From Talaromyces rugulosus (taxonomy: Eukaryota > Ascomycota > Eurotiomycetes > Eurotiales > Trichocomaceae): a stretch of 64,000 bases of DNA. The position numbers and the translations under genes are program-made. Of this stretch, positions 1-64,000 are shown piece after piece; positions within the stretch are counted from its first letter, which is position 1; every line of letters begins with the position of its first letter. A model generated the notes under the pieces. The model ran no database searches. It was not told where the DNA came from and saw only the letters and a program-made list of their open reading frames with translations. The stretch lies in NCBI RefSeq assembly GCF_013368755.1, contig NC_049562.1:4836001-4900000 (forward strand), given 5' to 3'.

Positions 1-2132
1 AACTCCCGCGCAGAGGACAATTGCCATGCCGTCAAACAATGGCTAGATTCTGACAAGTCTGGTAACTGGAGGCTTATTATTGATAACCTGGACGATATCT
101 CGGGCCCAGTTGGGAAGCTGGTATCGGACACACTTCCTTTATACCGAGGCACCATCCTCTTTACGACTCGCAACGAAAATATTATTGGAGGCCCTATCGA
201 CGAAGGATTCCGCATTCGACTAAGTGAAATGACCGACTCCGAGGCAAAATATACCTTCCAGAAGCTTGGTGACATTAGCGATGAGGATGTGAACTCGGAA
301 GCCACAGGACAACTGCTGGAACTATTTGGTAACATCCCATTAGCTATCGCACAGGCTGCTGCGTACATCCGAAAACAGCGAGTCAAGGTCTCAAGATATC
401 TGGATCTCCTCCAATCGTCCGAGTCGAGCCAAGTGACGTTGCTCCAGAAACCCATTACCAACAAGCTTGGCCATACGCAAGATTTAACGGGGGGTTCCGT
501 CATGAGCACATGGGGATTGTCCTTTAATTACATTCAATTTAAGAACCCGTCCGCTGCCGCGCTTTTGCAGGTCATGTCATTGTTGGATTTTTAGAAGATT
601 CCGCGTGAAATTATTTCAACGTAGGCTCTCGCTGGGCTTGGTATTAGTGACTTGGAGACCCTGGACGACGCAATTGAGATTCTCCTGTCGTTTTCCCTAA
701 TTGCAGTCACGCAAGAAGAAGATGAAGATAACTATGATGTTGATTCTCCGCAATATCAAATGCATCGACTTTTCAGTCTGTGGACAAGAACACTGGCTTT
801 GTCCCAAGGAGAAATAATCCTGACCACTCTTCTCTCCATGCAAGAAGTTTTCCCCGAGGAGGTATCCGATGAAAACTTTCTGAAATGGAGCCATCTCCCA
901 ACTCACGTAACGAAGATTCTCACCTATAGTCGGGATTTACCCGAACGTCACGATAGTCGAATGGCGTTGACTTTAAAACTCGCTTCGTATTTTCTGACTG
1001 CTGGTTATTATGACATGGCAGAAGCTGCGCTAAAAGAATGCTGGGAGTTTTATCAACCTCAACCAGAAAAATACCCTACGGAGTATCTTTACTGTGTACG
1101 ACAGTCTGGCCATAACGCGTTGGAGAGGGGAAATTTTGACGATGCCCTTTATTGGTATCAGAAAGCCGTCGACAATATTCAGAAACGACAGAAACAAGAT
1201 GATGAGCATAACTATTTTCTCCATGAAACGGCCTTGCAAGAAATTGAAGTCAATATGGGGAAGGCATATTTTTCTTTGCAAAAGCTGGACACTGCAATGG
1301 AATATTTCCAAAGAGTACTGTCTAGAAAGCAACCAGAAGGCAAGACGCTCAATGAAGCAATGGTCAAGGCAAGGTTGCAGAGGCATTCCAATATTTTCAC
1401 GAAGTATGGAAAGACTAGATAGAGCTTTTTGGCGAATGTCATGCGACCACCTTGGTGTCCCAGGGTATCCTTGGGGTTGCACACAAGCGTTTGGGTGAAC
1501 ACGACGAAGCGATAGTTCACTTTGGTGAGGCAGTGACTGGTCTAGAGAAAGCTCTAGGTGATAGCCACCCACAGACACTGCAAGCACGCAGCAACATGGC
1601 TGTTTGCCTGTCTGCCATGGGACACTATGACAGAGCACTACAGCTTCATCAGCAAGTTCTTCGAGGCCAGCAGGAGAGACTGGGAAATGCTCATACAATA
1701 ACTCTCAACACACTCCACAGTATTGGGGAAACATACAAGCGGCAGGGAAACTACAAACTTGCGCTTGAAACGTATTTGGAAGTTCTTGCTGGTCGTGAAG
1801 CTTCGGAAGGGCCATCAAACCACTCGCTACGGTATTATATTACAGTGGATAGTATGGGAGATGCCTACACTGGCCTTGGGGACTATGATAAAGCGATTGA
1901 ATCGTATGATAATTCTTGGAATGGCGTCAAGAATATATTGTCTGATGGTCACCCAATGGCACTTGAGATGCTTGAACGAAAGGCAGATGTCCTGGTTCTC
2001 AAAGGAAGTACAGAGAGTGCGTTCAGATGTATGAATGAAGTGTTCAAGGGACAGCTAAACAGCCTGGGACCGGAAAATCTTTCCACAATGAAGACGGAGG
2101 AGAAGATTGCTTTATTGATAGCGCAAATTTGA
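1..2132 (+). pseudogene. NB-ARC/TPR STAND protein, broken, 5' end outside window
   Basis: The frame is open from base 1 and encodes the second half of an NB-ARC nucleotide switch followed by tetratricopeptide repeats, the layout of fungal NLR-type proteins. Visible motifs are a Walker B-like WRLIIDNLDD (about 82-111), ILFTTRNE, and the GxP-type GNIPLAIAQAAAYI. From about 1000 the product reads as TPRs of the kinesin-light-chain/TPR_12 type (for example LGEHDEAIVHFGEAV). The frame is interrupted by TAG at 592-594 and 622-624. A frame change near 1380 moves the reading from frame 1 to frame 3, and a third TAG lies at 1416-1418. Homology resumes cleanly after each lesion, so this is one decayed gene. 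All three stops are TAG, which fits CAG to TAG (CpA to TpA) change, but the original codons are not known. No intron with usable borders removes the stops. The N-terminal effector domain lies outside the window. Confidence 0.85.
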
Positions 2133-4617
2133 CCGAGACCGGTCTTCTTCATGAACAGATTCCTCAACTTCACGGCTCTCTATTTCACGAGGCATTTCAT
2201 CATCGACGTAGGCACGGTTGTAGGGTCGATGCCCGCATGAGACACAAATTCCGCCGTCGTCGATGTCGCCATCCTTCGCACCGCCGCACTACCAAAGCGC
2301 AACAAAAGGTTAGTATGCATTGCTAAAGGAAACAAAGAAAGAAATAGGATGGGTTGACTTATAGCAACACAGGGGGGAAGCATATTGGTTGGTCTTGGCC
2401 TGGAAAATTCGGGGATGCGGATTTATTGTTGTGAATTTGGAGTAAGAGAGACGAAATATTTAGATTCTTTAAATATATTTATGTTGAAGTGTACAAATGC
2501 AAACTGAAGAAGGAATATAAGGAGTATTTATAGACAAACATGGCGGAGTATTATAAAAACACATCTATTATCAACTCCTTCTTTAATATGTAAGGCCCTC
2601 GATCAGGCAACTTAATTCGTTTAGGACTCAGACCCTTGTCGCTAGCTAGCGCCTTCAGCTATTTCAATATTATATAAAAATAAACTAATGTTCTGTAGAT
2701 ATACTAAGTATATCACATTTATAGCATGTCCATGTACCAGTTAACCCTTTTTCGCGTTATATTTCCTATTTTAGCTAGATTAAAGCTATCAAATGTTTAT
2801 TAGTTTGAGATCACATCCAGGATTAAAGAGATCTCAAGTGATTTGTTTTCTATAAAAAAAATAGACATTATTTGAAACCTATAATTATTTCAGCCTGGCG
2901 GCTATGACTTGTCTCCTAGTCGACCATAGGCCACAGTCGCTTCATATCACTGTAAGGAGTACCAAAAAGAGACCCCTTAGGGAGTGGGGATTCTTAATAA
3001 TAGTCACATATTGACGAATTCTTTACTAGTTTACCAAAAATAGAGACTCTTTGATGAGAATTCTCGATTGTCATGTATTTTGTTTGTCATGTTGTGACCT
3101 ACGCTCCAAGCCTTGAGCAATATTTCATCCTTCCGAGTTTAGACTTCAGAGTAGCTTTCAGTTGGTATTATTATATAGAAGTAATAGATAGCTAAAAAAA
3201 AAAAAAAAACACCTCTAGAGTCTCTTTAAGTATAAAGTCATAGACACATAGATATTTAGCTTATGTGTCAATTGATGTTCCAAATAAACCATGAGAAAAC
3301 AGCCAAGGTTTAAAAAGCACACTTTATTGCTAATAATTGACAAAAGTTTGCCGAATATCCTGCCTTTTGGTACAATAGTAAATATATCGTGAATTAATGA
3401 TATGAAAATAAAACGCATCTCACGAATTGTACTAGAATTTTACGTAGGATTAAGAAGCTTATTCGATATTTAAAAACGCATTCAATAGCCGATGTATTCG
3501 AGATACTATATAGAGTGTTTTTTTTTTAAAAAAAAATAATTAGTCGGCAGTATACTCTTTATTGACTCAGCTTCTTTATTTAGCTATATAGTTGATGTAC
3601 TATTGCTCCTAAGGCTGAGCTTACCAAGTGGTGGCTCTACAAAAAAGAAGCCTATATCCCTCGGCCTTTGTAGCTACTTCACGGTAGTCAAACCAATTGA
3701 TTTCATCAAGCTTGTCGATTCTACACGGACGACTGTAAATGTGCCCCTTTCTTTTAAAAAAAATAGAGTAATGAACCCAGTTTACAATGGCAGATAAATA
3801 TCATTTGAATGAAACATTTTGAAATTGAAATTTGATTCGTCACAACATTGAAACATAAACCCAGTCCTCCCGAATTGACAATGCTATTCATTGAGCTACA
3901 CACAATCATTATCAATTATTTAATATCTATATTGCAACTTTGCTATATCCTTCTATAAGTGAACAAGAAAAAGAAGGAAAAAAAAAAAAAACAAGTGAGG
4001 TAAACCATCAAAAACAGTAACATTGGTGTGCTGGTATCTGATACCTACCTAGCATTCACTTGCAGCATTTGACAAGGTTTTGGGCCGCGCGATTGTTGGT
4101 CTCAAGAAAGGAGAAAGAGAAAAAAAGACCAAATAAAACATCGTAGACTGGGCCCTGAACGCATCTATTTATACAAAATGAAAATCAAAAAGGTGCGGTC
4201 ATCACGGAAAGTTATACATCGCGTCAAGATGGGTATGTGACTCGACTCAAGACTCGGTGCCTCTCCACAAGTTTCGCTCTTCTCACTGCGCTGTTCGTTC
4301 AAAAAATAAAAAATAAAACCATATTCAACACATTCAACGCAGCAGGATGGAAAGGACGAGGAAAATAGGAAACGGGTTGCTCAACAGAACCAGCCCTTCG
4401 CTTCAAGACAGAAAACATCACCATTACCCGAATTTATCAACACGCCGCTTGTTTTTAAGTAAGACAACCAGTGTAACGCCAGGGAAATGGAAGCAAAACG
4501 ACAAAAAAAAAAAAAGACAGGGAAAAAGATCAAGTGCCGAGAGTTCAAATCGGGCTTTCCCTGCAAAGTAATATGCATGAAATATATGTTCAATTCAATG
4601 AATATGGTGTATCATGA
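2133..4617. other. AT-rich gene-poor spacer
   Basis: About 2.5 kb with many stops in all frames and several homopolymer tracts (A17 near 3195; a T/A run near 3520-3537; A13 near 3979). No gene, rRNA or convincing tRNA is visible. The last few hundred bases probably include the 3' UTR of the minus-strand glycosyltransferase gene that ends at 4618. Confidence 0.6.
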
Positions 4618-6210
4618 TCAAGCGGTTCCCTGAGGGTTGAACACGCCGGCACCGCCACCACCCTTGGGGCCGAGCCAGACGAGTTCGATCAGGCTGTGGC
4701 TCTGGTCCTCCTCGCGCGAGTAGACCTGGTGAACGTTGTCTCCGATGATGGTGGCATCGGACAACAGCCAGCGCTCTTTGGTGACGCCGTCAACGTCCTT
4801 GGGGCGTAGAGGGCCGAGACTTTGTTGGTACCCACTCATGTCCTCCTCCCAAGTCTTCTCACACTCGTCAAAGTTGATGGCATTCTCGGGGGTGCTGGCC
4901 GAAAGAGTGTACTTGACAATGGAGTAACCGTTGGTAAGCACCCAGTAAGTACGAATGGATTGGCCGGTGGTTGCGTCCACGCTGGTTTGTTGGTCAAAGA
5001 TCCAGCGGCGCAGGACCGATCGCTTACCGGCAGCAGCTGCGACGGCGCTCATCTTGACGACGTCCTTGGTGTACCAGCTGGACCAGTGGTGCAAAGTGTG
5101 GATGGGGCGGCCAGACTCGAAAATTCCGTCGGGAGCACCAGTAATGTCCATCTGGTAGAGGGATGACCAAGCGGTAAGCTGGGTGTTACCAAAGCGCTCA
5201 ATGCACTGGCCCAGCTTCTGGTCACCAGGCTGCTCGCCCCAGGACTGGCATTCATCGTAGTTGGCCATCAGGCCTGCCAGCAGCGGTGTGGACACAAAGA
5301 CTCCGGCACCACCAAAGCCCATGTGGCCCCAGGTGTCGACCTGCCAGCTGGCCTCGGAGAGGGCGCCAATGTAGTGCTTCTTGGACGAGTCCAGCTGTTT
5401 GAGTTGCTGGGCGACGGAAGCGACCGAGGGTAAAAAGGTGTCGTCGTCGATGAACGAGACCCATTGAGTCTGGGGTCGCTTGGACTTGATGTGGTAGGTG
5501 AACGCCTCGACGAGGCCGAAGTAGCGGGCGGTAAACTCCAAGGGAGAGGACTCGAGGGTCACGTCGAGACCGCGAGAACGGAAGTAGGATTCCTGGACGG
5601 CCAGGTCGTCGTCGGATTCGGGGACCAAGACCAGCAGGCCAGCCTGGGAATCACCCAATGAGTACAGAAGCGAGGGCAACATGCGCTCGAGACGGTCGAC
5701 GGTGGTGGCGAGACCGAAGAGCATTTTGGAGGTCTCGACGACATCGTGGTCCATGGAGACGTCGACGTCAACGACGGGCGGACATGGCAGGGGCTGGCCC
5801 TTGTTCTCGGGCGAAATGACCAGGCCACGCTCCAGCGCGTGGAAGGGAGGTAGCACGGGGGCCTTGATCTCCTCTAGAGTCTTGAACTGCTTGTCGCCGC
5901 TAACGTGATGAGGACGGATATAGGAGCGGGTGAAGTTCTTGCGCTGGAGCCATTCGGTGAAGGCGAGGGGGGGAGCAGAGGCGGGATCGAATTCGCAGCT
6001 GCCAAAGGTCTGCGGAGGCAGCTGCACCTGGGGCTTCTGGGGGGTGTTGGTATTCGAGACAGCAGCGGCGGCTGTATTCTGAAGCTGCTCGATGGGCTTC
6101 TTGAGGTTGGACAGGGCCTCGCGATCGTAGCGGTCGATGCCCCAGAAAAAGAAAACGATGGAGAGGATGGCGACGAGGGGGAAAACGGTTTTTAGGCGCA
6201 GGATAGGCAT
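4618..6210 (-). CDS. Fringe-like glycosyltransferase (GT31-type), type II membrane protein
   Basis: Single-exon gene of 530 aa. A short basic N-terminus (MPILRLK) is followed by one membrane segment at about residues 8-24 and a Ser/Thr/Pro/Gln-rich stem (about 40-75). The lumenal catalytic domain carries VSFIDDDTF, with the acidic triplet at residues 255-257; this is the DxD-type nucleotide-sugar/metal site of fringe-related enzymes. Further on, HHWSSWY matches fungal GT31-type proteins. It probably acts in the Golgi as a sugar transferase; donor and acceptor cannot be told from sequence. The start at 6210 is chosen because the membrane anchor follows directly. An in-frame ATG 12 codons upstream (6246) is possible, and the frame stays open further up without a good start. 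A long polypurine tract lies about 450 bp upstream. Confidence 0.85.
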   Translation of the reverse strand: MPILRLKTVFPLVAILSIVFFFWGIDRYDREALSNLKKPIEQLQNTAAAAVSNTNTPQKPQVQLPPQTFGSCEFDPASAPPLAFTEWLQRKNFTRSYIRPHHVSGDKQFKTLEEIKAPVLPPFHALERGLVISPENKGQPLPCPPVVDVDVSMDHDVVETSKMLFGLATTVDRLERMLPSLLYSLGDSQAGLLVLVPESDDDLAVQESYFRSRGLDVTLESSPLEFTARYFGLVEAFTYHIKSKRPQTQWVSFIDDDTFLPSVASVAQQLKQLDSSKKHYIGALSEASWQVDTWGHMGFGGAGVFVSTPLLAGLMANYDECQSWGEQPGDQKLGQCIERFGNTQLTAWSSLYQMDITGAPDGIFESGRPIHTLHHWSSWYTKDVVKMSAVAAAAGKRSVLRRWIFDQQTSVDATTGQSIRTYWVLTNGYSIVKYTLSASTPENAINFDECEKTWEEDMSGYQQSLGPLRPKDVDGVTKERWLLSDATIIGDNVHQVYSREEDQSHSLIELVWLGPKGGGGAGVFNPQGTA

Positions 6211-6656
6211 GGTGGAAGATCGTGTTGGCTGAGAGTTTGACAGCATAAGAGCGTGTGTTGGTGCCGGGAGAGTTGTAGCGGCGTGTTCCCAAGCTTGATT
6301 GGGGACTAGTGAGGTAACCCTAGTGCGCTGTGTCTGTCTCGTATATTCTCGGCGTTGATGATCCTCGAATGCGAAGTAATGGAATAAAATTAATTGGCCG
6401 GCGAAGAGGACTGTACAAGCGAGTGAAAGGTTGCGTCGAGACCAGCGCGACACTGTTCGGACGAGACAGGGCAGGAAGCAAGGCAGACGAACGCACGGAG
6501 GAGGAAGAGAAAGAGAAAGGAAAAAAAAAAAAATTGAATAAGAAAGATCAAAGGCCGGCGAGAGGAAGAGAACAGAGAACAGGCTAGCTGGGATTAGCAA
6601 TTTTAGCACCGAGGGTCTAAACCTGACAAGCGCTCGTAGCTGGTCTTGGCTTTGGC

Positions 6657-6729
6657 TAGGGGAGAGGGAGACGGAGAGGGAGAGAAGAGAGAGGGCGAGG
6701 AGGAGAGAGAGGAGAGAGGAGAGAGAGCG
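6657..6729. repeat. Polypurine (GA-rich) tract
   Basis: Over 70 bases of almost pure purine on the plus strand (GGGAGAGGGAGACGGAGAGG and similar), so CT-rich on the coding strand of the minus-strand glycosyltransferase gene. CT-rich tracts are common in fungal promoters, and this one lies about 450-520 bp upstream of that start. It could be a promoter element or just low-complexity sequence. Confidence 0.7.
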
Positions 6730-7834
6730 ATAAAGTGGGGATGGGCGAAAAAGGCGATAGGGGGGGAGGGCCGCGGCTGCTTAGTGGTGGTTTTGGCGGT
6801 TTAGCGGCTAATAAAGTAGACCCTGGTCCACCGCGGCGGCCCCCTTGATGGTGGCAGCCTGGCAGATTGGACATGTCGATGGTTATTATTGCTGTTGGTG
6901 ATTGTCGCGATTGTCCGTGATTATTACTGCTTCAAACGTGTGCTCACTTGCTCACTGATGCTTCGCCACAGTGATTACGGAGGATGCGCTCTTACGCGGC
7001 GGGCGGACCTGCTGTCCTGGCCACTCACGAGCCCTCCTGACTGGCTGGCCGGCCTGCGCTAGGCCGAAACACGCAATCTAATGGGTCCGCTCTGGCCAAT
7101 CAGGCAGCACTCGTGCCGGAATTGCGACGACCCACCTCGGACATAGCGCCAATCAGAAAGCGGGGACGGCCCCCGCTGATCCAGCACCGGGCCCGCTGTG
7201 ATTGGCTTGCTTTTGCCGCCACTGACATCGGGCGGGGCGATTGTGCAGGGGCCCACCCGATGCCCCACAGTCCCTTTGCGGACCGTTTCATGCTTCTTCT
7301 GAATCTCTACTTGTATAAGTACATGTATAGACGCCGGATGGATGTATGCAAGTCCTGTGTCACCCGAGAACCGCTCTGTATCGCCGCACTCGAACAAACA
7401 CTCATCGTCTTCCGCATTGAATCATCCGACCCTCAATTACGTCAGGGGTACACTCTACTCCGTAGTATCTCCACATCGTGGGATTCCGGCGATTGATCTT
7501 CAGGCCTACTACGTATACTAGCACACGGGCTTCATCTTATACGTAGGAAAATTTAAGAATACTAATTAGCCGCTTAGCGGACACCTTGGCCCTGGCCTGC
7601 CTGCTCGCGGCCGCTGGCGGGCCGGCAGGAGATTAAACTTTAATCTGTGCCTGAGGCAGCTAGTACTAATGTACTCTCTACCCAGTACTAGTGGCACACC
7701 CCTGTCTGCATGAGACGTAATAAGTTGTAACTGCTCAAAACGGTCCAACTGGAGCCTGTACGACACGTGTGTACAGAGTACGTACTACGTACGACACATT
7801 AATTAAAAACTGCCAAGCCCGCTCATATCGCAAA

Positions 7835-7858
7835 GGTACGTACTTTTTACTACGTACC
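7835..7858. repeat. Inverted repeat GGTACGTA/TACGTACC
   Basis: Perfect 8-bp arms (7835-7842 and 7851-7858) around an 8-base T-rich spacer. It belongs to a cluster of six TACGTA sites at 7510, 7540, 7779, 7786, 7837 and 7851. It might bind a dimeric regulator, but no function can be assigned. Confidence 0.55.
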
Positions 7859-8381
7859 ACTCCACCTAACTGTCCCGTTCCTGGCATTCCTGGCCAAGTT
7901 CCAACAGAAAAAAGCGTCGATCTCGGCATCGATCGTCTCCACTTTCATCATCCTGGCCGGACTTGTCATCTTTTTTCTTCTTCGGAAGTCTGTACATATG
8001 AAGTTGCATTTACGGAGAGGATGATAGTAGTATGGCATGGTCTAACGTCTTTGCTAATAGTAATCGCTCACTGTACCGGGGCTGTTCATTTACTTTGCGC
8101 CCGTGATCTGCGCGCTTCCCGTTTGAAAATGTGGGTTTGCGGTATCACGACAGAATTAGTACTACGACTCTACTCCGTATGTGAAAATAATGATGCACCG
8201 AGTAATAATCAGAATTAATAAAATAAAATTCGTCCCGCCATGACGTCCTTGAATCTAACTCTTGCAACCCTTATCTGCACCTATCCGCTGGTTGCATGCA
8301 TGCATGCATAACTCGGTCTTGGCAGACGCTAAAGGAAATCCTAGTTCGGCTCAATTCATCTACGGAATATCTACAAGCCAA

Positions 8382-10218
8382 TCAATCGTCGTCGTAGTCC
8401 TCTCGGTCCTCGAATTTCATAAAATCGTTATCATCATGCGCTTCGTCTCCCGCGACAGCCTTCCATCCGGCCCGCACGCTCTCCACAACCTCGTCATCAA
8501 AGGCCAGGTCAAGGCTAGGCGGTGGAAAAAAAAGGACCTGATCTGAAGTGCTACTGCGATGAATCTTGTCGACACTATCGGTCAGGTCCAATGATCCAAT
8601 CTGCGTGAAGCACAGTCTCCACAAGACAGTCGGTTCGTCTCCGCTGTCAGCAAATGACTCGAGTAGCAAATCCACTGCCTTTTGGAGAAGTCCCTGACCT
8701 TCCTGGCCAGATATCGAGACGCTTCCGTAAATGACACCTATCGCCACATACCAGATTAGCAAAATACTTTGTGCAAGAGTACAGTAAATGCAAAGCCAGA
8801 AATATGAAATAATGCTCTCTTTCAGTTATTGATATAGTTTCACCAATGACGTTCAGCCAATGTAGATAAGTTTGAAAAAATCATCACGAGAGAGCATTCA
8901 CCAAAAGAAAAGGAAAAAAAAAAAAATAATACTCACATTGTCCATTAGGGCATTCTCCCGTCTCGCTGGAGTGAATCAGTAAATGAATTGGTGGCGCATC
9001 TGCGGTTTCACCAGCAAGAACCTGTCCAGGGACAACCACCACCGCCCCTGCTGGTACTGGACCGCCTTCAGCAGTAGGTGGGAAAAGACGACCTAATGAC
9101 GACGAGACGACCGAGATCGATCGTGCCACTTTGTGTGTTGCAATCCGAGGTCCATTCTCTTCCACGGGCAAATCCCACAGCGAGCCTACAACATATCGGC
9201 TGCGTATTACTTCGCCATCTGATAGGGTGACTTGGTGAAAACCATCCTCGTCTTTTTGTGCATCGATGGACTGGATCCCTCGACCGAGGACATACACGCC
9301 GCCGCCCACTGCGAGCGCCCGGCAACCGACCTGGGCAATCTCTGCACCACAGCCCCATCTGGAAACCAAACTGCCAAAGCCCGGACCAAACAGCCCTATT
9401 GAAGCGAGGTGTCGCTTAATCCGAGGCACGGCAAATTTTGCACTTGTCTGCTGCGGCGACTGCTGGCTCAGAGACAGAGACGCCAGTGCATCGTAGAGTT
9501 CAGGAGGAGCATTGAATCTACTCGTCAGATACTCAGGAAATGGTAAATCCAGATCCTCTTCAACGACGGGTTTGTCATCACCGCCCATCTGGGCTGGTTG
9601 ATTGATGCTGCGAAGAAACTTGATCAGCATCCTCTTTGCCTTCATGCTAATCGAGTCATCAGCGAATATATCTTCGCGACTACTTGGTACTCGTTGAAGA
9701 CGGCTAGCCGCAGAATGCCCGCAGATCCACCAACTTCCCACTGCCTGAAATTCCAGTTGGCGGTAGACCCTGGATGAGACAAGAGTAGGAAGAAGCTTCG
9801 AGCGAGTGTATACAACGAATGGCGAAAGAGAAAGAGTGTAAGCTCTCGAGGCCGCAGCTTTCTTCCCATCAGATGTGGTTGACGGTACGTGAATGGAGAC
9901 GTCTTCGAATGGTCCTCGGCGAGGATCTAAAACTAGTCAGTAATGCATGCGTATCATCGGGGACTGAACATACCTTGATTCACCGAGTCCGCCCACTCTC
10001 GCGCCTCCTCGAGACTAAAGGCGGCTTCGGAACCGCCGTAATATGTGTTTTTGTCCACATGGAGAATTTTCTTGCCTGACCGGGACAGGGCTCTAAGATG
10101 GTCAGAAAAACAACACATGCGAGGTTTCCCAGTGACCGACTCACAATGCGAGCAGCGACTGCGCGAGCCCTGTCCCAGAGATTGTTACATCCCACGACGT
10201 GTCTGCGAGGGCCTCCAT
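8382..10218 (-). CDS. MRS6: Rab escort protein (Rab geranylgeranyltransferase component A)
   Basis: REP presents newly made Rab/Ypt GTPases to geranylgeranyltransferase II and delivers them to membranes. Four exons on the minus strand: 10218-10145, 10092-9974, 9926-8937 and 8737-8382, giving 512 aa with all junctions in phase. The first exons carry the GDI-family dinucleotide-type fold: SGTGLAQSLLALALSRSGKK, then DKNTYYGG. YTRSKLLPTLVSSRVYRQLE and VSRWGCGAEIAQVG follow, matching the GDI/REP core. The C-terminus is very acidic (DREDYDDD). The last intron (8738-8936, 199 nt) is long for this window but has GTGAGT, a GCTAATC branch-like site and an AG. The REP assignment over plain GDI rests on the divergent middle and acidic tail. 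Confidence 0.88.
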
Positions 10219-11113
10219 ATTGCTGACTTTTCCATGCAGGTTTCAAGTCCTACAAAGTTGACTTGTGGACAGAGACATCACGCTGCCTCTATATAATCCA
10301 CGAGAATACCCTTGCTCTGAATTTCTCGAGTTTCTCTGGAGGCTCTGAGGAGAGAAGAAAGTTGGAGCGGTGCGGAGAAAAATTGGAAAGAGCAACAACA
10401 AACTAGTGGATCACGTGCCTCCCGCCTAGCTTTTATTCAATACCCACTCTTCATGTGTTGGATATATAAATAATCATTTCGTATTATTATTTGAGTATTA
10501 TTATCTTCATTTTTTCTTCTGTCAAGTCCAAAGTAGTTGAAGTTGTACACTGTGAATTGCCTGTTCAAGTTTTGCCACATAAAAGACTTTTGTCCTCCCA
10601 TTCTATCTGAACTTCAGCATCCGATATGTATTACTACGGATGATTTTGAATCGGTTCAGAAGTGGCCATCGAAAATCCAATTCAAGACAGCCAGGGAAAT
10701 GTAAAAGCCGCCAGCCAACCCCATTGTGTTCTTTCGACAAATTGTAAAGAAAGACGTGTCTGTTCTGGCAAAGGGTTGAGAGTGCGCAGTGCTTGTAGTA
10801 GAAACGCTTCATTATCATGCAATATGCAATCGCCGTTTAAACATTATCTCATAATACATTATCTCATAAAAATACATCTTGTGACTCCGTTTGCAGCAGT
10901 CGCTCTCTTTGCTCGTGATCTTTGGAGCTGGCCAAAATTCAATCTAGAGCGGCAAAAGTCGGATGATTGTTGTACGCTCGAGCTCTTCATACCTCAAAAA
11001 AGCGAAACCAAGGTACCAGCTCTATCGATACTGTACTTTCTTCCCTACGGACATCACGAGCAGATGATGTGACCTGAAGGTGTAGACGTAAACGTCTACG
11101 AGTCTAGGACCTG
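10219..11113. other. Intergenic region
   Basis: About 0.9 kb between the Rab escort gene, whose promoter must lie here, and the 3' end of the nuclease/kinase-like pseudogene. A short direct repeat (ATTATCTCATAA, twice) occurs near 10840-10870, and a hairpin lies at 11082-11099. No gene is seen. Confidence 0.5.
11082..11099. terminator. Perfect hairpin just 3' of the pseudogene
   Basis: GTAGACGT, two bases (AA), then ACGTCTAC: 8-bp perfect arms lying 15 bp beyond the stop of the minus-strand pseudogene at 11114. It could fold in the 3' end of its transcript. Fungal Pol II genes do not need such hairpins, so a terminator role is only a guess. Confidence 0.3.
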
Positions 11114-13151
11114 TCATGTGCAGACAGTAGTTGAGCTAGACAGGGGCCATTGTCTGCTTTTTCCCGCCCCGACGCGATGATCCCGACGTGTTGCTAGAGA
11201 TTGGTTCAAGAGCCATTTCACGTCCTCCAAGTCAATGACAATCAAACGGCTACTTAGCTCATCCCACAACATGTTGCGCCACTCACAGTCGCCGTGGATC
11301 ATCCCATGCGAGCGGAGCACCGCCAGGGCTTTCTCGCGCTCCTGGTGGAAGAAACTCGAGTTTTCGTCGTTGATGACGTGCTGAAGCCTGCTTCCTGACC
11401 AGCTCAGGATCATCATATGCTCCATTAGTTGACCGTGGTACCAATATGAGACTCGTGGCGTAAATGTCCCAAGACAGACGGGGATCTGTTTTCCCTGCAG
11501 GCTCCTGAGATAACGATAATTGTCTGCCTCTGTTTGAATGAAATGATGTTTGTCTGCCGTGGTAGCCTTGATTATCACAGTGTATCCGCGTAATAAAAGA
11601 GTAGCTTTGATGAGGTAACCCGTCCGACCGCAGACGTGGAGTTGTTCAAACCCATGGTTTCGGTTTCGGGCAAGTTGACGGTGAAGACGGCGTGTGAACT
11701 CCCGTGGTCCCATGGAGTGTCTCTGTCCACCGTGGAGTTTCCAGTTGGGGCATTCTTTATCCAGAGGGTCTCGGTTGACCATGCCGCGGATACAGGCAGT
11801 TGTGCAGTAGGGTCGTGTAGATTGTCCGCCTTTCCGAGAGGTCTGTTTGTTGTCTGTGCTTTCACTTTCCTTAGTCGATTGACATCGTGTATCGTGTGTC
11901 TTCGGCTCTCGTTTCCAGTGCGAGGCTCGATAATTGGAGGCTGGCGGGTCGTTACGGAGTGTTTCAGGGATTTTTCTCAACACATTTAAGTATTCGACCT
12001 CCCAAGTCTTTAGCTTGTCGTCTGCCACATCATGCCACTCTTGAGATGGGGCTTCGGCGGCCAGCGCTTGAAGAGTGAAGGCAAGCATCTGACCAATGGC
12101 TGTCCGGTGGAGGCGCAACTCATCGTTCACCTGCACGTCTTGATTCGGGACACACAAGAAATATCGAACAACTGTGGGATCGTCCTTGGGGATATTGAGA
12201 AAAACAAAAGCCTCCCCCCCGTGCAGATGTAGCCGTATTGAACTCCACTGTCGATCATGTATGAGAATATCTGAGTGATCACTGCGGCGATGAGGTAGGT
12301 GGCATAAAACTCGAACGTGTCGCCTTCCTGGCCAATTACATCCCGATCGAGATCCATCTGGTGTAGACCAGCCACCAATTCGGGGATTGTCACCTTGTGT
12401 GGCGCTTTGAACTCGACTGCATACACCGGTTCTTTTCGCTCGTCGGCCACAATGTGCACGCAGGACTGGTCGGCGCGGCGATTGCGTCTTCGTGCCCTCC
12501 TCCCTTTCCTGGTGTTTGGTAGTCGCACGTCCTGAAGATTCATCTGCCCCAAGCTATTCTCAAGCAAGGTTTCCGCTGGGTTGGCGCGGTCATAGAAGGT
12601 GACTCGACCCTGGATGCCAAACTCGTGTCGAAGGGTTTCGTCATCTTGTAACTTCTCAATCGCCATCTCGACAAAGGTGTCGACCGTCCTGCGCTCAAAG
12701 TTCTGTAGGGAGTCTTCTGAATAAATCGGCTTGTTCTGGATAGTCATAGCAACATAGTCTAGCTGGTTATCAGATGGGAAGAGCGGACGCGAGGTAAAGG
12801 CGGCCGTGCGGCCGAGTTTCTTCCAGACTTGTTCTTGGAGTCGGGAGAAGTCAAGCCAAGGGACAATGCGATGGGGATAGAGTCGGTTGACAGGGTCAGT
12901 CGCGTCACCTTGGGTCGTGAGGGTCGCTTTCGTCTCAACTCGAATCGCCTGAGATAGAGAGTTGTGGCAGCGATCGAGAAGGTGAGACAGTGTGTTGGGT
13001 TGCACCCGTAATTCTGCTTCTTTTTGACGCCTTTCTGCTTCTTCCTGACGCCTTTCTGCCTTTTTGTCTCTTCCTGATGTCTTTTTGCCTCTTCTCGCGC
13101 CTCTCTCACTTCCTCAAGCTGACGCCGTAGCTCGGCGATTGTTTCCTCCAT
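11114..13151 (-). pseudogene. Nuclease-like plus kinase-like fusion family protein, frameshifted
   Basis: Three overlapping reading frames together give one protein of about 670 aa. It starts with a Glu/Arg-rich coiled coil (MEETIAELRRQLEEVREARE) and continues with VQPNTLSHLLDRCHNSLSQA and a domain containing PVYAVEFKAPHK, whose E-x-K in a beta-strand context resembles a PD-(D/E)XK nuclease core. After a basic linker comes a kinase-like C-terminus with HGDCEWRNMLWD and VIDLEDVKW, in the places of HRDxxxxN and DFG. I know this as a multi-copy uncharacterised family of Eurotiales. It is broken by a frame change near 13060 inside a 21-bp repeat that encodes the coiled coil. A second lies in a C7 run at 12214-12220 (G7 on the coding strand), where five G would keep TGEAFVFLNIPKDDPTVV in frame. 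It sits alone between core genes, which suggests an inserted copy. Confidence 0.75.
13017..13075 (-). repeat. 21-bp tandem repeat coding for coiled coil
   Basis: On the minus strand the unit GCAGAAAGGCGTCAGGAAGAA recurs with small changes, encoding AERRQEE heptads. The frame change of the host pseudogene falls at the upstream edge of the repeats, a place where replication slippage is expected. Confidence 0.6.
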
Positions 13152-13858
13152 CCTTGTCGAAACCAGCGTTAGCAGATAATCGAGGGACGGGAGTTTGAAG
13201 TCAACGCAGCGGGGGTCGGGACATCAGGAAACATGTGTATTGTGCACGTGCCGAAAAGACTAGTTATATTTTGTTTGTTTTTATAATATCACGATTCACA
13301 GGTCCCCCACATTAATATGCTATTGTTGTAAACAGTGTAAACAATGTCAACGGCTAAACCAAGAACAGTTAGAGCCCCCGCATAAAGCTTTTCTTCCCAC
13401 CACAACAAAAATCTCTTCCTCCAACAACACGCCACCCTTTACAGATGCACTGCGTTTACTATTGCAGCTATGTCTATTTTCGATACGCCTTCACTGGCAT
13501 ATCCTAAGGGTGGTAGATCCAACCTTTCACCCTGTATCTGCTGCTCTGGATGGAAACATTTGACACGAGCAGTTCGTTTTGTGGTGATACATTCTGCTAT
13601 CTGCAATCCTGGATTTAAGATAAAGTTCATAAACATAGCCCATTCGCACAAAAAGAGTGCTTTGAGGACATCCGCCGTCGCAAGGCCTCTCCTTAATATT
13701 CGTAGATGAAGGGCTCTGGAGACGACTGACACCAGTCAGTCTCAACTGTCCGGATGAAGTGTCCTTGGCGGAGAGATAGCCAACGTACACCGCTGCCTAT
13801 ATATGCCACTGCTTAGATGAAGACAGCCATACTGCATTGTTCTTTCTTTCAGGTCCCT
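13152..13858. other. Intergenic region
   Basis: About 0.7 kb between the pseudogene start and the cyclophilin stop. Short overlapping open frames on both strands near 13440-13790 have no recognisable domain. No RNA gene seen. Confidence 0.5.
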
Positions 13859-14459
13859 TCAATCTTCGGTTCCTTCCTCCACGATGCGCGCCTTGACAAT
13901 CTTGACTGGATCTTGAGGCCTGTCCTCACCGTCTGTTTTCACCAATCCCATGCGCTGGATAACCCTCATCCCGCTCTTGACTCTCCCGAATATTGTGTGC
14001 TTGCCATCCAGCCAAGGCGTGGGAGCCAGGGTGATGAAAAACTGGCTGCCGTTGGTGTTTGGTCCGCTGTTGGCCATGCTCAGGATCCCAGCTCCCGTAT
14101 GTTTCAGCGATGCATGGATCTCGTCTTCGAATTTCTCGCCGTAGATGGAGCTTCCTCCTCGGCCGGTGCCGGTAGGATCGCCGCCTTGAATCATGAAGTT
14201 GGGAATGATGCGGTGGAAGACGATGTCGTTGTAGTATCCCCTCTGGGCAAGGGTTGCGAAGTTTTTACAGGTCTGTAGTACAAAAAGTCAGCAATTTGTG
14301 TATTAATCGAGATCCATTCAGTAATCTTACCTTTGGGGCATGTTCATTGTAGAGTTCCACGACAAATGAACCCTGGCGCGTCACAAGTCAGTCGCAGACA
14401 TAAGAGTAAAAGAATACAGCACATACCATGGTCGTGTCAATAGCAATGTCGGTAGCCAT
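13859..14459 (-). CDS. cyp1: Cyclophilin, peptidyl-prolyl cis-trans isomerase-like 1
   Basis: Small single-domain cyclophilin of 162 aa, the length and sequence class of PPIL1, a spliceosome-associated prolyl isomerase. Three exons: 14459-14427, 14372-14331 and 14272-13859, with good GT-AG borders and phase 0 throughout. It starts [19 protein letters not shown]. The active-site stretches are [14 protein letters not shown], with the catalytic Arg, then GSQFFIT and [10 protein letters not shown]. There is no signal peptide, so it acts in the nucleus or cytosol. It is divergent from the signal peptide peptidase gene, with about 320 bp between the two starts. Confidence 0.93.
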
Positions 14460-14778
14460 GATTTCTATCAAGCAGATCTTTCGGGCTTCTTTTGTGTTGA
14501 ATGAATAAGTGCAAAGTCGCGAGTAGTCTTTGGTCGTCAGTCAAAAAGGAACTGGCGGGGAAGGTTTTCTGATGTTTTTAGACCTGTCCGGCTCTCCGCA
14601 CTTGGCGCCAGCCTGTCGTCGGCGCGCAATAACATTTTCTGTCCGCAACTTCCAAGTTCCAACACCACCATTTCTCCAGTCTCTCATCAGGGAAGATATT
14701 CGCAATTATAAAACTTCGAAATATATAGGCTTCTATCCAAATTTCTAGACCGCTCGACGGTCGACGTGCGCCCCCGTC
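14460..14778. promoter_or_regulatory. Shared upstream region of cyclophilin and signal peptide peptidase genes
   Basis: The two ATGs are 319 bp apart on opposite strands, so both promoters lie here. No TATA box is obvious at a usual distance. Confidence 0.5.
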
Positions 14779-16572
14779 ATGGCCGAACCTAGCTCGGCGA
14801 TCCAGCTCGTTGAGCAGGCGTTCGACCAATTCCTCGTTATGCGACCCATCCTACTCACCTACACGCACTTGATTCTATCAGCCTTACTACCGATTTACGC
14901 AGGAGCTCACGCTTCTCTTTCTAGGCCCTCGTCAGCGGCCAAACCGAAAAAGAAAGCCAAGACCGCGGATGAAGACGAAGAGGACGAAGACGACGATGAA
15001 TGGAGTGATAAAAAGCCCAAGATGGAAGGACTGGAGCCCTCGGATGCTTTAATATTTCCTCTGGTGGCGGGGTTGACACTGGGTGTTTTATATTTCATCA
15101 TAAAGTGGCTAGAGGACCCTGCAGTTCTCAACAAGATCTTGAGTTTTTATTTTTCCCAAATGGGCCTCTTTTTCACGACCACCTTCCTGGCCGACGGTCT
15201 GGCTGTTGCGCGCTCATTCGTTTTCCCTGCGAGCTATAGCTCCAGAGGTAATCAGTGGAAAGTTGAGCAATCAAATATGCTTTCTATAGCATCCAAGGGA
15301 GCAAACAACCAGGCTAGGGCCGAGCGAAAATCCCCGCTTCCAGGCCTCCTTGGAGCCATTCCATTACCCACTGCTGTACTCGGTTCTCTATGGACAATAC
15401 GTGGCTTGGTGTATCAAAAACTACGGCTCCGCCTAAAAGTGCGCAACCTTGCCAATATCAGAACGCGGTTTGGTATTCTAGATGTCATCGGAGCAGGCAC
15501 TGCACTGGTTGCGGTTGCATACTTTGCATTTGTTGCGAAACCCTGGTGGATGACCAACCTCTTAGGATTCAGCTTCTGCTATGGCTCTTTACAGTTCATG
15601 TCGCCATCGACTTTTCTGACTGGTTCCTTGATCCTGAGCTCTCTGTTTTTATACGATATTTATTTCGTCTTCTTCACCCCTTTGATGGTGACTGTGGCAA
15701 CCAAGCTGGATGTGCCCATCAAACTGTTGATTCCTCGTCCTGCCGACCCTGGTTCTGATTCCAAGGAACTTTCTCTGGCCATGCTAGGGTTAGGCGACAT
15801 CGTCGTCCCGGGAATGATGATCGGACTAGCTCTACGCTTCGACCTTTACATGTATTACAAATACAAGAGCTCGCAGAAGACCGCGAGCGCCAAGTCGGAG
15901 CAAGATGATACGAAACCAATCTACCAAAACGCGACTGGAAAATGGGGCGAGCGATTCTGGACTTGCTCTAATCCTGTTCAATCTTCATCACTCGAACCTC
16001 CTTACTCTGATGCGCAGGCATTCCCCAAACCTTATTTCCATGCCAGTATCGTTGGTTACATAGTCGGCATGATTACAACCCTAATGGTGATGCAGTTCTG
16101 GAACCATGCTCAGCCGGCCTTGCTTTATCTAGTCCCGAGCGTTCTCATATCGTTGTGGGGTACTGCCATTTGCAGAGGAGAACTAGGCTTCATGTCTGCC
16201 TTTTCAGACATTAGCGAAGACTCTGAGGATGAGCCAAGCAGTGGGAAAGACGCGGAAAACGAAAACGCAAAACCAGAAGAAAAGCGGGGGTTGTTTGCGC
16301 GGATTTGGTCGGGGGATGTCAAGACCCCATTTGAACAGACCGAACCAAGCAAAGACAATGATCTCCAGAAGAAGGAAAAGGAAAAGGAAACACCAAATTC
16401 GACTACCAAGACCGAGTCAGGTGATCCCAAGGTTGCTCAGAATATCTCTAAAGGGGAGCCTAAGAAAAAGGATGATGCAAATGAAAGGCATATATTTTCG
16501 TTGTCGATATCCTTACCAAAAAAGGTATTGGGTTCTCAAAAGACTTCTAGCGAGGGTACTGGTACTGATTAA
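14779..16572 (+). CDS. sppA: Signal peptide peptidase (intramembrane aspartyl protease, A22B)
   Basis: Polytopic ER protease that cuts leftover signal peptides and short membrane tails inside the membrane. The 597-aa single exon has all three signature motifs: LFLYDIYFVF (Asp293), LGLGDIVVPG (Asp340) and QPALLYLVP (PAL at 446-448). Multiple membrane helices are visible from residue 20 onward. A Lys-rich then very acidic loop (about residues 55-80) and a long charged C-terminal tail rich in Lys/Glu/Ser (about 470-597) are additions typical of fungal members. In A. nidulans and A. fumigatus the SppA protease takes part in processing the SREBP regulator SrbA in hypoxia; applying that here is inference by family. 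It is convergent with the Rrp43 gene, with about 150 bp between the stops. Confidence 0.93.
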   Translation: MAEPSSAIQLVEQAFDQFLVMRPILLTYTHLILSALLPIYAGAHASLSRPSSAAKPKKKAKTADEDEEDEDDDEWSDKKPKMEGLEPSDALIFPLVAGLTLGVLYFIIKWLEDPAVLNKILSFYFSQMGLFFTTTFLADGLAVARSFVFPASYSSRGNQWKVEQSNMLSIASKGANNQARAERKSPLPGLLGAIPLPTAVLGSLWTIRGLVYQKLRLRLKVRNLANIRTRFGILDVIGAGTALVAVAYFAFVAKPWWMTNLLGFSFCYGSLQFMSPSTFLTGSLILSSLFLYDIYFVFFTPLMVTVATKLDVPIKLLIPRPADPGSDSKELSLAMLGLGDIVVPGMMIGLALRFDLYMYYKYKSSQKTASAKSEQDDTKPIYQNATGKWGERFWTCSNPVQSSSLEPPYSDAQAFPKPYFHASIVGYIVGMITTLMVMQFWNHAQPALLYLVPSVLISLWGTAICRGELGFMSAFSDISEDSEDEPSSGKDAENENAKPEEKRGLFARIWSGDVKTPFEQTEPSKDNDLQKKEKEKETPNSTTKTESGDPKVAQNISKGEPKKKDDANERHIFSLSISLPKKVLGSQKTSSEGTGTD

Positions 16573-16719
16573 CCTACATGCAACTAAACGGCGTTACTTA
16601 GCATGTTGCATTTCCGGCGCTTGGATGACTGGTCTCGCATCTAAGATTATATAATAATAATATTTACTATATATGTAGAATGAATTGGTACCGTTTATTG
16701 ATTTTAACTATCTAATGAT

Positions 16720-17940
16720 TCATTGTAACCCTTGTAGTATCGCCTTGACCTGTTTCTGTCTCTGCGTAGAAATATCAACCAACGTCCGGAGATCGTCACG
16801 GCCAACAGACAGGCCTCCATTCTTCTCCATGCTGACAATCTTTGTCACACCCTTTTTCTCATCTTGATCAATTACGATACATATCCGCTCCTGGCACAAG
16901 TTCTCTTCGAAGCCATCTGGATCAGCCAAGATCCATGTCTTTTGCTCACTAGATGTTTGTTTGGCTATGCCATTTTCAGCGTCCGGAAGGACGACGGCAC
17001 GCCAGTCTGCGGCAGCATCTGCCTCGAAGACAGAGAACGAGCTTGCGATTGGAAGACCACGAAGGTTGAGCTTCTTCGCTTCCGAAGCTTCATCCGAGCA
17101 CAGGATCATGTCATTATCCACATCCCACCAAGCCTTGGGTAGTCGTGTGTCGCGCAAAGCAGCAAGAACAGCAGCCCATGCTGCGTCGAAAGGGTTCCCA
17201 GAAAGTGAAATCATCATCACGTCGATATAGAGTACCCAGAACCCCCTAATTTCTGGTTCGGGACTTACTGAGTCTTCGTCCCCCGCGGTATCCGTTTCCA
17301 TTTCGGTATCTTGGCCCGCCTCTTGACGCCCAATGGCGTCAAAGTCTGGGGGGTGGTACCATATTCGTAGATCATCTGCGCGTACAATATTGGAGCTGTG
17401 CAACATCGATAGGAGTTGGTGTGAGAGCGACTGCGCCAGGGCTGATGGAGGTGCACCTGGAATGAAGCCAGGCGCACACCCTGTGCTCAAAGAAAGATTT
17501 GGGACGACAAGGTTGAGGTCCCTGATTTGGCTGTCATCGCAATCTTCATCTTCGTCGTCCTCGCCGCTATCATCATTGTCTGGCTGGGTCTTTCTTCGTT
17601 TTGTTCCGCTAAAAGGTGCAGAAACTCCCCAAGACGCAATGTCTTCTGTGTGTAGGATTTCGGCGCGGACCCCGCATACTGCAGCAGTGTCTCCTATCCT
17701 GACGACAGCACTGCCGTTAGTGTGTGTTAAGGAGCCAGAGTTGGCAGACGTTGCCCTAAACTCTAGCGGCTTGCGGCCGTTGGCTCGTAGCGGCGATTGT
17801 TGACTCGAAGGAGGCGGCGACAGGTGAGCAAGAAGATAGGCGTGAGGTTGCAGGCGCGCGAATTGAGAAGGTGGGAGGGACAGCGACGGTGGTGAAGGAC
17901 CTGGTATAACCGGAGCTCCGGCTGTAGCACTGGCTGCCAT
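16720..17940 (-). CDS. RRP43: Exosome core subunit of the RNase PH fold (Rrp43-like)
   Basis: Non-catalytic ring subunit of the RNA exosome, which degrades and trims RNA in nucleus and cytoplasm. The 406-aa single exon reads FARLQPHAYL, then ANGRKPLEFRATSANSGS and NGSAVVRIGDTAAVCGVRAE, the RNase PH N-terminal fold closest to Rrp43/EXOSC8. An acidic insertion (about residues 125-140) separates the N-terminal sheet from NLVVPNLSLSTGC. LYIDVMMISLSGNPFDAAWA matches the central part of the family. The protein lacks a typical phosphorolytic site, as expected for Rrp43. The start is at 17940; the frame is open 10 codons further up but with no ATG. Confidence 0.85.
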   Translation of the reverse strand: MAASATAGAPVIPGPSPPSLSLPPSQFARLQPHAYLLAHLSPPPSSQQSPLRANGRKPLEFRATSANSGSLTHTNGSAVVRIGDTAAVCGVRAEILHTEDIASWGVSAPFSGTKRRKTQPDNDDSGEDDEDEDCDDSQIRDLNLVVPNLSLSTGCAPGFIPGAPPSALAQSLSHQLLSMLHSSNIVRADDLRIWYHPPDFDAIGRQEAGQDTEMETDTAGDEDSVSPEPEIRGFWVLYIDVMMISLSGNPFDAAWAAVLAALRDTRLPKAWWDVDNDMILCSDEASEAKKLNLRGLPIASSFSVFEADAAADWRAVVLPDAENGIAKQTSSEQKTWILADPDGFEENLCQERICIVIDQDEKKGVTKIVSMEKNGGLSVGRDDLRTLVDISTQRQKQVKAILQGLQ

Positions 17941-19538
17941 TATTTCCAGTGATTCTCGAATGCGATGCAACCCAGGAGTCGAATCGTCGCTCTTTGGCTG
18001 AAAAAGTGCCTGGCAGTTCTTTCGATTTGATGTGGCAGAATAATTTCAACCTGAAGGCGGTGACATTAGGAAGCCAATCAGACAAGCTTGAGCATCCACC
18101 GTTTACATCATTGCGTCGAGTAGAATAAACCTGTTGTTCACTGACCGGTCGACCTTTTCCAAAGGCCTCAAGTGCAGCTGTCTTCCTTCTAGCAGAAGAG
18201 CAACAATGCGTCTAAAGTCGTGTGTCTAAGACCGTCGTCACTCCAGATGTCGTGCCTTCCTCTTTGGCAGCCGTCACGTGACATCCCCTCTGTTGACGAC
18301 GGAAAACGCGGCTTCCACCGGCACATGCGACCTATTTTTATCCAGAATCTAGCTCACCACGAGAGCCTTCTTTCTCGTTGTGCACTGCACAAGATGCGAT
18401 TTTTAGTCCGGCCCAGGACGAAGCACTTCGTCCTACCCACATGATACATCAACGATTCCTCACGCTTTAATTGCTAGTGCCCGCCATCCGCAACTGGGCT
18501 GGGCCAATGGGCGGGCCAGTCACTTCACTTGCGCACGCCGGCGTCGATATTCCTCACGCTACTGCAGAGCTTGGGCCGCTATCACTTTTGGACTGCTCTC
18601 TGTCCGCCTGATTTGCCCTCGTCGTTTCTCATCAGCGGCTAATACGAATAGTCCATTCGCTCGCTGGTCTCTCATGTCGACTCGTTCATCAATCATGATC
18701 GACGGCCGTTTAGCAAGCAGTGCAGCACTCGACATGCGAATCTGACTGGGTGATCGCCTTGGGCTAAAGGGCCACTGCTTTTAGTCGAAGACGCAGGCGG
18801 CATGGCTTGACCAATATGGACGACTCGGGTGGGATATCCTTGGTACCGTCGCGCAGCCACTGTGACCCTAAAGTCGAGCTCGGCATACGGCTTCTCTGTC
18901 ATTTGTCGACTGGCCTCGAGAAGTATCTTTGGACTGCATATTGCCGTCGTCCTCCCGCAGGAGCACTGCTATTTTTGGCTGCTCAGAGTGCGCAGGTTTT
19001 GGCACATTCGGAAGAGATCCCGGTCAAATGCTCTCTCTAGCTTCTAGGGCCCAGAATAATAATGCTGCTGTTGCACCAGTCTAAAGCTTCCCCGCTCGAT
19101 CCGGGAAAATAATACATTTACGGAGGCTTTCCCAACACGAACCTCTGCACGCACCTTCCACGTTGTCGACCTTGGAAACTCACCTGCCCTTCTGTCCATG
19201 AGAACGACGGCCAATGATCTAGCTTGCATGAGTGCTTGATGCCTCTTTTTCTCCCTTTTAATGTTTCTCATATCCACGCATTAATTACTTAGCAGCTATT
19301 TCTTTGACCGCCTGGTCAGCGTGACCCGTGGATTCTGGAAATCCTAGGCGAACCTCACCTTATATTTTGGAATCATTCTTACAGGAATAACCCACGCGAC
19401 TGCCAGAAAAGCGCTCATGAGCTTCCGGTCCTAACAGTCTCGATTTTGCACTGGTACGATCGGGTGTGAACGGTATTGAAAAGCTCGAAACCTGAACACC
19501 ACCTCAGATATCGACGTTGACGAACAAAACCCGTCAAG
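17941..19538. other. Intergenic region
   Basis: 1.6 kb between divergent starts (Rrp43 and the ferric-reductase-like gene), so it must hold both promoters. There is a CCAAT-type site at 18510-18520. No open frame has recognisable content and no RNA gene is seen. Confidence 0.5.
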
Positions 19539-21821
19539 ATGTCTAGCAATATCCTTGATTCCCTAGTTTCGCTGGCGAAACGCATCAATATCCCGATTAC
19601 AGCCTCGATAACGGCCCACGACCAAGCTGAGATGCAAAGAGACCCATGGGCGCAGTCCGGGAAATATGCGCTGGCATGGGTATACTTCAGCGTTGTCCTC
19701 GTTGTTCTCACTGGTCTGGTTCGCGTATTTCATCTCTTGGGTGATCGCGTGCGAATTGCTATCTACAAGGAACCGGCTGTCAAGTCTCCTACGAGTGGTT
19801 CGGAACACGAGCTTCCAAGCGCTGCTACCGACAGTTCGACCAAGAAATTTTTCCCACCGCAGGGTCCCCTTCCCTCAACTCGTGCGCAAGGGTCATCTAC
19901 TGTGGCGCCTTTGAATAATATCGTTGCGTTTTTTCGCTGGATATTCTACAGACCGATTCCAACCTTGAGAATTGGAGGCTTGCATCTCGTTTTTCCGCCT
20001 CTCGCAGTCATTGTCATCGTCTCTATCGCGCTCATCTTCATCGTGATCTACTGTTTTGTTCCTCAACCGCTATACTTTTCAAGTATCGCTCTGGGTTCCC
20101 CGCCATTGGCTATCCGAGCAGGGATGATTGCGTTGGCGATGATTCCTTGGATTGTTGCGATGGGCACCAAACCCAATGTCTTAACTTTGGTAACTGGAAT
20201 CGGCCATGAACGTCTCAATGTTCTTCATCGATGGCTTGGATATCTCTGCCTCCTCATGAGCCTTGTCCATATGATTCCCTTTTACGTCACCCCAGTATGG
20301 AAAGACGGCGCATACGCCATGTTCAAACAAAGCCTTGTCCCACAAGGCGTGCATATGTATATTTATGGCAGTGGAATCGCAGCATTTGTTCCATTAGCTG
20401 TTCTCTGCATTCACTCCTTGTCTTATATTCGTGCAAGAACCTATGAACTATTCGCCTATTTGCATGGACCGATCGCGGTGGTGTTTATAGCCATGATGAT
20501 TTGGCACACCAAGAATTTTCTTCTTTCCTGGAACTATCTCTGGGCCACCATTGCCGTGTGGTTTTTCTCATACTGCATTCGAGGATTCTGGCTGAATTGG
20601 TTCAGTCCTCTGCGCTTCTCATGGTTGATTGGCGAGGAGTCTGCAGTCACCATACTCCCAGGAAACGCAGTGAAAGTCACGATACCAACGCAGATGCGGT
20701 GGAGGCCCGGACAGTATGTGTATCTGCGAATGCCGGGAATTTCGCCATTGGAAAACCACCCATTCACAATAGCCTCGCTTTGCAGCGATGACTTTCCATC
20801 AAATTACGGCCCAGAATATCGCGACATGGCCGTTGTCTTTCGACCTTTTGGAGGATTTACACGCAAGGTCTTAGAAACTGCGAGGAGAAAGGGGCCGTAT
20901 AAAATCTATCGGGCTTTCCTCGATGGACCATATGGCGGAATGCAGCGAGAGCTGGCCGCATTTGACGACGTTGTGTTCTTTGCAGGGGGTAGCGGCATCA
21001 CTGCGATTGCTAGCCAGTTACTCAATCTGATCAAGAGAATGAGGGATGGCAATGCTGTCACTGCCAATGTCCGAGTCATATGGTCACTCAAGACCCCCGA
21101 GACCATGGAGTGGTTCAAAGAAGAGTTGAGAATTTGCAGAGAGTTCGCTCCTCCAAACTCTGTCCAATGCAAGTTCTACTTGACAAACTCGGACTCGGAC
21201 AAAGAAACCGCTACACAGGTAGTAAATGAAATTATCCATGGGTTGCCCAGCAAACGCAACTCGGCTTGGATTCGCGAAGAGGCCGGTGGGGACCCAGAAC
21301 GGGAGAAAGAGCTCAGGCGTGAGAACGAAGATGCTATCACCGCCCTTCCTGGTGCTTATATACCTCCTGGAGGTGCCGGCCCGAGTCGACAGGCATATCC
21401 TGTATATCCGCCTTACGATCCATACGCACCTTATGCTTATCCGGCTACGCAGCCGAGCCCGCAGAGCGGCCACTATAATAATAACTTCGATTTCGGATTT
21501 CAACAAGCGCAGCAACAATATCCGCCAAGTCCACAGCCTGCACCAGCTCCTCTTCAACAGAGCAGAAGCACCCTAACACGATTCGCCTTTCTTCCACGGC
21601 AAAAACAGGACAGCTGGCGCACCGAATACGGACGGCCTGATATTAAAGCCATGCTTCTCGAACAATCGAAAAGTTGGGGCCGACGCACTTGCGTCTTTGT
21701 CTGCGGACCACCAAGCATGCGAGTCGAAGTAGCCAATACAGTGGCTCGGCTACAGCAGCTTGTCCTGAGCGACCGCACCAAAGACGAAATTTTCCTTCAT
21801 GCGGAGAACTACGCATTATAG
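19539..21821 (+). CDS. Ferric-reductase-like transmembrane flavocytochrome (FRE/NOX superfamily)
   Basis: 760-aa single-exon membrane protein that should carry electrons from NAD(P)H through FAD and two hemes across a membrane. There is a predicted membrane segment at about 44-63, then a multi-helix ferric-reductase domain. Candidate heme ligands are His230 (HRWLGY), His244, His309 and His323 (IWHTKN). The FAD site is HPFTIAS (407-413), the NAD site GGSGIT (483-488), and the C-terminal CGPPSMR motif is present. A Pro/Tyr/Gln-rich low-complexity insertion (about 620-675) lies inside the reductase domain and is unusual. It may be a metalloreductase or a superoxide-forming relative; lack of iron-gene neighbours leaves this open. 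Confidence 0.88.
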   Translation: MSSNILDSLVSLAKRINIPITASITAHDQAEMQRDPWAQSGKYALAWVYFSVVLVVLTGLVRVFHLLGDRVRIAIYKEPAVKSPTSGSEHELPSAATDSSTKKFFPPQGPLPSTRAQGSSTVAPLNNIVAFFRWIFYRPIPTLRIGGLHLVFPPLAVIVIVSIALIFIVIYCFVPQPLYFSSIALGSPPLAIRAGMIALAMIPWIVAMGTKPNVLTLVTGIGHERLNVLHRWLGYLCLLMSLVHMIPFYVTPVWKDGAYAMFKQSLVPQGVHMYIYGSGIAAFVPLAVLCIHSLSYIRARTYELFAYLHGPIAVVFIAMMIWHTKNFLLSWNYLWATIAVWFFSYCIRGFWLNWFSPLRFSWLIGEESAVTILPGNAVKVTIPTQMRWRPGQYVYLRMPGISPLENHPFTIASLCSDDFPSNYGPEYRDMAVVFRPFGGFTRKVLETARRKGPYKIYRAFLDGPYGGMQRELAAFDDVVFFAGGSGITAIASQLLNLIKRMRDGNAVTANVRVIWSLKTPETMEWFKEELRICREFAPPNSVQCKFYLTNSDSDKETATQVVNEIIHGLPSKRNSAWIREEAGGDPEREKELRRENEDAITALPGAYIPPGGAGPSRQAYPVYPPYDPYAPYAYPATQPSPQSGHYNNNFDFGFQQAQQQYPPSPQPAPAPLQQSRSTLTRFAFLPRQKQDSWRTEYGRPDIKAMLLEQSKSWGRRTCVFVCGPPSMRVEVANTVARLQQLVLSDRTKDEIFLHAENYAL

Positions 21822-22293
21822 GCTAAGCATGTCGTAGCAGCGGAAACAGACCGCACTTCTACTTTTTTGGTTCCAGTATATATTGCAGATAGATTGCTGC
21901 AGCCTTTGTGTTGAGATGTCAAGCATAAGCATTCAAGGTTGGCGCATATTGTACATTCAATGTTTTTTTTTGTTATTGATATTTCCTCTGTTTCCTTCAT
22001 CTTTGAGCGCGATAGGATACCCGTTGAATTTATTATCTACTATACTTAAATTCCTGGGCTCATCCGTACTCCATAGCAGGCTGTACCTCTTGAGTCAGAC
22101 AAGACAGACAGTGCAGAAAACAAAACAAAAGAACTCTATATCGTAATGGGTATCTGATGCATCTATCAGACAAATGCGGTATAAAATAAAAAGAAGAGGC
22201 CAGCGGCAGCAGCGCAATAGAAAAAGGCCGCAAAGCACAAAAAGGAAAGTCTATGAAATAGATTAGGCTGCCATACAATAGCGCCTGTGGTTT
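21822..22293. other. Convergent 3' spacer
   Basis: 472 bp between the convergent stops of the flavocytochrome and acetyltransferase genes. It is AT-rich and presumably 3' UTR sequence. No other feature is seen. Confidence 0.5.
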
Positions 22294-23547
22294 TTATTCG
22301 ACGTCTTCTTCCTTGTCGTCTCGTTTTCGTTTCACCGAGTTAGCGGTCAACGATTGTGAATCTTCTCCGCCGTCGAGAATGCGGCTGTCACTGAGATGGA
22401 CGACGCCATGGTCGTCGGCATCGTCATCTTCTGCTTCAAGCTTTTCCCAGCCATCGTCATCATCGTCATCCTCGTCCTCGTTCACTTCCCTGCTCTTTGT
22501 TTCTGGCTGTTGCACTTTTTCTTGATGTCTCTTTCCCTCGTCTTGATCCTCCCAATTAAGGTCCAGTCGGACAACTTTTGCTCCCCCGGGATTCAGTCGT
22601 CGGTAGTAGCCTTTGATGACACCGTCTTCGATGCGAAACCCACGAGCGACATACCAGTTAAGTCCATCTCCGTTAGTCTCGTGGACATGGGCAGTCACAG
22701 TACGAACATTATAGTGTCTCACAAGCGGAGAGACACGGTGGGTTGACTTGGAGTTTGGAGATTTAGGATCGGAATACAACAAAGCGTGCAGTAAAGCAGC
22801 AGCAACACCGTTACCGCGGTGCGGAGATAGAAGGTGAAGGGTTTGTATGTATAGGTTTGTTGGTGGTCTGTCCTCTGCATTGTTTCGTCCGGCGAATTCT
22901 GCAGGAAGCTTTTCTAATCGGCATCTGATACCTCCAATGACTTTATCCGTACCTCCTAGACCCCCGGCCGCGGTGGGATCAACCACGGGGCCGGCAGTGA
23001 CAGGGTGATCATGATAGACGGCCACGCGCGCCAATGAAGAGATCACTGGATCGGTTATGCATGCCGTATAGAACGAGCCCGAGTAGCGCACCGGGAGCAA
23101 AAGGCTGGTTATGCGGCTCAGAGACGGGATGTGAGCGGTGCGGACCTGATCAATCGTAATATGCGGGTGCGGCGTTTGATGGCTAGTTATCGGCTCTGTG
23201 AACGGTACTGCCTGAAAAGCAGGGTCACCAATAGAAGGAGGTTTACTCGCTGGGAAAGACGAAGTCGACTGCGGAAGTACAAGAGGCGGTGGGTGCAGCG
23301 GCGGTTGTTGTTTGGACAACGAAGCGGGCAGCGAGAGGGAAGCAAGCGGCGGAGACGAGGCAGCAGCTTTTCGTTGTTTCTGGGCAGGCGCTTTTGCGAA
23401 GAACTGATACGCCATGAGAGGCAGGGTGCGTGTCTGCGAGAAGTGAGCGACAGAGAGGGGTCGATGCAGCACGTACAAGGGAGGGATTGAAGTGCGGAGA
23501 AGCCGATAAGAGACGGCCTTATCGCCGAGGCCTGGCGCTAGCCGCAT
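22294..23547 (-). CDS. GNAT-family N-acetyltransferase, Naa50-like
   Basis: Single exon, 417 aa from the first ATG or 373 aa from the second ATG (23415, MAYQFFAKA). After a long Pro/Ser/Gln-rich N-terminus, the GNAT fold runs from about residue 130. It includes SLSRITSLLLPVRYSGSFY, the acetyl-CoA loop LLSPHRGNGVAAALLHALLY, and GDGLNWYVARGFRIEDGVIK followed by GYYRRL. The order and the YYRR ending match Naa50/San, which acetylates protein N-termini with co-translational NatA. The C-terminus is a highly acidic tail ending in KRKRDDKEEDVE, possibly a nuclear signal. The fold is certain, the exact Naa50 assignment less so. Confidence 0.78.
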   Translation of the reverse strand: MRLAPGLGDKAVSYRLLRTSIPPLYVLHRPLSVAHFSQTRTLPLMAYQFFAKAPAQKQRKAAASSPPLASLSLPASLSKQQPPLHPPPLVLPQSTSSFPASKPPSIGDPAFQAVPFTEPITSHQTPHPHITIDQVRTAHIPSLSRITSLLLPVRYSGSFYTACITDPVISSLARVAVYHDHPVTAGPVVDPTAAGGLGGTDKVIGGIRCRLEKLPAEFAGRNNAEDRPPTNLYIQTLHLLSPHRGNGVAAALLHALLYSDPKSPNSKSTHRVSPLVRHYNVRTVTAHVHETNGDGLNWYVARGFRIEDGVIKGYYRRLNPGGAKVVRLDLNWEDQDEGKRHQEKVQQPETKSREVNEDEDDDDDDGWEKLEAEDDDADDHGVVHLSDSRILDGGEDSQSLTANSVKRKRDDKEEDVE

Positions 23548-24286
23548 GGGGCAAAGCGGCCCTCAGCCGGGCTCCAGCGAGAAATGTCCGCTGGCACTCG
23601 GATACAGCTGATCGCCCTGCTTGCTCGCTGCTGCTCCGACTCGAGTGTTTTTGCATCCATCGGCCATTTTGGAGACCGCTGTATTTGTGTACGGCGGAGC
23701 CTGGCTTTGTAAGTGACCTGCCGAGCCCTTTGTTGCCACTGCTCAATCCGCTGACAAGCACCCCGTTCACCTGCAGACACCTACCCGCCTCACGTCACTT
23801 CCAGACCGGACCACCTCGACTGAACCTGTTCTATCACGATTAATTGCCCAGCAGAGCTCTGTCAAGCGCTTTACTGGCTCGACGGCTTCATTTTTTTTCA
23901 TCTGCAAGGCGTGCAAGCCACCGACGTTAATCACCAAGTTACACTCGATTCTACGCTTCCTTGTGTCAACCAAGCAGTGCGACTCTGACTGCGCCAGACG
24001 CACGACACCCGATAACCGAATACAAATTGATGGGAAGCTAGCTAATAAATCAATGAGTGTGACTGGGGTGCGGCAAGCTTCGTGCTGCTGAGTCCGTGTG
24101 GAATTGTCATTTTCTCCAAGGTTAGTGGCACGGCGATGGCGACACGACTTTTTTGGGTCAGCGAGGTTTTGCTGTCATGAGAGTATAGCATCCTCTTTGC
24201 CAAATAAGAACGAGAATAATCCATGCTGTTAGGGCCATGCTGATCGTTGTTTCAAACAGGGACGGAGCGAGACAGTCCTCGCAAAC
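23548..24286. other. Intergenic region between divergent genes
   Basis: 739 bp that must contain the promoters of the acetyltransferase and Sgf11 genes. Small open frames have no recognisable domain. No RNA gene is seen. Confidence 0.5.
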
Positions 24287-25261
24287 ATGGCGGGCTCCGA
24301 TGCACCAAAAACATCTGATACTTCCTCTCGAGTTTGCTCAGCGGGTTCATTTGCAGACTTGGTAAGCTGTTTTTTCACTAAACGAAGACGTCCAAACCTG
24401 ATAAAGAGACAGTCAAAAGAGATTTTGAACGAGACCTTCTACAATATTATCCACGACATTGTTGCAAAAGTCCACCGAGATGAAAAGATTACTCGCATGC
24501 GATCCGCCGTTACCTTGGCTCGACAGCAGGCAGAGGTCGAAGCCGGCGACAATCCCGAGAAAAAAGTGAGGGTGGAGACGGACGGTGCAATCTACGACGA
24601 AGGAAAGGTCTATTTGAAAGGAAACCCGCTCGCCACGACAAAAGAGATTATTTGCCCGTACTGCCGTTTGCCTCGATTGCTCTATCCAACTGCCGGGGTA
24701 GGCGCTCAACCCTCTCCGGATCCCTCCAGAGAGTACTGCACAAAACATCCTCTTATCAGCAAGCCCGGTTACGATGTCCACGGTAATCCATTTGCGACTG
24801 ATAAGCCAAAGAAGAAAAAGAAGGCAACAACCGCCAACACAAACACACCGGCTTCGAGCCCACCGTCTACCCCTGATGGAAACTCGTCCAAGCAAGCCGT
24901 ACCCGAATATCCAACTATCAAGTGTCCGAACTGTCCACGCTATTTTCAAACAAACCGAGTGACTGCACACCTTGACCGTTGCATGGGGATATCCGGGCGT
25001 AACACTACTCGTAACCGCGATGGTGCATCAGCTACGCCCTCTACTACAGGACCACACAAGAGACCACTTTCAGATGGCGATGTGGCGCCCATCAATCCCA
25101 AAAAGAAGAAGCCTAACACACCAAAAAAGCCTGGCCCCAGTAAGCCAGCGCCTCCGAGTAAATTGAAAAACGGGGCAACGCCGGATACGATGATAGCCGA
25201 AGAGGCTGCCGAGGCTTCCAAGGACCCATCGGACGATGGTATCGTGAAGACAGAGTCTTGA
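24287..25261 (+). CDS. sgf11: SAGA-associated factor 11 (histone H2B deubiquitination module)
   Basis: Sgf11 holds the Ubp8 deubiquitinase module in the SAGA coactivator and binds nucleosomes. Support comes from the Sgf11-type zinc finger IKCPNCPRYFQTNRVTAHL, ending in DRCMG (C-x2-C...H-x3-C), followed by SGRNTTRNRD. The N-terminal helix is ILNETFYNIIHDIVAKVH. A second Cys cluster (ICPYCRLPRLLYP ... YCTKH) precedes the finger, and the C-terminus is basic and Pro-rich. The frame is open throughout, but 24362-24412 has GTAAGC...ACAG borders and is 51 nt long. Removing it joins FADL to SKEILNET, so it is most likely an in-phase intron and the protein 307 aa. Confidence 0.8.
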   Translation: MAGSDAPKTSDTSSRVCSAGSFADLVSCFFTKRRRPNLIKRQSKEILNETFYNIIHDIVAKVHRDEKITRMRSAVTLARQQAEVEAGDNPEKKVRVETDGAIYDEGKVYLKGNPLATTKEIICPYCRLPRLLYPTAGVGAQPSPDPSREYCTKHPLISKPGYDVHGNPFATDKPKKKKKATTANTNTPASSPPSTPDGNSSKQAVPEYPTIKCPNCPRYFQTNRVTAHLDRCMGISGRNTTRNRDGASATPSTTGPHKRPLSDGDVAPINPKKKKPNTPKKPGPSKPAPPSKLKNGATPDTMIAEEAAEASKDPSDDGIVKTES

Positions 25262-25960
25262 ATATCCAAGACCAGGGTTTCACGACTTACAAAACAACAA
25301 CTAGACCAAAGATCAGTTGTGTTGAAGCACCATTTCTTAATTTTTCTCACTTGCAAAGACTTGGTAATGCTATTCTAACTACAACAACATGGGTGTCGAC
25401 TACATAGCATTTTGGGCGTCAGGAGGTTACTATCATGTGCATATCATTATGTTATTCTTTCCATATTTACTTTGTTCTGTTTATCCATGGAGTGGTCTGG
25501 ATTTCCCTTCAGTGGTGATTTTATGTTTTTCTTTTCTTATTTGAAATTATTGCCTGGCATTGTTATCATTGATGTTTGCATTTCCCCAGTATCGAATGAT
25601 ACTCGGTCTCCTATCTGTACGATAGCTTGCTTTGAGGTGTTGGGCTGTGCAGTTTGTGGGGAAATACTTTGCCAAGAAGCGCAGAATACTTAACAGACTG
25701 TATATTTAAAATTATTGTTGAATATAAACAGCAACATGGACGTTTAGTCAGTAGTCAACTGATTTACTTCAGATGGCGCTTTGCCTATTCTGGACCGCGA
25801 CATTGAAGACCCACGCAGAGCCTCTGGTCACTTTCACATTTGCACAATCTCATGACACGCCCTTATTGACGCTCTTTTAGGCTGCCGTCAGGTTCAAGAA
25901 CATCCTAGAAACTAGAGGGGCGTTCGACTTTCTCCAGTCTCTACATTCTACTCGGCCGCC
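25262..25960. other. Intergenic region
   Basis: About 0.7 kb between two plus-strand genes, T-rich in the first part (probable 3' UTR). No gene seen. Confidence 0.5.
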
Positions 25961-27607
25961 ATGTCTGGAGACCTCGTTGCGTGGGCTGTGCCCCAACTGT
26001 CGAGCCTCCTTCCGCTCGACGAAGAATCGCTCACGCAGATCATCACCTACACCGCCGGACTCTCCAAAGAAGAGAGCGCAGAGCACTTGAGAAACCTCTT
26101 GGGTGATTCCCCCGTGGTTCTCGAATTCGTCTCATCCTTCAATTCGCGCCGACGCGGCGGCAACGATGCCAATGCCAGCAGACCTTCCCCGCAGTCCGGT
26201 ACATCGACGCCGCGAACAGACAACGACGACGATGCTAGACGGCCAGAAAAGAGCCAGGGCAAGAAGTCCAAACGGAACAAGGCGCCTCTACATAGTACGG
26301 GGCCCCCGCGGAGACCGGATAATTACGGCGATGTATCTGGAGCATACAAAAAGGCGGATCAAGAGACAGACTACATGGCCAGGTCTTCCAAATCAAATAC
26401 AAATATAAATACGCCATCGCTGTCCACAAAACCAGCTGCGTTTTTGTACCCAAAGACGACAAACTCACCGTCACCGTATGCGTCTTCGGCAGCGAGTTCA
26501 CGAAACCCGTCCCCGGGTCCAAAATCTAGCTCCAAGGCTCCCCCATCGGCTGCAGGTCCGTTGATATCAGATTATCTGCCTAATGTGAAATCAAAGACAG
26601 CCAAGCCCTCACGGCATGCTGGACCATCATCTGGTGGTGCTGGGTCTGGACATTCAACACCTGGAAAGGGGTCTGTGACGACGACGAATATCGCCGACCT
26701 GACTTCAGCCATCGCGGCACTTGAGGTGTCTACGAATCCTACGTTCTCAAAAAACAAGCAAACGTGCAACTGCGATGCATTGTTGCACCCACTATTTACG
26801 CCCGCTCCAAATTGCCTCAATTGTGGAAAGATTATTTGCTCGTTAGAAGGTCTCCAGCCATGCTCATTCTGCGGCGCGGCAATTTTGTCCAACGAGGAAA
26901 TACAGAGCATGATCAAGGAGCTGCGCGCTGAGCGGGGACAGGAGAAGATGAGGGTGCATAATGAGGGAGTCCATCATACTGGTGGGCCCGGCGCTTCCGG
27001 GTCTTCTGCGTCTCCTAGCAAGCTGGACGCTGCAATGGCCCATCGCGACAAGCTTCTTTCTTTCCAGGCGCACAACGCGCAGCGAACCCGTGTAGTGGAT
27101 GAAGCGGCAGACTTTGAGACTCCAAATGTAGGCTCAACGCAATGGATGAGCCCTGCGCAGCGCGCGCTGGCATTGAAGAAACAGCAGAGGATACTCCGCG
27201 AGCTGGAGGAAAAGGCCAAACCAGAGTGGGAGAAGAAAAAGACGATCATGAGTCTAGATATCAAAGGTGGCCGGGTCGTGCGGACTTATCAGGCTGCGCC
27301 ATCAAGCGCACCAAGGGAAGATACTGCTGCCGAAGAAGCAGCAGCAGACGAGCTAGTAGCTGCGGGCTCTGAAAACAGCAGGGGTAGCAGTGGAGCAGCA
27401 TTCAGCAAGAATCCATTGCTTGCCAGTGGAGGTCTTGTGCGACCGATCTGGAAGAGCAGCGTGGACGATCAGCCCAGCGACAAGAGCAGCCATAGAGAGG
27501 CCAAGCAGACCTGGCGGCGCGTGCAGGATGACAATGACGACAACGAGCAGTGGATTTTGGACGGTGGTGCACACGGCTACAGCAATAATAATGACAGCGG
27601 CGCTTGA
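25961..27607 (+). CDS. ASC-1/TRIP4-type zinc finger protein (Rqt4-like)
   Basis: 548-aa single exon. The diagnostic part is a zf-C2HC5 finger at about residues 268-308 (CNCDALLHPL, NCLNCGKIIC, PCSFCGAAIL), as in human TRIP4/ASC-1 and yeast Rqt4. In those organisms the protein belongs to the ASC-1/RQT complex with a Ski2-like helicase and helps split collided ribosomes; ASC-1 is also a transcription coactivator. The N-terminus is helical (SGDLVAWAVPQLSSLLPLDE), in the place of a CUE-like ubiquitin-binding domain. Between the two lies a long Ser/Pro/Lys-rich disordered part, and a helical LEEKAKPEWEKKK follows the finger. Confidence 0.82.
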   Translation: MSGDLVAWAVPQLSSLLPLDEESLTQIITYTAGLSKEESAEHLRNLLGDSPVVLEFVSSFNSRRRGGNDANASRPSPQSGTSTPRTDNDDDARRPEKSQGKKSKRNKAPLHSTGPPRRPDNYGDVSGAYKKADQETDYMARSSKSNTNINTPSLSTKPAAFLYPKTTNSPSPYASSAASSRNPSPGPKSSSKAPPSAAGPLISDYLPNVKSKTAKPSRHAGPSSGGAGSGHSTPGKGSVTTTNIADLTSAIAALEVSTNPTFSKNKQTCNCDALLHPLFTPAPNCLNCGKIICSLEGLQPCSFCGAAILSNEEIQSMIKELRAERGQEKMRVHNEGVHHTGGPGASGSSASPSKLDAAMAHRDKLLSFQAHNAQRTRVVDEAADFETPNVGSTQWMSPAQRALALKKQQRILRELEEKAKPEWEKKKTIMSLDIKGGRVVRTYQAAPSSAPREDTAAEEAAADELVAAGSENSRGSSGAAFSKNPLLASGGLVRPIWKSSVDDQPSDKSSHREAKQTWRRVQDDNDDNEQWILDGGAHGYSNNNDSGA

Positions 27608-27906
27608 GTTAGGCAGATTAATAATGATAATCAGCAATGTAAGAAAGATCCACGGAATCAAGAGGTAGATCCACGGAAGTGGGCGGCAGTCTGAGTCTCC
27701 GAAGCGAAGCGATCAGTATACAGACACCAACCGCCATTAGCCGATGGGGAGTGATATAAGAAGCCCGGCCAGCCAGCTTGAAACCTGGGGAGCCAAGCAA
27801 GCGATTATTCCGCAAACGTTGCTCGCATTGCTGGATAACAAAGACGCGTAACATTCTCCTCACGCGCTTACCGCCGGCTAGCTGCGGCCACCACCACCCG
27901 TCATCC

Positions 27907-29612
27907 ATGCTGCTGGAACACCTGACGTCGCTGCGGTTTGCAGCGGGCGTTGCTCTGGGCTCGCTTGCTGTTTTGGTACGTCTTATTATTCAGATCAAGA
28001 CAGAATGAGAAACTGACTGGGGCAGCTCACCGGCTATGTCGCATACAACCGCTTCTTCCACCCATTGCGGCGCATTCCAGGCCCGTTCCTCGAATCAATC
28101 ACGCCGTGGGTGCAGCTCTACCATGCACTCAAGGGCGACCGCCATCTGTGGCTGCACGACCTGCACAGGCAGTACGGATCGTATGTGCGTGTGGCTCCCA
28201 ATTTCGTCTCTTTCAACACGGCCCAGAGCCTGCATGACATTTACGGCCACGGCAAGCGGCTGAAGAAGTCGGATTTCTACAACGGCTTCACCGCCATCAA
28301 GGGCGTCTACAATACCCACAATGCCATTGACAAGACGATGCACGGCAAGAAACGCCGTGTGCTGAGCCACGCCTTCTCGGACAATGCGCTCAAGGGCATG
28401 GAAGACGTGGTGCTGATCCACATCCGCCAGCTTTGCGCGGTCCTCGGCGAAGAGGCTGATAGTAGCCGGAACATTATCCTAGAGAACGAATACAAGACAG
28501 AAAAGGGTCTTGTCGTGCGCAACATGAGCAATTGGCTGAGCTTCATGACCTACGATGTCTTGGGCGAGCTGTGCTTTGGAAAAAGCTTTGATATGTTGAT
28601 TGACAGCGCCAAGCGCCGGATGGTGCATTTGGTCGACAGTGCTGCATACCGGCATTACGTGGTGTGTATAGGAATCCGAATATCTTCTGTGATTATGCTA
28701 ATGAACTGACAGTGCGGACTGTGGATGCCCCTTGACCGATGGGGCCTCGACAAGATCTTTATCCGAAAGCTGACAATGGAGCGGTGGAATTTCATCATGA
28801 ACTCGCGGGTCGAAGCAACCAAACGCGCCAAGGAGCGAGTCGAGGCCGGCCATGGCGCCAAAAAGGACTTTTTCTACTACTTGCTCAACGCAAAGGACCC
28901 GGAAACGGGCGAGGGCCTGTCGATGAAGGAGCTGTGGGGTGAATCCAACGTGCTCATGATCGCAGGCAGCGACACCACCTCGACCAGTCTGGCGGCGACT
29001 CTATTCTACCTGGTGCGCAACCCCAGGGTGCTGGAGACTCTGAAGAAAGAAGTGCGTGCCGCGTACACGGACGTGGAAGAGATTATCAGCGGAGCGCAGC
29101 TGAACAGCCTGGACTACCTCAAAGCATGTACGGACGAAGCCATGCGCCTGGCCCCCGCTGTGCCTGGAGCCATTCCGCGCGAAGCCATGGAGGGCGGCGC
29201 CCACGTCGACGGCGTTTACCTTCCAGCAGGCACCGACTGCGGCACACCAGCGTTTTCCATCCATCGCCAGCCGGAATACTACCGCGAGCCGCTGGAGTAT
29301 ATTCCAGAGCGGTGGATCGAAGGAACAACCTGCCAGTCAAACACAACAGGACTCTCTTGGACATCAACCAAGACCGACGTCGAGATTGGACGCCGCGCGT
29401 ACTGCCCGTTCAGTCTGGGACCACGCGGGTGCATTGGCAAGAGCATGGCGCTGATGGAGATGCGCATCACGCTGGCGAGGTTGATGTTCCTGTTTGATAT
29501 TGAATTCGCCGACTCGGCGGGCGAGGACGCAGACGGGCAGTTTGCCATGGTCGACCATTTTGTGGTGGCCAAGAAGGGGCCGACTGTGATATTCCGCAAG
29601 CGAGTTGATTAG
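27907..29612 (+). CDS. Cytochrome P450 monooxygenase
   Basis: Microsomal-type P450 of 534 aa in three exons: 27907-27975, 28026-28661 and 28713-29612, all junctions in phase 0. The N-terminal membrane anchor (FAAGVALGSLAVLLTG) is split by intron 1. Motifs are the proline hinge RRIPGPF, the I-helix AGSDTTST at about residue 320, the ExxR helix (DEAMRL), and the heme loop FSLGPRGCIG with the heme-ligand Cys near 474. The substrate cannot be told. The next gene in the same direction is an Mpv17-type protein. There is no backbone synthase (PKS, NRPS or terpene) in the window, so this is not obviously part of a metabolite cluster. Confidence 0.92.
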
Positions 29613-29992
29613 ACATAAGTGATGAATAAACATAAAAGTTCAAGTTGAGATGCTGTATAGTTAGTAAGTAGCAGTAGTAGTAAATGTTGTTTCAGCGATG
29701 TTCCATGTTGCGTTAGCGCCAGCGGCCGAAAGGACACGACACGACACAACGTGACCACGTGCAGCGGACGTCAGCCTTCAACCACGACGAGTATACCGTC
29801 AGTCGCTCGTTCTTTTATTCAAGTCACTCTTTTTGAATCGCTCTAGCAGCGCTCTTTTGCTCTCTTATTCCAGCGTAGAAGACGATGGGGTAGCCAACTT
29901 CTCACCGTACATACATATGCTTCTATAAAACAGCTGCACGGTGGGTGTCGCAGAAGCTATAGCTGTAGCTGATTGAGCTGAGCTACCTGAAA
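29613..29992. other. Short intergenic region with a CACGTG box
   Basis: 380 bp between two plus-strand genes. A CACGTG E-box-like hexamer occurs near 29757, and a short CACGA repeat just before it. It would lie in the promoter of the Mpv17-type gene. Confidence 0.4.
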
Positions 29993-30762
29993 ATGTGGTC
30001 ACCTCTATACGTGACGCTGTTCCAGTCGACAATCGTGAACGCCATCTCAAACATTCTGGCGCAGATTATCGACCAGTGGAACTCAGACGTACTTGCTTAT
30101 CTTTCCACCATCATATAGTCTTAAAAGGACACCCAGCTGATTAGTAGTATTAGGAGCCATTCAGACTGAGCCTGCTCGCGCTCGTGCAGTTTGTGACGTA
30201 CTGCATCATCATCGTGCCCATCAACTTCTACTGGCAGCGATGGATGGAAGCGCACTACCCTGGCTTCCCAACCTCGCTGCGCCGCTGGTTCTCGCGGTCT
30301 TCTTCTCCTTCGTCGCCTGGAGGAGCTCGTGCTGCTGCTGGTAGAGGAGGCATTGATAGTCATCCAGTGCTAATACCAATTGAAGAACTGGCCGTCAAGG
30401 AAAAAAGCATTGCCAGCGTACAATCCTCGTCACACGCCTCGCGACTACCAGCCGCCAGTAATAATCAAAACGGCACGAAAAACTTTGTCATTAAATTCAT
30501 GCTCGACCAAACCGTGGGCTCCGTCGTCAACATTTGGCTATTCATCGTGCTGATCAACCTACTCAAGGGTGGTTCGTGGGCATTTACGGCAACGCGTGTT
30601 CGCGAGGATATGCCGGGGATTATGATTGCCAGGCTTAAATATCGGCCAGTCGTGGCGAGTCTGATGTATACGGTGATTCCGGTGGATCGCCGCGTGGTGT
30701 TTGGGAGTGCGTGTGGAGTGATTTGGAGTGTTTATTTGAGCTTGCACTCGCTGTCGAGATGA
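29993..30762 (+). CDS. Mpv17/PMP22 family membrane protein
   Basis: Two exons, 29993-30088 and 30154-30762, giving 234 aa. The first exon encodes MWSPLYVTLFQSTIVNAISN and the second starts EPFRLSLLALVQFVTY, together the first helices of the family. The conserved end is LDQTVGSVVNIWLFIVLINL followed by LKYRPVVASLMYTVIPVDRR, close to the Mpv17/PMP22/Sym1 signature. Such proteins sit in the inner mitochondrial or peroxisomal membrane and may form channels. A Ser/Gly/Ala-rich loop (about residues 75-130) is an insertion compared with Sym1. The intron GTACTT...TTAG is 65 nt. Confidence 0.82.
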
Positions 30763-31056
30763 TTTTTTTTCCCCTACATATGGTCGCTATTTGGAGTTCT
30801 ATTTTACATATTTAATACCCTTTTGATAGATGTTAGAGCTGGTTATGAACGGATGTTCATTGTTACATATAATTGATCTACTAAATACCTCAGATGAGAA
30901 TACTAATGCATGCATGCTGCACTACAACTTACAAGTTTACATCGATAACCAAGTTTCTAAACTATTACATGTGATATGAAGTAAATTACACGGAAGAATT
31001 CAATAATGTCTCATGATAGTAAAATAATTTTAAGGAAAAGAGAGGGGAAAAAAAAA

Positions 31057-32959
31057 TCATCGGCGTGGTTGACCGACATTACTTTTATGAGCTACCAGCG
31101 CAATCAGAGCAGCGCCAACGCCGCTGCCATCCTTGGCTATGCCGATGCGAACTTTTCGCTCCTTCTCGCCCACGCCCTTGATCTCACGCATCGCTTCGCG
31201 GATGTAGTCTACAAACTTGGGGTAAAACTCTACCAGACTGCCGTCGACGCCAATGTCGACCGTCTCATCCGTGTTGATGCGCCCTGTATCCAGAAGAACA
31301 GCCGACAGAGCGACAGCGCTCAGCCGGGCTGCGCGCTTGGCAATCGCGTGGCCAATCGTCTTAATGGCCACGGCGTCGTCGGTGCTGGGGTCATGCACTT
31401 CAAAGTGCTCGCGCAGCGCGGCCTTGGTCAGGGCCAAGTCGCTGGTCGTGTCGGCCTCGACCGCGCTGAGGAAGCTCGTGTCAATGCCCCAGACGCTATA
31501 CAGCGGCGATGTGTCCGGGATCGAGCTGCCGTTCTTCTGCAGCAGGTTTGCTTCCGGGTCCTTGGTCAGCGACAGGATCGCCCGGCGCAGGATCTCGCCT
31601 AGGAACATGCCCGACACTCGCTTTTCGAACATCTGGATGCCTGGGTTGACCGAGCCGGCGTCGAGCTGCTGGTCGAATTCGGTGTTGGGCAGCACGCTCA
31701 GCTGGTTGTCAAAGCTGCCCCATTCTGTGTTGATGACCATGTTGCCCGTGGACTGGTCAAAGTCGGCGCCTTTAGAGGTGTCCATCTTGGTTACCTTGTT
31801 CAGGGACTCGAGGTATGCGCCATTGGTGCCGGTGCCAAAAATGGCTCCAATCAGCGTCTCGGTCTTGCCGGGCGAGGTATACGAGCGCGCCATCAGAGTG
31901 CCGACAGTGTCGTTGACGAGCGCTGCCACGCGCACGGGCAGATGCAGCTCGTCAATGGCATTCTGCAGCATGGAGCACACATCCTTGCCAATAGCGTCGG
32001 GAATGTCGAAGCCCTTGGTCCATCGGATCAGCGTGCCCTGGTTAATGGACGTCTGGTGCACGGGGAAGCTGAAAGTAAATCCAAGATCAAAGATTTCCTC
32101 GCGCCGGTACTGGTCTGTGGTGCCAGTCATGCGGCGCCTCCGCACGGTGGTCTCGAAGTGTTCGTTGTGGTGGAGTTCCAGAAAGTGCTCGACCTGCTTG
32201 GCGAGGAACTGGAACAGCTGTTTGTAGGAGGGAGCGACCATCAGGTCGCGGGGGATGGGGACCTTGGACTGGGTCAGGTTGAAGGTGCTGTCGCCGTGCA
32301 GGTCGATGGAGCAGACGCGGAAGTTGGTGCCTCCGAGGTCGACGGCGAGATACAGGCCCTGGGTTTGTTAGTCAACCCCGCAACAAGAGACTGTGGAGAG
32401 CTACCTTTTCGGTTCCATTGGGCACGCTGGTCACGTAGGTCGGAATCTGGCTGAGCGTGGCGCCAGACTTGGAGAGGCCCTCGGACATCTGGCGCAGAAA
32501 CTCGTCGACCCCGCGCTGCAGCTGGGGCGAGGGGTAGTCGAATTGGCGCGCCAGACGCGCGGCAGCGGCGACAGAGGGCCCTGGAGCAGGCATGATCATC
32601 GCTTCCGAGGGGCAGAGAGGCAGATGGAGGGAAAGCTGGGGGTTGGGGGAGGAAGAAGAAGAGTCGAGGGGCGCGGGAGAGGGAGAAGGGACGTAGTAGT
32701 AGTAGTTGCTGTCTGCCCGCGTGCCGATGATATCAGCGGAGGGGCTGCCGCGTGCTCCCGATCTCGACCCTGCAAGCACTGCAGCGAGCGTCGCAGAGCT
32801 AGAAAGAATGCTAATTGAACTAGAGTTAGCAGCAATAAAACTGGCAATGTTAATCAGCACCACCGCCGCGAGCGCCAGACCCAGTGCGGCCGTCCTCGGC
32901 TTGCCGGTGAGCTCGAACAGGAGGCGTGAAGCCCGAGTCTCTTTCGCCGGCGCCGTCAT
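31057..32959 (-). CDS. hxkC: Atypical hexokinase, membrane anchored (HxkC-like)
   Basis: Two exons, 32959-32405 and 32358-31057, coding for 618 aa, about 130 residues longer than ordinary hexokinases at the N-terminus. That extension has a hydrophobic segment (AALGLALAAVVLINIASFIA) and low-complexity Ser/Pro sequence. The kinase core has the phosphate loop LAVDLGGTNFRV, the sugar site FTFSFPVHQTSINQGTLIRW with TKGFDI, the catalytic Asp in NDTVGTLMA, and INTEWGSFDN. A. nidulans has two atypical hexokinases; HxkC is linked to mitochondria and to regulation of extracellular proteases, XprF is nuclear. The anchor makes HxkC the better match here. Whether it phosphorylates glucose is uncertain, because the residues around the sugar site differ from active enzymes. 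Confidence 0.85.
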
Positions 32960-33429
32960 GGACCCATGCTGGGGAGGGAGGACTAGCCCAGCCTGGATGG
33001 AAGCAGTGGAATGCAGCAGGGATGATGGCCCAGGAATATAGTACGTGGTACGCGGTCTGTTCCTTGCAGTACAAAGTTATGGTATGTGGTTGTGGACAAG
33101 TCACAACAAGGGGAAGTGCATTGACTGCAGCTAGCGGTCTTTTAACGGACAACAATTCTCCGCTCGCTCCAATTCCCTCCTTGAGCTAGTCTGTTATTGC
33201 ATTAATTAATACATGTAGTTACATACCGTTATTATTATTGTCCATACTCTTTTCGTTCCGCAAATTATTAAACTTTATGCAACCTCTGCCTGACCCGTCA
33301 GGCAGCATTGCATGTTGGTACTCTATATATTTTAATTGATTGACCACATCAATATTTGAATATTTTAGTCAACTGTAATGACCAACACGTTTATATTATT
33401 ATTTGGCCAAAGTCGAATTGCAGTCATTG
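32960..33429. other. Upstream region of hexokinase gene
   Basis: About 470 bp, turning AT-rich after 33190. It must contain the hexokinase promoter. No gene seen. It marks the left border of the gene-poor accessory island. Confidence 0.5.
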
Positions 33430-33919
33430 CTATCTGGCCATTACTTGAATGGAATGGGCCTCGAGAGACATCCTGATGGACACAAGACCCCAAGAAGAAC
33501 GGCATGGAGACAATCCGGCCTACTTCAGGAATACATGTATATCTTGTTGAGGGTCTGATAATTCCCCCCTGACGATATACTCTTCTCGGTGCGCGACAAT
33601 CCTAGGAACTGGGAGGTTTGTGGTGGAATGTACCCAATCCACTGTTGCCACTTTACTCCTACTTTTATACCATGAGTCCACCGGCAATGAAACTCGCATG
33701 ATGAGCTTTTTCCTCGTTGATTCTAACATTGTAGAGCTTGTTGAAAGCGCCCTGCTCGAAAAAGACTACCTCAACCGTGCTTGATAGCCGAATCGACTGT
33801 GTTGTCTGCTTGATAGTCTTGATATCAGGTTCAACGCTCCATCGGGGCTCGAGGCCGAATCCATTTTCATGCGGTTCCGGCGATGACATTATTGTGTGGT
33901 GAGAGAGTGACGATGTCAT
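33430..33919 (-). pseudogene. Aminoglycoside-phosphotransferase-family relic, 5' part only
   Basis: The minus strand reads VEVVFFEQGAFNKLYNVRIN, then in another frame LIMRVSLPVDSWYKSRSKVA and TVDWVHSTTNLPVPRIVAHR. This is the N-lobe of the fungal APH/choline-kinase-like phosphotransferase family. The frame change lies in an A5 run (GAGGAAAAAGC) near 33705. After PRIVA the similarity fades into stops, with a last weak trace (RIVSMPF) down to about 33430. The C-terminal lobe with the catalytic loop is missing, so this is a dead fragment. Confidence 0.7.
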
Positions 33920-33968
33920 ATGAAAATTCTTTCAATGGTACATATTCCATTATATTCTTGATCCTAAT

Positions 33969-34087
33969 ACATACGACCATAGGGTGTGGAAAACAGGGCT
34001 TCCCGTCCGCTCAGCCGTACTTAAGCCACACGCCGGCTGGTTAGTAGTTGGGTGGGTGACCACCAGCGAATCCCAGCTGTTGTATGT
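33969..34087 (+). rRNA. 5S ribosomal RNA
   Basis: 119-nt match to the fungal 5S consensus, starting ACATACGACCATAGGGTGTG and ending GCTGTTGTATGT. The 5' and 3' ends pair (ACATACGACC with GTTGTATGT), and the internal control region TGGGTGGGTGACCACC is present. T-runs follow, as expected for Pol III termination. Filamentous ascomycetes carry dispersed single 5S genes, as here. It is identical to the copy at 43104-43222. Confidence 0.97.
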
Positions 34088-37000
34088 TTTTGGTCTTGCT
34101 CACCCATTTTCTTCTTTTTTTTTTAACCCTCTTTTTGCTTCGTTGAGTGAACAGGAGTCACTTTATGTGTATTGATACGTAGTTGCGGTTTGTTGACAAA
34201 TATATGAACTCACAAGGCGGCCCGTTTTGGTCAAGCGGTAATTGTGAGGTATTGGTTTACTAAACTATTGCAGTCGTAGATACAGGAAAATAGAATTGAA
34301 CTTGACAGGGAGGCCTTGCTACTGGGAAGATGGTAAAGCTCAAATAATTGAGCGTGCCTAGGCCAGTTACAGGATCCCAACCTTGTCCTGCATAAAAATT
34401 AAAGACGCCAGCGTTGCTGTAAAATATAGAAATCAAGAAGCTAATAATGCTTTTTCTAGGTGCAATGCGGACTCCACTAGTCAGATTGATTATACGAAGA
34501 TAAGGCTTGATGCCGAAGTGCTCGCTGTCAACATAGTCATATTATCGGTAGCATGGGTAATATTCATCGAAGTAGCAGGGCTTGAGATCACTTGGTAGAA
34601 GTAAACCACCGTTTCTCATGAAGAGCAAGGGATTCCGAGGATGGCAAATCATTGACAGTAGTCGCCGCAGTTACAACATCTTCGAGCAATGCTATGTTGA
34701 GAACTGAGAACAAGTGCACTGTTCAGTTGTTGCTCCAATATATGATCGATACAAAAAGAAGAAAACAAGAATACGAAGGCGTTGGGTTTGATATATCTGT
34801 TTAATATTCCTAGTTTATAGTTCGATTAAAATTTTATAATAATAAAATCCCACTCTTCTAGAAGCAATTATATTGGCAGGGGAAGCAGGGGAGTTGGCTA
34901 TTCGACAGAGCCAACTACTGATCATTCGTCTATATTTCCTATCTTTTTATTTTGAGTCATTTTTATGTTTAATGGTGGTTGTGAGGCTAGTCAGGTAGTT
35001 TTAAACTTGTTTCAATCTTTGGGATTACACAACCCAGTTCCCACACCATCAAGCACCTGAGTCAAAGCTAATTAGTGATGTTTAACTACCACAATTGGGG
35101 AGCGTTCTAAAGCCTGAAGGACCCGTAGTGCAATAATTAGGGCGTAAATCGGGCCAATCATATGTTTACCAGAGCGCGGTGAACCCTTTTAGGGGTTTTG
35201 AAGATTTATCTGCTCTCAGCTGACAATCAATGATGTTGGTGGTGAATTGAAATGCACTAGTTGATCAACTGCTTTTGCCTACTTTCGGAATCAACATTTA
35301 GCTTTCAAATTACCAGTATTATGCAATCAATCCCAGCGTGAAATCCTCGAACGGGATTGCTACACGTGTAATTCGGCTAAGACCGGGCTCCCTAATTTGG
35401 TCAGGATCAGTCTTGGTGCTTGCTACAGGTTTGTATGAAGTCATCTCGCATTTATAAAATTCTCTTGTAGATGATATGTCACTTTCAAATGTTCTTATGT
35501 TTATATCTTGCATTATATTTTCTGTCCTACATGTCGTCAGATCAAAACTATCAATTGATTTAGATAGGGCTTATAAACTTAAGTTTTGTCTTGGTATTCG
35601 GAATATTGAAAGTGATTAACGATGTATATTTTGTAAAAATTAAACTTATTCTCCAGTGCTATATGAGAATTCTGTATTGGTTTCTGTCTTTAGCTCTTGA
35701 GTCGCCTCCTGGTGGAACCCTAGTCCTCACCAACCTTAGTCTCCGCTCTGACACTTGGAGATTTTGATGTGATTGCTGTAGTGAACAACACCAAAAAATG
35801 CGCTAGGTGATGTTGCTGCAAGTGAAGTTCCGTAGCAGTCATACAGTATTATTGCTGTTTCGTTTATTAAATTAATATGTATTGGTATTGCAGTGGGGGA
35901 AGCCCACTACATTGGCACCTTCGGGAGGGTGGTTTCCCCGGTGGCCGAAGGGGATGTATTTATATGCAAGCATCGAGCGGATAAGTGGTAGCAGGAGATA
36001 GCGAATAGACACCTGGCGCGGCCGGTGTAAAGAAGAATTGATTTGGTTGTTATTTGAAAGTGTTTTATTGGTCTATTTGCATGCACCCTACCTGCGCGCA
36101 GGGAACGACGGTTCGACATACACCCTGCTACATCTCACGCCAGTCCTTTTTACCAGGACGTTCACATCTTCCACCACAGTATGTCACATAAAGCGGCAAC
36201 GAAAGATATTTCGATATACTACTATCAAAATCTTGCAATATACCAAATTTTGCAACCATTCTGCAACAATCTAATTTATTCAAGGAAACCAATGAAAATT
36301 GGTTTTGCTGAGTTAATAGATCTACAAAACAGATTTCTTTGTTAGAAATTACTAGGCGCATTTACGCGTCAACACTAGCCCATCCTTTCATGCACCTAAC
36401 CCAACCTCATATACACATGACATTTGAAAATAAAGGTCCCCCTTACGTCCTGACTTAAGCCCTTACCAATTAATGCGCGCAGACAGTCCTCATTTCAAAT
36501 TTTCCAATACGTTGCAACGACTTACAGGGCCTCATTAACTAGCTTGTAGGCCTTGTTGCAGACATTGTTCTCACTACCATATCAATTGATGCAGCTGACA
36601 GCTTCTTGAATACCCTAAATATCAATTCCTCATATAAGGTCACGTTCATCGACTTCCATACAGGCTTCACTGCAAGCCTGCTGCAGACCTTACTACAGAT
36701 CTCAAGCCTCTCAATTGCAAGTAGAATGCTAGAAATACAACCAATTTTCTATATAAATTATAATATCTATAACGTGTCAAGAAATAAAAACGTATTAATT
36801 TTCTGCAATTAGCAAACAGTTAGTAATCATTTACATCTTATAACGTTGACGAAATTCCTAATGCATGGTGGGACGCTGACACGTATATAACCTATATGCG
36901 GGATCCACATTCTGCAAATGCATAACATTTAAACTGTTTTGTGACATGTTACAAACTGTGTGTGTTTGAAGTGTTGCACAGCGTCACTCAACATGCAGTT

Positions 37001-37149
37001 ATCCGCATTCCTGCATTTTCTAGTATGTATTGCAAAGTTGGTTTCTAAATAGGTCTTCAACGTCCTCGGACTAATTATAAGGAAGCTAGATCAAGGTCTG
37101 TAACGCATTTACTGGGGTTTTCTATCTTTTCTCGCCCAAAGAGTGGACG
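34088..37149. other. AT-rich gene-poor region of the accessory island
   Basis: About 3 kb with many stops and low complexity. An LTR-like segment of higher GC lies at 35889-36132. A short open frame at 36606-36812 has no recognisable domain. Near 36991-37140, possible small upstream exons of the next gene can be seen. Otherwise no gene, tRNA or clear transposon is visible. Confidence 0.5.
35889..36132. mobile_element. Possible solo LTR
   Basis: 244 bp bounded by TGCAGTGGGG and CCCTGCTACA, that is TG...CA ends with imperfect inverted termini. Read on the minus strand it holds CATATAAATAC as a possible TATA box. It is richer in GC than its surroundings. No target-site duplication is visible and no coding remains lie next to it, so the call is weak. 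Confidence 0.3.
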
Positions 37150-38380
37150 ATGGCTTTAAGTGGGGATTGTGCTGCTCTCACTCCGTATGGATACCTATCG
37201 GAAACGCAGTATGATCCCAGTCAGCCTGGCCAGTTTACATCCGTCCTCGTGGCCAATCTTCACGACCTGTTGTATGATCACGGAGCATCCAACAGGATGT
37301 CCGGCACGATGTACGCTGCCGGTGCTGGACTAGCTAAGGATGACATCGCTGTTGCTTATTCAGTAGGCATGGTAGATGCAATTGCTCGCCGCATCTGTCA
37401 TATTGAGGATAACAAGGACCTCATATACGGGGATAGCGTCTATCTGATTACGTTCAGCTGGGCCCCTTTCAACACTCGCTATCGAACATGGGAACGTTTC
37501 ATTAAATACACTCGGCTTTTAGAGGCCTCTACCTCTTCAGATGCTTCCCGAGTTGTAGAAAATTCCCGCCGTGGGAAGGTTTTGGCGGTTAGCGATCAAG
37601 ACCTTGAAACAATTCCTGTTCGTGAATCGTGGGAGGAAGCAATGAAGCCATCATCACCATCCAGACTCACGTCCAGAATCACGCAAGCGTACACTCCTAC
37701 TCCTATTTCGGTTATTTTCGAGAAATATGGAATGAGCCCGCCTGGCCTCTGCTCCAAATGCGGACCCCTGGTCCAAGCATCTATCAATGCGAACAAGGAA
37801 ATCCATGCTATTGCTGGACTCCCTCAGAAGGTAGTCTTATGCGACTCGGTTGGTTTGGCTGCTGGTCTGAACCATGTGGCAACTTTGGCAGCAGCTAAGG
37901 GTAATGATAGCTCCTCTAGGGAGTCCTGCTGCGACGACTGTGCTTGTAAACTGGGTTCATGGATTGATAAGATGTCGTACAAGGTACTCGTCGCCATGAT
38001 GGCAAGTGAGCCCAGGAGCACCCCGCAGGAATGGTTGTTGGAGAATTACCTGGTCATTTGCGCGACATTGTGGCCAATCTGTGTCATCAGCATTCTCAGC
38101 GGGTTTGATTTGATTGCAGACGCCCAATTTCAGCCGGGGGCTATGGGAGAACGGGATGCTGTTGACTGCTAGGGGGAGAAACTGGATGTTGGATGGTTTT
38201 GATGAGGCCAGGATCGATGGATCATCTGAGTGGGTGTCATATATCGCGGCAAAGGGGTTGGTAAGTGAAGATTTCGGGCTTATTATGACTACAGTCGTTG
38301 TTTCTTGCCCTTCAAATTGACCAATCTGGGCATAATAGCAACATACATTTTTCTAGGGAGTGGATAGAGAACACCCTTAA
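37150..38380 (+). CDS. Hypothetical protein with C-terminal membrane segment, apparent frameshift
   Basis: I do not recognise this family. The main frame gives 340 aa from ATG at 37150: GDCAALTPYGYLSETQYDPS, ANLHDLLYDHGASNRMSGT, FSWAPFNTRYRTWERFIKYT, then Cys pairs (LCSKCGP, SCCDDCACKLG) and a membrane-like YLVICATLWPICVISIL. It stops at 38172, but another frame continues with MLLTARGRNWMLDGFDEAR and WVSYIAAKGL. A likely intron follows (38261-38356, GTAAGT...TTTTTCTAG), then GVDREHP and TAA at 38378-38380. One G fewer in the G5 run at 38136-38140 would join the two parts. Upstream, a candidate exon ending at 37093 reads VFNVLGLIIRKLDQ and would join to EWTMALSGD. The gene is thus probably longer at both ends and either damaged or wrongly assembled. 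Confidence 0.55.
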
Positions 38381-40268
38381 AAGAGATGGAGACACTCCTT
38401 TTAAGTTTAGCTACTTCTAGAATCAACATTAATATTTCGAACCATTCTAAGCCCACATAATGGGTTCTGTCTACACGAGCTACCCCTATATTTTATGCTA
38501 AGCATTTCAAGAGCATCATCTAAATCAATTAGTACGTGCTAGGCGAAGTATCTTTTCCCTTGATAGTAACATAACTTTATACTCTAGGTTTATAGCGTTA
38601 TCGTAGCTTATGAAATTGAAAATGTTGACCCTATTGATGTTGTGGTCTGATTGCAATTAGTTTCAACTTTTATACTATATACGTGCCATTTTGCCAAAAT
38701 TTGGGTTTCAATTTCAAACTAAAATTACATAAAATTCCACTAACGACTAGGCCCTCACTTACCCCTATATAAACCCTAACCCGCTTAAGAGAGCCTAGAG
38801 CGATCCTTCCTCTAAGATAGCCTAAAGCAACCGCTGCTATCCTTAAGGAAACTTGGGGCGACTCCCCTAAGACAACGTAGCTTTTAGGTACCCAACCTCT
38901 GCGATGTCTTACCCTGAAGCAGGTTGGGGGAGATTGCTCGAACCTATTCTTGTTAAGTGAGCCTTGTATTTTATCAGGATATCTTTCACAGTGAAGTTTC
39001 AAGACGTTTCCCCCATCTTTTTCATTTATTTCTGCTGCAAGTTCAACAACGTTTGGTGTGATGTTGATTTCGTCTGCTCGTCAGTCAAGCAGAAGTTCCA
39101 TTAATCCTTTTTGGGAATAATTCATTGCTGCAAGCTCAACAACTTTTGGCGTTGATGTTACCTAATCTGTGTAATAAATTAGTGCAGGCCGTAACAAGTC
39201 CTAGGAAAATCATATGCTTAGTTCCTACTATACTACTTTTGCTTGACTAACATGACGCAAAAGCTTGGACCTGTAAGACCAAAAGAAACACATGCCAAGG
39301 TTAAGTTATGAATTGGATCAATTTTTAGCAAAAGTAAATGCACTCAGAGCCCAATATTAATAGGCTCATATTTAGATTTGCCAGCTCGATTTTAAAAATA
39401 GAAAAATAGAAAAAAAAAATTACAGATAACGTATTGAAACTAGAAACTTTAGAACAAATATTACTTTACGCTTCATGAGAGCTGGATACTTTGAGACGCC
39501 CCTAAGAAAATTTGGAAACCATGAAGAAAATATTAATGGGATTGATATTTCTTAAAGAAGAAAAAGGCGAGTTAGAACTTTCTATTCTGGACCTAGTAGA
39601 TATGGCGTTTTCTCGGGACTTTTAGAGCCGTTCTTCGACTTCAGTTTCGGAATTCTGAAGGGATTGCTGGTGAATACTGTGTAAGTCTATAAGAGCCTTA
39701 CGGAGAAAGGTATTTATAGTCATGTATCGAGCAAAACGGCTAATTAGGCTGCATAGAGTGATAGGGAAGTATATTCTGACCTGCCAATCAGAAAAGAGTG
39801 TTTCTCTTAAGCTAAGGATGTTTTATGGGTACGTATTCTCAAAGTTGGTGGGCCTAAGTTCTCCACATCTATAACCCTTTTTTTGGTGAATTAGGCTATG
39901 CCAAAAGAAGACAAGCGCTTTTGACAAGGCTGAAGCTTGTTGTTTGCTTCCAGAAGGGGAAACCACCTGATATTGAATATCCCCCCCCCGCCTTCTCTTC
40001 TTTGAACGCCTTTTGGGGAGTCTAGAGCTCTTTGTTATTTTTCGCTGCCCAGAATAGTGACTCTCTTAGTCTGCAATCCCATCAGTGACCAGTTCATCAA
40101 GCAAACAGCCTCCAAGTGCTATATGATTCGCTCTTCATATTGCGGGGTTCGTTCAGCCTGATCGTGAAATTGCCCCGCGTCACACGTGCAGAATCATTTG
40201 CCAAAATACATTTACCAACTTTCAAACTTCCAAGGTCCAGTCTGGAATCAAGACCTTAACGACTCAAG
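38381..40268. other. AT-rich spacer with diverged direct repeat
   Basis: 1.9 kb without a supported gene. A diverged direct repeat (about 35 bp, TGCTGCAAG[T/C]TCAACAAC...) occurs at about 39030 and 39126. A minus-strand open frame at 38670-39002 lacks any domain. The last part before 40269 should contain the promoter of the RBR gene. Confidence 0.5.
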
Positions 40269-42956
40269 ATGACCCCATGCAAGTTCTTCCTCGCTGGACA
40301 CTGTATGAGAGGAGACGGCTGCCATTACTCCCACAACACCACGCCTGCAATCAATACTATATCCAGCCTGTCATCATTAGCCCCGCAGAATGTTACGGGT
40401 TCAAATACAAGCAAATGGGGCAATTCACACCCTTCCAAACATAGGTCAAAGGAAAAGAAATGCGTTTCCGCTCTACCTGGGAGATCTACAAATTTGTAGA
40501 TCTCCTCACCTCACAACATGCCCCAATCTACACAAATAACATCACCAAAATCACTGGCTATCAGGGGTCCACCGCATGATTCGCGGTCGCAGATTCCATG
40601 CTACCACTATGCCCGGGGTAGTTGCCGAAATGGAAATGCCTGTCCGTATTCTCACCTTGCAAGAAATGAGCAGGAGATACAGGAAACTTCAGACCCAGAA
40701 GTGTGTCATTTCCAACTATATGTGACCTTTCCTAAGTTACTTATAGTACTAATGCATACCAGGAGAACCAAAACCACGATAATTTCACACGAAATCTCTG
40801 TGGCGCGTTGGCCCAATTCGAATGCGGTGCCCAAGTGTCTAAAATATCCCTCCCTACAGATTTCTCCGCTGCTCGAATAACTGGGCTGCCAGTGGGCACT
40901 TCACCGGAATATGTTTCTACACTTTGTTTAGGCGTAGGCATAGAAATACCACCAGGTTGCGTGCGAGTATTTGGAGCGGGTGTCCTCCAGAAATCAGCAG
41001 ACATCAGACTTGAGGACCCTACATTTGCAAAGTTATTGTGTGCCAAAATCGATGCGAGAAATAACCTAGAGCCCCTACTCTTCCAGTTACAAGCATCTCA
41101 GATTCCAGTCAGCCTTTCCTCAGGCTCAAATGCTTGCCGAATTGAGTGCAGGAAGATCCAGTGCTCATGGTACAAGCCTGCTAAAACAGCATGGTTGAAC
41201 TTTGGAAGTGAAGACATTGCCAAACGAGTCTTTAATGAATTCACTTCGAAGCGTTACCGCATTCTTGGTCAAACAGTTCCCTGCAACGCACCGACAAAAA
41301 GTGGAGGAGGGCGGAGAAACCACCATGCTTGGACGCTCATACTAACAGGTTTACCAATCGCCACCATGGAGAAAGATATCCTTGCCGCCATACATTCACC
41401 GCAAGATATCCCTCGGAACATAGAACTAGGGAAACCCAGTTACGATGTGGATGGTGAGCTGGCCAGTGCGACTGTGATGTCTTTGCTGAGTCAGGTTGGC
41501 CCAATAGAATGGAGCCAGGCCAACACAGAGTTAGAAGGCAAAAGAGCAAAGGCCATTGCTCGATTTTATGAGGAATCGGATGCACGGGAAGCTGCGAGAA
41601 CGCTTCATAATCAGCCTCTATCATTTGGAACCAACATGAAACTAACTGTTCAGCTTCTAAGCACAGCAAAGTTCAAAGTTGCAGTCACTATATTTAGTGC
41701 CGTCAAAACTCGGATTCACACTGCAAGTGAAGTCTGGATAAAACAGCACTTGACGTTCAAGGTATACCCCAGCCCTGATCCCGGCTACCAGTACAGAGTT
41801 CTTAAAATTGAAGGCTTGGTTGCCAAAGACGTTGCCACTGCGAAAGAAACCATGAACGAAATTCTGGATGGCATTACAATAATGAGCCACGGGAAACCGC
41901 TTTGGGCCGCTTCGCTAAACCTCAACGGAAATGCCTTCCAGAAACTGAAAAAAATCCAACAAGACCATGGGGTAATTGTCATCCGCAACAGGAGTAAAAA
42001 GGAGCTGAAACTCTACGGCTCCCCTGAAAAGTGCGAGGGTGTAGAGTCGGCGATTGTTCGCATGATAAGTGCCGAGTCTTCTACGAACCATGCCATAAAT
42101 CTAAACCCCGAATGCTTTCAATGGGCATGCAGTGGGGGGTTTCAGACGATCGTTAGGGTACTTGGAGATAATGTTGCTACATTTGATACCGTCTCAACAC
42201 CGAAGAGAATCTTGATTGAAGGGTCAGAGAAAGAATTTGAGGCAGCATTAAAAATCGTCAAAAAGCGTGAATTCCAACTGATGACCGAGGCTAGTACTGA
42301 CAAGGACTGCTCTGTGTGTTGGACTCAAGCAGAGAATCCTGTTTTCACAAAGTGCAGTCATGTGTATTGCATTGAGTGTTTTGAAAACCTCTGCACTGAT
42401 GCCGGCTCTGGTGGGAAAAAAGATTTCTCAATTAAATGCCTGGGAGAAATGGGGAAATGCCAAGAAGCCTTTGGTCTTGAAGAACTACAAGACAACCTTT
42501 CTTCCAAGGCATTTGAAGATATCCTGGAGACCTCATTCGCGTCCTATATCCAACGTCATCCGCAAATGTTCCGCTACTGCCCGAAGCCGGACTGTGGCAT
42601 GATATATCGCGCAAACAGCACCATGAAATTTAATACGTGCGCAAAATGCCTCACCGTGACATGTACTTTTTGCCACGCTCCACATGAGGGCAAAACGTGT
42701 GCGGAGTACAAAGATGAAGTCTCAGGTAGGTACCAAGCTACGCAAAAACTAAAGAAAGAGCTTGGGATCAAGGATTGCCCTAAGTGTATGACGCCCCTAG
42801 AAAAGATTGAGGGCTGTAACCATATGACGTGTGGGGGGCTGTGGGACGCATATTTGCTGGATTTGCTTGGAGGTGTTTTCAGAAGCTGGGCCATGTTATG
42901 AACATATGGGGGCAAAGCATGGAGGAATAGGGTTGGATTATTTGAATATCATTTAA
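40269..42956 (+). CDS. CCCH zinc finger / KH-RRM-like / RBR E3 ubiquitin ligase, apparent frameshift near end
   Basis: Begins with a CCCH finger (MTPCKFFLAGHCMRGDGCHY); a second (CYHYARGSCRNGNACPYSH) lies at about 40600-40665. Between them an in-frame TAG (40497-40499) sits inside a 26-bp palindrome; a 69-nt intron 40496-40564 (GTAGAT...CTATCAG) would remove it in phase. A clear intron at 40701-40762 (GTGTGT, TACTAAT, CCAG) joins to ENQNHDNFTRNLCGALAQFE. The middle has RRM/KH-like segments. The C-terminal RBR module has RING1 (CSVCWTQAENPVFTKCSHVY), IBR (YCPKPDCGMIY) and RING2 (CPKCMTPLEKIEGCNHMTCG). The Cys of EGCNHM would be the ubiquitin-carrying residue. At G6 (42833-42838) one extra G cuts RING2 after CGG; with G5 the frame reads CGTHICWICLEVFSEAGPCY and ends at 42956. 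As it stands the frame stops at 42901 and the last zinc ligands are lost. Confidence 0.72.
40480..40505. repeat. 26-bp perfect palindrome
   Basis: Each half is GGAGATCTACAAA and its reverse complement follows with no spacer. It contains the in-frame TAG that separates the two CCCH fingers of the RBR gene, and its right half starts the only in-phase intron donor (GTAGAT). It may be a scar of an excised element or an accidental fold-back. Confidence 0.75.
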
Positions 42957-43103
42957 GTTTGATGGAAACGTCTAACAAACTATGGACTTGTTATTCGAAT
43001 GTTTTAAATGACACCACATGCGCTTATGGTAATTCGCAGGCCAGTGAGCATCAGAAAAGTAATACTACCTTTCTACATAAATCATTAAACCTCCGTAGAT
43101 AGT

Positions 43104-43222
43104 ACATACGACCATAGGGTGTGGAAAACAGGGCTTCCCGTCCGCTCAGCCGTACTTAAGCCACACGCCGGCTGGTTAGTAGTTGGGTGGGTGACCACCA
43201 GCGAATCCCAGCTGTTGTATGT
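43104..43222 (+). rRNA. 5S ribosomal RNA (second copy)
   Basis: 119 nt, identical base for base to the copy at 33969-34087 and on the same strand. It is followed by TTTT for Pol III termination. The flanks differ completely from those of the first copy, so it is not part of a recent larger duplication. Confidence 0.97.
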
Positions 43223-43744
43223 TTTCGTTCTTTATTTTTTGAGGAGGTTTGACTCGCTCTGCGTACGGTGCTGGTTGCCCTAGTCCTTCACCTGAAGCCC
43301 TAAAGTCTATCCAAAGGTGTGGGTGGAGATTGGTAATAATGCAGAGAAATGTGGACCCGACGCTTAGTCATATTGTTTGTTTGGCTTGTTTGCACCATGA
43401 TCTTCATCTCCCAATAAATTTGATACTCGAATTAATAATTATTTTTATAATAATAAGGTTTTTAACACAAATAATATTAGTACTATAGTAATATAATAGT
43501 ATAATTGTTAAAAATAAAAAGTGTAATTTTGGAAGTAAAGTGCGGGGCACCAATACATCAATATTTAGTCCGCCTTGTACATACCAACAACGGACTTCAG
43601 CCGGACCAATTTCAGCCTGACAGAGGAAGGCATGATACAGCTTACAACCAACTTTATCAAAGGCTAGTAAATATTTATGACATTGATTTATTACTGCATT
43701 TAGAGCTAATTTCCAGTTGATTTCCCTCATTCCTGCACCGCCAA
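43223..43744. other. Upstream region of the NLR gene
   Basis: 522 bp between the 5S gene and the NLR start. It is AT-rich with TAATAATAT stretches at 43430-43500. It must hold the NLR promoter. Nothing else is visible. Confidence 0.45.
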
Positions 43745-46700
43745 ATGCCGAAACGACGCCGTCCATCCGTCGAAGACTATGCCGTCGGTTGGATATGTGC
43801 CCTGCCGATAGAACTCGCTGCGGCGATGGAAATGCTTGATGAGACGTACGACAGCTTTGAGAACGGCGGCTCCAGCAGATACAACCTCGGTCGAATCAAC
43901 GAGCATAATGTTGTGGTGGCTTGTCTGCCCAAGGGTCAAATGGGTACCAACTCCGCTGCAACAGTTGCCGCTGAGTTGAAATCTTCATTTCCGGCAATTC
44001 GCTTCGGGGTCCTCGTCGGAATTGGAGGAGGCGTGCCATCAGCGGATGCCGATATTCGATTGGGAGATGTCGTTGTCAGCCTACCCGGCAAGATGCATGG
44101 TGGAGTGATACAGTATGACTTTGGGAAGTCTACGCCCAACGGGCTTGAGCGGACGGGCTTTCTAAACGCTCCACCGGCATTACTACTTGAGGCCGTCGCA
44201 AGGGTTCAAGCCAGCCATATAAGAGGACAAGACACCCAGCTCCGCGAATATATCTCCCATTTTAACCGCGTACCGGCATTTTCATCAGCAAACCTGGGAC
44301 AAGATGTGCTGTTTGACGCGAACTATCGCCATATCGGAGGGTCTACGTGCGAGAAATGCAGCAAGGAAAGAATAATGAAGCGAGGGTTGCGCAACAATGA
44401 TGTTGTAATCCACTACGGCCTCATTGCCTCAGGAAATAGGGTTATAAAAGATGGCGCCGAACGAGATCGCGTGGCCTCTGAACTCGAAGGCGTACTCTGC
44501 TTTGAGATGGAAGCGGCTGGCATGATGAACACTTTTCCATGTCTGGTCATTCGAGGTATCTGCGATTACGCTGACTCTCACAAAAATAAGGAGTGGCAGC
44601 CGTATGCAGCGGCAATGGCCGCAGCCTATACAAAGGACTTGTTGTCAGTCATACCACCAGCCGCAGTGGCACAGACACGAACTATGATTGAAAATCTTAG
44701 GGAGAAACAAGGTTGGTTGGAGGCCTGTTGATAAATGCCCCGTGCTTACCAGTTGAGAATTTAGTGATTGAAGAGACCCTCAACCGCCTACCATGTGCCG
44801 TTGAAGCGACTTTTAATTCATACCGAAGACAGCACGAGCGCACATGTCTTGTAGGCACTCGAGTTCATGTCCTTGAGGAGATCAACAACTGGAGTAAAAA
44901 GAACGATAACCAGAGCATTTTCTGGCTCAACGGCTGGGCAGGAACGGGGAAATCGACAATTGCTGGTACAATTGCGCGCCAGTACTATGATGAGCAACGT
45001 TTGGGGGCGACATTTTTTTTCTCTCGAGGCGGCGGAGACGTCGGCCATGCTGGCAAGTTTGTGACGACTATTGCCCGGCAACTTGCCAGTAATATATTGC
45101 CCCTACAGCAATTCGTGTGCGAAGCTGTTGCATCGTATAGTGCTATAGGAACGCAATCCCTTGGTGACCAATGGCGTCACCTTATCCTCAATCCGTTGTC
45201 AAAAATGGGCAGCGGCTCTGGTTCACCGTCATACCTCGTAGTCATTGACGCTCTTGATGAATGTGATGACGACAAAGGCATCCAGGTAATTTTGGGTCTT
45301 TTGACCGAGACACACCCCGCGTTTAGCAACATACTAAAGGTGCTTATCACAAGCCGACCTAATATCCCGATTGAGGTTGGTTTTTCTCACATACCACCAG
45401 CAAACCACCGTGCCTTCATACTGCATCACCTACCGTCGGAAATCATCAGTCACGATATCGTATTCTTCTTGCAGCATGAGTTACAAACCATAGCTCAAGA
45501 TCAGGCGCTTGAGCCCGCATGGCCGGGTGCCGAGGCCATCGAGCATTTGGCGACCCGCGCAAGCGGCCTTTTCATATGGTGTGCAACCGCGTGCCGTTTC
45601 ATAAAGGAGGGGGACTTTTACGCTGAGGAAAGGCTGAATAGCCTTCTTAAAGGAAGCACATTGAATACCGCACCAGAGGAACGCCTTAACGAGATTTATA
45701 TGTCTGTCCTTAGAGCAGCCATTCTCTCTACTTATACAGAACAAGAAAAGGAGAAACTTTATGACCATTTAAGGCATGTCCTTGGAACTATTGTCATCCT
45801 ATATTCTCCGCTCCATCTAGAATCCATGTGCAAGCTGATCCAAGTTCCTAAACAGCGAGCTGCAAAAATGCTTGTGCGCCTTCATGCTATATTAGATGTT
45901 TCCGACGACCTTACAGGACCACTCCGTCTACACCACCCGTCGTTTCGCGATTTCTTGGTCGATAACCATAGATGCAGAGATCCGGATTTCCTTGTGGATA
46001 AACGCAGGATGCATCACCAATTAGCAGCGAACTGCATGAAACTGATGAGCTCTACCCTCAGACAGGATATATGTGGTGTCAACGCCCCTGGAACGTCAGC
46101 AGACGATATTGACGAGACTCAAAAACAGCAATGCCTCGTGTCGGAAATTCAATATGCGTGTCTCTACTGGGTACAACATCTTCAAGATTCTAATGTCTTG
46201 CTAAAGGACGGTGACGCAATTCACCAATTTCTAATTGACCACGTTCTTCATTGGCTTGAGGCACTCAGCTGGATGCGAAGAGTTTCTGAGGGTATCAGGG
46301 CATTACTTTCCCTTGAATCTCTTGCTTCAGTAAGCTCCCTCTGATCCTTGCGCGTAGCATAAGCTAATACTATATTTCAGAAAAGTAAATGTCCCCAAGT
46401 TAACAATCTTATCTGGGATGCTAAACGACTTGCTCGAGTCAATCAGTCAATAATGGAAAAATCTCCGCTGCAAATTTATTTCAGTGCACTTGTGTTTGCA
46501 CCTTCGACAAGTCCAATTCGCAGCCGTTTTAGTCATGTACCAATGCAGTGGATTTCAAAGCTACCAACAATTCGAACTCATTGGAGCTCTTTGCAGCAAA
46601 CACTCGAGTGCAATCCTGATCGGGTTCTCCATATTACTTTCTCACCTGACGGGACTGTGCTTGCGTCAACATCAGGTCAAAAAGTTCGTCTCTGGGACCC

Positions 46701-48918
46701 TTCAAGCGGACAGTGCCTAAATACACTTCAGGGCCAAGATGAGCTACAGACACTGGATGATGAAGTAGATGAACGTGATTTTAGCAATCTTTTTAGCACT
46801 ATCGCTTTTTCGCCTAACGGGAAAGCCCTCGCGTCAGCATCACCAGCAATTAGTAGGGTGTGGCTGTGGGATGTATTAACCGGGCAGTGCCTGCAAGTGC
46901 TCCACGGCCACACTCGTGCAGTTAATCAAGTGGCGTTTTCATACAATGGGGACATACTTGCATCGTCATCATATGATCAGACGGTCCGCCTGTGGGATCC
47001 GTGCACTGGAAACTGCCTCCAGATTCTTACGGGGCATACAGATTGTGTTCGTGCACTCGCCTTTTCACCTGTACCACGTTTTGCAAATATACTTGCATCA
47101 GTTTCAGATGATGATAGCATACTGATTTGGGATTCAACGACGGCAAAGTGCCTACAGGATATCAAAACTAATGATGAAGAGAGCCGTGTCCTTGCCTTTT
47201 CCTGCGACGGAGAGATTCTTGCATCAGCATATGGTGATAAAAGTAATATACACCACTCAGACGCATCCAAGATACAGCTGTGGAACCCGATAACCGGAAA
47301 AAGCCTACATATACTCCAAGGCCATTCAGACAAGGTGACCGCAATTGCTTTCTCCCCTAATGGAAAGATACTCGCATCCGCGTCATGGGATGGTTCGGTA
47401 CGGCTATGGGATCCTTTGAATGGACATTGCCTTGCGATACTTCAGCATTATGATCATGTATATGACGTTGCGTTCGCGCCTGATGGTAAAACACTGGCAT
47501 CAGCAACAAGCCATAACGACAGTGTGTGGCTTTGGGACCCATTGACTAGACAATGTCTGCAGACTATGGAAGGGCATAGCAGCTGGGTCCACTCGGTCGC
47601 TTTCTCACCTTCCTTGAATAACAGCGAGAAGCTACTCGCATCAGCAGCATTGGATGATAGAGTCATACTTTGGAGCACGTCAGCTGAGCAGGCCCAGGAA
47701 ATAGCTCCAAATGAGAGTGATATATTCAGATATTTCTGTCCATTACCTAGTGGAAAGAAACTGGTGTTATTAAATGATACGACAATACAAATTTGGGATT
47801 TATCCACTGGGCAGTGGCTGCAGACAGTGGATTATCATAAAAGTGTGACCATATGGCCGTCGATTTCGCCTAATGGGAAGATCGTACTAATCACTGATCC
47901 TAACCAGATACTGATCTGGAATCCATCGAATGGAGAGCGTTTGCAGACATTCAGTGCCCACGCAATCAAATCGTTCCATTTCTCACCAAACGGAGAGAAG
48001 ATCGGATTAATCACTGCCGATAACCAGATAATGATATGGAATCCATCGAATGGAGAGCGTTTACAGACAGTTAGCGCCCATGCAATCAGATCGTTTCGTT
48101 TCTCACCAAACGGAGAGAAAATCGTATTAATCACCGACGATAACCAGACACTAGTCTGGAATCCATCGAACGGAGAGAGTTTGCAGCCATTGAACGCCCA
48201 TAAAAGGTGGATTGGAGCGGCGACTTTCTCACCAGACGGAGAAAAATTTGCATCATTATCTGTTGATTCAATGCTCCAGATCTGTGATATGTCGACTGGT
48301 CGTTGCTTGCAGATACTCCAGACGAGTGTATCTGGTAGATATCATGGATATGGATTCACAATTACTTTCTGTCCAGATGGTTTGTACGTGGCGTCGTCTT
48401 CTGGTGAAACAGCCCAGCTTTGGGATGTATCCACGGGACAGTGTCTTCAGACACTTGAGGGCCATATTAACGCTATTTCTGTGATGGCTTTTTCCCACGA
48501 TGGCAGGTTACTGGCGTCAGCGTCAGGTGATCCCGGAAGCGATTGGGCATACTCGAGATCTAATGCAGATAACAACACTCTGCGGCTTTGGAATCCTTTC
48601 ACTGGACAGTGCATACACATTCTCCATGACACCCCTGGCATAGAAAATCTTTCATTTTCAAGCGATGACCACTATCTCAACACAAGCTTAGGCGTTCTTT
48701 CCCTTGGGTCTGTTATCAAGTCGACCGAAGCGAACCATGATACGAAACCGCAAACCCATGGAATCTTCATTAAGAATTCTTGGATCACGTGGAATGGCCA
48801 AAACCATTTCTGGCTTCCCCCAGAGTACAGACCACAGTACACAGCTGTCTATGACAATGCCGTTGCAATCGTAACCGGTGACCACCGGATGATTTTTTTT
48901 AACTTTACTCTCCAATAA
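43745..48918 (+). CDS. NLR/STAND protein: PNP_UDP - NACHT - WD40
   Basis: Complete fungal NLR of 1693 aa in three exons: 43745-44711, 44753-46329 and 46381-48918. Domain 1 (about 10-320) is a nucleoside-phosphorylase-type PNP_UDP domain with VGIGGGVPS and FEMEAAGMM, so its active-site motifs look intact. Domain 2 is NACHT: Walker A GWAGTGKST (383-391), Walker B VVIDALDECD (from 486), and LHHPSFRDFLVD near its end. Domain 3 (from about 915) has around 14 WD40 repeats, some nearly identical. Such proteins are switch-type receptors for non-self recognition in fungi; ligand binding by the repeats would activate the N-terminal effector. Intron 1 is only 41 nt (GTTGGT...TTACCAG) but restores frame exactly, so a small frame-changing deletion is the alternative. 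Intron 2 (GTAAGC, GCTAATAC, TTTCAG) is clear. Confidence 0.9.
47881..48180 (+). repeat. 120-bp near-identical WD40 repeat units
   Basis: Units starting at 47881, 48001 and 48121 (the last partial) align at exactly 120 bp spacing and share long identical stretches such as GGAATCCATCGAATGGAGAG. Each encodes a 40-residue WD40 repeat with IWNPSNGERLQT and FSPNGEKI. The remaining repeats of the protein are much more diverged. Confidence 0.85.
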
Positions 48919-49729
48919 CGGGGTAAAATACCAGTCAAAGCAATATAACAAGATCAGGTCCTTCGGTAAAATAATCATGAAGCACGCGAATCTAGTTCAT
49001 TAAACAAGACTGTGTCTCTACCCAATGCGTTGGTTCGTGGACGTGTCAGACTGTAGATGCATAGTCGACTACTGGTATCACACACGCTTAGTAAAGCTGA
49101 TTTATCTGTTCTGCTTAGAGATTTCAGAGTCCTCCAAATACGATACCGACCTTAGTTGTTTGGTGATTTCCATGGATTTTCACCTGACATCCAGGGCAGC
49201 GAGCGACACGGTTTTTGTGCGATCACCTCATCTTCAGCAGTTGAGATGACACCAAAACTTCCCCGCTGAAAGCCCGTGAAGAGCACATTAATCTACCTTA
49301 TCCGCAAAGACAATCTGCTGCTATATCATCCATTGAAAATCATACTCTCATCATCGCTGCCAGAAGACCCTCCTCACCCGCGCTGGAAGGCCAAGACTTA
49401 CAAGATGTGGATTAATTTGGCACCGCCATATTCTTGAACCATTCAGCTGGATAAAAGGCGAATTAAGTCATAGAAGTAGTTTATATTTAAACTTTTAACA
49501 CACGTATAGTATGTACATATTTTTGTATTCTAACATAGAACGAGAATGTGAAAAGTATAATCATCTAGGCGCAAGAATGAAGTACGTAGTGGTAAAATCT
49601 TCAGTTTACACCACTTAAATAGCTGTATGTTTTTTTACTTGATTAATTTAAGAAATGTTTAGCTATATTTCTAAAAGCATATAAAGTTAAAAGACTTATG
49701 CCTTCCAAGCGTCATCCAGCTTTCGTAGA
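48919..49729. other. Convergent spacer between NLR and kinase genes
   Basis: 811 bp between the convergent stops of the NLR and the kinase-ankyrin gene. It becomes AT-rich after 49440. A short stretch near 49200-49400 has higher GC, but no domain is recognised in any frame. Confidence 0.45.
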
Positions 49730-52621
49730 CTAACCCCCTGACCACTTGTAGCTCAACCCCAAAATTCCGCGGCCCATTGATATCGATCTTGAGTTTTGTC
49801 TCCGGGCCCTGACAGCAGCTAAATCTTGCGTAGTCAACGGTGGTGGAGGTATTTGGCCGTCAGCTGACCCTGGAGGGACCAGTGTCCAGGGTTCGTTCTC
49901 GAACCATTTATCATCAAAGACATCAATATTTGCTAGAACATCCTGTGTGTCTTCCTCTCCCGAGCTCGGTGAGATGAAACGGAGCAAGTCCAGGTAATAT
50001 GACTGGCCGCTGGCCGAAAATCTCCGCGCTCCAAGAGCCAGACGTCTATCTTCGTACAGTGAGAATCTAGGTTGTTTGAAAGTGGATGAGGCAGAAAGAA
50101 CGTCGTAAAAAAATGATGGAACGGGGCCTTGGGGTTCCTCGCTCCGTCCCAAGCTGTTGAGCTCCTGTTTCTCCCAACCGAGCGGGATTCCAGAACTCTT
50201 CAAGGGCAATAGATTGATATCAATGCTGCTCGCTGTGTTTTGTTGAAGGAGTGCAATAATGCGATAAAGTGAGTTGTTGTCGATTCTCCGTTGGACCTTT
50301 TGAATTTTTGATATGGTGGACAATGATGGCTGCAATTGTTGTTGTTGCTTGTGAAGCGCAACATAAAGAGCCGGGCGATTTTCGCGATTCCGTGCATTGA
50401 TGAAGAAACCAGACCGAATAAGGCTTTCAACAGCCGAGTAATTTTCGGCGAGAACAGCGTCATGCAGAGCGGTATTCGTACACCCTGTCGTGTCTTCTGC
50501 CAGCTCTGGGAGTTCTCCCGTCACGTAGAATCTCGTACTGGGCATGATGTGTTTGCTCTTTACAAGTCTCTTAAAACTAATGCAAATATCCTTAACAGAG
50601 AGATCTCCGTATCCATTTTTGGAGAACTCAGCTGACAGGCGAAGAAACCGGAGAAACACAGTTTCGCCACCTGGGTTGAGCACTGTCTCTATCCGAGCAC
50701 CATGTTCTAATAGAAGCAGGAAACGTGCCACTCGCTGCTGGATACTAAGTTGATCATTTCGAATAAAACGATATCCAAAACTATGAGGCTTTGCACACAC
50801 AAGGCGGAAGATACTCCCCATATGTTTTTCATCGTGGAGCTCCGAAGCCCCTATATCACCTCGACACAGCCAGGCTAAGACCACAAAGTCATGTGTGTCT
50901 TGAACGTACCGGTCAATCATGTTAGTTAACTGACCTTTTCTTATTTTTGCCCAACAACAGAGAGGAAATCTACTCCGGAGTCGCGCCAAAGCATATGTTT
51001 GCACCTCGTCTCGACGCTGAATAGACGCCGCAAGATTATCGTGCAATATGCGCAGACGAGGTTCAGAAAAACATGTACGGACAGGATGTTGAAACATGTC
51101 AATTGAAGTCGGATTTGCTAATCCAAATGGTTTGCAATACGTTTTGAATGCCTCTAGATACGCCTCGTGGCGTTGAGGAGAGGCCACTAGTTGTGGTTCT
51201 GGTGCAGGGCCATCGTCTTCCAGTTGCTGCCACCCTGTAAGGCAACAAAAGCAAATCTTCTCTCGGCGCGATCTTGAAGATAAACCATTTGCATATTCAT
51301 CTGGCTTAGGATTCAGACAGTCTCGAATGGCATGGCGAACGTTGCTAGTCTTTTTGGCGAGTTCGCGCCGTAGTCTAACTCTCACGCCAACACGCTGATA
51401 ATTCTCCTTGTCCAAGTATTTCCACGGATGACGTAGACGTGTATTAGCATTTTCCAACAAAGCTCCTTGAACGGTTAAGATAACCCGTCGGTGTTCGTGT
51501 TGAGGAATTGTTCCTAGATTCGTGAGCTGCTGTGTGGCTAGTCCAAAGGCATTTCCACTCATCTCGGTTTCGTGAGAAAGTGGAGGCTGACCGCAATGTC
51601 GAAAGACACTCCAGACAATTAATCCAAAGGCAAATATATCACATAGTTGAACTCCACGTACATTGAGTGGGTCGCGATCTTGTCGATAATACTCAGGGGG
51701 GCGCCATCCTGGGGTTCCACGATACTCGATGGAGCCTGAAGAGGATTCTGATTCACTTGCGGACAATCCAAAATCGCACAACTTAGCAACCCACTTCCCG
51801 GAGTCCTGAAATATGAGGATATTTTCCGGCTTAAGGTCTCCATGGGCAATAGAAGTCTTATGGATAGCGTCTAGACCGCGTCCAATGTCAAGACATATAC
51901 TGTGAAGGTCGTTAAAGGTATGCTTCGGCGGATAAACGGCTGGATGAGCAAGAAACTCCGACAAGTTAGAGAGCGCTCGTTCCAATATCAGCAAGGGGAG
52001 TCTCGGGGATTCTTCATCGTCTTCCTCGAGGGTATCCAGGCACAGGCCCCAAGATAAGAGGCGCACAATGTTTGGATGCTTGCGGAATGAATTCTGGCAC
52101 AGAATATCAATCTCTTGATGCGCTGCACTGCATTGAAACACAAACTCTTCAGAGCTGATGGCTGCAGGGGAGGTCTGGAAGCGTCTGCTGCTTGGCCTAG
52201 TAATACGAGAGCGCTTTACTGCCACTCTTGTCAGGTCTTCAATGGGAGCAGGAAGGTTTTTCGGTTTGACCCCAACTTCCGATAAAATTGACTCATTGAA
52301 TGCAAAAACTTCTGACTGTGCGCCCTGTCCCAATGGAAGAGTAAACTCGCTTCTCATCCTCAAAAGCCTAGGTCCCGGTATGTGGTGTTCTTTGAGTGTT
52401 ACCATTAAATTTCCGAGAACAGTAATCGGGTCTGAAAAAGCAGCAAATCGATCAATGACACTGAAAGTGCCGTATTGGTGGCTGCCACGAGCGATGCTGT
52501 CAAGCACACCAGATTGACTAAACAGTCGATCCAGAGATGAGAAGGCTACTCGTGGTACAACAGGAGATCCCGGACGAGGTGACGTGTCACCGTCTGGGGG
52601 GTGAATATCTTGACCTTCCAT
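49730..52621 (-). CDS. Protein kinase with C-terminal ankyrin-like region
   Basis: 963 aa in one exon, starting at the ATG at 52621 (the frame is open further up but without ATG). The kinase domain covers about residues 90-400: glycine loop LGQGAQSEVF, Lys136 in RVAVKRS, catalytic loop HGDLKPEN (260-267, Asp262), DFG at 283-285, and GTPGWRPPEY for the activation segment end. All key catalytic residues are present, so it should be an active Ser/Thr kinase. A long middle part (about 400-700) has no clear domain. An ankyrin repeat follows at about 710-755 (NTALHDAVLAENYSAVESLI, then RSGFFINARNRENRPALYVA). No membrane segment is seen. It is divergent from the HeLo-like/pseudokinase gene and convergent with the NLR, so the three lie side by side. 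Confidence 0.82.
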   Translation of the reverse strand: MEGQDIHPPDGDTSPRPGSPVVPRVAFSSLDRLFSQSGVLDSIARGSHQYGTFSVIDRFAAFSDPITVLGNLMVTLKEHHIPGPRLLRMRSEFTLPLGQGAQSEVFAFNESILSEVGVKPKNLPAPIEDLTRVAVKRSRITRPSSRRFQTSPAAISSEEFVFQCSAAHQEIDILCQNSFRKHPNIVRLLSWGLCLDTLEEDDEESPRLPLLILERALSNLSEFLAHPAVYPPKHTFNDLHSICLDIGRGLDAIHKTSIAHGDLKPENILIFQDSGKWVAKLCDFGLSASESESSSGSIEYRGTPGWRPPEYYRQDRDPLNVRGVQLCDIFAFGLIVWSVFRHCGQPPLSHETEMSGNAFGLATQQLTNLGTIPQHEHRRVILTVQGALLENANTRLRHPWKYLDKENYQRVGVRVRLRRELAKKTSNVRHAIRDCLNPKPDEYANGLSSRSRREKICFCCLTGWQQLEDDGPAPEPQLVASPQRHEAYLEAFKTYCKPFGLANPTSIDMFQHPVRTCFSEPRLRILHDNLAASIQRRDEVQTYALARLRSRFPLCCWAKIRKGQLTNMIDRYVQDTHDFVVLAWLCRGDIGASELHDEKHMGSIFRLVCAKPHSFGYRFIRNDQLSIQQRVARFLLLLEHGARIETVLNPGGETVFLRFLRLSAEFSKNGYGDLSVKDICISFKRLVKSKHIMPSTRFYVTGELPELAEDTTGCTNTALHDAVLAENYSAVESLIRSGFFINARNRENRPALYVALHKQQQQLQPSLSTISKIQKVQRRIDNNSLYRIIALLQQNTASSIDINLLPLKSSGIPLGWEKQELNSLGRSEEPQGPVPSFFYDVLSASSTFKQPRFSLYEDRRLALGARRFSASGQSYYLDLLRFISPSSGEEDTQDVLANIDVFDDKWFENEPWTLVPPGSADGQIPPPPLTTQDLAAVRARRQNSRSISMGRGILGLSYKWSGG

Positions 52622-53028
52622 TGAGTGCTGCCCGATAGCAGTGAAGCAAGCAAAGGAGACCAAACTTAGGTTCTGAACGTCACACCTTTTATTCGACTTG
52701 ACATGACTTCTTGCGGCGCACCTCAGTTATTTTAGTTTTGACTGGGAGGCTGAAAACAACGTACGAGGCCCATGACAAGGCTGAGATACGCGGGGCTGAG
52801 TCTACCCCGCATGACTTGCTGACCTGTATTTTCTTTTGCCTCATCAGACTAACATATTACCGGCAGAAAAAGGCGTGTTTTTATTTTTTGAAAAAGATTG
52901 TGACCTGAATGTTGAGGCGTCGGACGTTGTGAGGGCATGAAACTTTGTTCATCGGGTGACCCTCATGAATAAAACACGTATCTTGCTTCGATCTACACCT
53001 CCAGATTTTGACTCGTGGCTTGAAAACT
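52622..53028. promoter_or_regulatory. Shared 407-bp divergent promoter region
   Basis: The starts of the kinase-ankyrin gene (minus) and the HeLo-like/pseudokinase gene (plus) are 407 bp apart with no other gene between. A shared promoter would give coordinate expression of the pair. No specific binding site can be named. Confidence 0.55.
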
Positions 53029-54871
53029 ACAATGGAAGCAGTAGGGCTAGGGCTGGCTGTCGTGACAGCCTTCAAGGAGCTATACTTGACAGTGAAATTT
53101 ATCCATCGACTAGTTTTCAGCGCAAAACATTACAAGGTGGAAAAAGAGGATTTGCGGCAAGAATTCCACCTTGAAGTCCTCTATCTGCAAAGCTTTGGGC
53201 AGCTTTTGGTAGAGAATAAGGGTATTTTGAAGGAAAGCCATCTCAATACTGTTCGTCTTCCCAGGTTTCTTATCTTCATATTCAATTGGTTGAGATTTCT
53301 ATGGTGTCATTAGTGCGAGGATGGAGTTTCTGATAGCGAAAGGATAAAGGGTCTTGAATGAATAATCTGACGAAAAGGAACATCGTGTTTTATAGGCTTG
53401 GCTGCGAGAAATACATGCCATTTTTGAAAGACTACGACTCCATTGTGGCGATCATGCAAAATTGGCTGCGGCTCAAGACAATGACTACCAGTCATATTCT
53501 CCATATTTGAATCATTCCACAGCCGTGTCAGGGGTTATCGAATTCGAATTTGATATCCCTTCCGAGCCTCACGAGATAAAAAAGTTTTTGGAACTTACAA
53601 CGCTGAAAAGATTCAGTTTTGGGTGGTTTACCACTATACGGCCATCGGCAAATTGGGACTCCTGGAAATGGGCCCTGTTTGAGAGACGGAGGTTCGAACG
53701 CTTTGTGGCTGAATTTCAGAAATGGACAGCCAAGATCAAAGACCTAGTACCATTGATGATGGCGTTGAATCCACATTATGATAATTCTTTGGTCCTGGAC
53801 AAGCTGATCACAAATGAGCATTCTCGTCGGGTTGGAGTGGCACCTCACGCATCACTTCGACGTTTAGCTATCGAACCAGGACTGGACCAAACAAACTTCT
53901 TTATTGAAAATGTTAAGCTAGATGCTCCTCTGGAAGCCGAGTGTCTAACTGTTGCAAATCTGGTGAACACTTCCGATACACATCCAGAGCCCGAGAAAGT
54001 GCTTGTTGAATATAAACGATATGGCAGTGACACTGATGATGTCGATATCGAAAGTGATCATCAGACAGAGGAAAGAGTCCATCAATTAGCCAGTCTTCTC
54101 TCCTCAGCCGGGACACACGGCCTTCATACTCTGGAATTTCGTGGTCTAATCAACCAATCCGAGGGGAAGCGATACGCATTTCTCTTTAACTTCCCTCCCC
54201 CATCATCATCGGATCGGGTCCCAACCTCCCTACACTCACTAATGTCGAGACATACCACATTAAGAATGTCGCTTCCCCAGCGCTTCCGGGTTGCAAAGGA
54301 TGCCGTGACTGCAGTGTCTGCCTTTCATGCGGATGGTTGGGTTCACAAATCAATTCGCAGTCATTCCATTGTTTTCTTTCCAACGATCACTTATAATTCG
54401 TCTTCATCCCCTATCCAAAATGAAGTTACGTTCGGTGACTGCTATTTAACCGATTTCGAATTTGCTCGACCAGAAACCGCACAAACACAGTACACGTTTG
54501 ATAATCATCTCGAGAAAATCCTGTACCGGCATCCGGATCGTCAGGGGCCTCCGACGGTTAGCTTTCGAAAAATCCACGACATCTACGCCCTAGGGGTGGT
54601 TTTGCTAGAGATTGGTGTCTGGCAGACAGCGTTGAGCATCTATCAGCAAGCACATAAGAAATTAAAGCCTGGAGTTACGATGAGTCCTCGGGGTATTCAA
54701 AACCTGTTTATTGAAATTGCAAGGAGACAGTTGCCGCATCATATGGGGCCAGCATATCGTGATGCAGTTGTCAAGTGTCTTTTAGGTACTGGTTTTGGCG
54801 AGGAAGAGAATTGGGTGATGACTTTTTATGAGGAAGTAGTGCAGAATATTGACGTTGGGAAGTTGCAGTGA
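53029..54871 (+). CDS. HeLo-like domain fused to a pseudokinase
   Basis: Two exons, 53029-53250 and 53396-54871, giving 565 aa. The N-terminus (MEAVGLGLAVVTAFKELYLT, FHLEVLYLQSFGQLLVENKG, AWLREIHAIFERLRL) is the helical HeLo-type N-terminal domain of fungal incompatibility and STAND proteins; in HET-S this fold inserts into membranes. A kinase fold starts at about residue 270: Lys281 in VLVEYKRY, HKSIRSHS (391-398) in place of HRDLKPEN, and DFE (427-429) in place of DFG. The catalytic Asp is replaced by Ser393 and the glycine of DFG by Glu, so it is probably a pseudokinase. The intron (145 nt, donor GTTCGT, acceptor TTTATAG) has a weak donor but restores the HeLo-type sequence. HeLo is inferred by eye from sequence pattern. 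Confidence 0.75.
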
Positions 54872-55058
54872 TTTTGACTATAATTTTTTTCTTACCAATA
54901 TTGAACTTTTTGGGTGGGAGTCCGAATTGTAATGTATACATAGACTGATATGTACTAATTTATGGTGCTCTATTTGCAGAAGTCAGCGTAATTCTCCTTT
55001 GAACAAGCACAGGCGCTTCTCTATAACATACTAGTGGGGAATCAGCCCTGTCCCATTT

Positions 55059-55079
55059 CGTAATGGCCCAGCCATTACG
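55059..55079. repeat. Perfect 9-bp stem hairpin
   Basis: CGTAATGGC, three bases (CCA), GCCATTACG, located in the 293-bp spacer between the stop of the HeLo-like gene and the stop of the SRPK-type pseudogene. Function unknown; it may be a remnant of a small element. Confidence 0.4.
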
Positions 55080-55164
55080 CAGAGCATTCAGTACGTGGTT
55101 CATGTTAGATTCAGTAGTGAGAAACTGAGCCGGAGATCTTTTATACTATAGTATATGTGCATAG

Positions 55165-56647
55165 CTATTGTAAGTTTACGTATTTTTGTATCCATTCATC
55201 CTCACTAAGCTCCCTTGCAGAGCCCCGCTTGTTAGAATCCCACTGCAGCATTTTCCGGACCATGCGTAAAAAGAGCTCTCTCTCCTCTTGTCCCTAGAGA
55301 GTGGTTTCTCGTTCCTCCAGTGGAACCTGGTCCGTCAATAAGTTTTCGGTAAGGAATTTGCCTGGAGTGGTAGATCGTTAGTGGATTTGGGTATTTGACA
55401 AACAGGCTGACTTACCATCATCGGAACAGAATTTGTCTCTCAGCTTCCCCTGGGCAAGAAGACTAGCCGGAGGGGGGCCAAGAAGATTGATAATCTCAGC
55501 CAAGTGGGCTCGACTGCGGTATTTCTGAAACTCGGGAACGTAACCGGCGAATAAATGGCCCCCTTCATACATGTCCCAAATATGTCATCTCATCTCACAC
55601 GTTAGCAATTTTATCCTATAGTACCAATAATGAAAATGACAAGGTTTTGCTATACCATGCACCCTACGTTCCATATATCGATGCTACACGTCCATGGAGC
55701 CTCGAGAATAACTTCTGGGGCTCGGTATACATTAGGTTGAACGAATTCCGAATGGTACTGGTCCCCAAACATGGCCGAACCAAAATCGCATAGAACCAGA
55801 AGGCCTTTGTTCTTCGGTACCATTAGCTCGCGTGATATGTAAATCGTTCTCCCATCCGCGTCAACCTGTTCCATCGGAATAGGCTGCTGGAGCTGCTCTT
55901 CTTCAAGATCGACACAGACCGAATCATCCTTGATACCAATCATGATATTATCGGTCTTGATATCTAACGGAACGAGTAAGTAAGAGAATAATGAAAGGCA
56001 AATGTGCTACATACCAGTATGGACGATATGGCACTCTGTATGTAGATAATCCAATGCCAAAAACATACGATAAAGCACGACTGCCAAGGCCATCGATGGT
56101 AGCCTCTCAACCGGGTTACGGCGTAAAAAGGTCAACACGCTCTCCCACGATGGATGGTGTACAAGATATCGGTGCTTTTCATGAGGGCCCTCGATGTCAA
56201 AAGTATCAAGGAGCGTTCTGATGGCATCGCGGCCAGGGTGGCCACAAGGAGACCACTCTATATATCTATACATCTTGAGCTCATCATCCACTTTCTCGGC
56301 CATGAACGAAGCCTGTACACAGATTTTGAGCACAACGTAGCGACGGGGCACTGATTAAAGCGTGTCAGCGGTGATGGACTTCGCTACTTAGAAGGTAAGC
56401 TGAGCTCACTCTATGTCCCGTGCAAGCCACACAGTCGATGTAGACCCAACCCCAATTTCCCAACGACTTGATATCGTTCCTTTATAAGCTCTCCTATTCG
56501 TGTAGGGTAATATCGCGACGCGACATAGTCTGGAAATTTTTCTTCTTCGATTTTGTGGTGTTCGGGGATCCGCGCAAAGGTCGCGTTGGAGAAATCAAGA
56601 AGTTTCCATCTCCGTCGAGGTAGAGACTGGAGAAGCGACGATAGCAT
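55165..56647 (-). pseudogene. SRPK-type protein kinase, decayed
   Basis: Reads as a complete SR-protein-kinase-like gene from ATG at 56647 (RYYPTRIGELIKERYQVVGK) to TAG at 55165-55167 (DEWIQKYVNLQ). Motifs are the glycine loop remnant SSTV-like STSTVWLARD, RRYVVLKICV, CHIVHTDIKTDNIM, LCDFGSAMFG and PNVYRAPEVILEAPW. It carries several lesions. The glycine loop needs one more C at 56445-56447. Exon 2 needs one G fewer at 56345-56348. The intron after NVGCM has a good donor and GCTAAC branch but no usable AG before WDMYEGGHLF. A TAG at 55294-55296 interrupts ERETTL*GQEERELF. Two other introns (55964-56014 and one after CSDDG) are intact. The combination argues for a real pseudogene. Confidence 0.78.
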
Positions 56648-57598
56648 GATCAGAGACGTATGACAATATTTAGGTGGCAGGGTGGATCTGGCAAACTGGG
56701 CATTTTTAAAGGTGATGTAGTCGATAATAGACTTGTAGAAGATGCCGAAGACTCGAAGTCGAGATCCGGAACTTCAAGTGAACCCAGGCCGAGCGCGTCA
56801 TTATTGTGAATACTGAAATACTGACATCTTAGTGCTGTTTTAAATGGAACAGAGTGGATACTGGGTGTCCACTTTTAAGCCTCATCTACTTTATGATTGG
56901 ACGCTGAACTTGATGCTTCACAACCTAAAATATACCCATATGCAATTTCTTTTTAATCGTAAATTAGGTAGCATTGAAATTCCAGATGAGATTATCAGAT
57001 AATTTGCTGGCCAAATTTAGCAGCAGCTTCAAATTTTGTAATCGGATTGAGCTATTCAGGAGGATACCGGTACATGCAAATATATAAATCAGCATGTATA
57101 CTATCAATTCAACGTTGATGTTACATGTAATCAACTCCAATTAATGTCATCAGAAACCATAGCGCATCAGTTAATGAACTTTTGCTAGCTGTTTACATCG
57201 TGATATTAATGACTGTCAAAGACATGCGAATGTTCAATGCTATGTACCTGCCAGGGCGGTTAAAATGTACCATTTGATATGTACCAATCACCACACGCAA
57301 TTGAATACATGTATCCTGGTTAAGGAGATAGTAATTATCAATTTATGTATACATGTGGTTTACCCGAGTTTCATTTTCATTTACCAGAAACCAGTACATA
57401 ACCCCACCGGACAGCTACATGTATCAGGGACCATGCTTCGCCGTATAATTTACAAATACGATATCATCCGACAAAGTAAATATTGAAGGTTGTATGCTTC
57501 GTAGATACACAAAACGCAACAGTCTAATGCTACAAATCTATCAAAACATCAGGTAGTAGATAGACACATTCCTTTTTCTCCCGAGGTGTTCAGCTGGC
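56648..57598. other. AT-rich spacer at right edge of the island
   Basis: About 950 bp with low GC, many stops and several ACATGTA motifs (57070-57425). No gene or RNA seen. Core genes begin directly after it. Confidence 0.5.
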
Positions 57599-58448
57599 CT
57601 ATCCCACCACCTTGTCGACAAAAGCCCGCTCGAGCTTGGCCACTTCCTGCTTGAAGCTATCAACCTCCTTCCAGCAGTCAAGAGGCCGTCGGTCATTTAT
57701 CCTCAGGCAGTTGATAACATCTGTCTTGGCGCGCTCCACATTGTCATCCAACGCCGTCAGCTTCTTCCTCGACTCGAGCTTGCCACGAAGACGCTCAATA
57801 TCCTTCAGAACCGTCTCGCGCGACGCATCAACTTCGGCGGGCGGGTGTTGCGTGCCTGGAGCGATAATAGTAGGGGCTGGGTCAACGGGGAACAAGGGAG
57901 CGTCATGCTCTCGTCCGGCAAACGGAATACGCGGAGCATCGAGGTTCAACGATCCGGCTGGAGCACCAAAGGCAAATGGGGAGGCAGTCGCAGTGCCTTT
58001 TGTGCTGCGCTCGGGTAGTGCGGCGGCCACGCGCTTCTCGATCTCTTCGACGGTCTGTTTTTCTCTTTGTCGGAGTCGCTCTAGTTCCTCTGCGACGCGG
58101 GCTTGGATGTGTAATTCGAGCGACTTGGCGCGGGTTGAGTCGGTCTGTTTTTATTTTGTTGTTAGGACTTGTTCTCAGGGTATGATTGTGTCGAATTGAA
58201 TCGGAAGCGTACCTCTGTGCCGGATTGCAGTGCCTCTACCAAGTTGGCGGAAAACTGCACTGGCGTTTCACTGTCAATGTATTAGCTGCAATCCAAAACC
58301 TTTTGTACATTTCTATATATATTCCCCAAAAGAGTCTGCTTTTTGCGATAATCTATCAACCTGCAGCTCTGATCAAGGTATTCACTCACCTTGCAAAAAC
58401 ATGTTTCGACCCGGCCGAAGCTTCGGGCTTGGAGCTTCCAGCACCCAT
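57599..58448 (-). CDS. MIC19: MICOS complex subunit Mic19
   Basis: Inner mitochondrial membrane organising protein that stabilises cristae junctions with Mic60. Three exons, 58448-58390, 58270-58213 and 58144-57599, coding for 220 aa. It starts MGAGSSKPEA, a myristoylation-type N-terminus like CHCHD3/Mic19, followed by ETPVQFSANLVEALQSGTET and a long coiled coil (ELERLRQREKQTVEEIEKRV). The C-terminus has the CHCH-type pair in VINCLRINDRRPLDCWKEVD (C-x9-C), then a helix ending in VDKVVG. Only one C-x9-C pair is seen, as in fungal Mic19. It lies on the same strand as POP1, 303 bp downstream of the POP1 stop. Confidence 0.88.
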
Positions 58449-58751
58449 TGCGGCTCAGGCTCTCTGCTGGGGCGCTATCAATTCAGGGCACGAGATAGTT
58501 TTGCAAACGATAAATTGCACAACTCAATGGGCGTTTTGTCGGGTCCTGGCGGCTTCTCGTAGTTCGGACTGATGCCGTCGTCGAGGCATGGATCGGCGCC
58601 AGTCGGGAGTCTTTCGAGGAGGTCACGTGATCTCCCGCGATATTACGAACGACTACTTCAGTATTCAATACAGATAAACCAACCATTTTTAGATCTTATG
58701 GAAGTAGTATCGACAAGGGTATCATAACAACGGTCAACCAAGCTATTCGAT

Positions 58752-61550
58752 TCATACAAACTCCCATTCCCCCAATCTGCCGACTCGCTCACCAGCCGAG
58801 CGGACAATACAAAGTCTCCTTTCACGACAAGCTTTCTTCATATTCTTCTGGTTTAATTTCTTTTTAGACTGTGAGAGGACGCCACCTGACACCTTTGAAA
58901 CAAGAATGGATCCGATTCCGGTGCCCTTTCCCTGTGACAGGTTATAATTGCCCGATGTCACGAAGCCGATCAAATCTTCTTCGCAAGGTAGAGGAAGGTG
59001 TGTTTGTTGTTCGAGAGACGATGGCGTCTCGAGTAGCGAATTGGCAAGTTTCCGGAGAGATTCGTTCTTTGTAGCTAGTGAGTCCTTTTGTTTATTCGTC
59101 GAATCTGAGACCAGTCGTTGTGTGTCTAGGGGAGTGCTTGAGGTATTTTTTCGAGATGATAATGTCGCGAGCAACCATCGTTTGCGTAGCTCTTCGTTAT
59201 TCGATGGAAGCCTATACATACGTGCACATGGAGAAGGTGTCCCACGACCGATTAGGGTAACCTTGACTGTCGCGACAAAAGGCTTGTCGTCAGGAAACCG
59301 CCAGGCGTTGGCCTGGGAATTGAGACTGAATGCGACCCTAGGCTCGATCCTAAGATATTTAATCGGGTTAGTGCAAGGCGGGGGTTCGGCCTTGACAGTT
59401 TCGTCCTCCTTGGTCTCCTGTGTGTCTTTGGCCGTTTCCTGCTGGGCTCTCCCCTGGACCAATCTCTCCCAATCGCAAGCCCAGCCCTGACCGAGCTCGC
59501 CAGTCTGTCCGTTACCTAGGTCAATACCATCAAACTCGACTCTTCTGCCCTTCGGCTTCTTCTCCCACTCTTTCTTCCGTGTTTCGCTTTCTTGGAGATC
59601 CCATTCCCGACCAGCGCGAGTTCCTGGGTAATCTCCTGGAAACCATGGCTGCCCATATTCAAAGGCCAGTTGGCGCTGCTCCTTCAAGCCGCCAAATCTT
59701 GGATTGCCGCCGCTAGATAAAGGATAGAACATGAGCATGTACCAAAGGGGCGGGACACATTTCCATGGCAGTAAAATCGTCCATGAACCCGTAGAACTAG
59801 CCTCTTTGGATGCGTTATCTGGTCGTGATGCAAAAGCGATAACCGGAATACGAGGATCAGAAGATTCAGACTTTAATGGTACCCCAGGGCCTGCTAGGGT
59901 TCTTCGGCGGTTGATTGCCTTTTGACTGGGCAAACAGCGACTGGCGCTCAACCGTGCGGATCGGTCAAAGAGAGCATGTGGGGTGTGGCAACGGTCAGGA
60001 GGCCAATTCGATAGGAGGTTCGCTAATTCATTCATGCTCGACTCGGATGCCGGGGGCCTCTGAGGCTTGAGAGGGTAATGTAACCGGGGATCACTGATAT
60101 TGAACGCCAAAAGCGAACCAGCTGGCAGGGAGGATGAATTTGTGACCCCCAAAAGCGATGCCCATGTTGTTTCAGGACTTGGATCCGATGAGTCCTTTGA
60201 GTCTGAATCATTCAAAGGGCGCATTGTGGCAATAAGCGCTTCGGTAGAGCCAGGCCCGGTGATTTCTATGCTCCCAATATCGAAACGAAGGTCCTGAACG
60301 GTCACAGGAGGATTTTGTCGCTTTGAAGTGGCGATAAGGGCCTCCCATAGCTGTAAAAATGCCGACGGGTGGACACGGATGAGTATTTTGTCCTGTTGTC
60401 GCTGTTTCTTGCTTCGACTAGAAGTGTCTTCGGCATTGGTCATTTGAGTATCTCCGGTATCCGAGACTGGACACCATATCATAGTCACCGGCGCAATCGG
60501 CTCTGAATTTTTGCCGGCTTCGTGAGCCCATTTGCTGAGCGTTCTAGTTCCTTGCCTCCATTTCTTTCCTTTAGGTCCCCAGCAGTCGTCGCCCTCAATG
60601 TGAAGACTTTTCAAGACAGTCTCCAGTACCGACCGCACTCCTTCTAGCTGTATAGTAGACAGATAGCTCACATCCCAGGCAACAGCTCCTCGTGACCCTG
60701 CAGCTCGATGCGTAGGACGGTAGCTCTTCTCAGTCGGAGTCATAGGCATTGCGAAACGCCAAAGCGGTTCCTTGGGGGGCGTCATATGGGCACGTTTAGC
60801 ATGGAAAAGGTGAGTCGGCAGCCACGTTTTTCCTCGTTGACGCTTTTTGTATTTCGAATCCGGAGGCAGCGGCTGGGATAGTTTGTTCTTTTTGATTTTC
60901 GGAACTCGAGGTGCAATATTATAGCCATGTTTCTCGTCAGATGTCTCGTTCTCGGTCTTGTTTTCCTGATCCCGTTTGAGTCTTGATGCTGCTCGCTTGA
61001 CTTTTGTTTTTTTGTTCAGGTTCTGTAGACGACGGACGGTCTCGAGACGGATGCGCAAAACTCTCGTTGGTTTACGGCGGCGGGAAGTGACTGTCGGTGT
61101 ATTATCTTCTAACATCTTTTGGAATCGAATTTCAACAAGTCAATTTCATCTCTTTCTCAAAACTGCAGGCTCTGTAAGCCAGATGAGTGCAGAAAAAGAT
61201 GGAAATTTTCGTACCTCGCGTCTGGCTCTTGTCCGCAATCTCTTTGGGACTCTCTTCACATTGTGGCTCGCTGTCCTCCGTCGCAGCGATCTGGGGACTT
61301 TCTGAAAAGCACGGCTCATAAGAATACCCTTTGAACGCTCCATGCCGGACTCCAACGCTCTGATCTCGTATTCGCGCGCGCCGACATACGCGGCGACGTC
61401 GAGCTCGCCCGTCGCGGACAGAGCGGCATCGGCGGACTGCACAGCCAAGGAGCGTGCATCTTGTCTTTTGGCGCGTTTGTGGGCGTGGCCGTTGGGTTTG
61501 GAAAAAGTGGCAGCTGGCGCTTTTCGTTTGGGCGCCTGGGTCGATGCCAT
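58752..61550 (-). CDS. POP1: RNase P/MRP protein subunit Pop1
   Basis: Largest protein of RNase P and RNase MRP, needed for 5' maturation of tRNA and for rRNA processing. Two exons, 61550-61215 and 61115-58752 (intron 99 nt, GTACGA...AAAAG), total 899 aa. The N-terminus is rich in Lys/Arg (MASTQAPKRKAPAATFSKPN), then the POP1 domain starts with ARSLAVQSADAA and YEIRALESGM. The conserved blocks KTWLPTHLFHAKRAHM and VAWDVSYLSTIQLEG are present. The C-terminal POPLD-type part has WTILLPWKCVPPLWYMLMFY and GWACDWERLV, and the end block is IGFVTSGNYNLSQGKGTGIG. Length and domain order fit fungal Pop1. Confidence 0.93.
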
Positions 61551-61932
61551 TTGTGAGAGTGTGAGCTTTTTGATGTGGAAGAATGAATATTGTTGCAGGT
61601 GAGGAATGATTTAAAGCTTCTCCGTTGGCTTGGCATTGGCGGGCCGCCACAGCACTATGTATGCAAATACATGCGGGCAATGAGATGAGCCAATAACATT
61701 GATACTATTTACTCCTAATATTTGTAGTATTCTTTTTTGTTAGACTGTTAGTACGAAGCATTGAAGAGTTGAACACAGACGAGAAGACTGATGACTGGGT
61801 ATTTATTTGTGTTGAGATCTATCGTCTAATTATATTCTAACTGGTCATCTAAAAGTCATAACGAAGCTACAAAAAAAAGGAACAGCAGTCTACTATCTGA
61901 CCAAACAAAGGTCAAGCAACGAATGCAGTGGT
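61551..61932. other. Spacer between POP1 and peroxiredoxin
   Basis: 382 bp containing the POP1 promoter side and the 3' region of the peroxiredoxin gene (both minus strand). No gene seen. Confidence 0.5.
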
Positions 61933-62718
61933 TTAGATGGCCTCGAGGATGGCCTCGGCGCTCGAGATCTGTGTTGAAGCAAGCATATGTTAGCGGTTGT
62001 CTCCCCAAAAGACACAATGGTATTAAACTCACCTCGAGAACATTCTTGGCACGCTCCTTCTTGGCATAGATGACCTTGCCGTTGTCAACGACAATGGCAT
62101 AACGGTAGGTGCGGCCCTCCTCATCGGCCCAGCCGATGCTCTTGGAGAACTTGGCCTCGGGGTCGGACAAGAAAAGCTGGGGGCAACGGTTAGCGTGTGA
62201 TATATAAAAACGGCGAGGAAAATGTAAGCTTACAATGTCGTCGCCCTTGACACCGTTGGCCTTGCCCCAGGCGCTCATGACGTAGGCGTCGTTGTAGGCA
62301 AGGACGGCGATGGCGTCAACGCCCTTAGCCTTGAGCTTGGGCAGGTTCTCAATGTAGCCGGGGACGTGGGCAGCAGAGCAGACGGGGGTGAAAGCACCTG
62401 GAGGGGAACATGTGTGTATTAGTGTCTGTGTTCTCCAAGAGCTGCATGTGCTGTTGCTTAGGATAAGACTCACCAGGGAGGGCAAAGATGACGACCTTCT
62501 TGTTGGCCCATTCCTTGGAGGCGGCGAAGTTGATGGGGATACCGCAGGACTTGATATCCTCTGACTCCTCAGCCCATGGGATGTAGCTGGTAGAGTAATG
62601 TTAGACAGGTAAGTCCAAAGAAGAGGGGCAGTAAGATGGAAAAGAAGGAGAAGAGACAATACAACACTTACGAGAAGACGACGTCAGCGGGGAATTGGTC
62701 ACCGACTTTGAGAGACAT
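61933..62718 (-). CDS. pmp20: Peroxiredoxin, Prx5/PMP20 type (Asp f 3 homologue)
   Basis: Thiol peroxidase that reduces hydrogen peroxide and alkyl peroxides. Five exons: 62718-62672, 62586-62474, 62397-62234, 62176-62033 and 61968-61933, coding for 167 aa, the usual length. It starts [16 protein letters not shown], with [20 protein letters not shown] next. The peroxidatic Cys sits in [27 protein letters not shown] and [19 protein letters not shown] follow, and the end is [10 protein letters not shown]. It closely matches the peroxisomal-membrane-linked Asp f 3/PMP20 group, which includes known allergens. All intron borders are GT-AG and all phases agree. Confidence 0.95.
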
Positions 62719-63789
62719 TGTGAACAGGGTTGCTGGATTGAGAGGGGAAAAAAAAAAGAGTATACGTATAGGAGGGACAAGTGGGCGAGTGTTATCAGAT
62801 GCAGGCGGCGGCGGGCAATATATAAGAGGGCGTGGAGATAGCGGCCAGGCACCACGCCATACGGGCAGACAATTCAGCAATCGGGTCCGATAAGCGGTGG
62901 ATGGAACCATCAATGAGACGAGATGGTCATTGCTGACAGAGAGCGGTGACGCTGTAGTGGAGCGTGGACTCGCCCGTGGTCTGGCTCCGCCGAATTGACT
63001 AATACAGAGACCACGCTTCTGACAAATCTTATCTTAGTTTCTGCCGTTCTTTTTGGTTTTTTCTATTACTATTAAAATTTTTTTTTAAAAAAAATCCATT
63101 TTATCAATATGCCTATGATGTCAACTGCGTAATTTAATTGCCTAGAATTCAATGCGGTTCTGGCCAGAAAATATTATATAAAATCATCCGTCTGCTATTC
63201 TTAGTTCTTCCTTCGGTGAGCTTCCACCAAGGTCTTCTGTGGGTCGCACTCGGCCCTGATCGATTACAGACAAACCCGTTCCTTTACTCTTTTTTCTGCG
63301 AAGATTATTTTATTAATTATTATCTGTTGCAACCCCGCTGCCCCTCCAACTACACGGTGGGAACGCGTCGACACGTGACATCCCGATTCGGCCTCGGCGG
63401 CCCGCTCGGGACTTTGTTTCCGGCTTACCTAATATCTGATTTATTGTTAAGAATATAAGAATACTTCGACCTTTCCTCTGAATGTTCCTCTGGATAGTAT
63501 TTGAAATATATATACATACATACACATACATATATATATACACAACTATTATTCAGTGTCACAGCCGTGGTAGTTAGCAATTATGGACCGAAATAAGGCG
63601 TCACCACCCGCCAAGAAATGTTATCATTGGCTCCGTAGATCTTCCTAATTGGTCAGCAGCCAATGGCAATGTTTCTGCCATGACCATGAATTGTGTCAAT
63701 TAATATAAATAGACCTTCTACCCTACCTTATCTGTCTACTCGTCCACAAGACATCAATCTGTGTGCTCATTTTTACTGTATACCTCACC
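62719..63789. promoter_or_regulatory. Divergent intergenic region
   Basis: 1.07 kb between the divergent starts of the peroxiredoxin and SnoaL-type genes, so both promoters lie here. A T9A8-like run occurs near 63079-63096 and an ATATAC repeat at 63505-63545. No gene seen. Confidence 0.5.
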
Positions 63790-64000
63790 ATGGCGGATAT
63801 TAAACCCCCCTTCACCGCAGAGTCGGCCCGGCAAAAAGTCAAAGCTGCCCAAAACTTGTGGAACGCTCAGTAAATATATCCTCACCACTATTGATTGCCG
63901 CAGTGCGTCAACTGTCGTTGCTGAACTGCTCTAGGGATCCCGCAAAAATCTCCCTTGCATACACCCCAGACACAGTCTGGCGGAACCGGGACCAGTTCGT
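63790..64000 (+). CDS. SnoaL-like (DUF1348, NTF2 fold) protein, partial
   Basis: The start of a gene cut by the window end. Exon 1, 63790-63869, encodes [20 protein letters not shown] and QNLWNAQ. An intron (63870-63934, GTAAAT...CTCTAG) leads to [20 protein letters not shown] at 63935-64000. This is the start of the DUF1348/SnoaL-like family (SnoaL fold, about 150-160 aa) found in bacteria and fungi. The function of the family is not settled. Confidence 0.8.

Follow-up and report, generated by a model that had tools for sequence, protein, structure and literature searches.

HeLo domains are of the membrane-attacking type. In the mammalian RIPK3–MLKL system an active kinase is paired with a pseudokinase that also carries a helical domain of the membrane type. 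We describe here a fungal gene pair of like composition, whose pseudokinase resembles MLKL in the residues substituted within its catalytic loop and behind the DFG position. The fungal pair differs from the mammalian one in that its N-terminal domain, in profile searches, matches HeLo (weakly in the copy described here) rather than the MLKL N terminus, its kinase has repeats of the ankyrin type and shows no particular likeness to RIPK among the matches listed, its two genes are linked, and its partners have no common amyloid-type pattern by a regular expression, which is a weak test.

Among fungal systems, HET-S/NWD2 and the HeLo–NLR clusters also set a HeLo-type effector beside a presumed activator, divergently in some species according to the available parts of these reports (PMC3321046, PMC10197012). 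Our pair has a protein kinase instead of their NLR and, compared with HET-S/NWD2, a pseudokinase where the amyloid domain stands (PMC3321046). Fungal HELL-kinase/pseudokinase proteins, which have been called MLKL-like, likewise join a helical death-type domain to a kinase-like domain, but the accessible text names no partner kinase or kinase gene pair for them (PMC12881547). The fungus-specific kinases FfkA–C resemble our kinase by description only: they have ankyrin repeats and a patchy distribution, and the best Neurospora crassa matches of FfkB and FfkC are numbered consecutively (NCU06582 and NCU06583), but the word HeLo is absent from the text available to us and no link to a HeLo gene is drawn there (PMC3591445). 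Wheat Pm13 is, from the portion of its report at hand, an MLKL-type protein of immunity, but it and its relatives are plant proteins (PMC10951266). Each half of the pair is known separately; the pair itself is without report in the searchable literature, which describes fungal necroptosis-like death through NLRs and amyloid templating and in which no fungal counterpart of the animal kinase half was found.

A head-to-head kinase and pseudokinase gene pair

The pair lies in a window of 64,000 nucleotides from Talaromyces rugulosus (contig NC_049562.1, positions 4,836,001 to 4,900,000), which is the whole stretch of DNA analysed and to which all positions refer (Table 1). The two genes are transcribed divergently, as a sequence-only reading of this DNA had stated: the kinase frame runs on the minus strand from a Met at 52621 to a stop at 49730–49732, and the HeLo–pseudokinase gene occupies 53032–54871 on the plus strand (564 aa, two exons). 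The distance between their starts, previously given as 407 bp, is 410 bp by our count. Across the exon junction the protein aligns gap-free with homologue P0004 (alignment A4).

Table 1. Features of the gene pair in window coordinates.
Feature	Position	Strand	Basis
Kinase–ankyrin-like gene	49730..52621	-	Uninterrupted frame of 963 aa that requires no intron
Intact protein kinase domain, about residues 85–363	51533..52369	-	Pkinase match and homologue conservation
Catalytic loop HGDLKPEN, residues 260–267	51821..51844	-	Frame and homologue alignment
Single ankyrin-type match, residues 719–758	50348..50467	-	Ank_4 23.0 bits, cut-off 22.7
Intergenic region, 410 bp, between the two start codons	52622..53031	.	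Gene models
HeLo–pseudokinase exon 1, 73 codons	53032..53250	+	Gene model; similar N terminus starts many homologues
HeLo-type helical domain, Pfam match residues 26–192, span includes intron	53107..53752	+	Sub-threshold HeLo score
Intron, 145 bp, GTTCGT donor, CTGAC branch-like site, TAG acceptor	53251..53395	+	Junction alignment
HeLo–pseudokinase exon 2, including stop	53396..54871	+	Gene model
Pseudokinase domain, about residues 255–560	53939..54856	+	
Degenerate catalytic loop HKSIRSHS, residues 390–397	54344..54367	+	Homologue alignment
Thr437, candidate phospho-acceptor, pseudo-activation loop	54485..54487	+	Ser/Thr conservation

An intact kinase beside an MLKL-like pseudokinase

The window kinase scores 77.6 bits against Pkinase (Pfam), and both motifs on which it had been called intact, HGDLKPEN and DFG, are present. 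It has 174 homologues at E≤0.001; among the 120 listed, HRD and DFG are intact throughout, the VAIK Lys is kept in 119 and the HRD Asp, its Lys, its Asn and DFG in 120 each. By this conservation the kinase partner has the residue set of an active protein kinase (VAIK Lys, HRD Asp and DFG Asp). The C-terminal ankyrin-like region of the earlier description comes down to one Ank_4 unit just above its cut-off, which sits inside a predicted helical region of about residues 482–795; the profile stretch 706–756 also matches a DARPin in a PDB profile search. The best 50 rows of the fold list are headed by RET, Pto and IRAK4, and the best 60 of 1,712 PDB profile matches include BRAF, LRRK2, CTR1 and others and no RIPK. 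RIPK is likewise not among the kinase matches shown in the listed rows of both searches, which include BRAF, IRAK4 and Pto.

The pseudokinase had been said to lack the catalytic Asp, and this holds well beyond the window protein with its HKSIRSHS and DFE: the Asp of the HRD position is missing in all 120 listed homologues, 111 of which have Ser there, and the DFG place holds Phe in 117 and Glu in 116. The comparison with MLKL proved stronger than a sequence-only reading could show. In the PDB profile search with the pseudokinase, MLKL comes first (6vbz, E 2.4e-6; 4m68; 4btf) with IRAK4 behind; the lead is about 5 bits, and both proteins having lost the same motifs in parallel could have added to it. 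By profile matching, no protein of solved structure is closer in sequence to the pseudokinase than MLKL, and the pseudokinase reads as MLKL-type with degenerate HRD and DFG. MLKL is not among the best 50 rows of either PDB structure list, which is no evidence against the likeness. Within the pseudo-activation loop, the position of Thr437 holds Thr in 96 and Ser in 23 of the listed homologues (119/120); the conserved Thr aligns less cleanly in the two paralogues described below. A conserved Ser/Thr at this place is compatible with phosphorylation by the partner kinase.

The N terminus of the pseudokinase is probably HeLo-type

The claim of a HeLo-type N terminus stands for the relatives and two same-genome paralogues and is weakened for the window copy itself. 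Against HeLo (PF14479) the window protein scores 17.5 bits as a whole and 20.0 bits over residues 1–250, below the Pfam gathering cut-off of 23.2 bits, which the paralogues exceed at 32.5 and 110.5 bits. Matches to HeLo were found at E≤0.1 in 14 of 15 N termini (Pfam; best 1e-9) and at E≤0.01 in 62 of 93 full-length relatives (best 6.9e-9), and no other Pfam family is widely supported across the N termini of relatives. When the N-terminal profile was searched against PDB sequences HET-s was the best match, a marginal one (E 0.28–0.30), and no MLKL chain was matched up to E 10. In homologue P0004 the modelled chain stays helical as far as about residue 252, and structure comparison with the whole-protein model gave kinase matches only among the rows listed. 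One profile–profile comparison is a result against HeLo identity: the N-terminal profile against three same-genome HeLo segments reached a probability of 1% over 28 columns, with a comparison profile of three sequences only. The N terminus of the window protein appears to be HeLo-type, sub-threshold and weak in this copy and clear in the two paralogues.

The pairing recurs in the genome and in other fungi

Four loci with a HeLo match and a pseudokinase were found in this genome, a lower bound, like all our same-genome locus counts, because the genome search ignores introns. At three of the four, the head-to-head neighbour encodes an intact kinase with ankyrin repeats behind it, and the start-to-start gaps are 410 bp in the window, 347 bp at C4 (L034) and 235 bp at C3 (L035). 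The C3 pair has the architecture and arrangement of the window pair and the strong HeLo match of 110.5 bits. Identity among the three pairs is 27–30% for the pseudokinase and 22–31% for the kinase domain, too low for a recent segmental copy.

The pair is also found beyond this genome. Linkage there was read from equal-sized contigs and locus-tag numbers, not from gene order or orientation. Among the 120 listed pseudokinase homologues, 22 are on a contig exactly equal in size to that of a kinase homologue (0.22 expected), and in five of these, from Penicillium nucicola, Aspergillus alliaceus, Cudoniella acicularis, Fusarium solani and Colletotrichum gloeosporioides, the locus tags are consecutive. 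Seven of the 22 matching contigs exceed 400 kb; four of the seven have consecutive tags, and the other three (501,738, 862,304 and 1,980,765 bases) give same contig only. Among the matches listed, the remaining 98 pseudokinase homologues, 60 of them on contigs of at least 12 kb, have no equal-sized kinase contig and the first 45 tree leaves hold no linked pseudokinase homologue; since partners were counted among the 120 kinase matches listed, not every absence of linkage is real. All 22 linked kinases keep an HGDxK..N loop and a DFG, and all 22 linked pseudokinases have the loop Ser/Thr.

Distances between partners correlate (Spearman 0.68, 23 pairs, 0 of 2,000 permutations), which could reflect shared species history. 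Whole-protein likeness between partners is slight, with a BLAST match at E≤1 in three of 23 pairs. A regular expression for RHIM/PP-like patterns, a weak test, found them in one of 23 pseudokinases and two of 23 kinases (window and linked), not in the window kinase and never in both partners. The lack of a shared pattern speaks for a relay by the kinase and less for amyloid templating. Assignment to the HET-S/NWD2-type cluster, with an NLR partner and a shared amyloid motif, was considered and rejected, the recurrent neighbour being a kinase and the 23 pairs having no common pattern.

The conserved active and inactive residues, the recurrence at three loci and the linkage in other fungi place the pair beyond chance. 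Together with the division of labour and the likeness to MLKL, the pairing turns a guess from one locus into a conserved module, and the sequence-only reading is supported in this. Neither of the two outcomes that would have told against that reading was obtained: the neighbourhood is not confined to this genome, and the N terminus does find HeLo matches in sequence searches. Its further proposals, that one partner controls the other and that the pair acts on membranes and kills cells, are the subject of the model below.

A proposed necroptosis-like relay and its alternatives

We think it fairly likely that the gene pair is a two-part cell-death module working like RIPK3–MLKL, probably in a response to non-self or damage. 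The kinase–ankyrin protein would be the sensor and activator, its helical-repeat and ankyrin region either holding the kinase off or binding the trigger. Once active, the kinase would contact its partner directly and phosphorylate the pseudo-activation loop, with the conserved Ser/Thr (Thr437) as the likeliest site. The role of the pseudokinase would be switching rather than catalysis: by changing shape it would release the HeLo helices of its N terminus, which would then oligomerise and damage the membrane of their own cell.

Plant immunity uses kinase–pseudokinase combinations, and in a sensor–decoy of the plant tandem-kinase kind the signal would run the other way, the pseudokinase baiting a foreign factor and holding or releasing the kinase. 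The presence of Pto and IRAK4 in the kinase fold list fits such a scheme, and the ankyrin-type region could serve as a binding platform. However, the membrane-acting type of domain is on the pseudokinase, the place of an executor, and a loop Ser/Thr kept in 119 of 120 homologues suits a substrate better than a decoy; we regard this as unlikely.

Somewhat more doubtful is that the genes are co-regulated neighbours without a direct biochemical link, sharing for example a bidirectional promoter in a fast-evolving immunity-gene region. The window does hold another immunity-type gene set (PNP_UDP/NACHT/WD40, 43721–48918), fungal cell-death genes cluster, as far as the available text of one study goes (PMC10197012), and the related locus L036 is unpaired. 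A promoter alone would hardly account for three pairs that share one genome yet have diverged strongly, for linkage across several genera of fungi and for complementary active and inactive catalytic residues.

It is improbable that the HeLo-type helices do no more than scaffold or oligomerise, in a pair that regulates development or stress rather than death. HeLo is weak in the window copy, and ankyrin-bearing Ffk kinases of Aspergillus nidulans, similar to the window kinase by description, are listed as viable on deletion, their authors reporting that no phenotype was found for the Ffk mutants (PMC3591445); but a conditional death module would equally give no deletion phenotype, and the C3 pair combines its strong HeLo with the same architecture and arrangement. 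Least probable of all is that an NLR switches on the HeLo–pseudokinase as executioner by amyloid templating, as NWD2 does HET-S, with the kinase as accessory. In favour, HET-S and NWD2 likewise make up a HeLo system of two genes, which are divergent in Podospora anserina by the part of the report available (PMC3321046), and the window has an NLR-type gene set on the far side of the kinase gene. Against this, what recurs as neighbour is a kinase, the relative that was modelled has a folded kinase domain at its end, and the partners never both have a RHIM/PP-like pattern (a weak test).

For the relay itself a broader form can be stated, whose chances we see as evenly balanced: that a necroptosis-like relay of two genes is conserved in Ascomycetes and has been duplicated repeatedly, its ankyrin kinase phosphorylating a HeLo–pseudokinase executioner. 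If so, kinase-to-pseudokinase control of a membrane-killing bundle would either go back to a common ancestor of fungi and animals or have arisen twice, and the gene linkage would make the pair a unit of innate immunity or allorecognition. With the fungal pair, whether the RIPK3–MLKL logic is ancient or convergent becomes directly testable in genetically tractable fungi, and two fungal protein groups with no function assigned, the DUF7580/HeLo pseudokinases and the ankyrin kinases, gain a predicted role.

Related loci in the same genome

The unpaired fourth locus, L036, has a 1,166-aa frame with a DUF7580-like domain and a HeLo score of 20.5 bits, sub-threshold and no weaker than in the window; no kinase motif was found in its 9.9 kb. 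Five DUF7580 loci (L038–L042) have no active-kinase motif in 9.9 kb each, and HeLo was not found in the scanned pieces of four of them (L039–L042). Outside the four-locus count, L037, with no HeLo in its two scanned pieces, has the loop HKDIRPEN and a kinase arranged tail-to-tail.

Catalytic residues of the paired kinase and pseudokinase

The start codons of the two genes lie back to back, 410 bp apart. Across its splice junction the HeLo-pseudokinase aligns without gaps to its homologue P0004; in Pfam its HeLo match scores 17.5 bits against a cut-off of 23.2, and its Pkinase match is sub-threshold. The sequence-only reading had set an intact kinase beside a pseudokinase without the catalytic Asp, and this holds among relatives, as seen in alignments of the best 120 of 248 pseudokinase relatives and the best 120 of 174 kinase relatives. 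The HRD Asp, its Lys and Asn, and every DFG letter are present in all 120 aligned kinases, and the VAIK Lys in 119. In the aligned pseudokinases the HRD Asp is gone from all 120 (Ser replaces it in 111), the VAIK Lys is retained in 107 (Arg in 9), and the DFG site has Phe in 117 and Glu in 116.

The window kinase scores 77.6 bits for Pkinase, with a single ankyrin unit at the edge of the Pfam cut-off. The window kinase and 34 relatives, 35 in all, each match Pkinase; at E≤0.01, Ank_4 matches 8 of them, Ank_2 8 and Ank_5 7. The C-terminal part of the window kinase is helical in the predicted model (whole-model mean pLDDT 77.6). The region is thus fairly called ankyrin-like; the stricter name, ankyrin, applies only in part.

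Coordinates of features in the window and at other loci of the genome
Feature	Position	Strand	Remark
Kinase gene	stop 49730, Met 52621	-	uninterrupted frame, 963 aa
HeLo-pseudokinase gene	53032-54871	+	564 aa, one intron
Intron of HeLo-pseudokinase gene	53251-53395	+	145 bp
NLR-type gene set	43721-48918	+	
Receptor-like frames	1-2132	+	
Further kinase pieces	55650-56354	-	55650-56003 and 56007-56351
L034 ankyrin-repeat frame	6962-9511	+	272 bp after kinase frame, same strand
L036 (C3:4218000-4227900) frame	3056-6553	+	1166 aa, weak HeLo
L037 (C6:221500-231000) gene pair	4220-5347 and 1528-2728	- and +	tail-to-tail
L002 HeLo protein	1480-2355	+	

Pairing within the T. rugulosus genome

A protein search of the genome (35.8 Mb, six contigs) found five pseudokinase loci. 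Four have a HeLo match (window, 17.5; L034, 32.5; L035, 110.5; L036, 20.5 bits), and three of them, all but L036, are arranged head-to-head with a kinase that has HRD and DFG intact and ankyrin repeats. Start codons are 347 bp apart at L034 and 235 bp at L035, spacings derived by hand from the frames, with an upstream frame assumed to be the first exon of the L035 kinase. The ankyrins lie inside the kinase frame at L035 and in a downstream frame of their own at L034, where the two frames could be one spliced gene or two genes. Identity of the window pair to L034 and L035 is 30% and 27% for the pseudokinase and 31% and 24% for the kinase domain; between L034 and L035 it is 29% and 22%. At a density of roughly one Pkinase stretch per 250 kb (142 or more in the genome), the probability of meeting a kinase within about 3 kb of three of four genes is, on a rough estimate, 1 in 10^4 to 10^5.

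The L036 frame (DUF7580, 26.9 bits against a cut-off of 27; catalytic loop HGNINSNN) has no active-kinase motif within its 9.9 kb and is an unpaired relative. L037, a pseudokinase relative that retains the Asp (HKDIRPEN), lies tail-to-tail with a kinase gene; its scanned pieces contain no HeLo match, and it may represent an intermediate or a rearranged pair. Five further DUF7580 loci (L038-L042) show no active-kinase motif nearby, and HeLo was absent from the scanned pieces of four of them (L039-L042). The pseudokinase-like domain is joined to PNP_UDP-type sequence at L038-L040 (Pfam for L039, by eye for the others) and followed by subtilase-like sequence at L041 and L042 (by eye); these loci are other effector combinations with the same pseudokinase type.

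Linkage in other fungi

Linkage was measured as exact size identity of contigs in the protein lists, which give the longest contig per cluster, for 120 listed pseudokinase entries (of 248) against 174 kinase entries (120 plus 54 more). By this measure the partners are linked beyond this genome: 22 of the 120 have a contig exactly as long as that of a kinase homologue. With the lengths shifted 1000 times, 0.22 matches were expected and the maximum was 3. Locus tags are consecutive in five pairs (Penicillium nucicola, Aspergillus alliaceus, Cudoniella acicularis, Fusarium solani and Colletotrichum gloeosporioides). Of the 22 matching contigs, nine measure at most 30 kb and seven exceed 400 kb; matches occur for 20 of 80 entries at ≥12 kb and 0 of 32 under 8 kb. 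All 22 linked kinases retain the HGDxK..N loop and a DFG. Linked pseudokinases are spread over several parts of the tree, with none in its first 45 leaves, and 98 of the 120 listed entries have no partner match. Pairing is recurrent; its universality is not proved. Over 23 pairs, distances among the kinases correlate with those among their pseudokinase partners (Spearman 0.68; 0 of 2000 permutations), for which shared species history is a possible cause.

Likeness to known systems

The likeness to RIPK3-MLKL lies in an active kinase and an adjacent dead kinase, the latter bearing a membrane-type domain and, in its loop, a conserved Ser/Thr. At the position of Thr437 in the pseudo-activation loop of the window's pseudokinase, 119 of 120 aligned relatives have Thr (96) or Ser (23), adjoining positions being variable; the 22 linked pseudokinases have Thr in 19 and Ser in 3. 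This conservation fits a role as candidate phosphate acceptor and is no proof of it. On the most likely reading, the repeat region controls the kinase, which would contact the pseudokinase and phosphorylate its pseudo-activation loop; this would release the HeLo bundle onto membranes and presumably cause cell death.

Amyloid templating is the described switch for HET-S. It is unsupported here because none of 23 pairs has a RHIM/PP-like pattern common to both partners, regular expressions being a weak test. The text available of the HET-S/NWD2 paper gives an NLR version of the two-gene arrangement (PMC3321046); there the partner is an NLR, whereas in the window it is a kinase.

A 2025 review (PMC12881547) refers to fungal HELL-kinase/pseudokinase proteins as MLKL-like; its accessible sections name no kinase partner, and those of PMC10197012, PMC9815663, PMC12258605 and PMC5485727 do not describe the pair. 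A search on the pair, its parts and DUF7580 found no description in the portions of text available; subscription papers lay outside its scope, and priority is not settled. In the part seen of the A. nidulans kinome paper (PMC3591445), ankyrin-bearing filamentous fungal kinases are without known function and viable on deletion, and two such kinases have best N. crassa hits with neighbouring numbers, NCU06582 and NCU06583.

Neighbouring loci

Past the 3' end of the kinase gene, PNP_UDP_1, NPHP3_N/NACHT and WD40 repeats follow one another in an NLR-type gene set. The window opens with frames that by eye resemble a further receptor-type protein in its NB-ARC/TPR part. On the other side are pieces of a further kinase, SRPK-like by eye and perhaps with introns; the first scores 38.4 bits for Pkinase and the second has no Pfam match. 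Elsewhere, a frame that by eye is NLR-like with an ankyrin-like end lies just upstream of a strong stand-alone HeLo protein at L002 (118 bits), and the locus may be a HET-S/NLR-type cluster.
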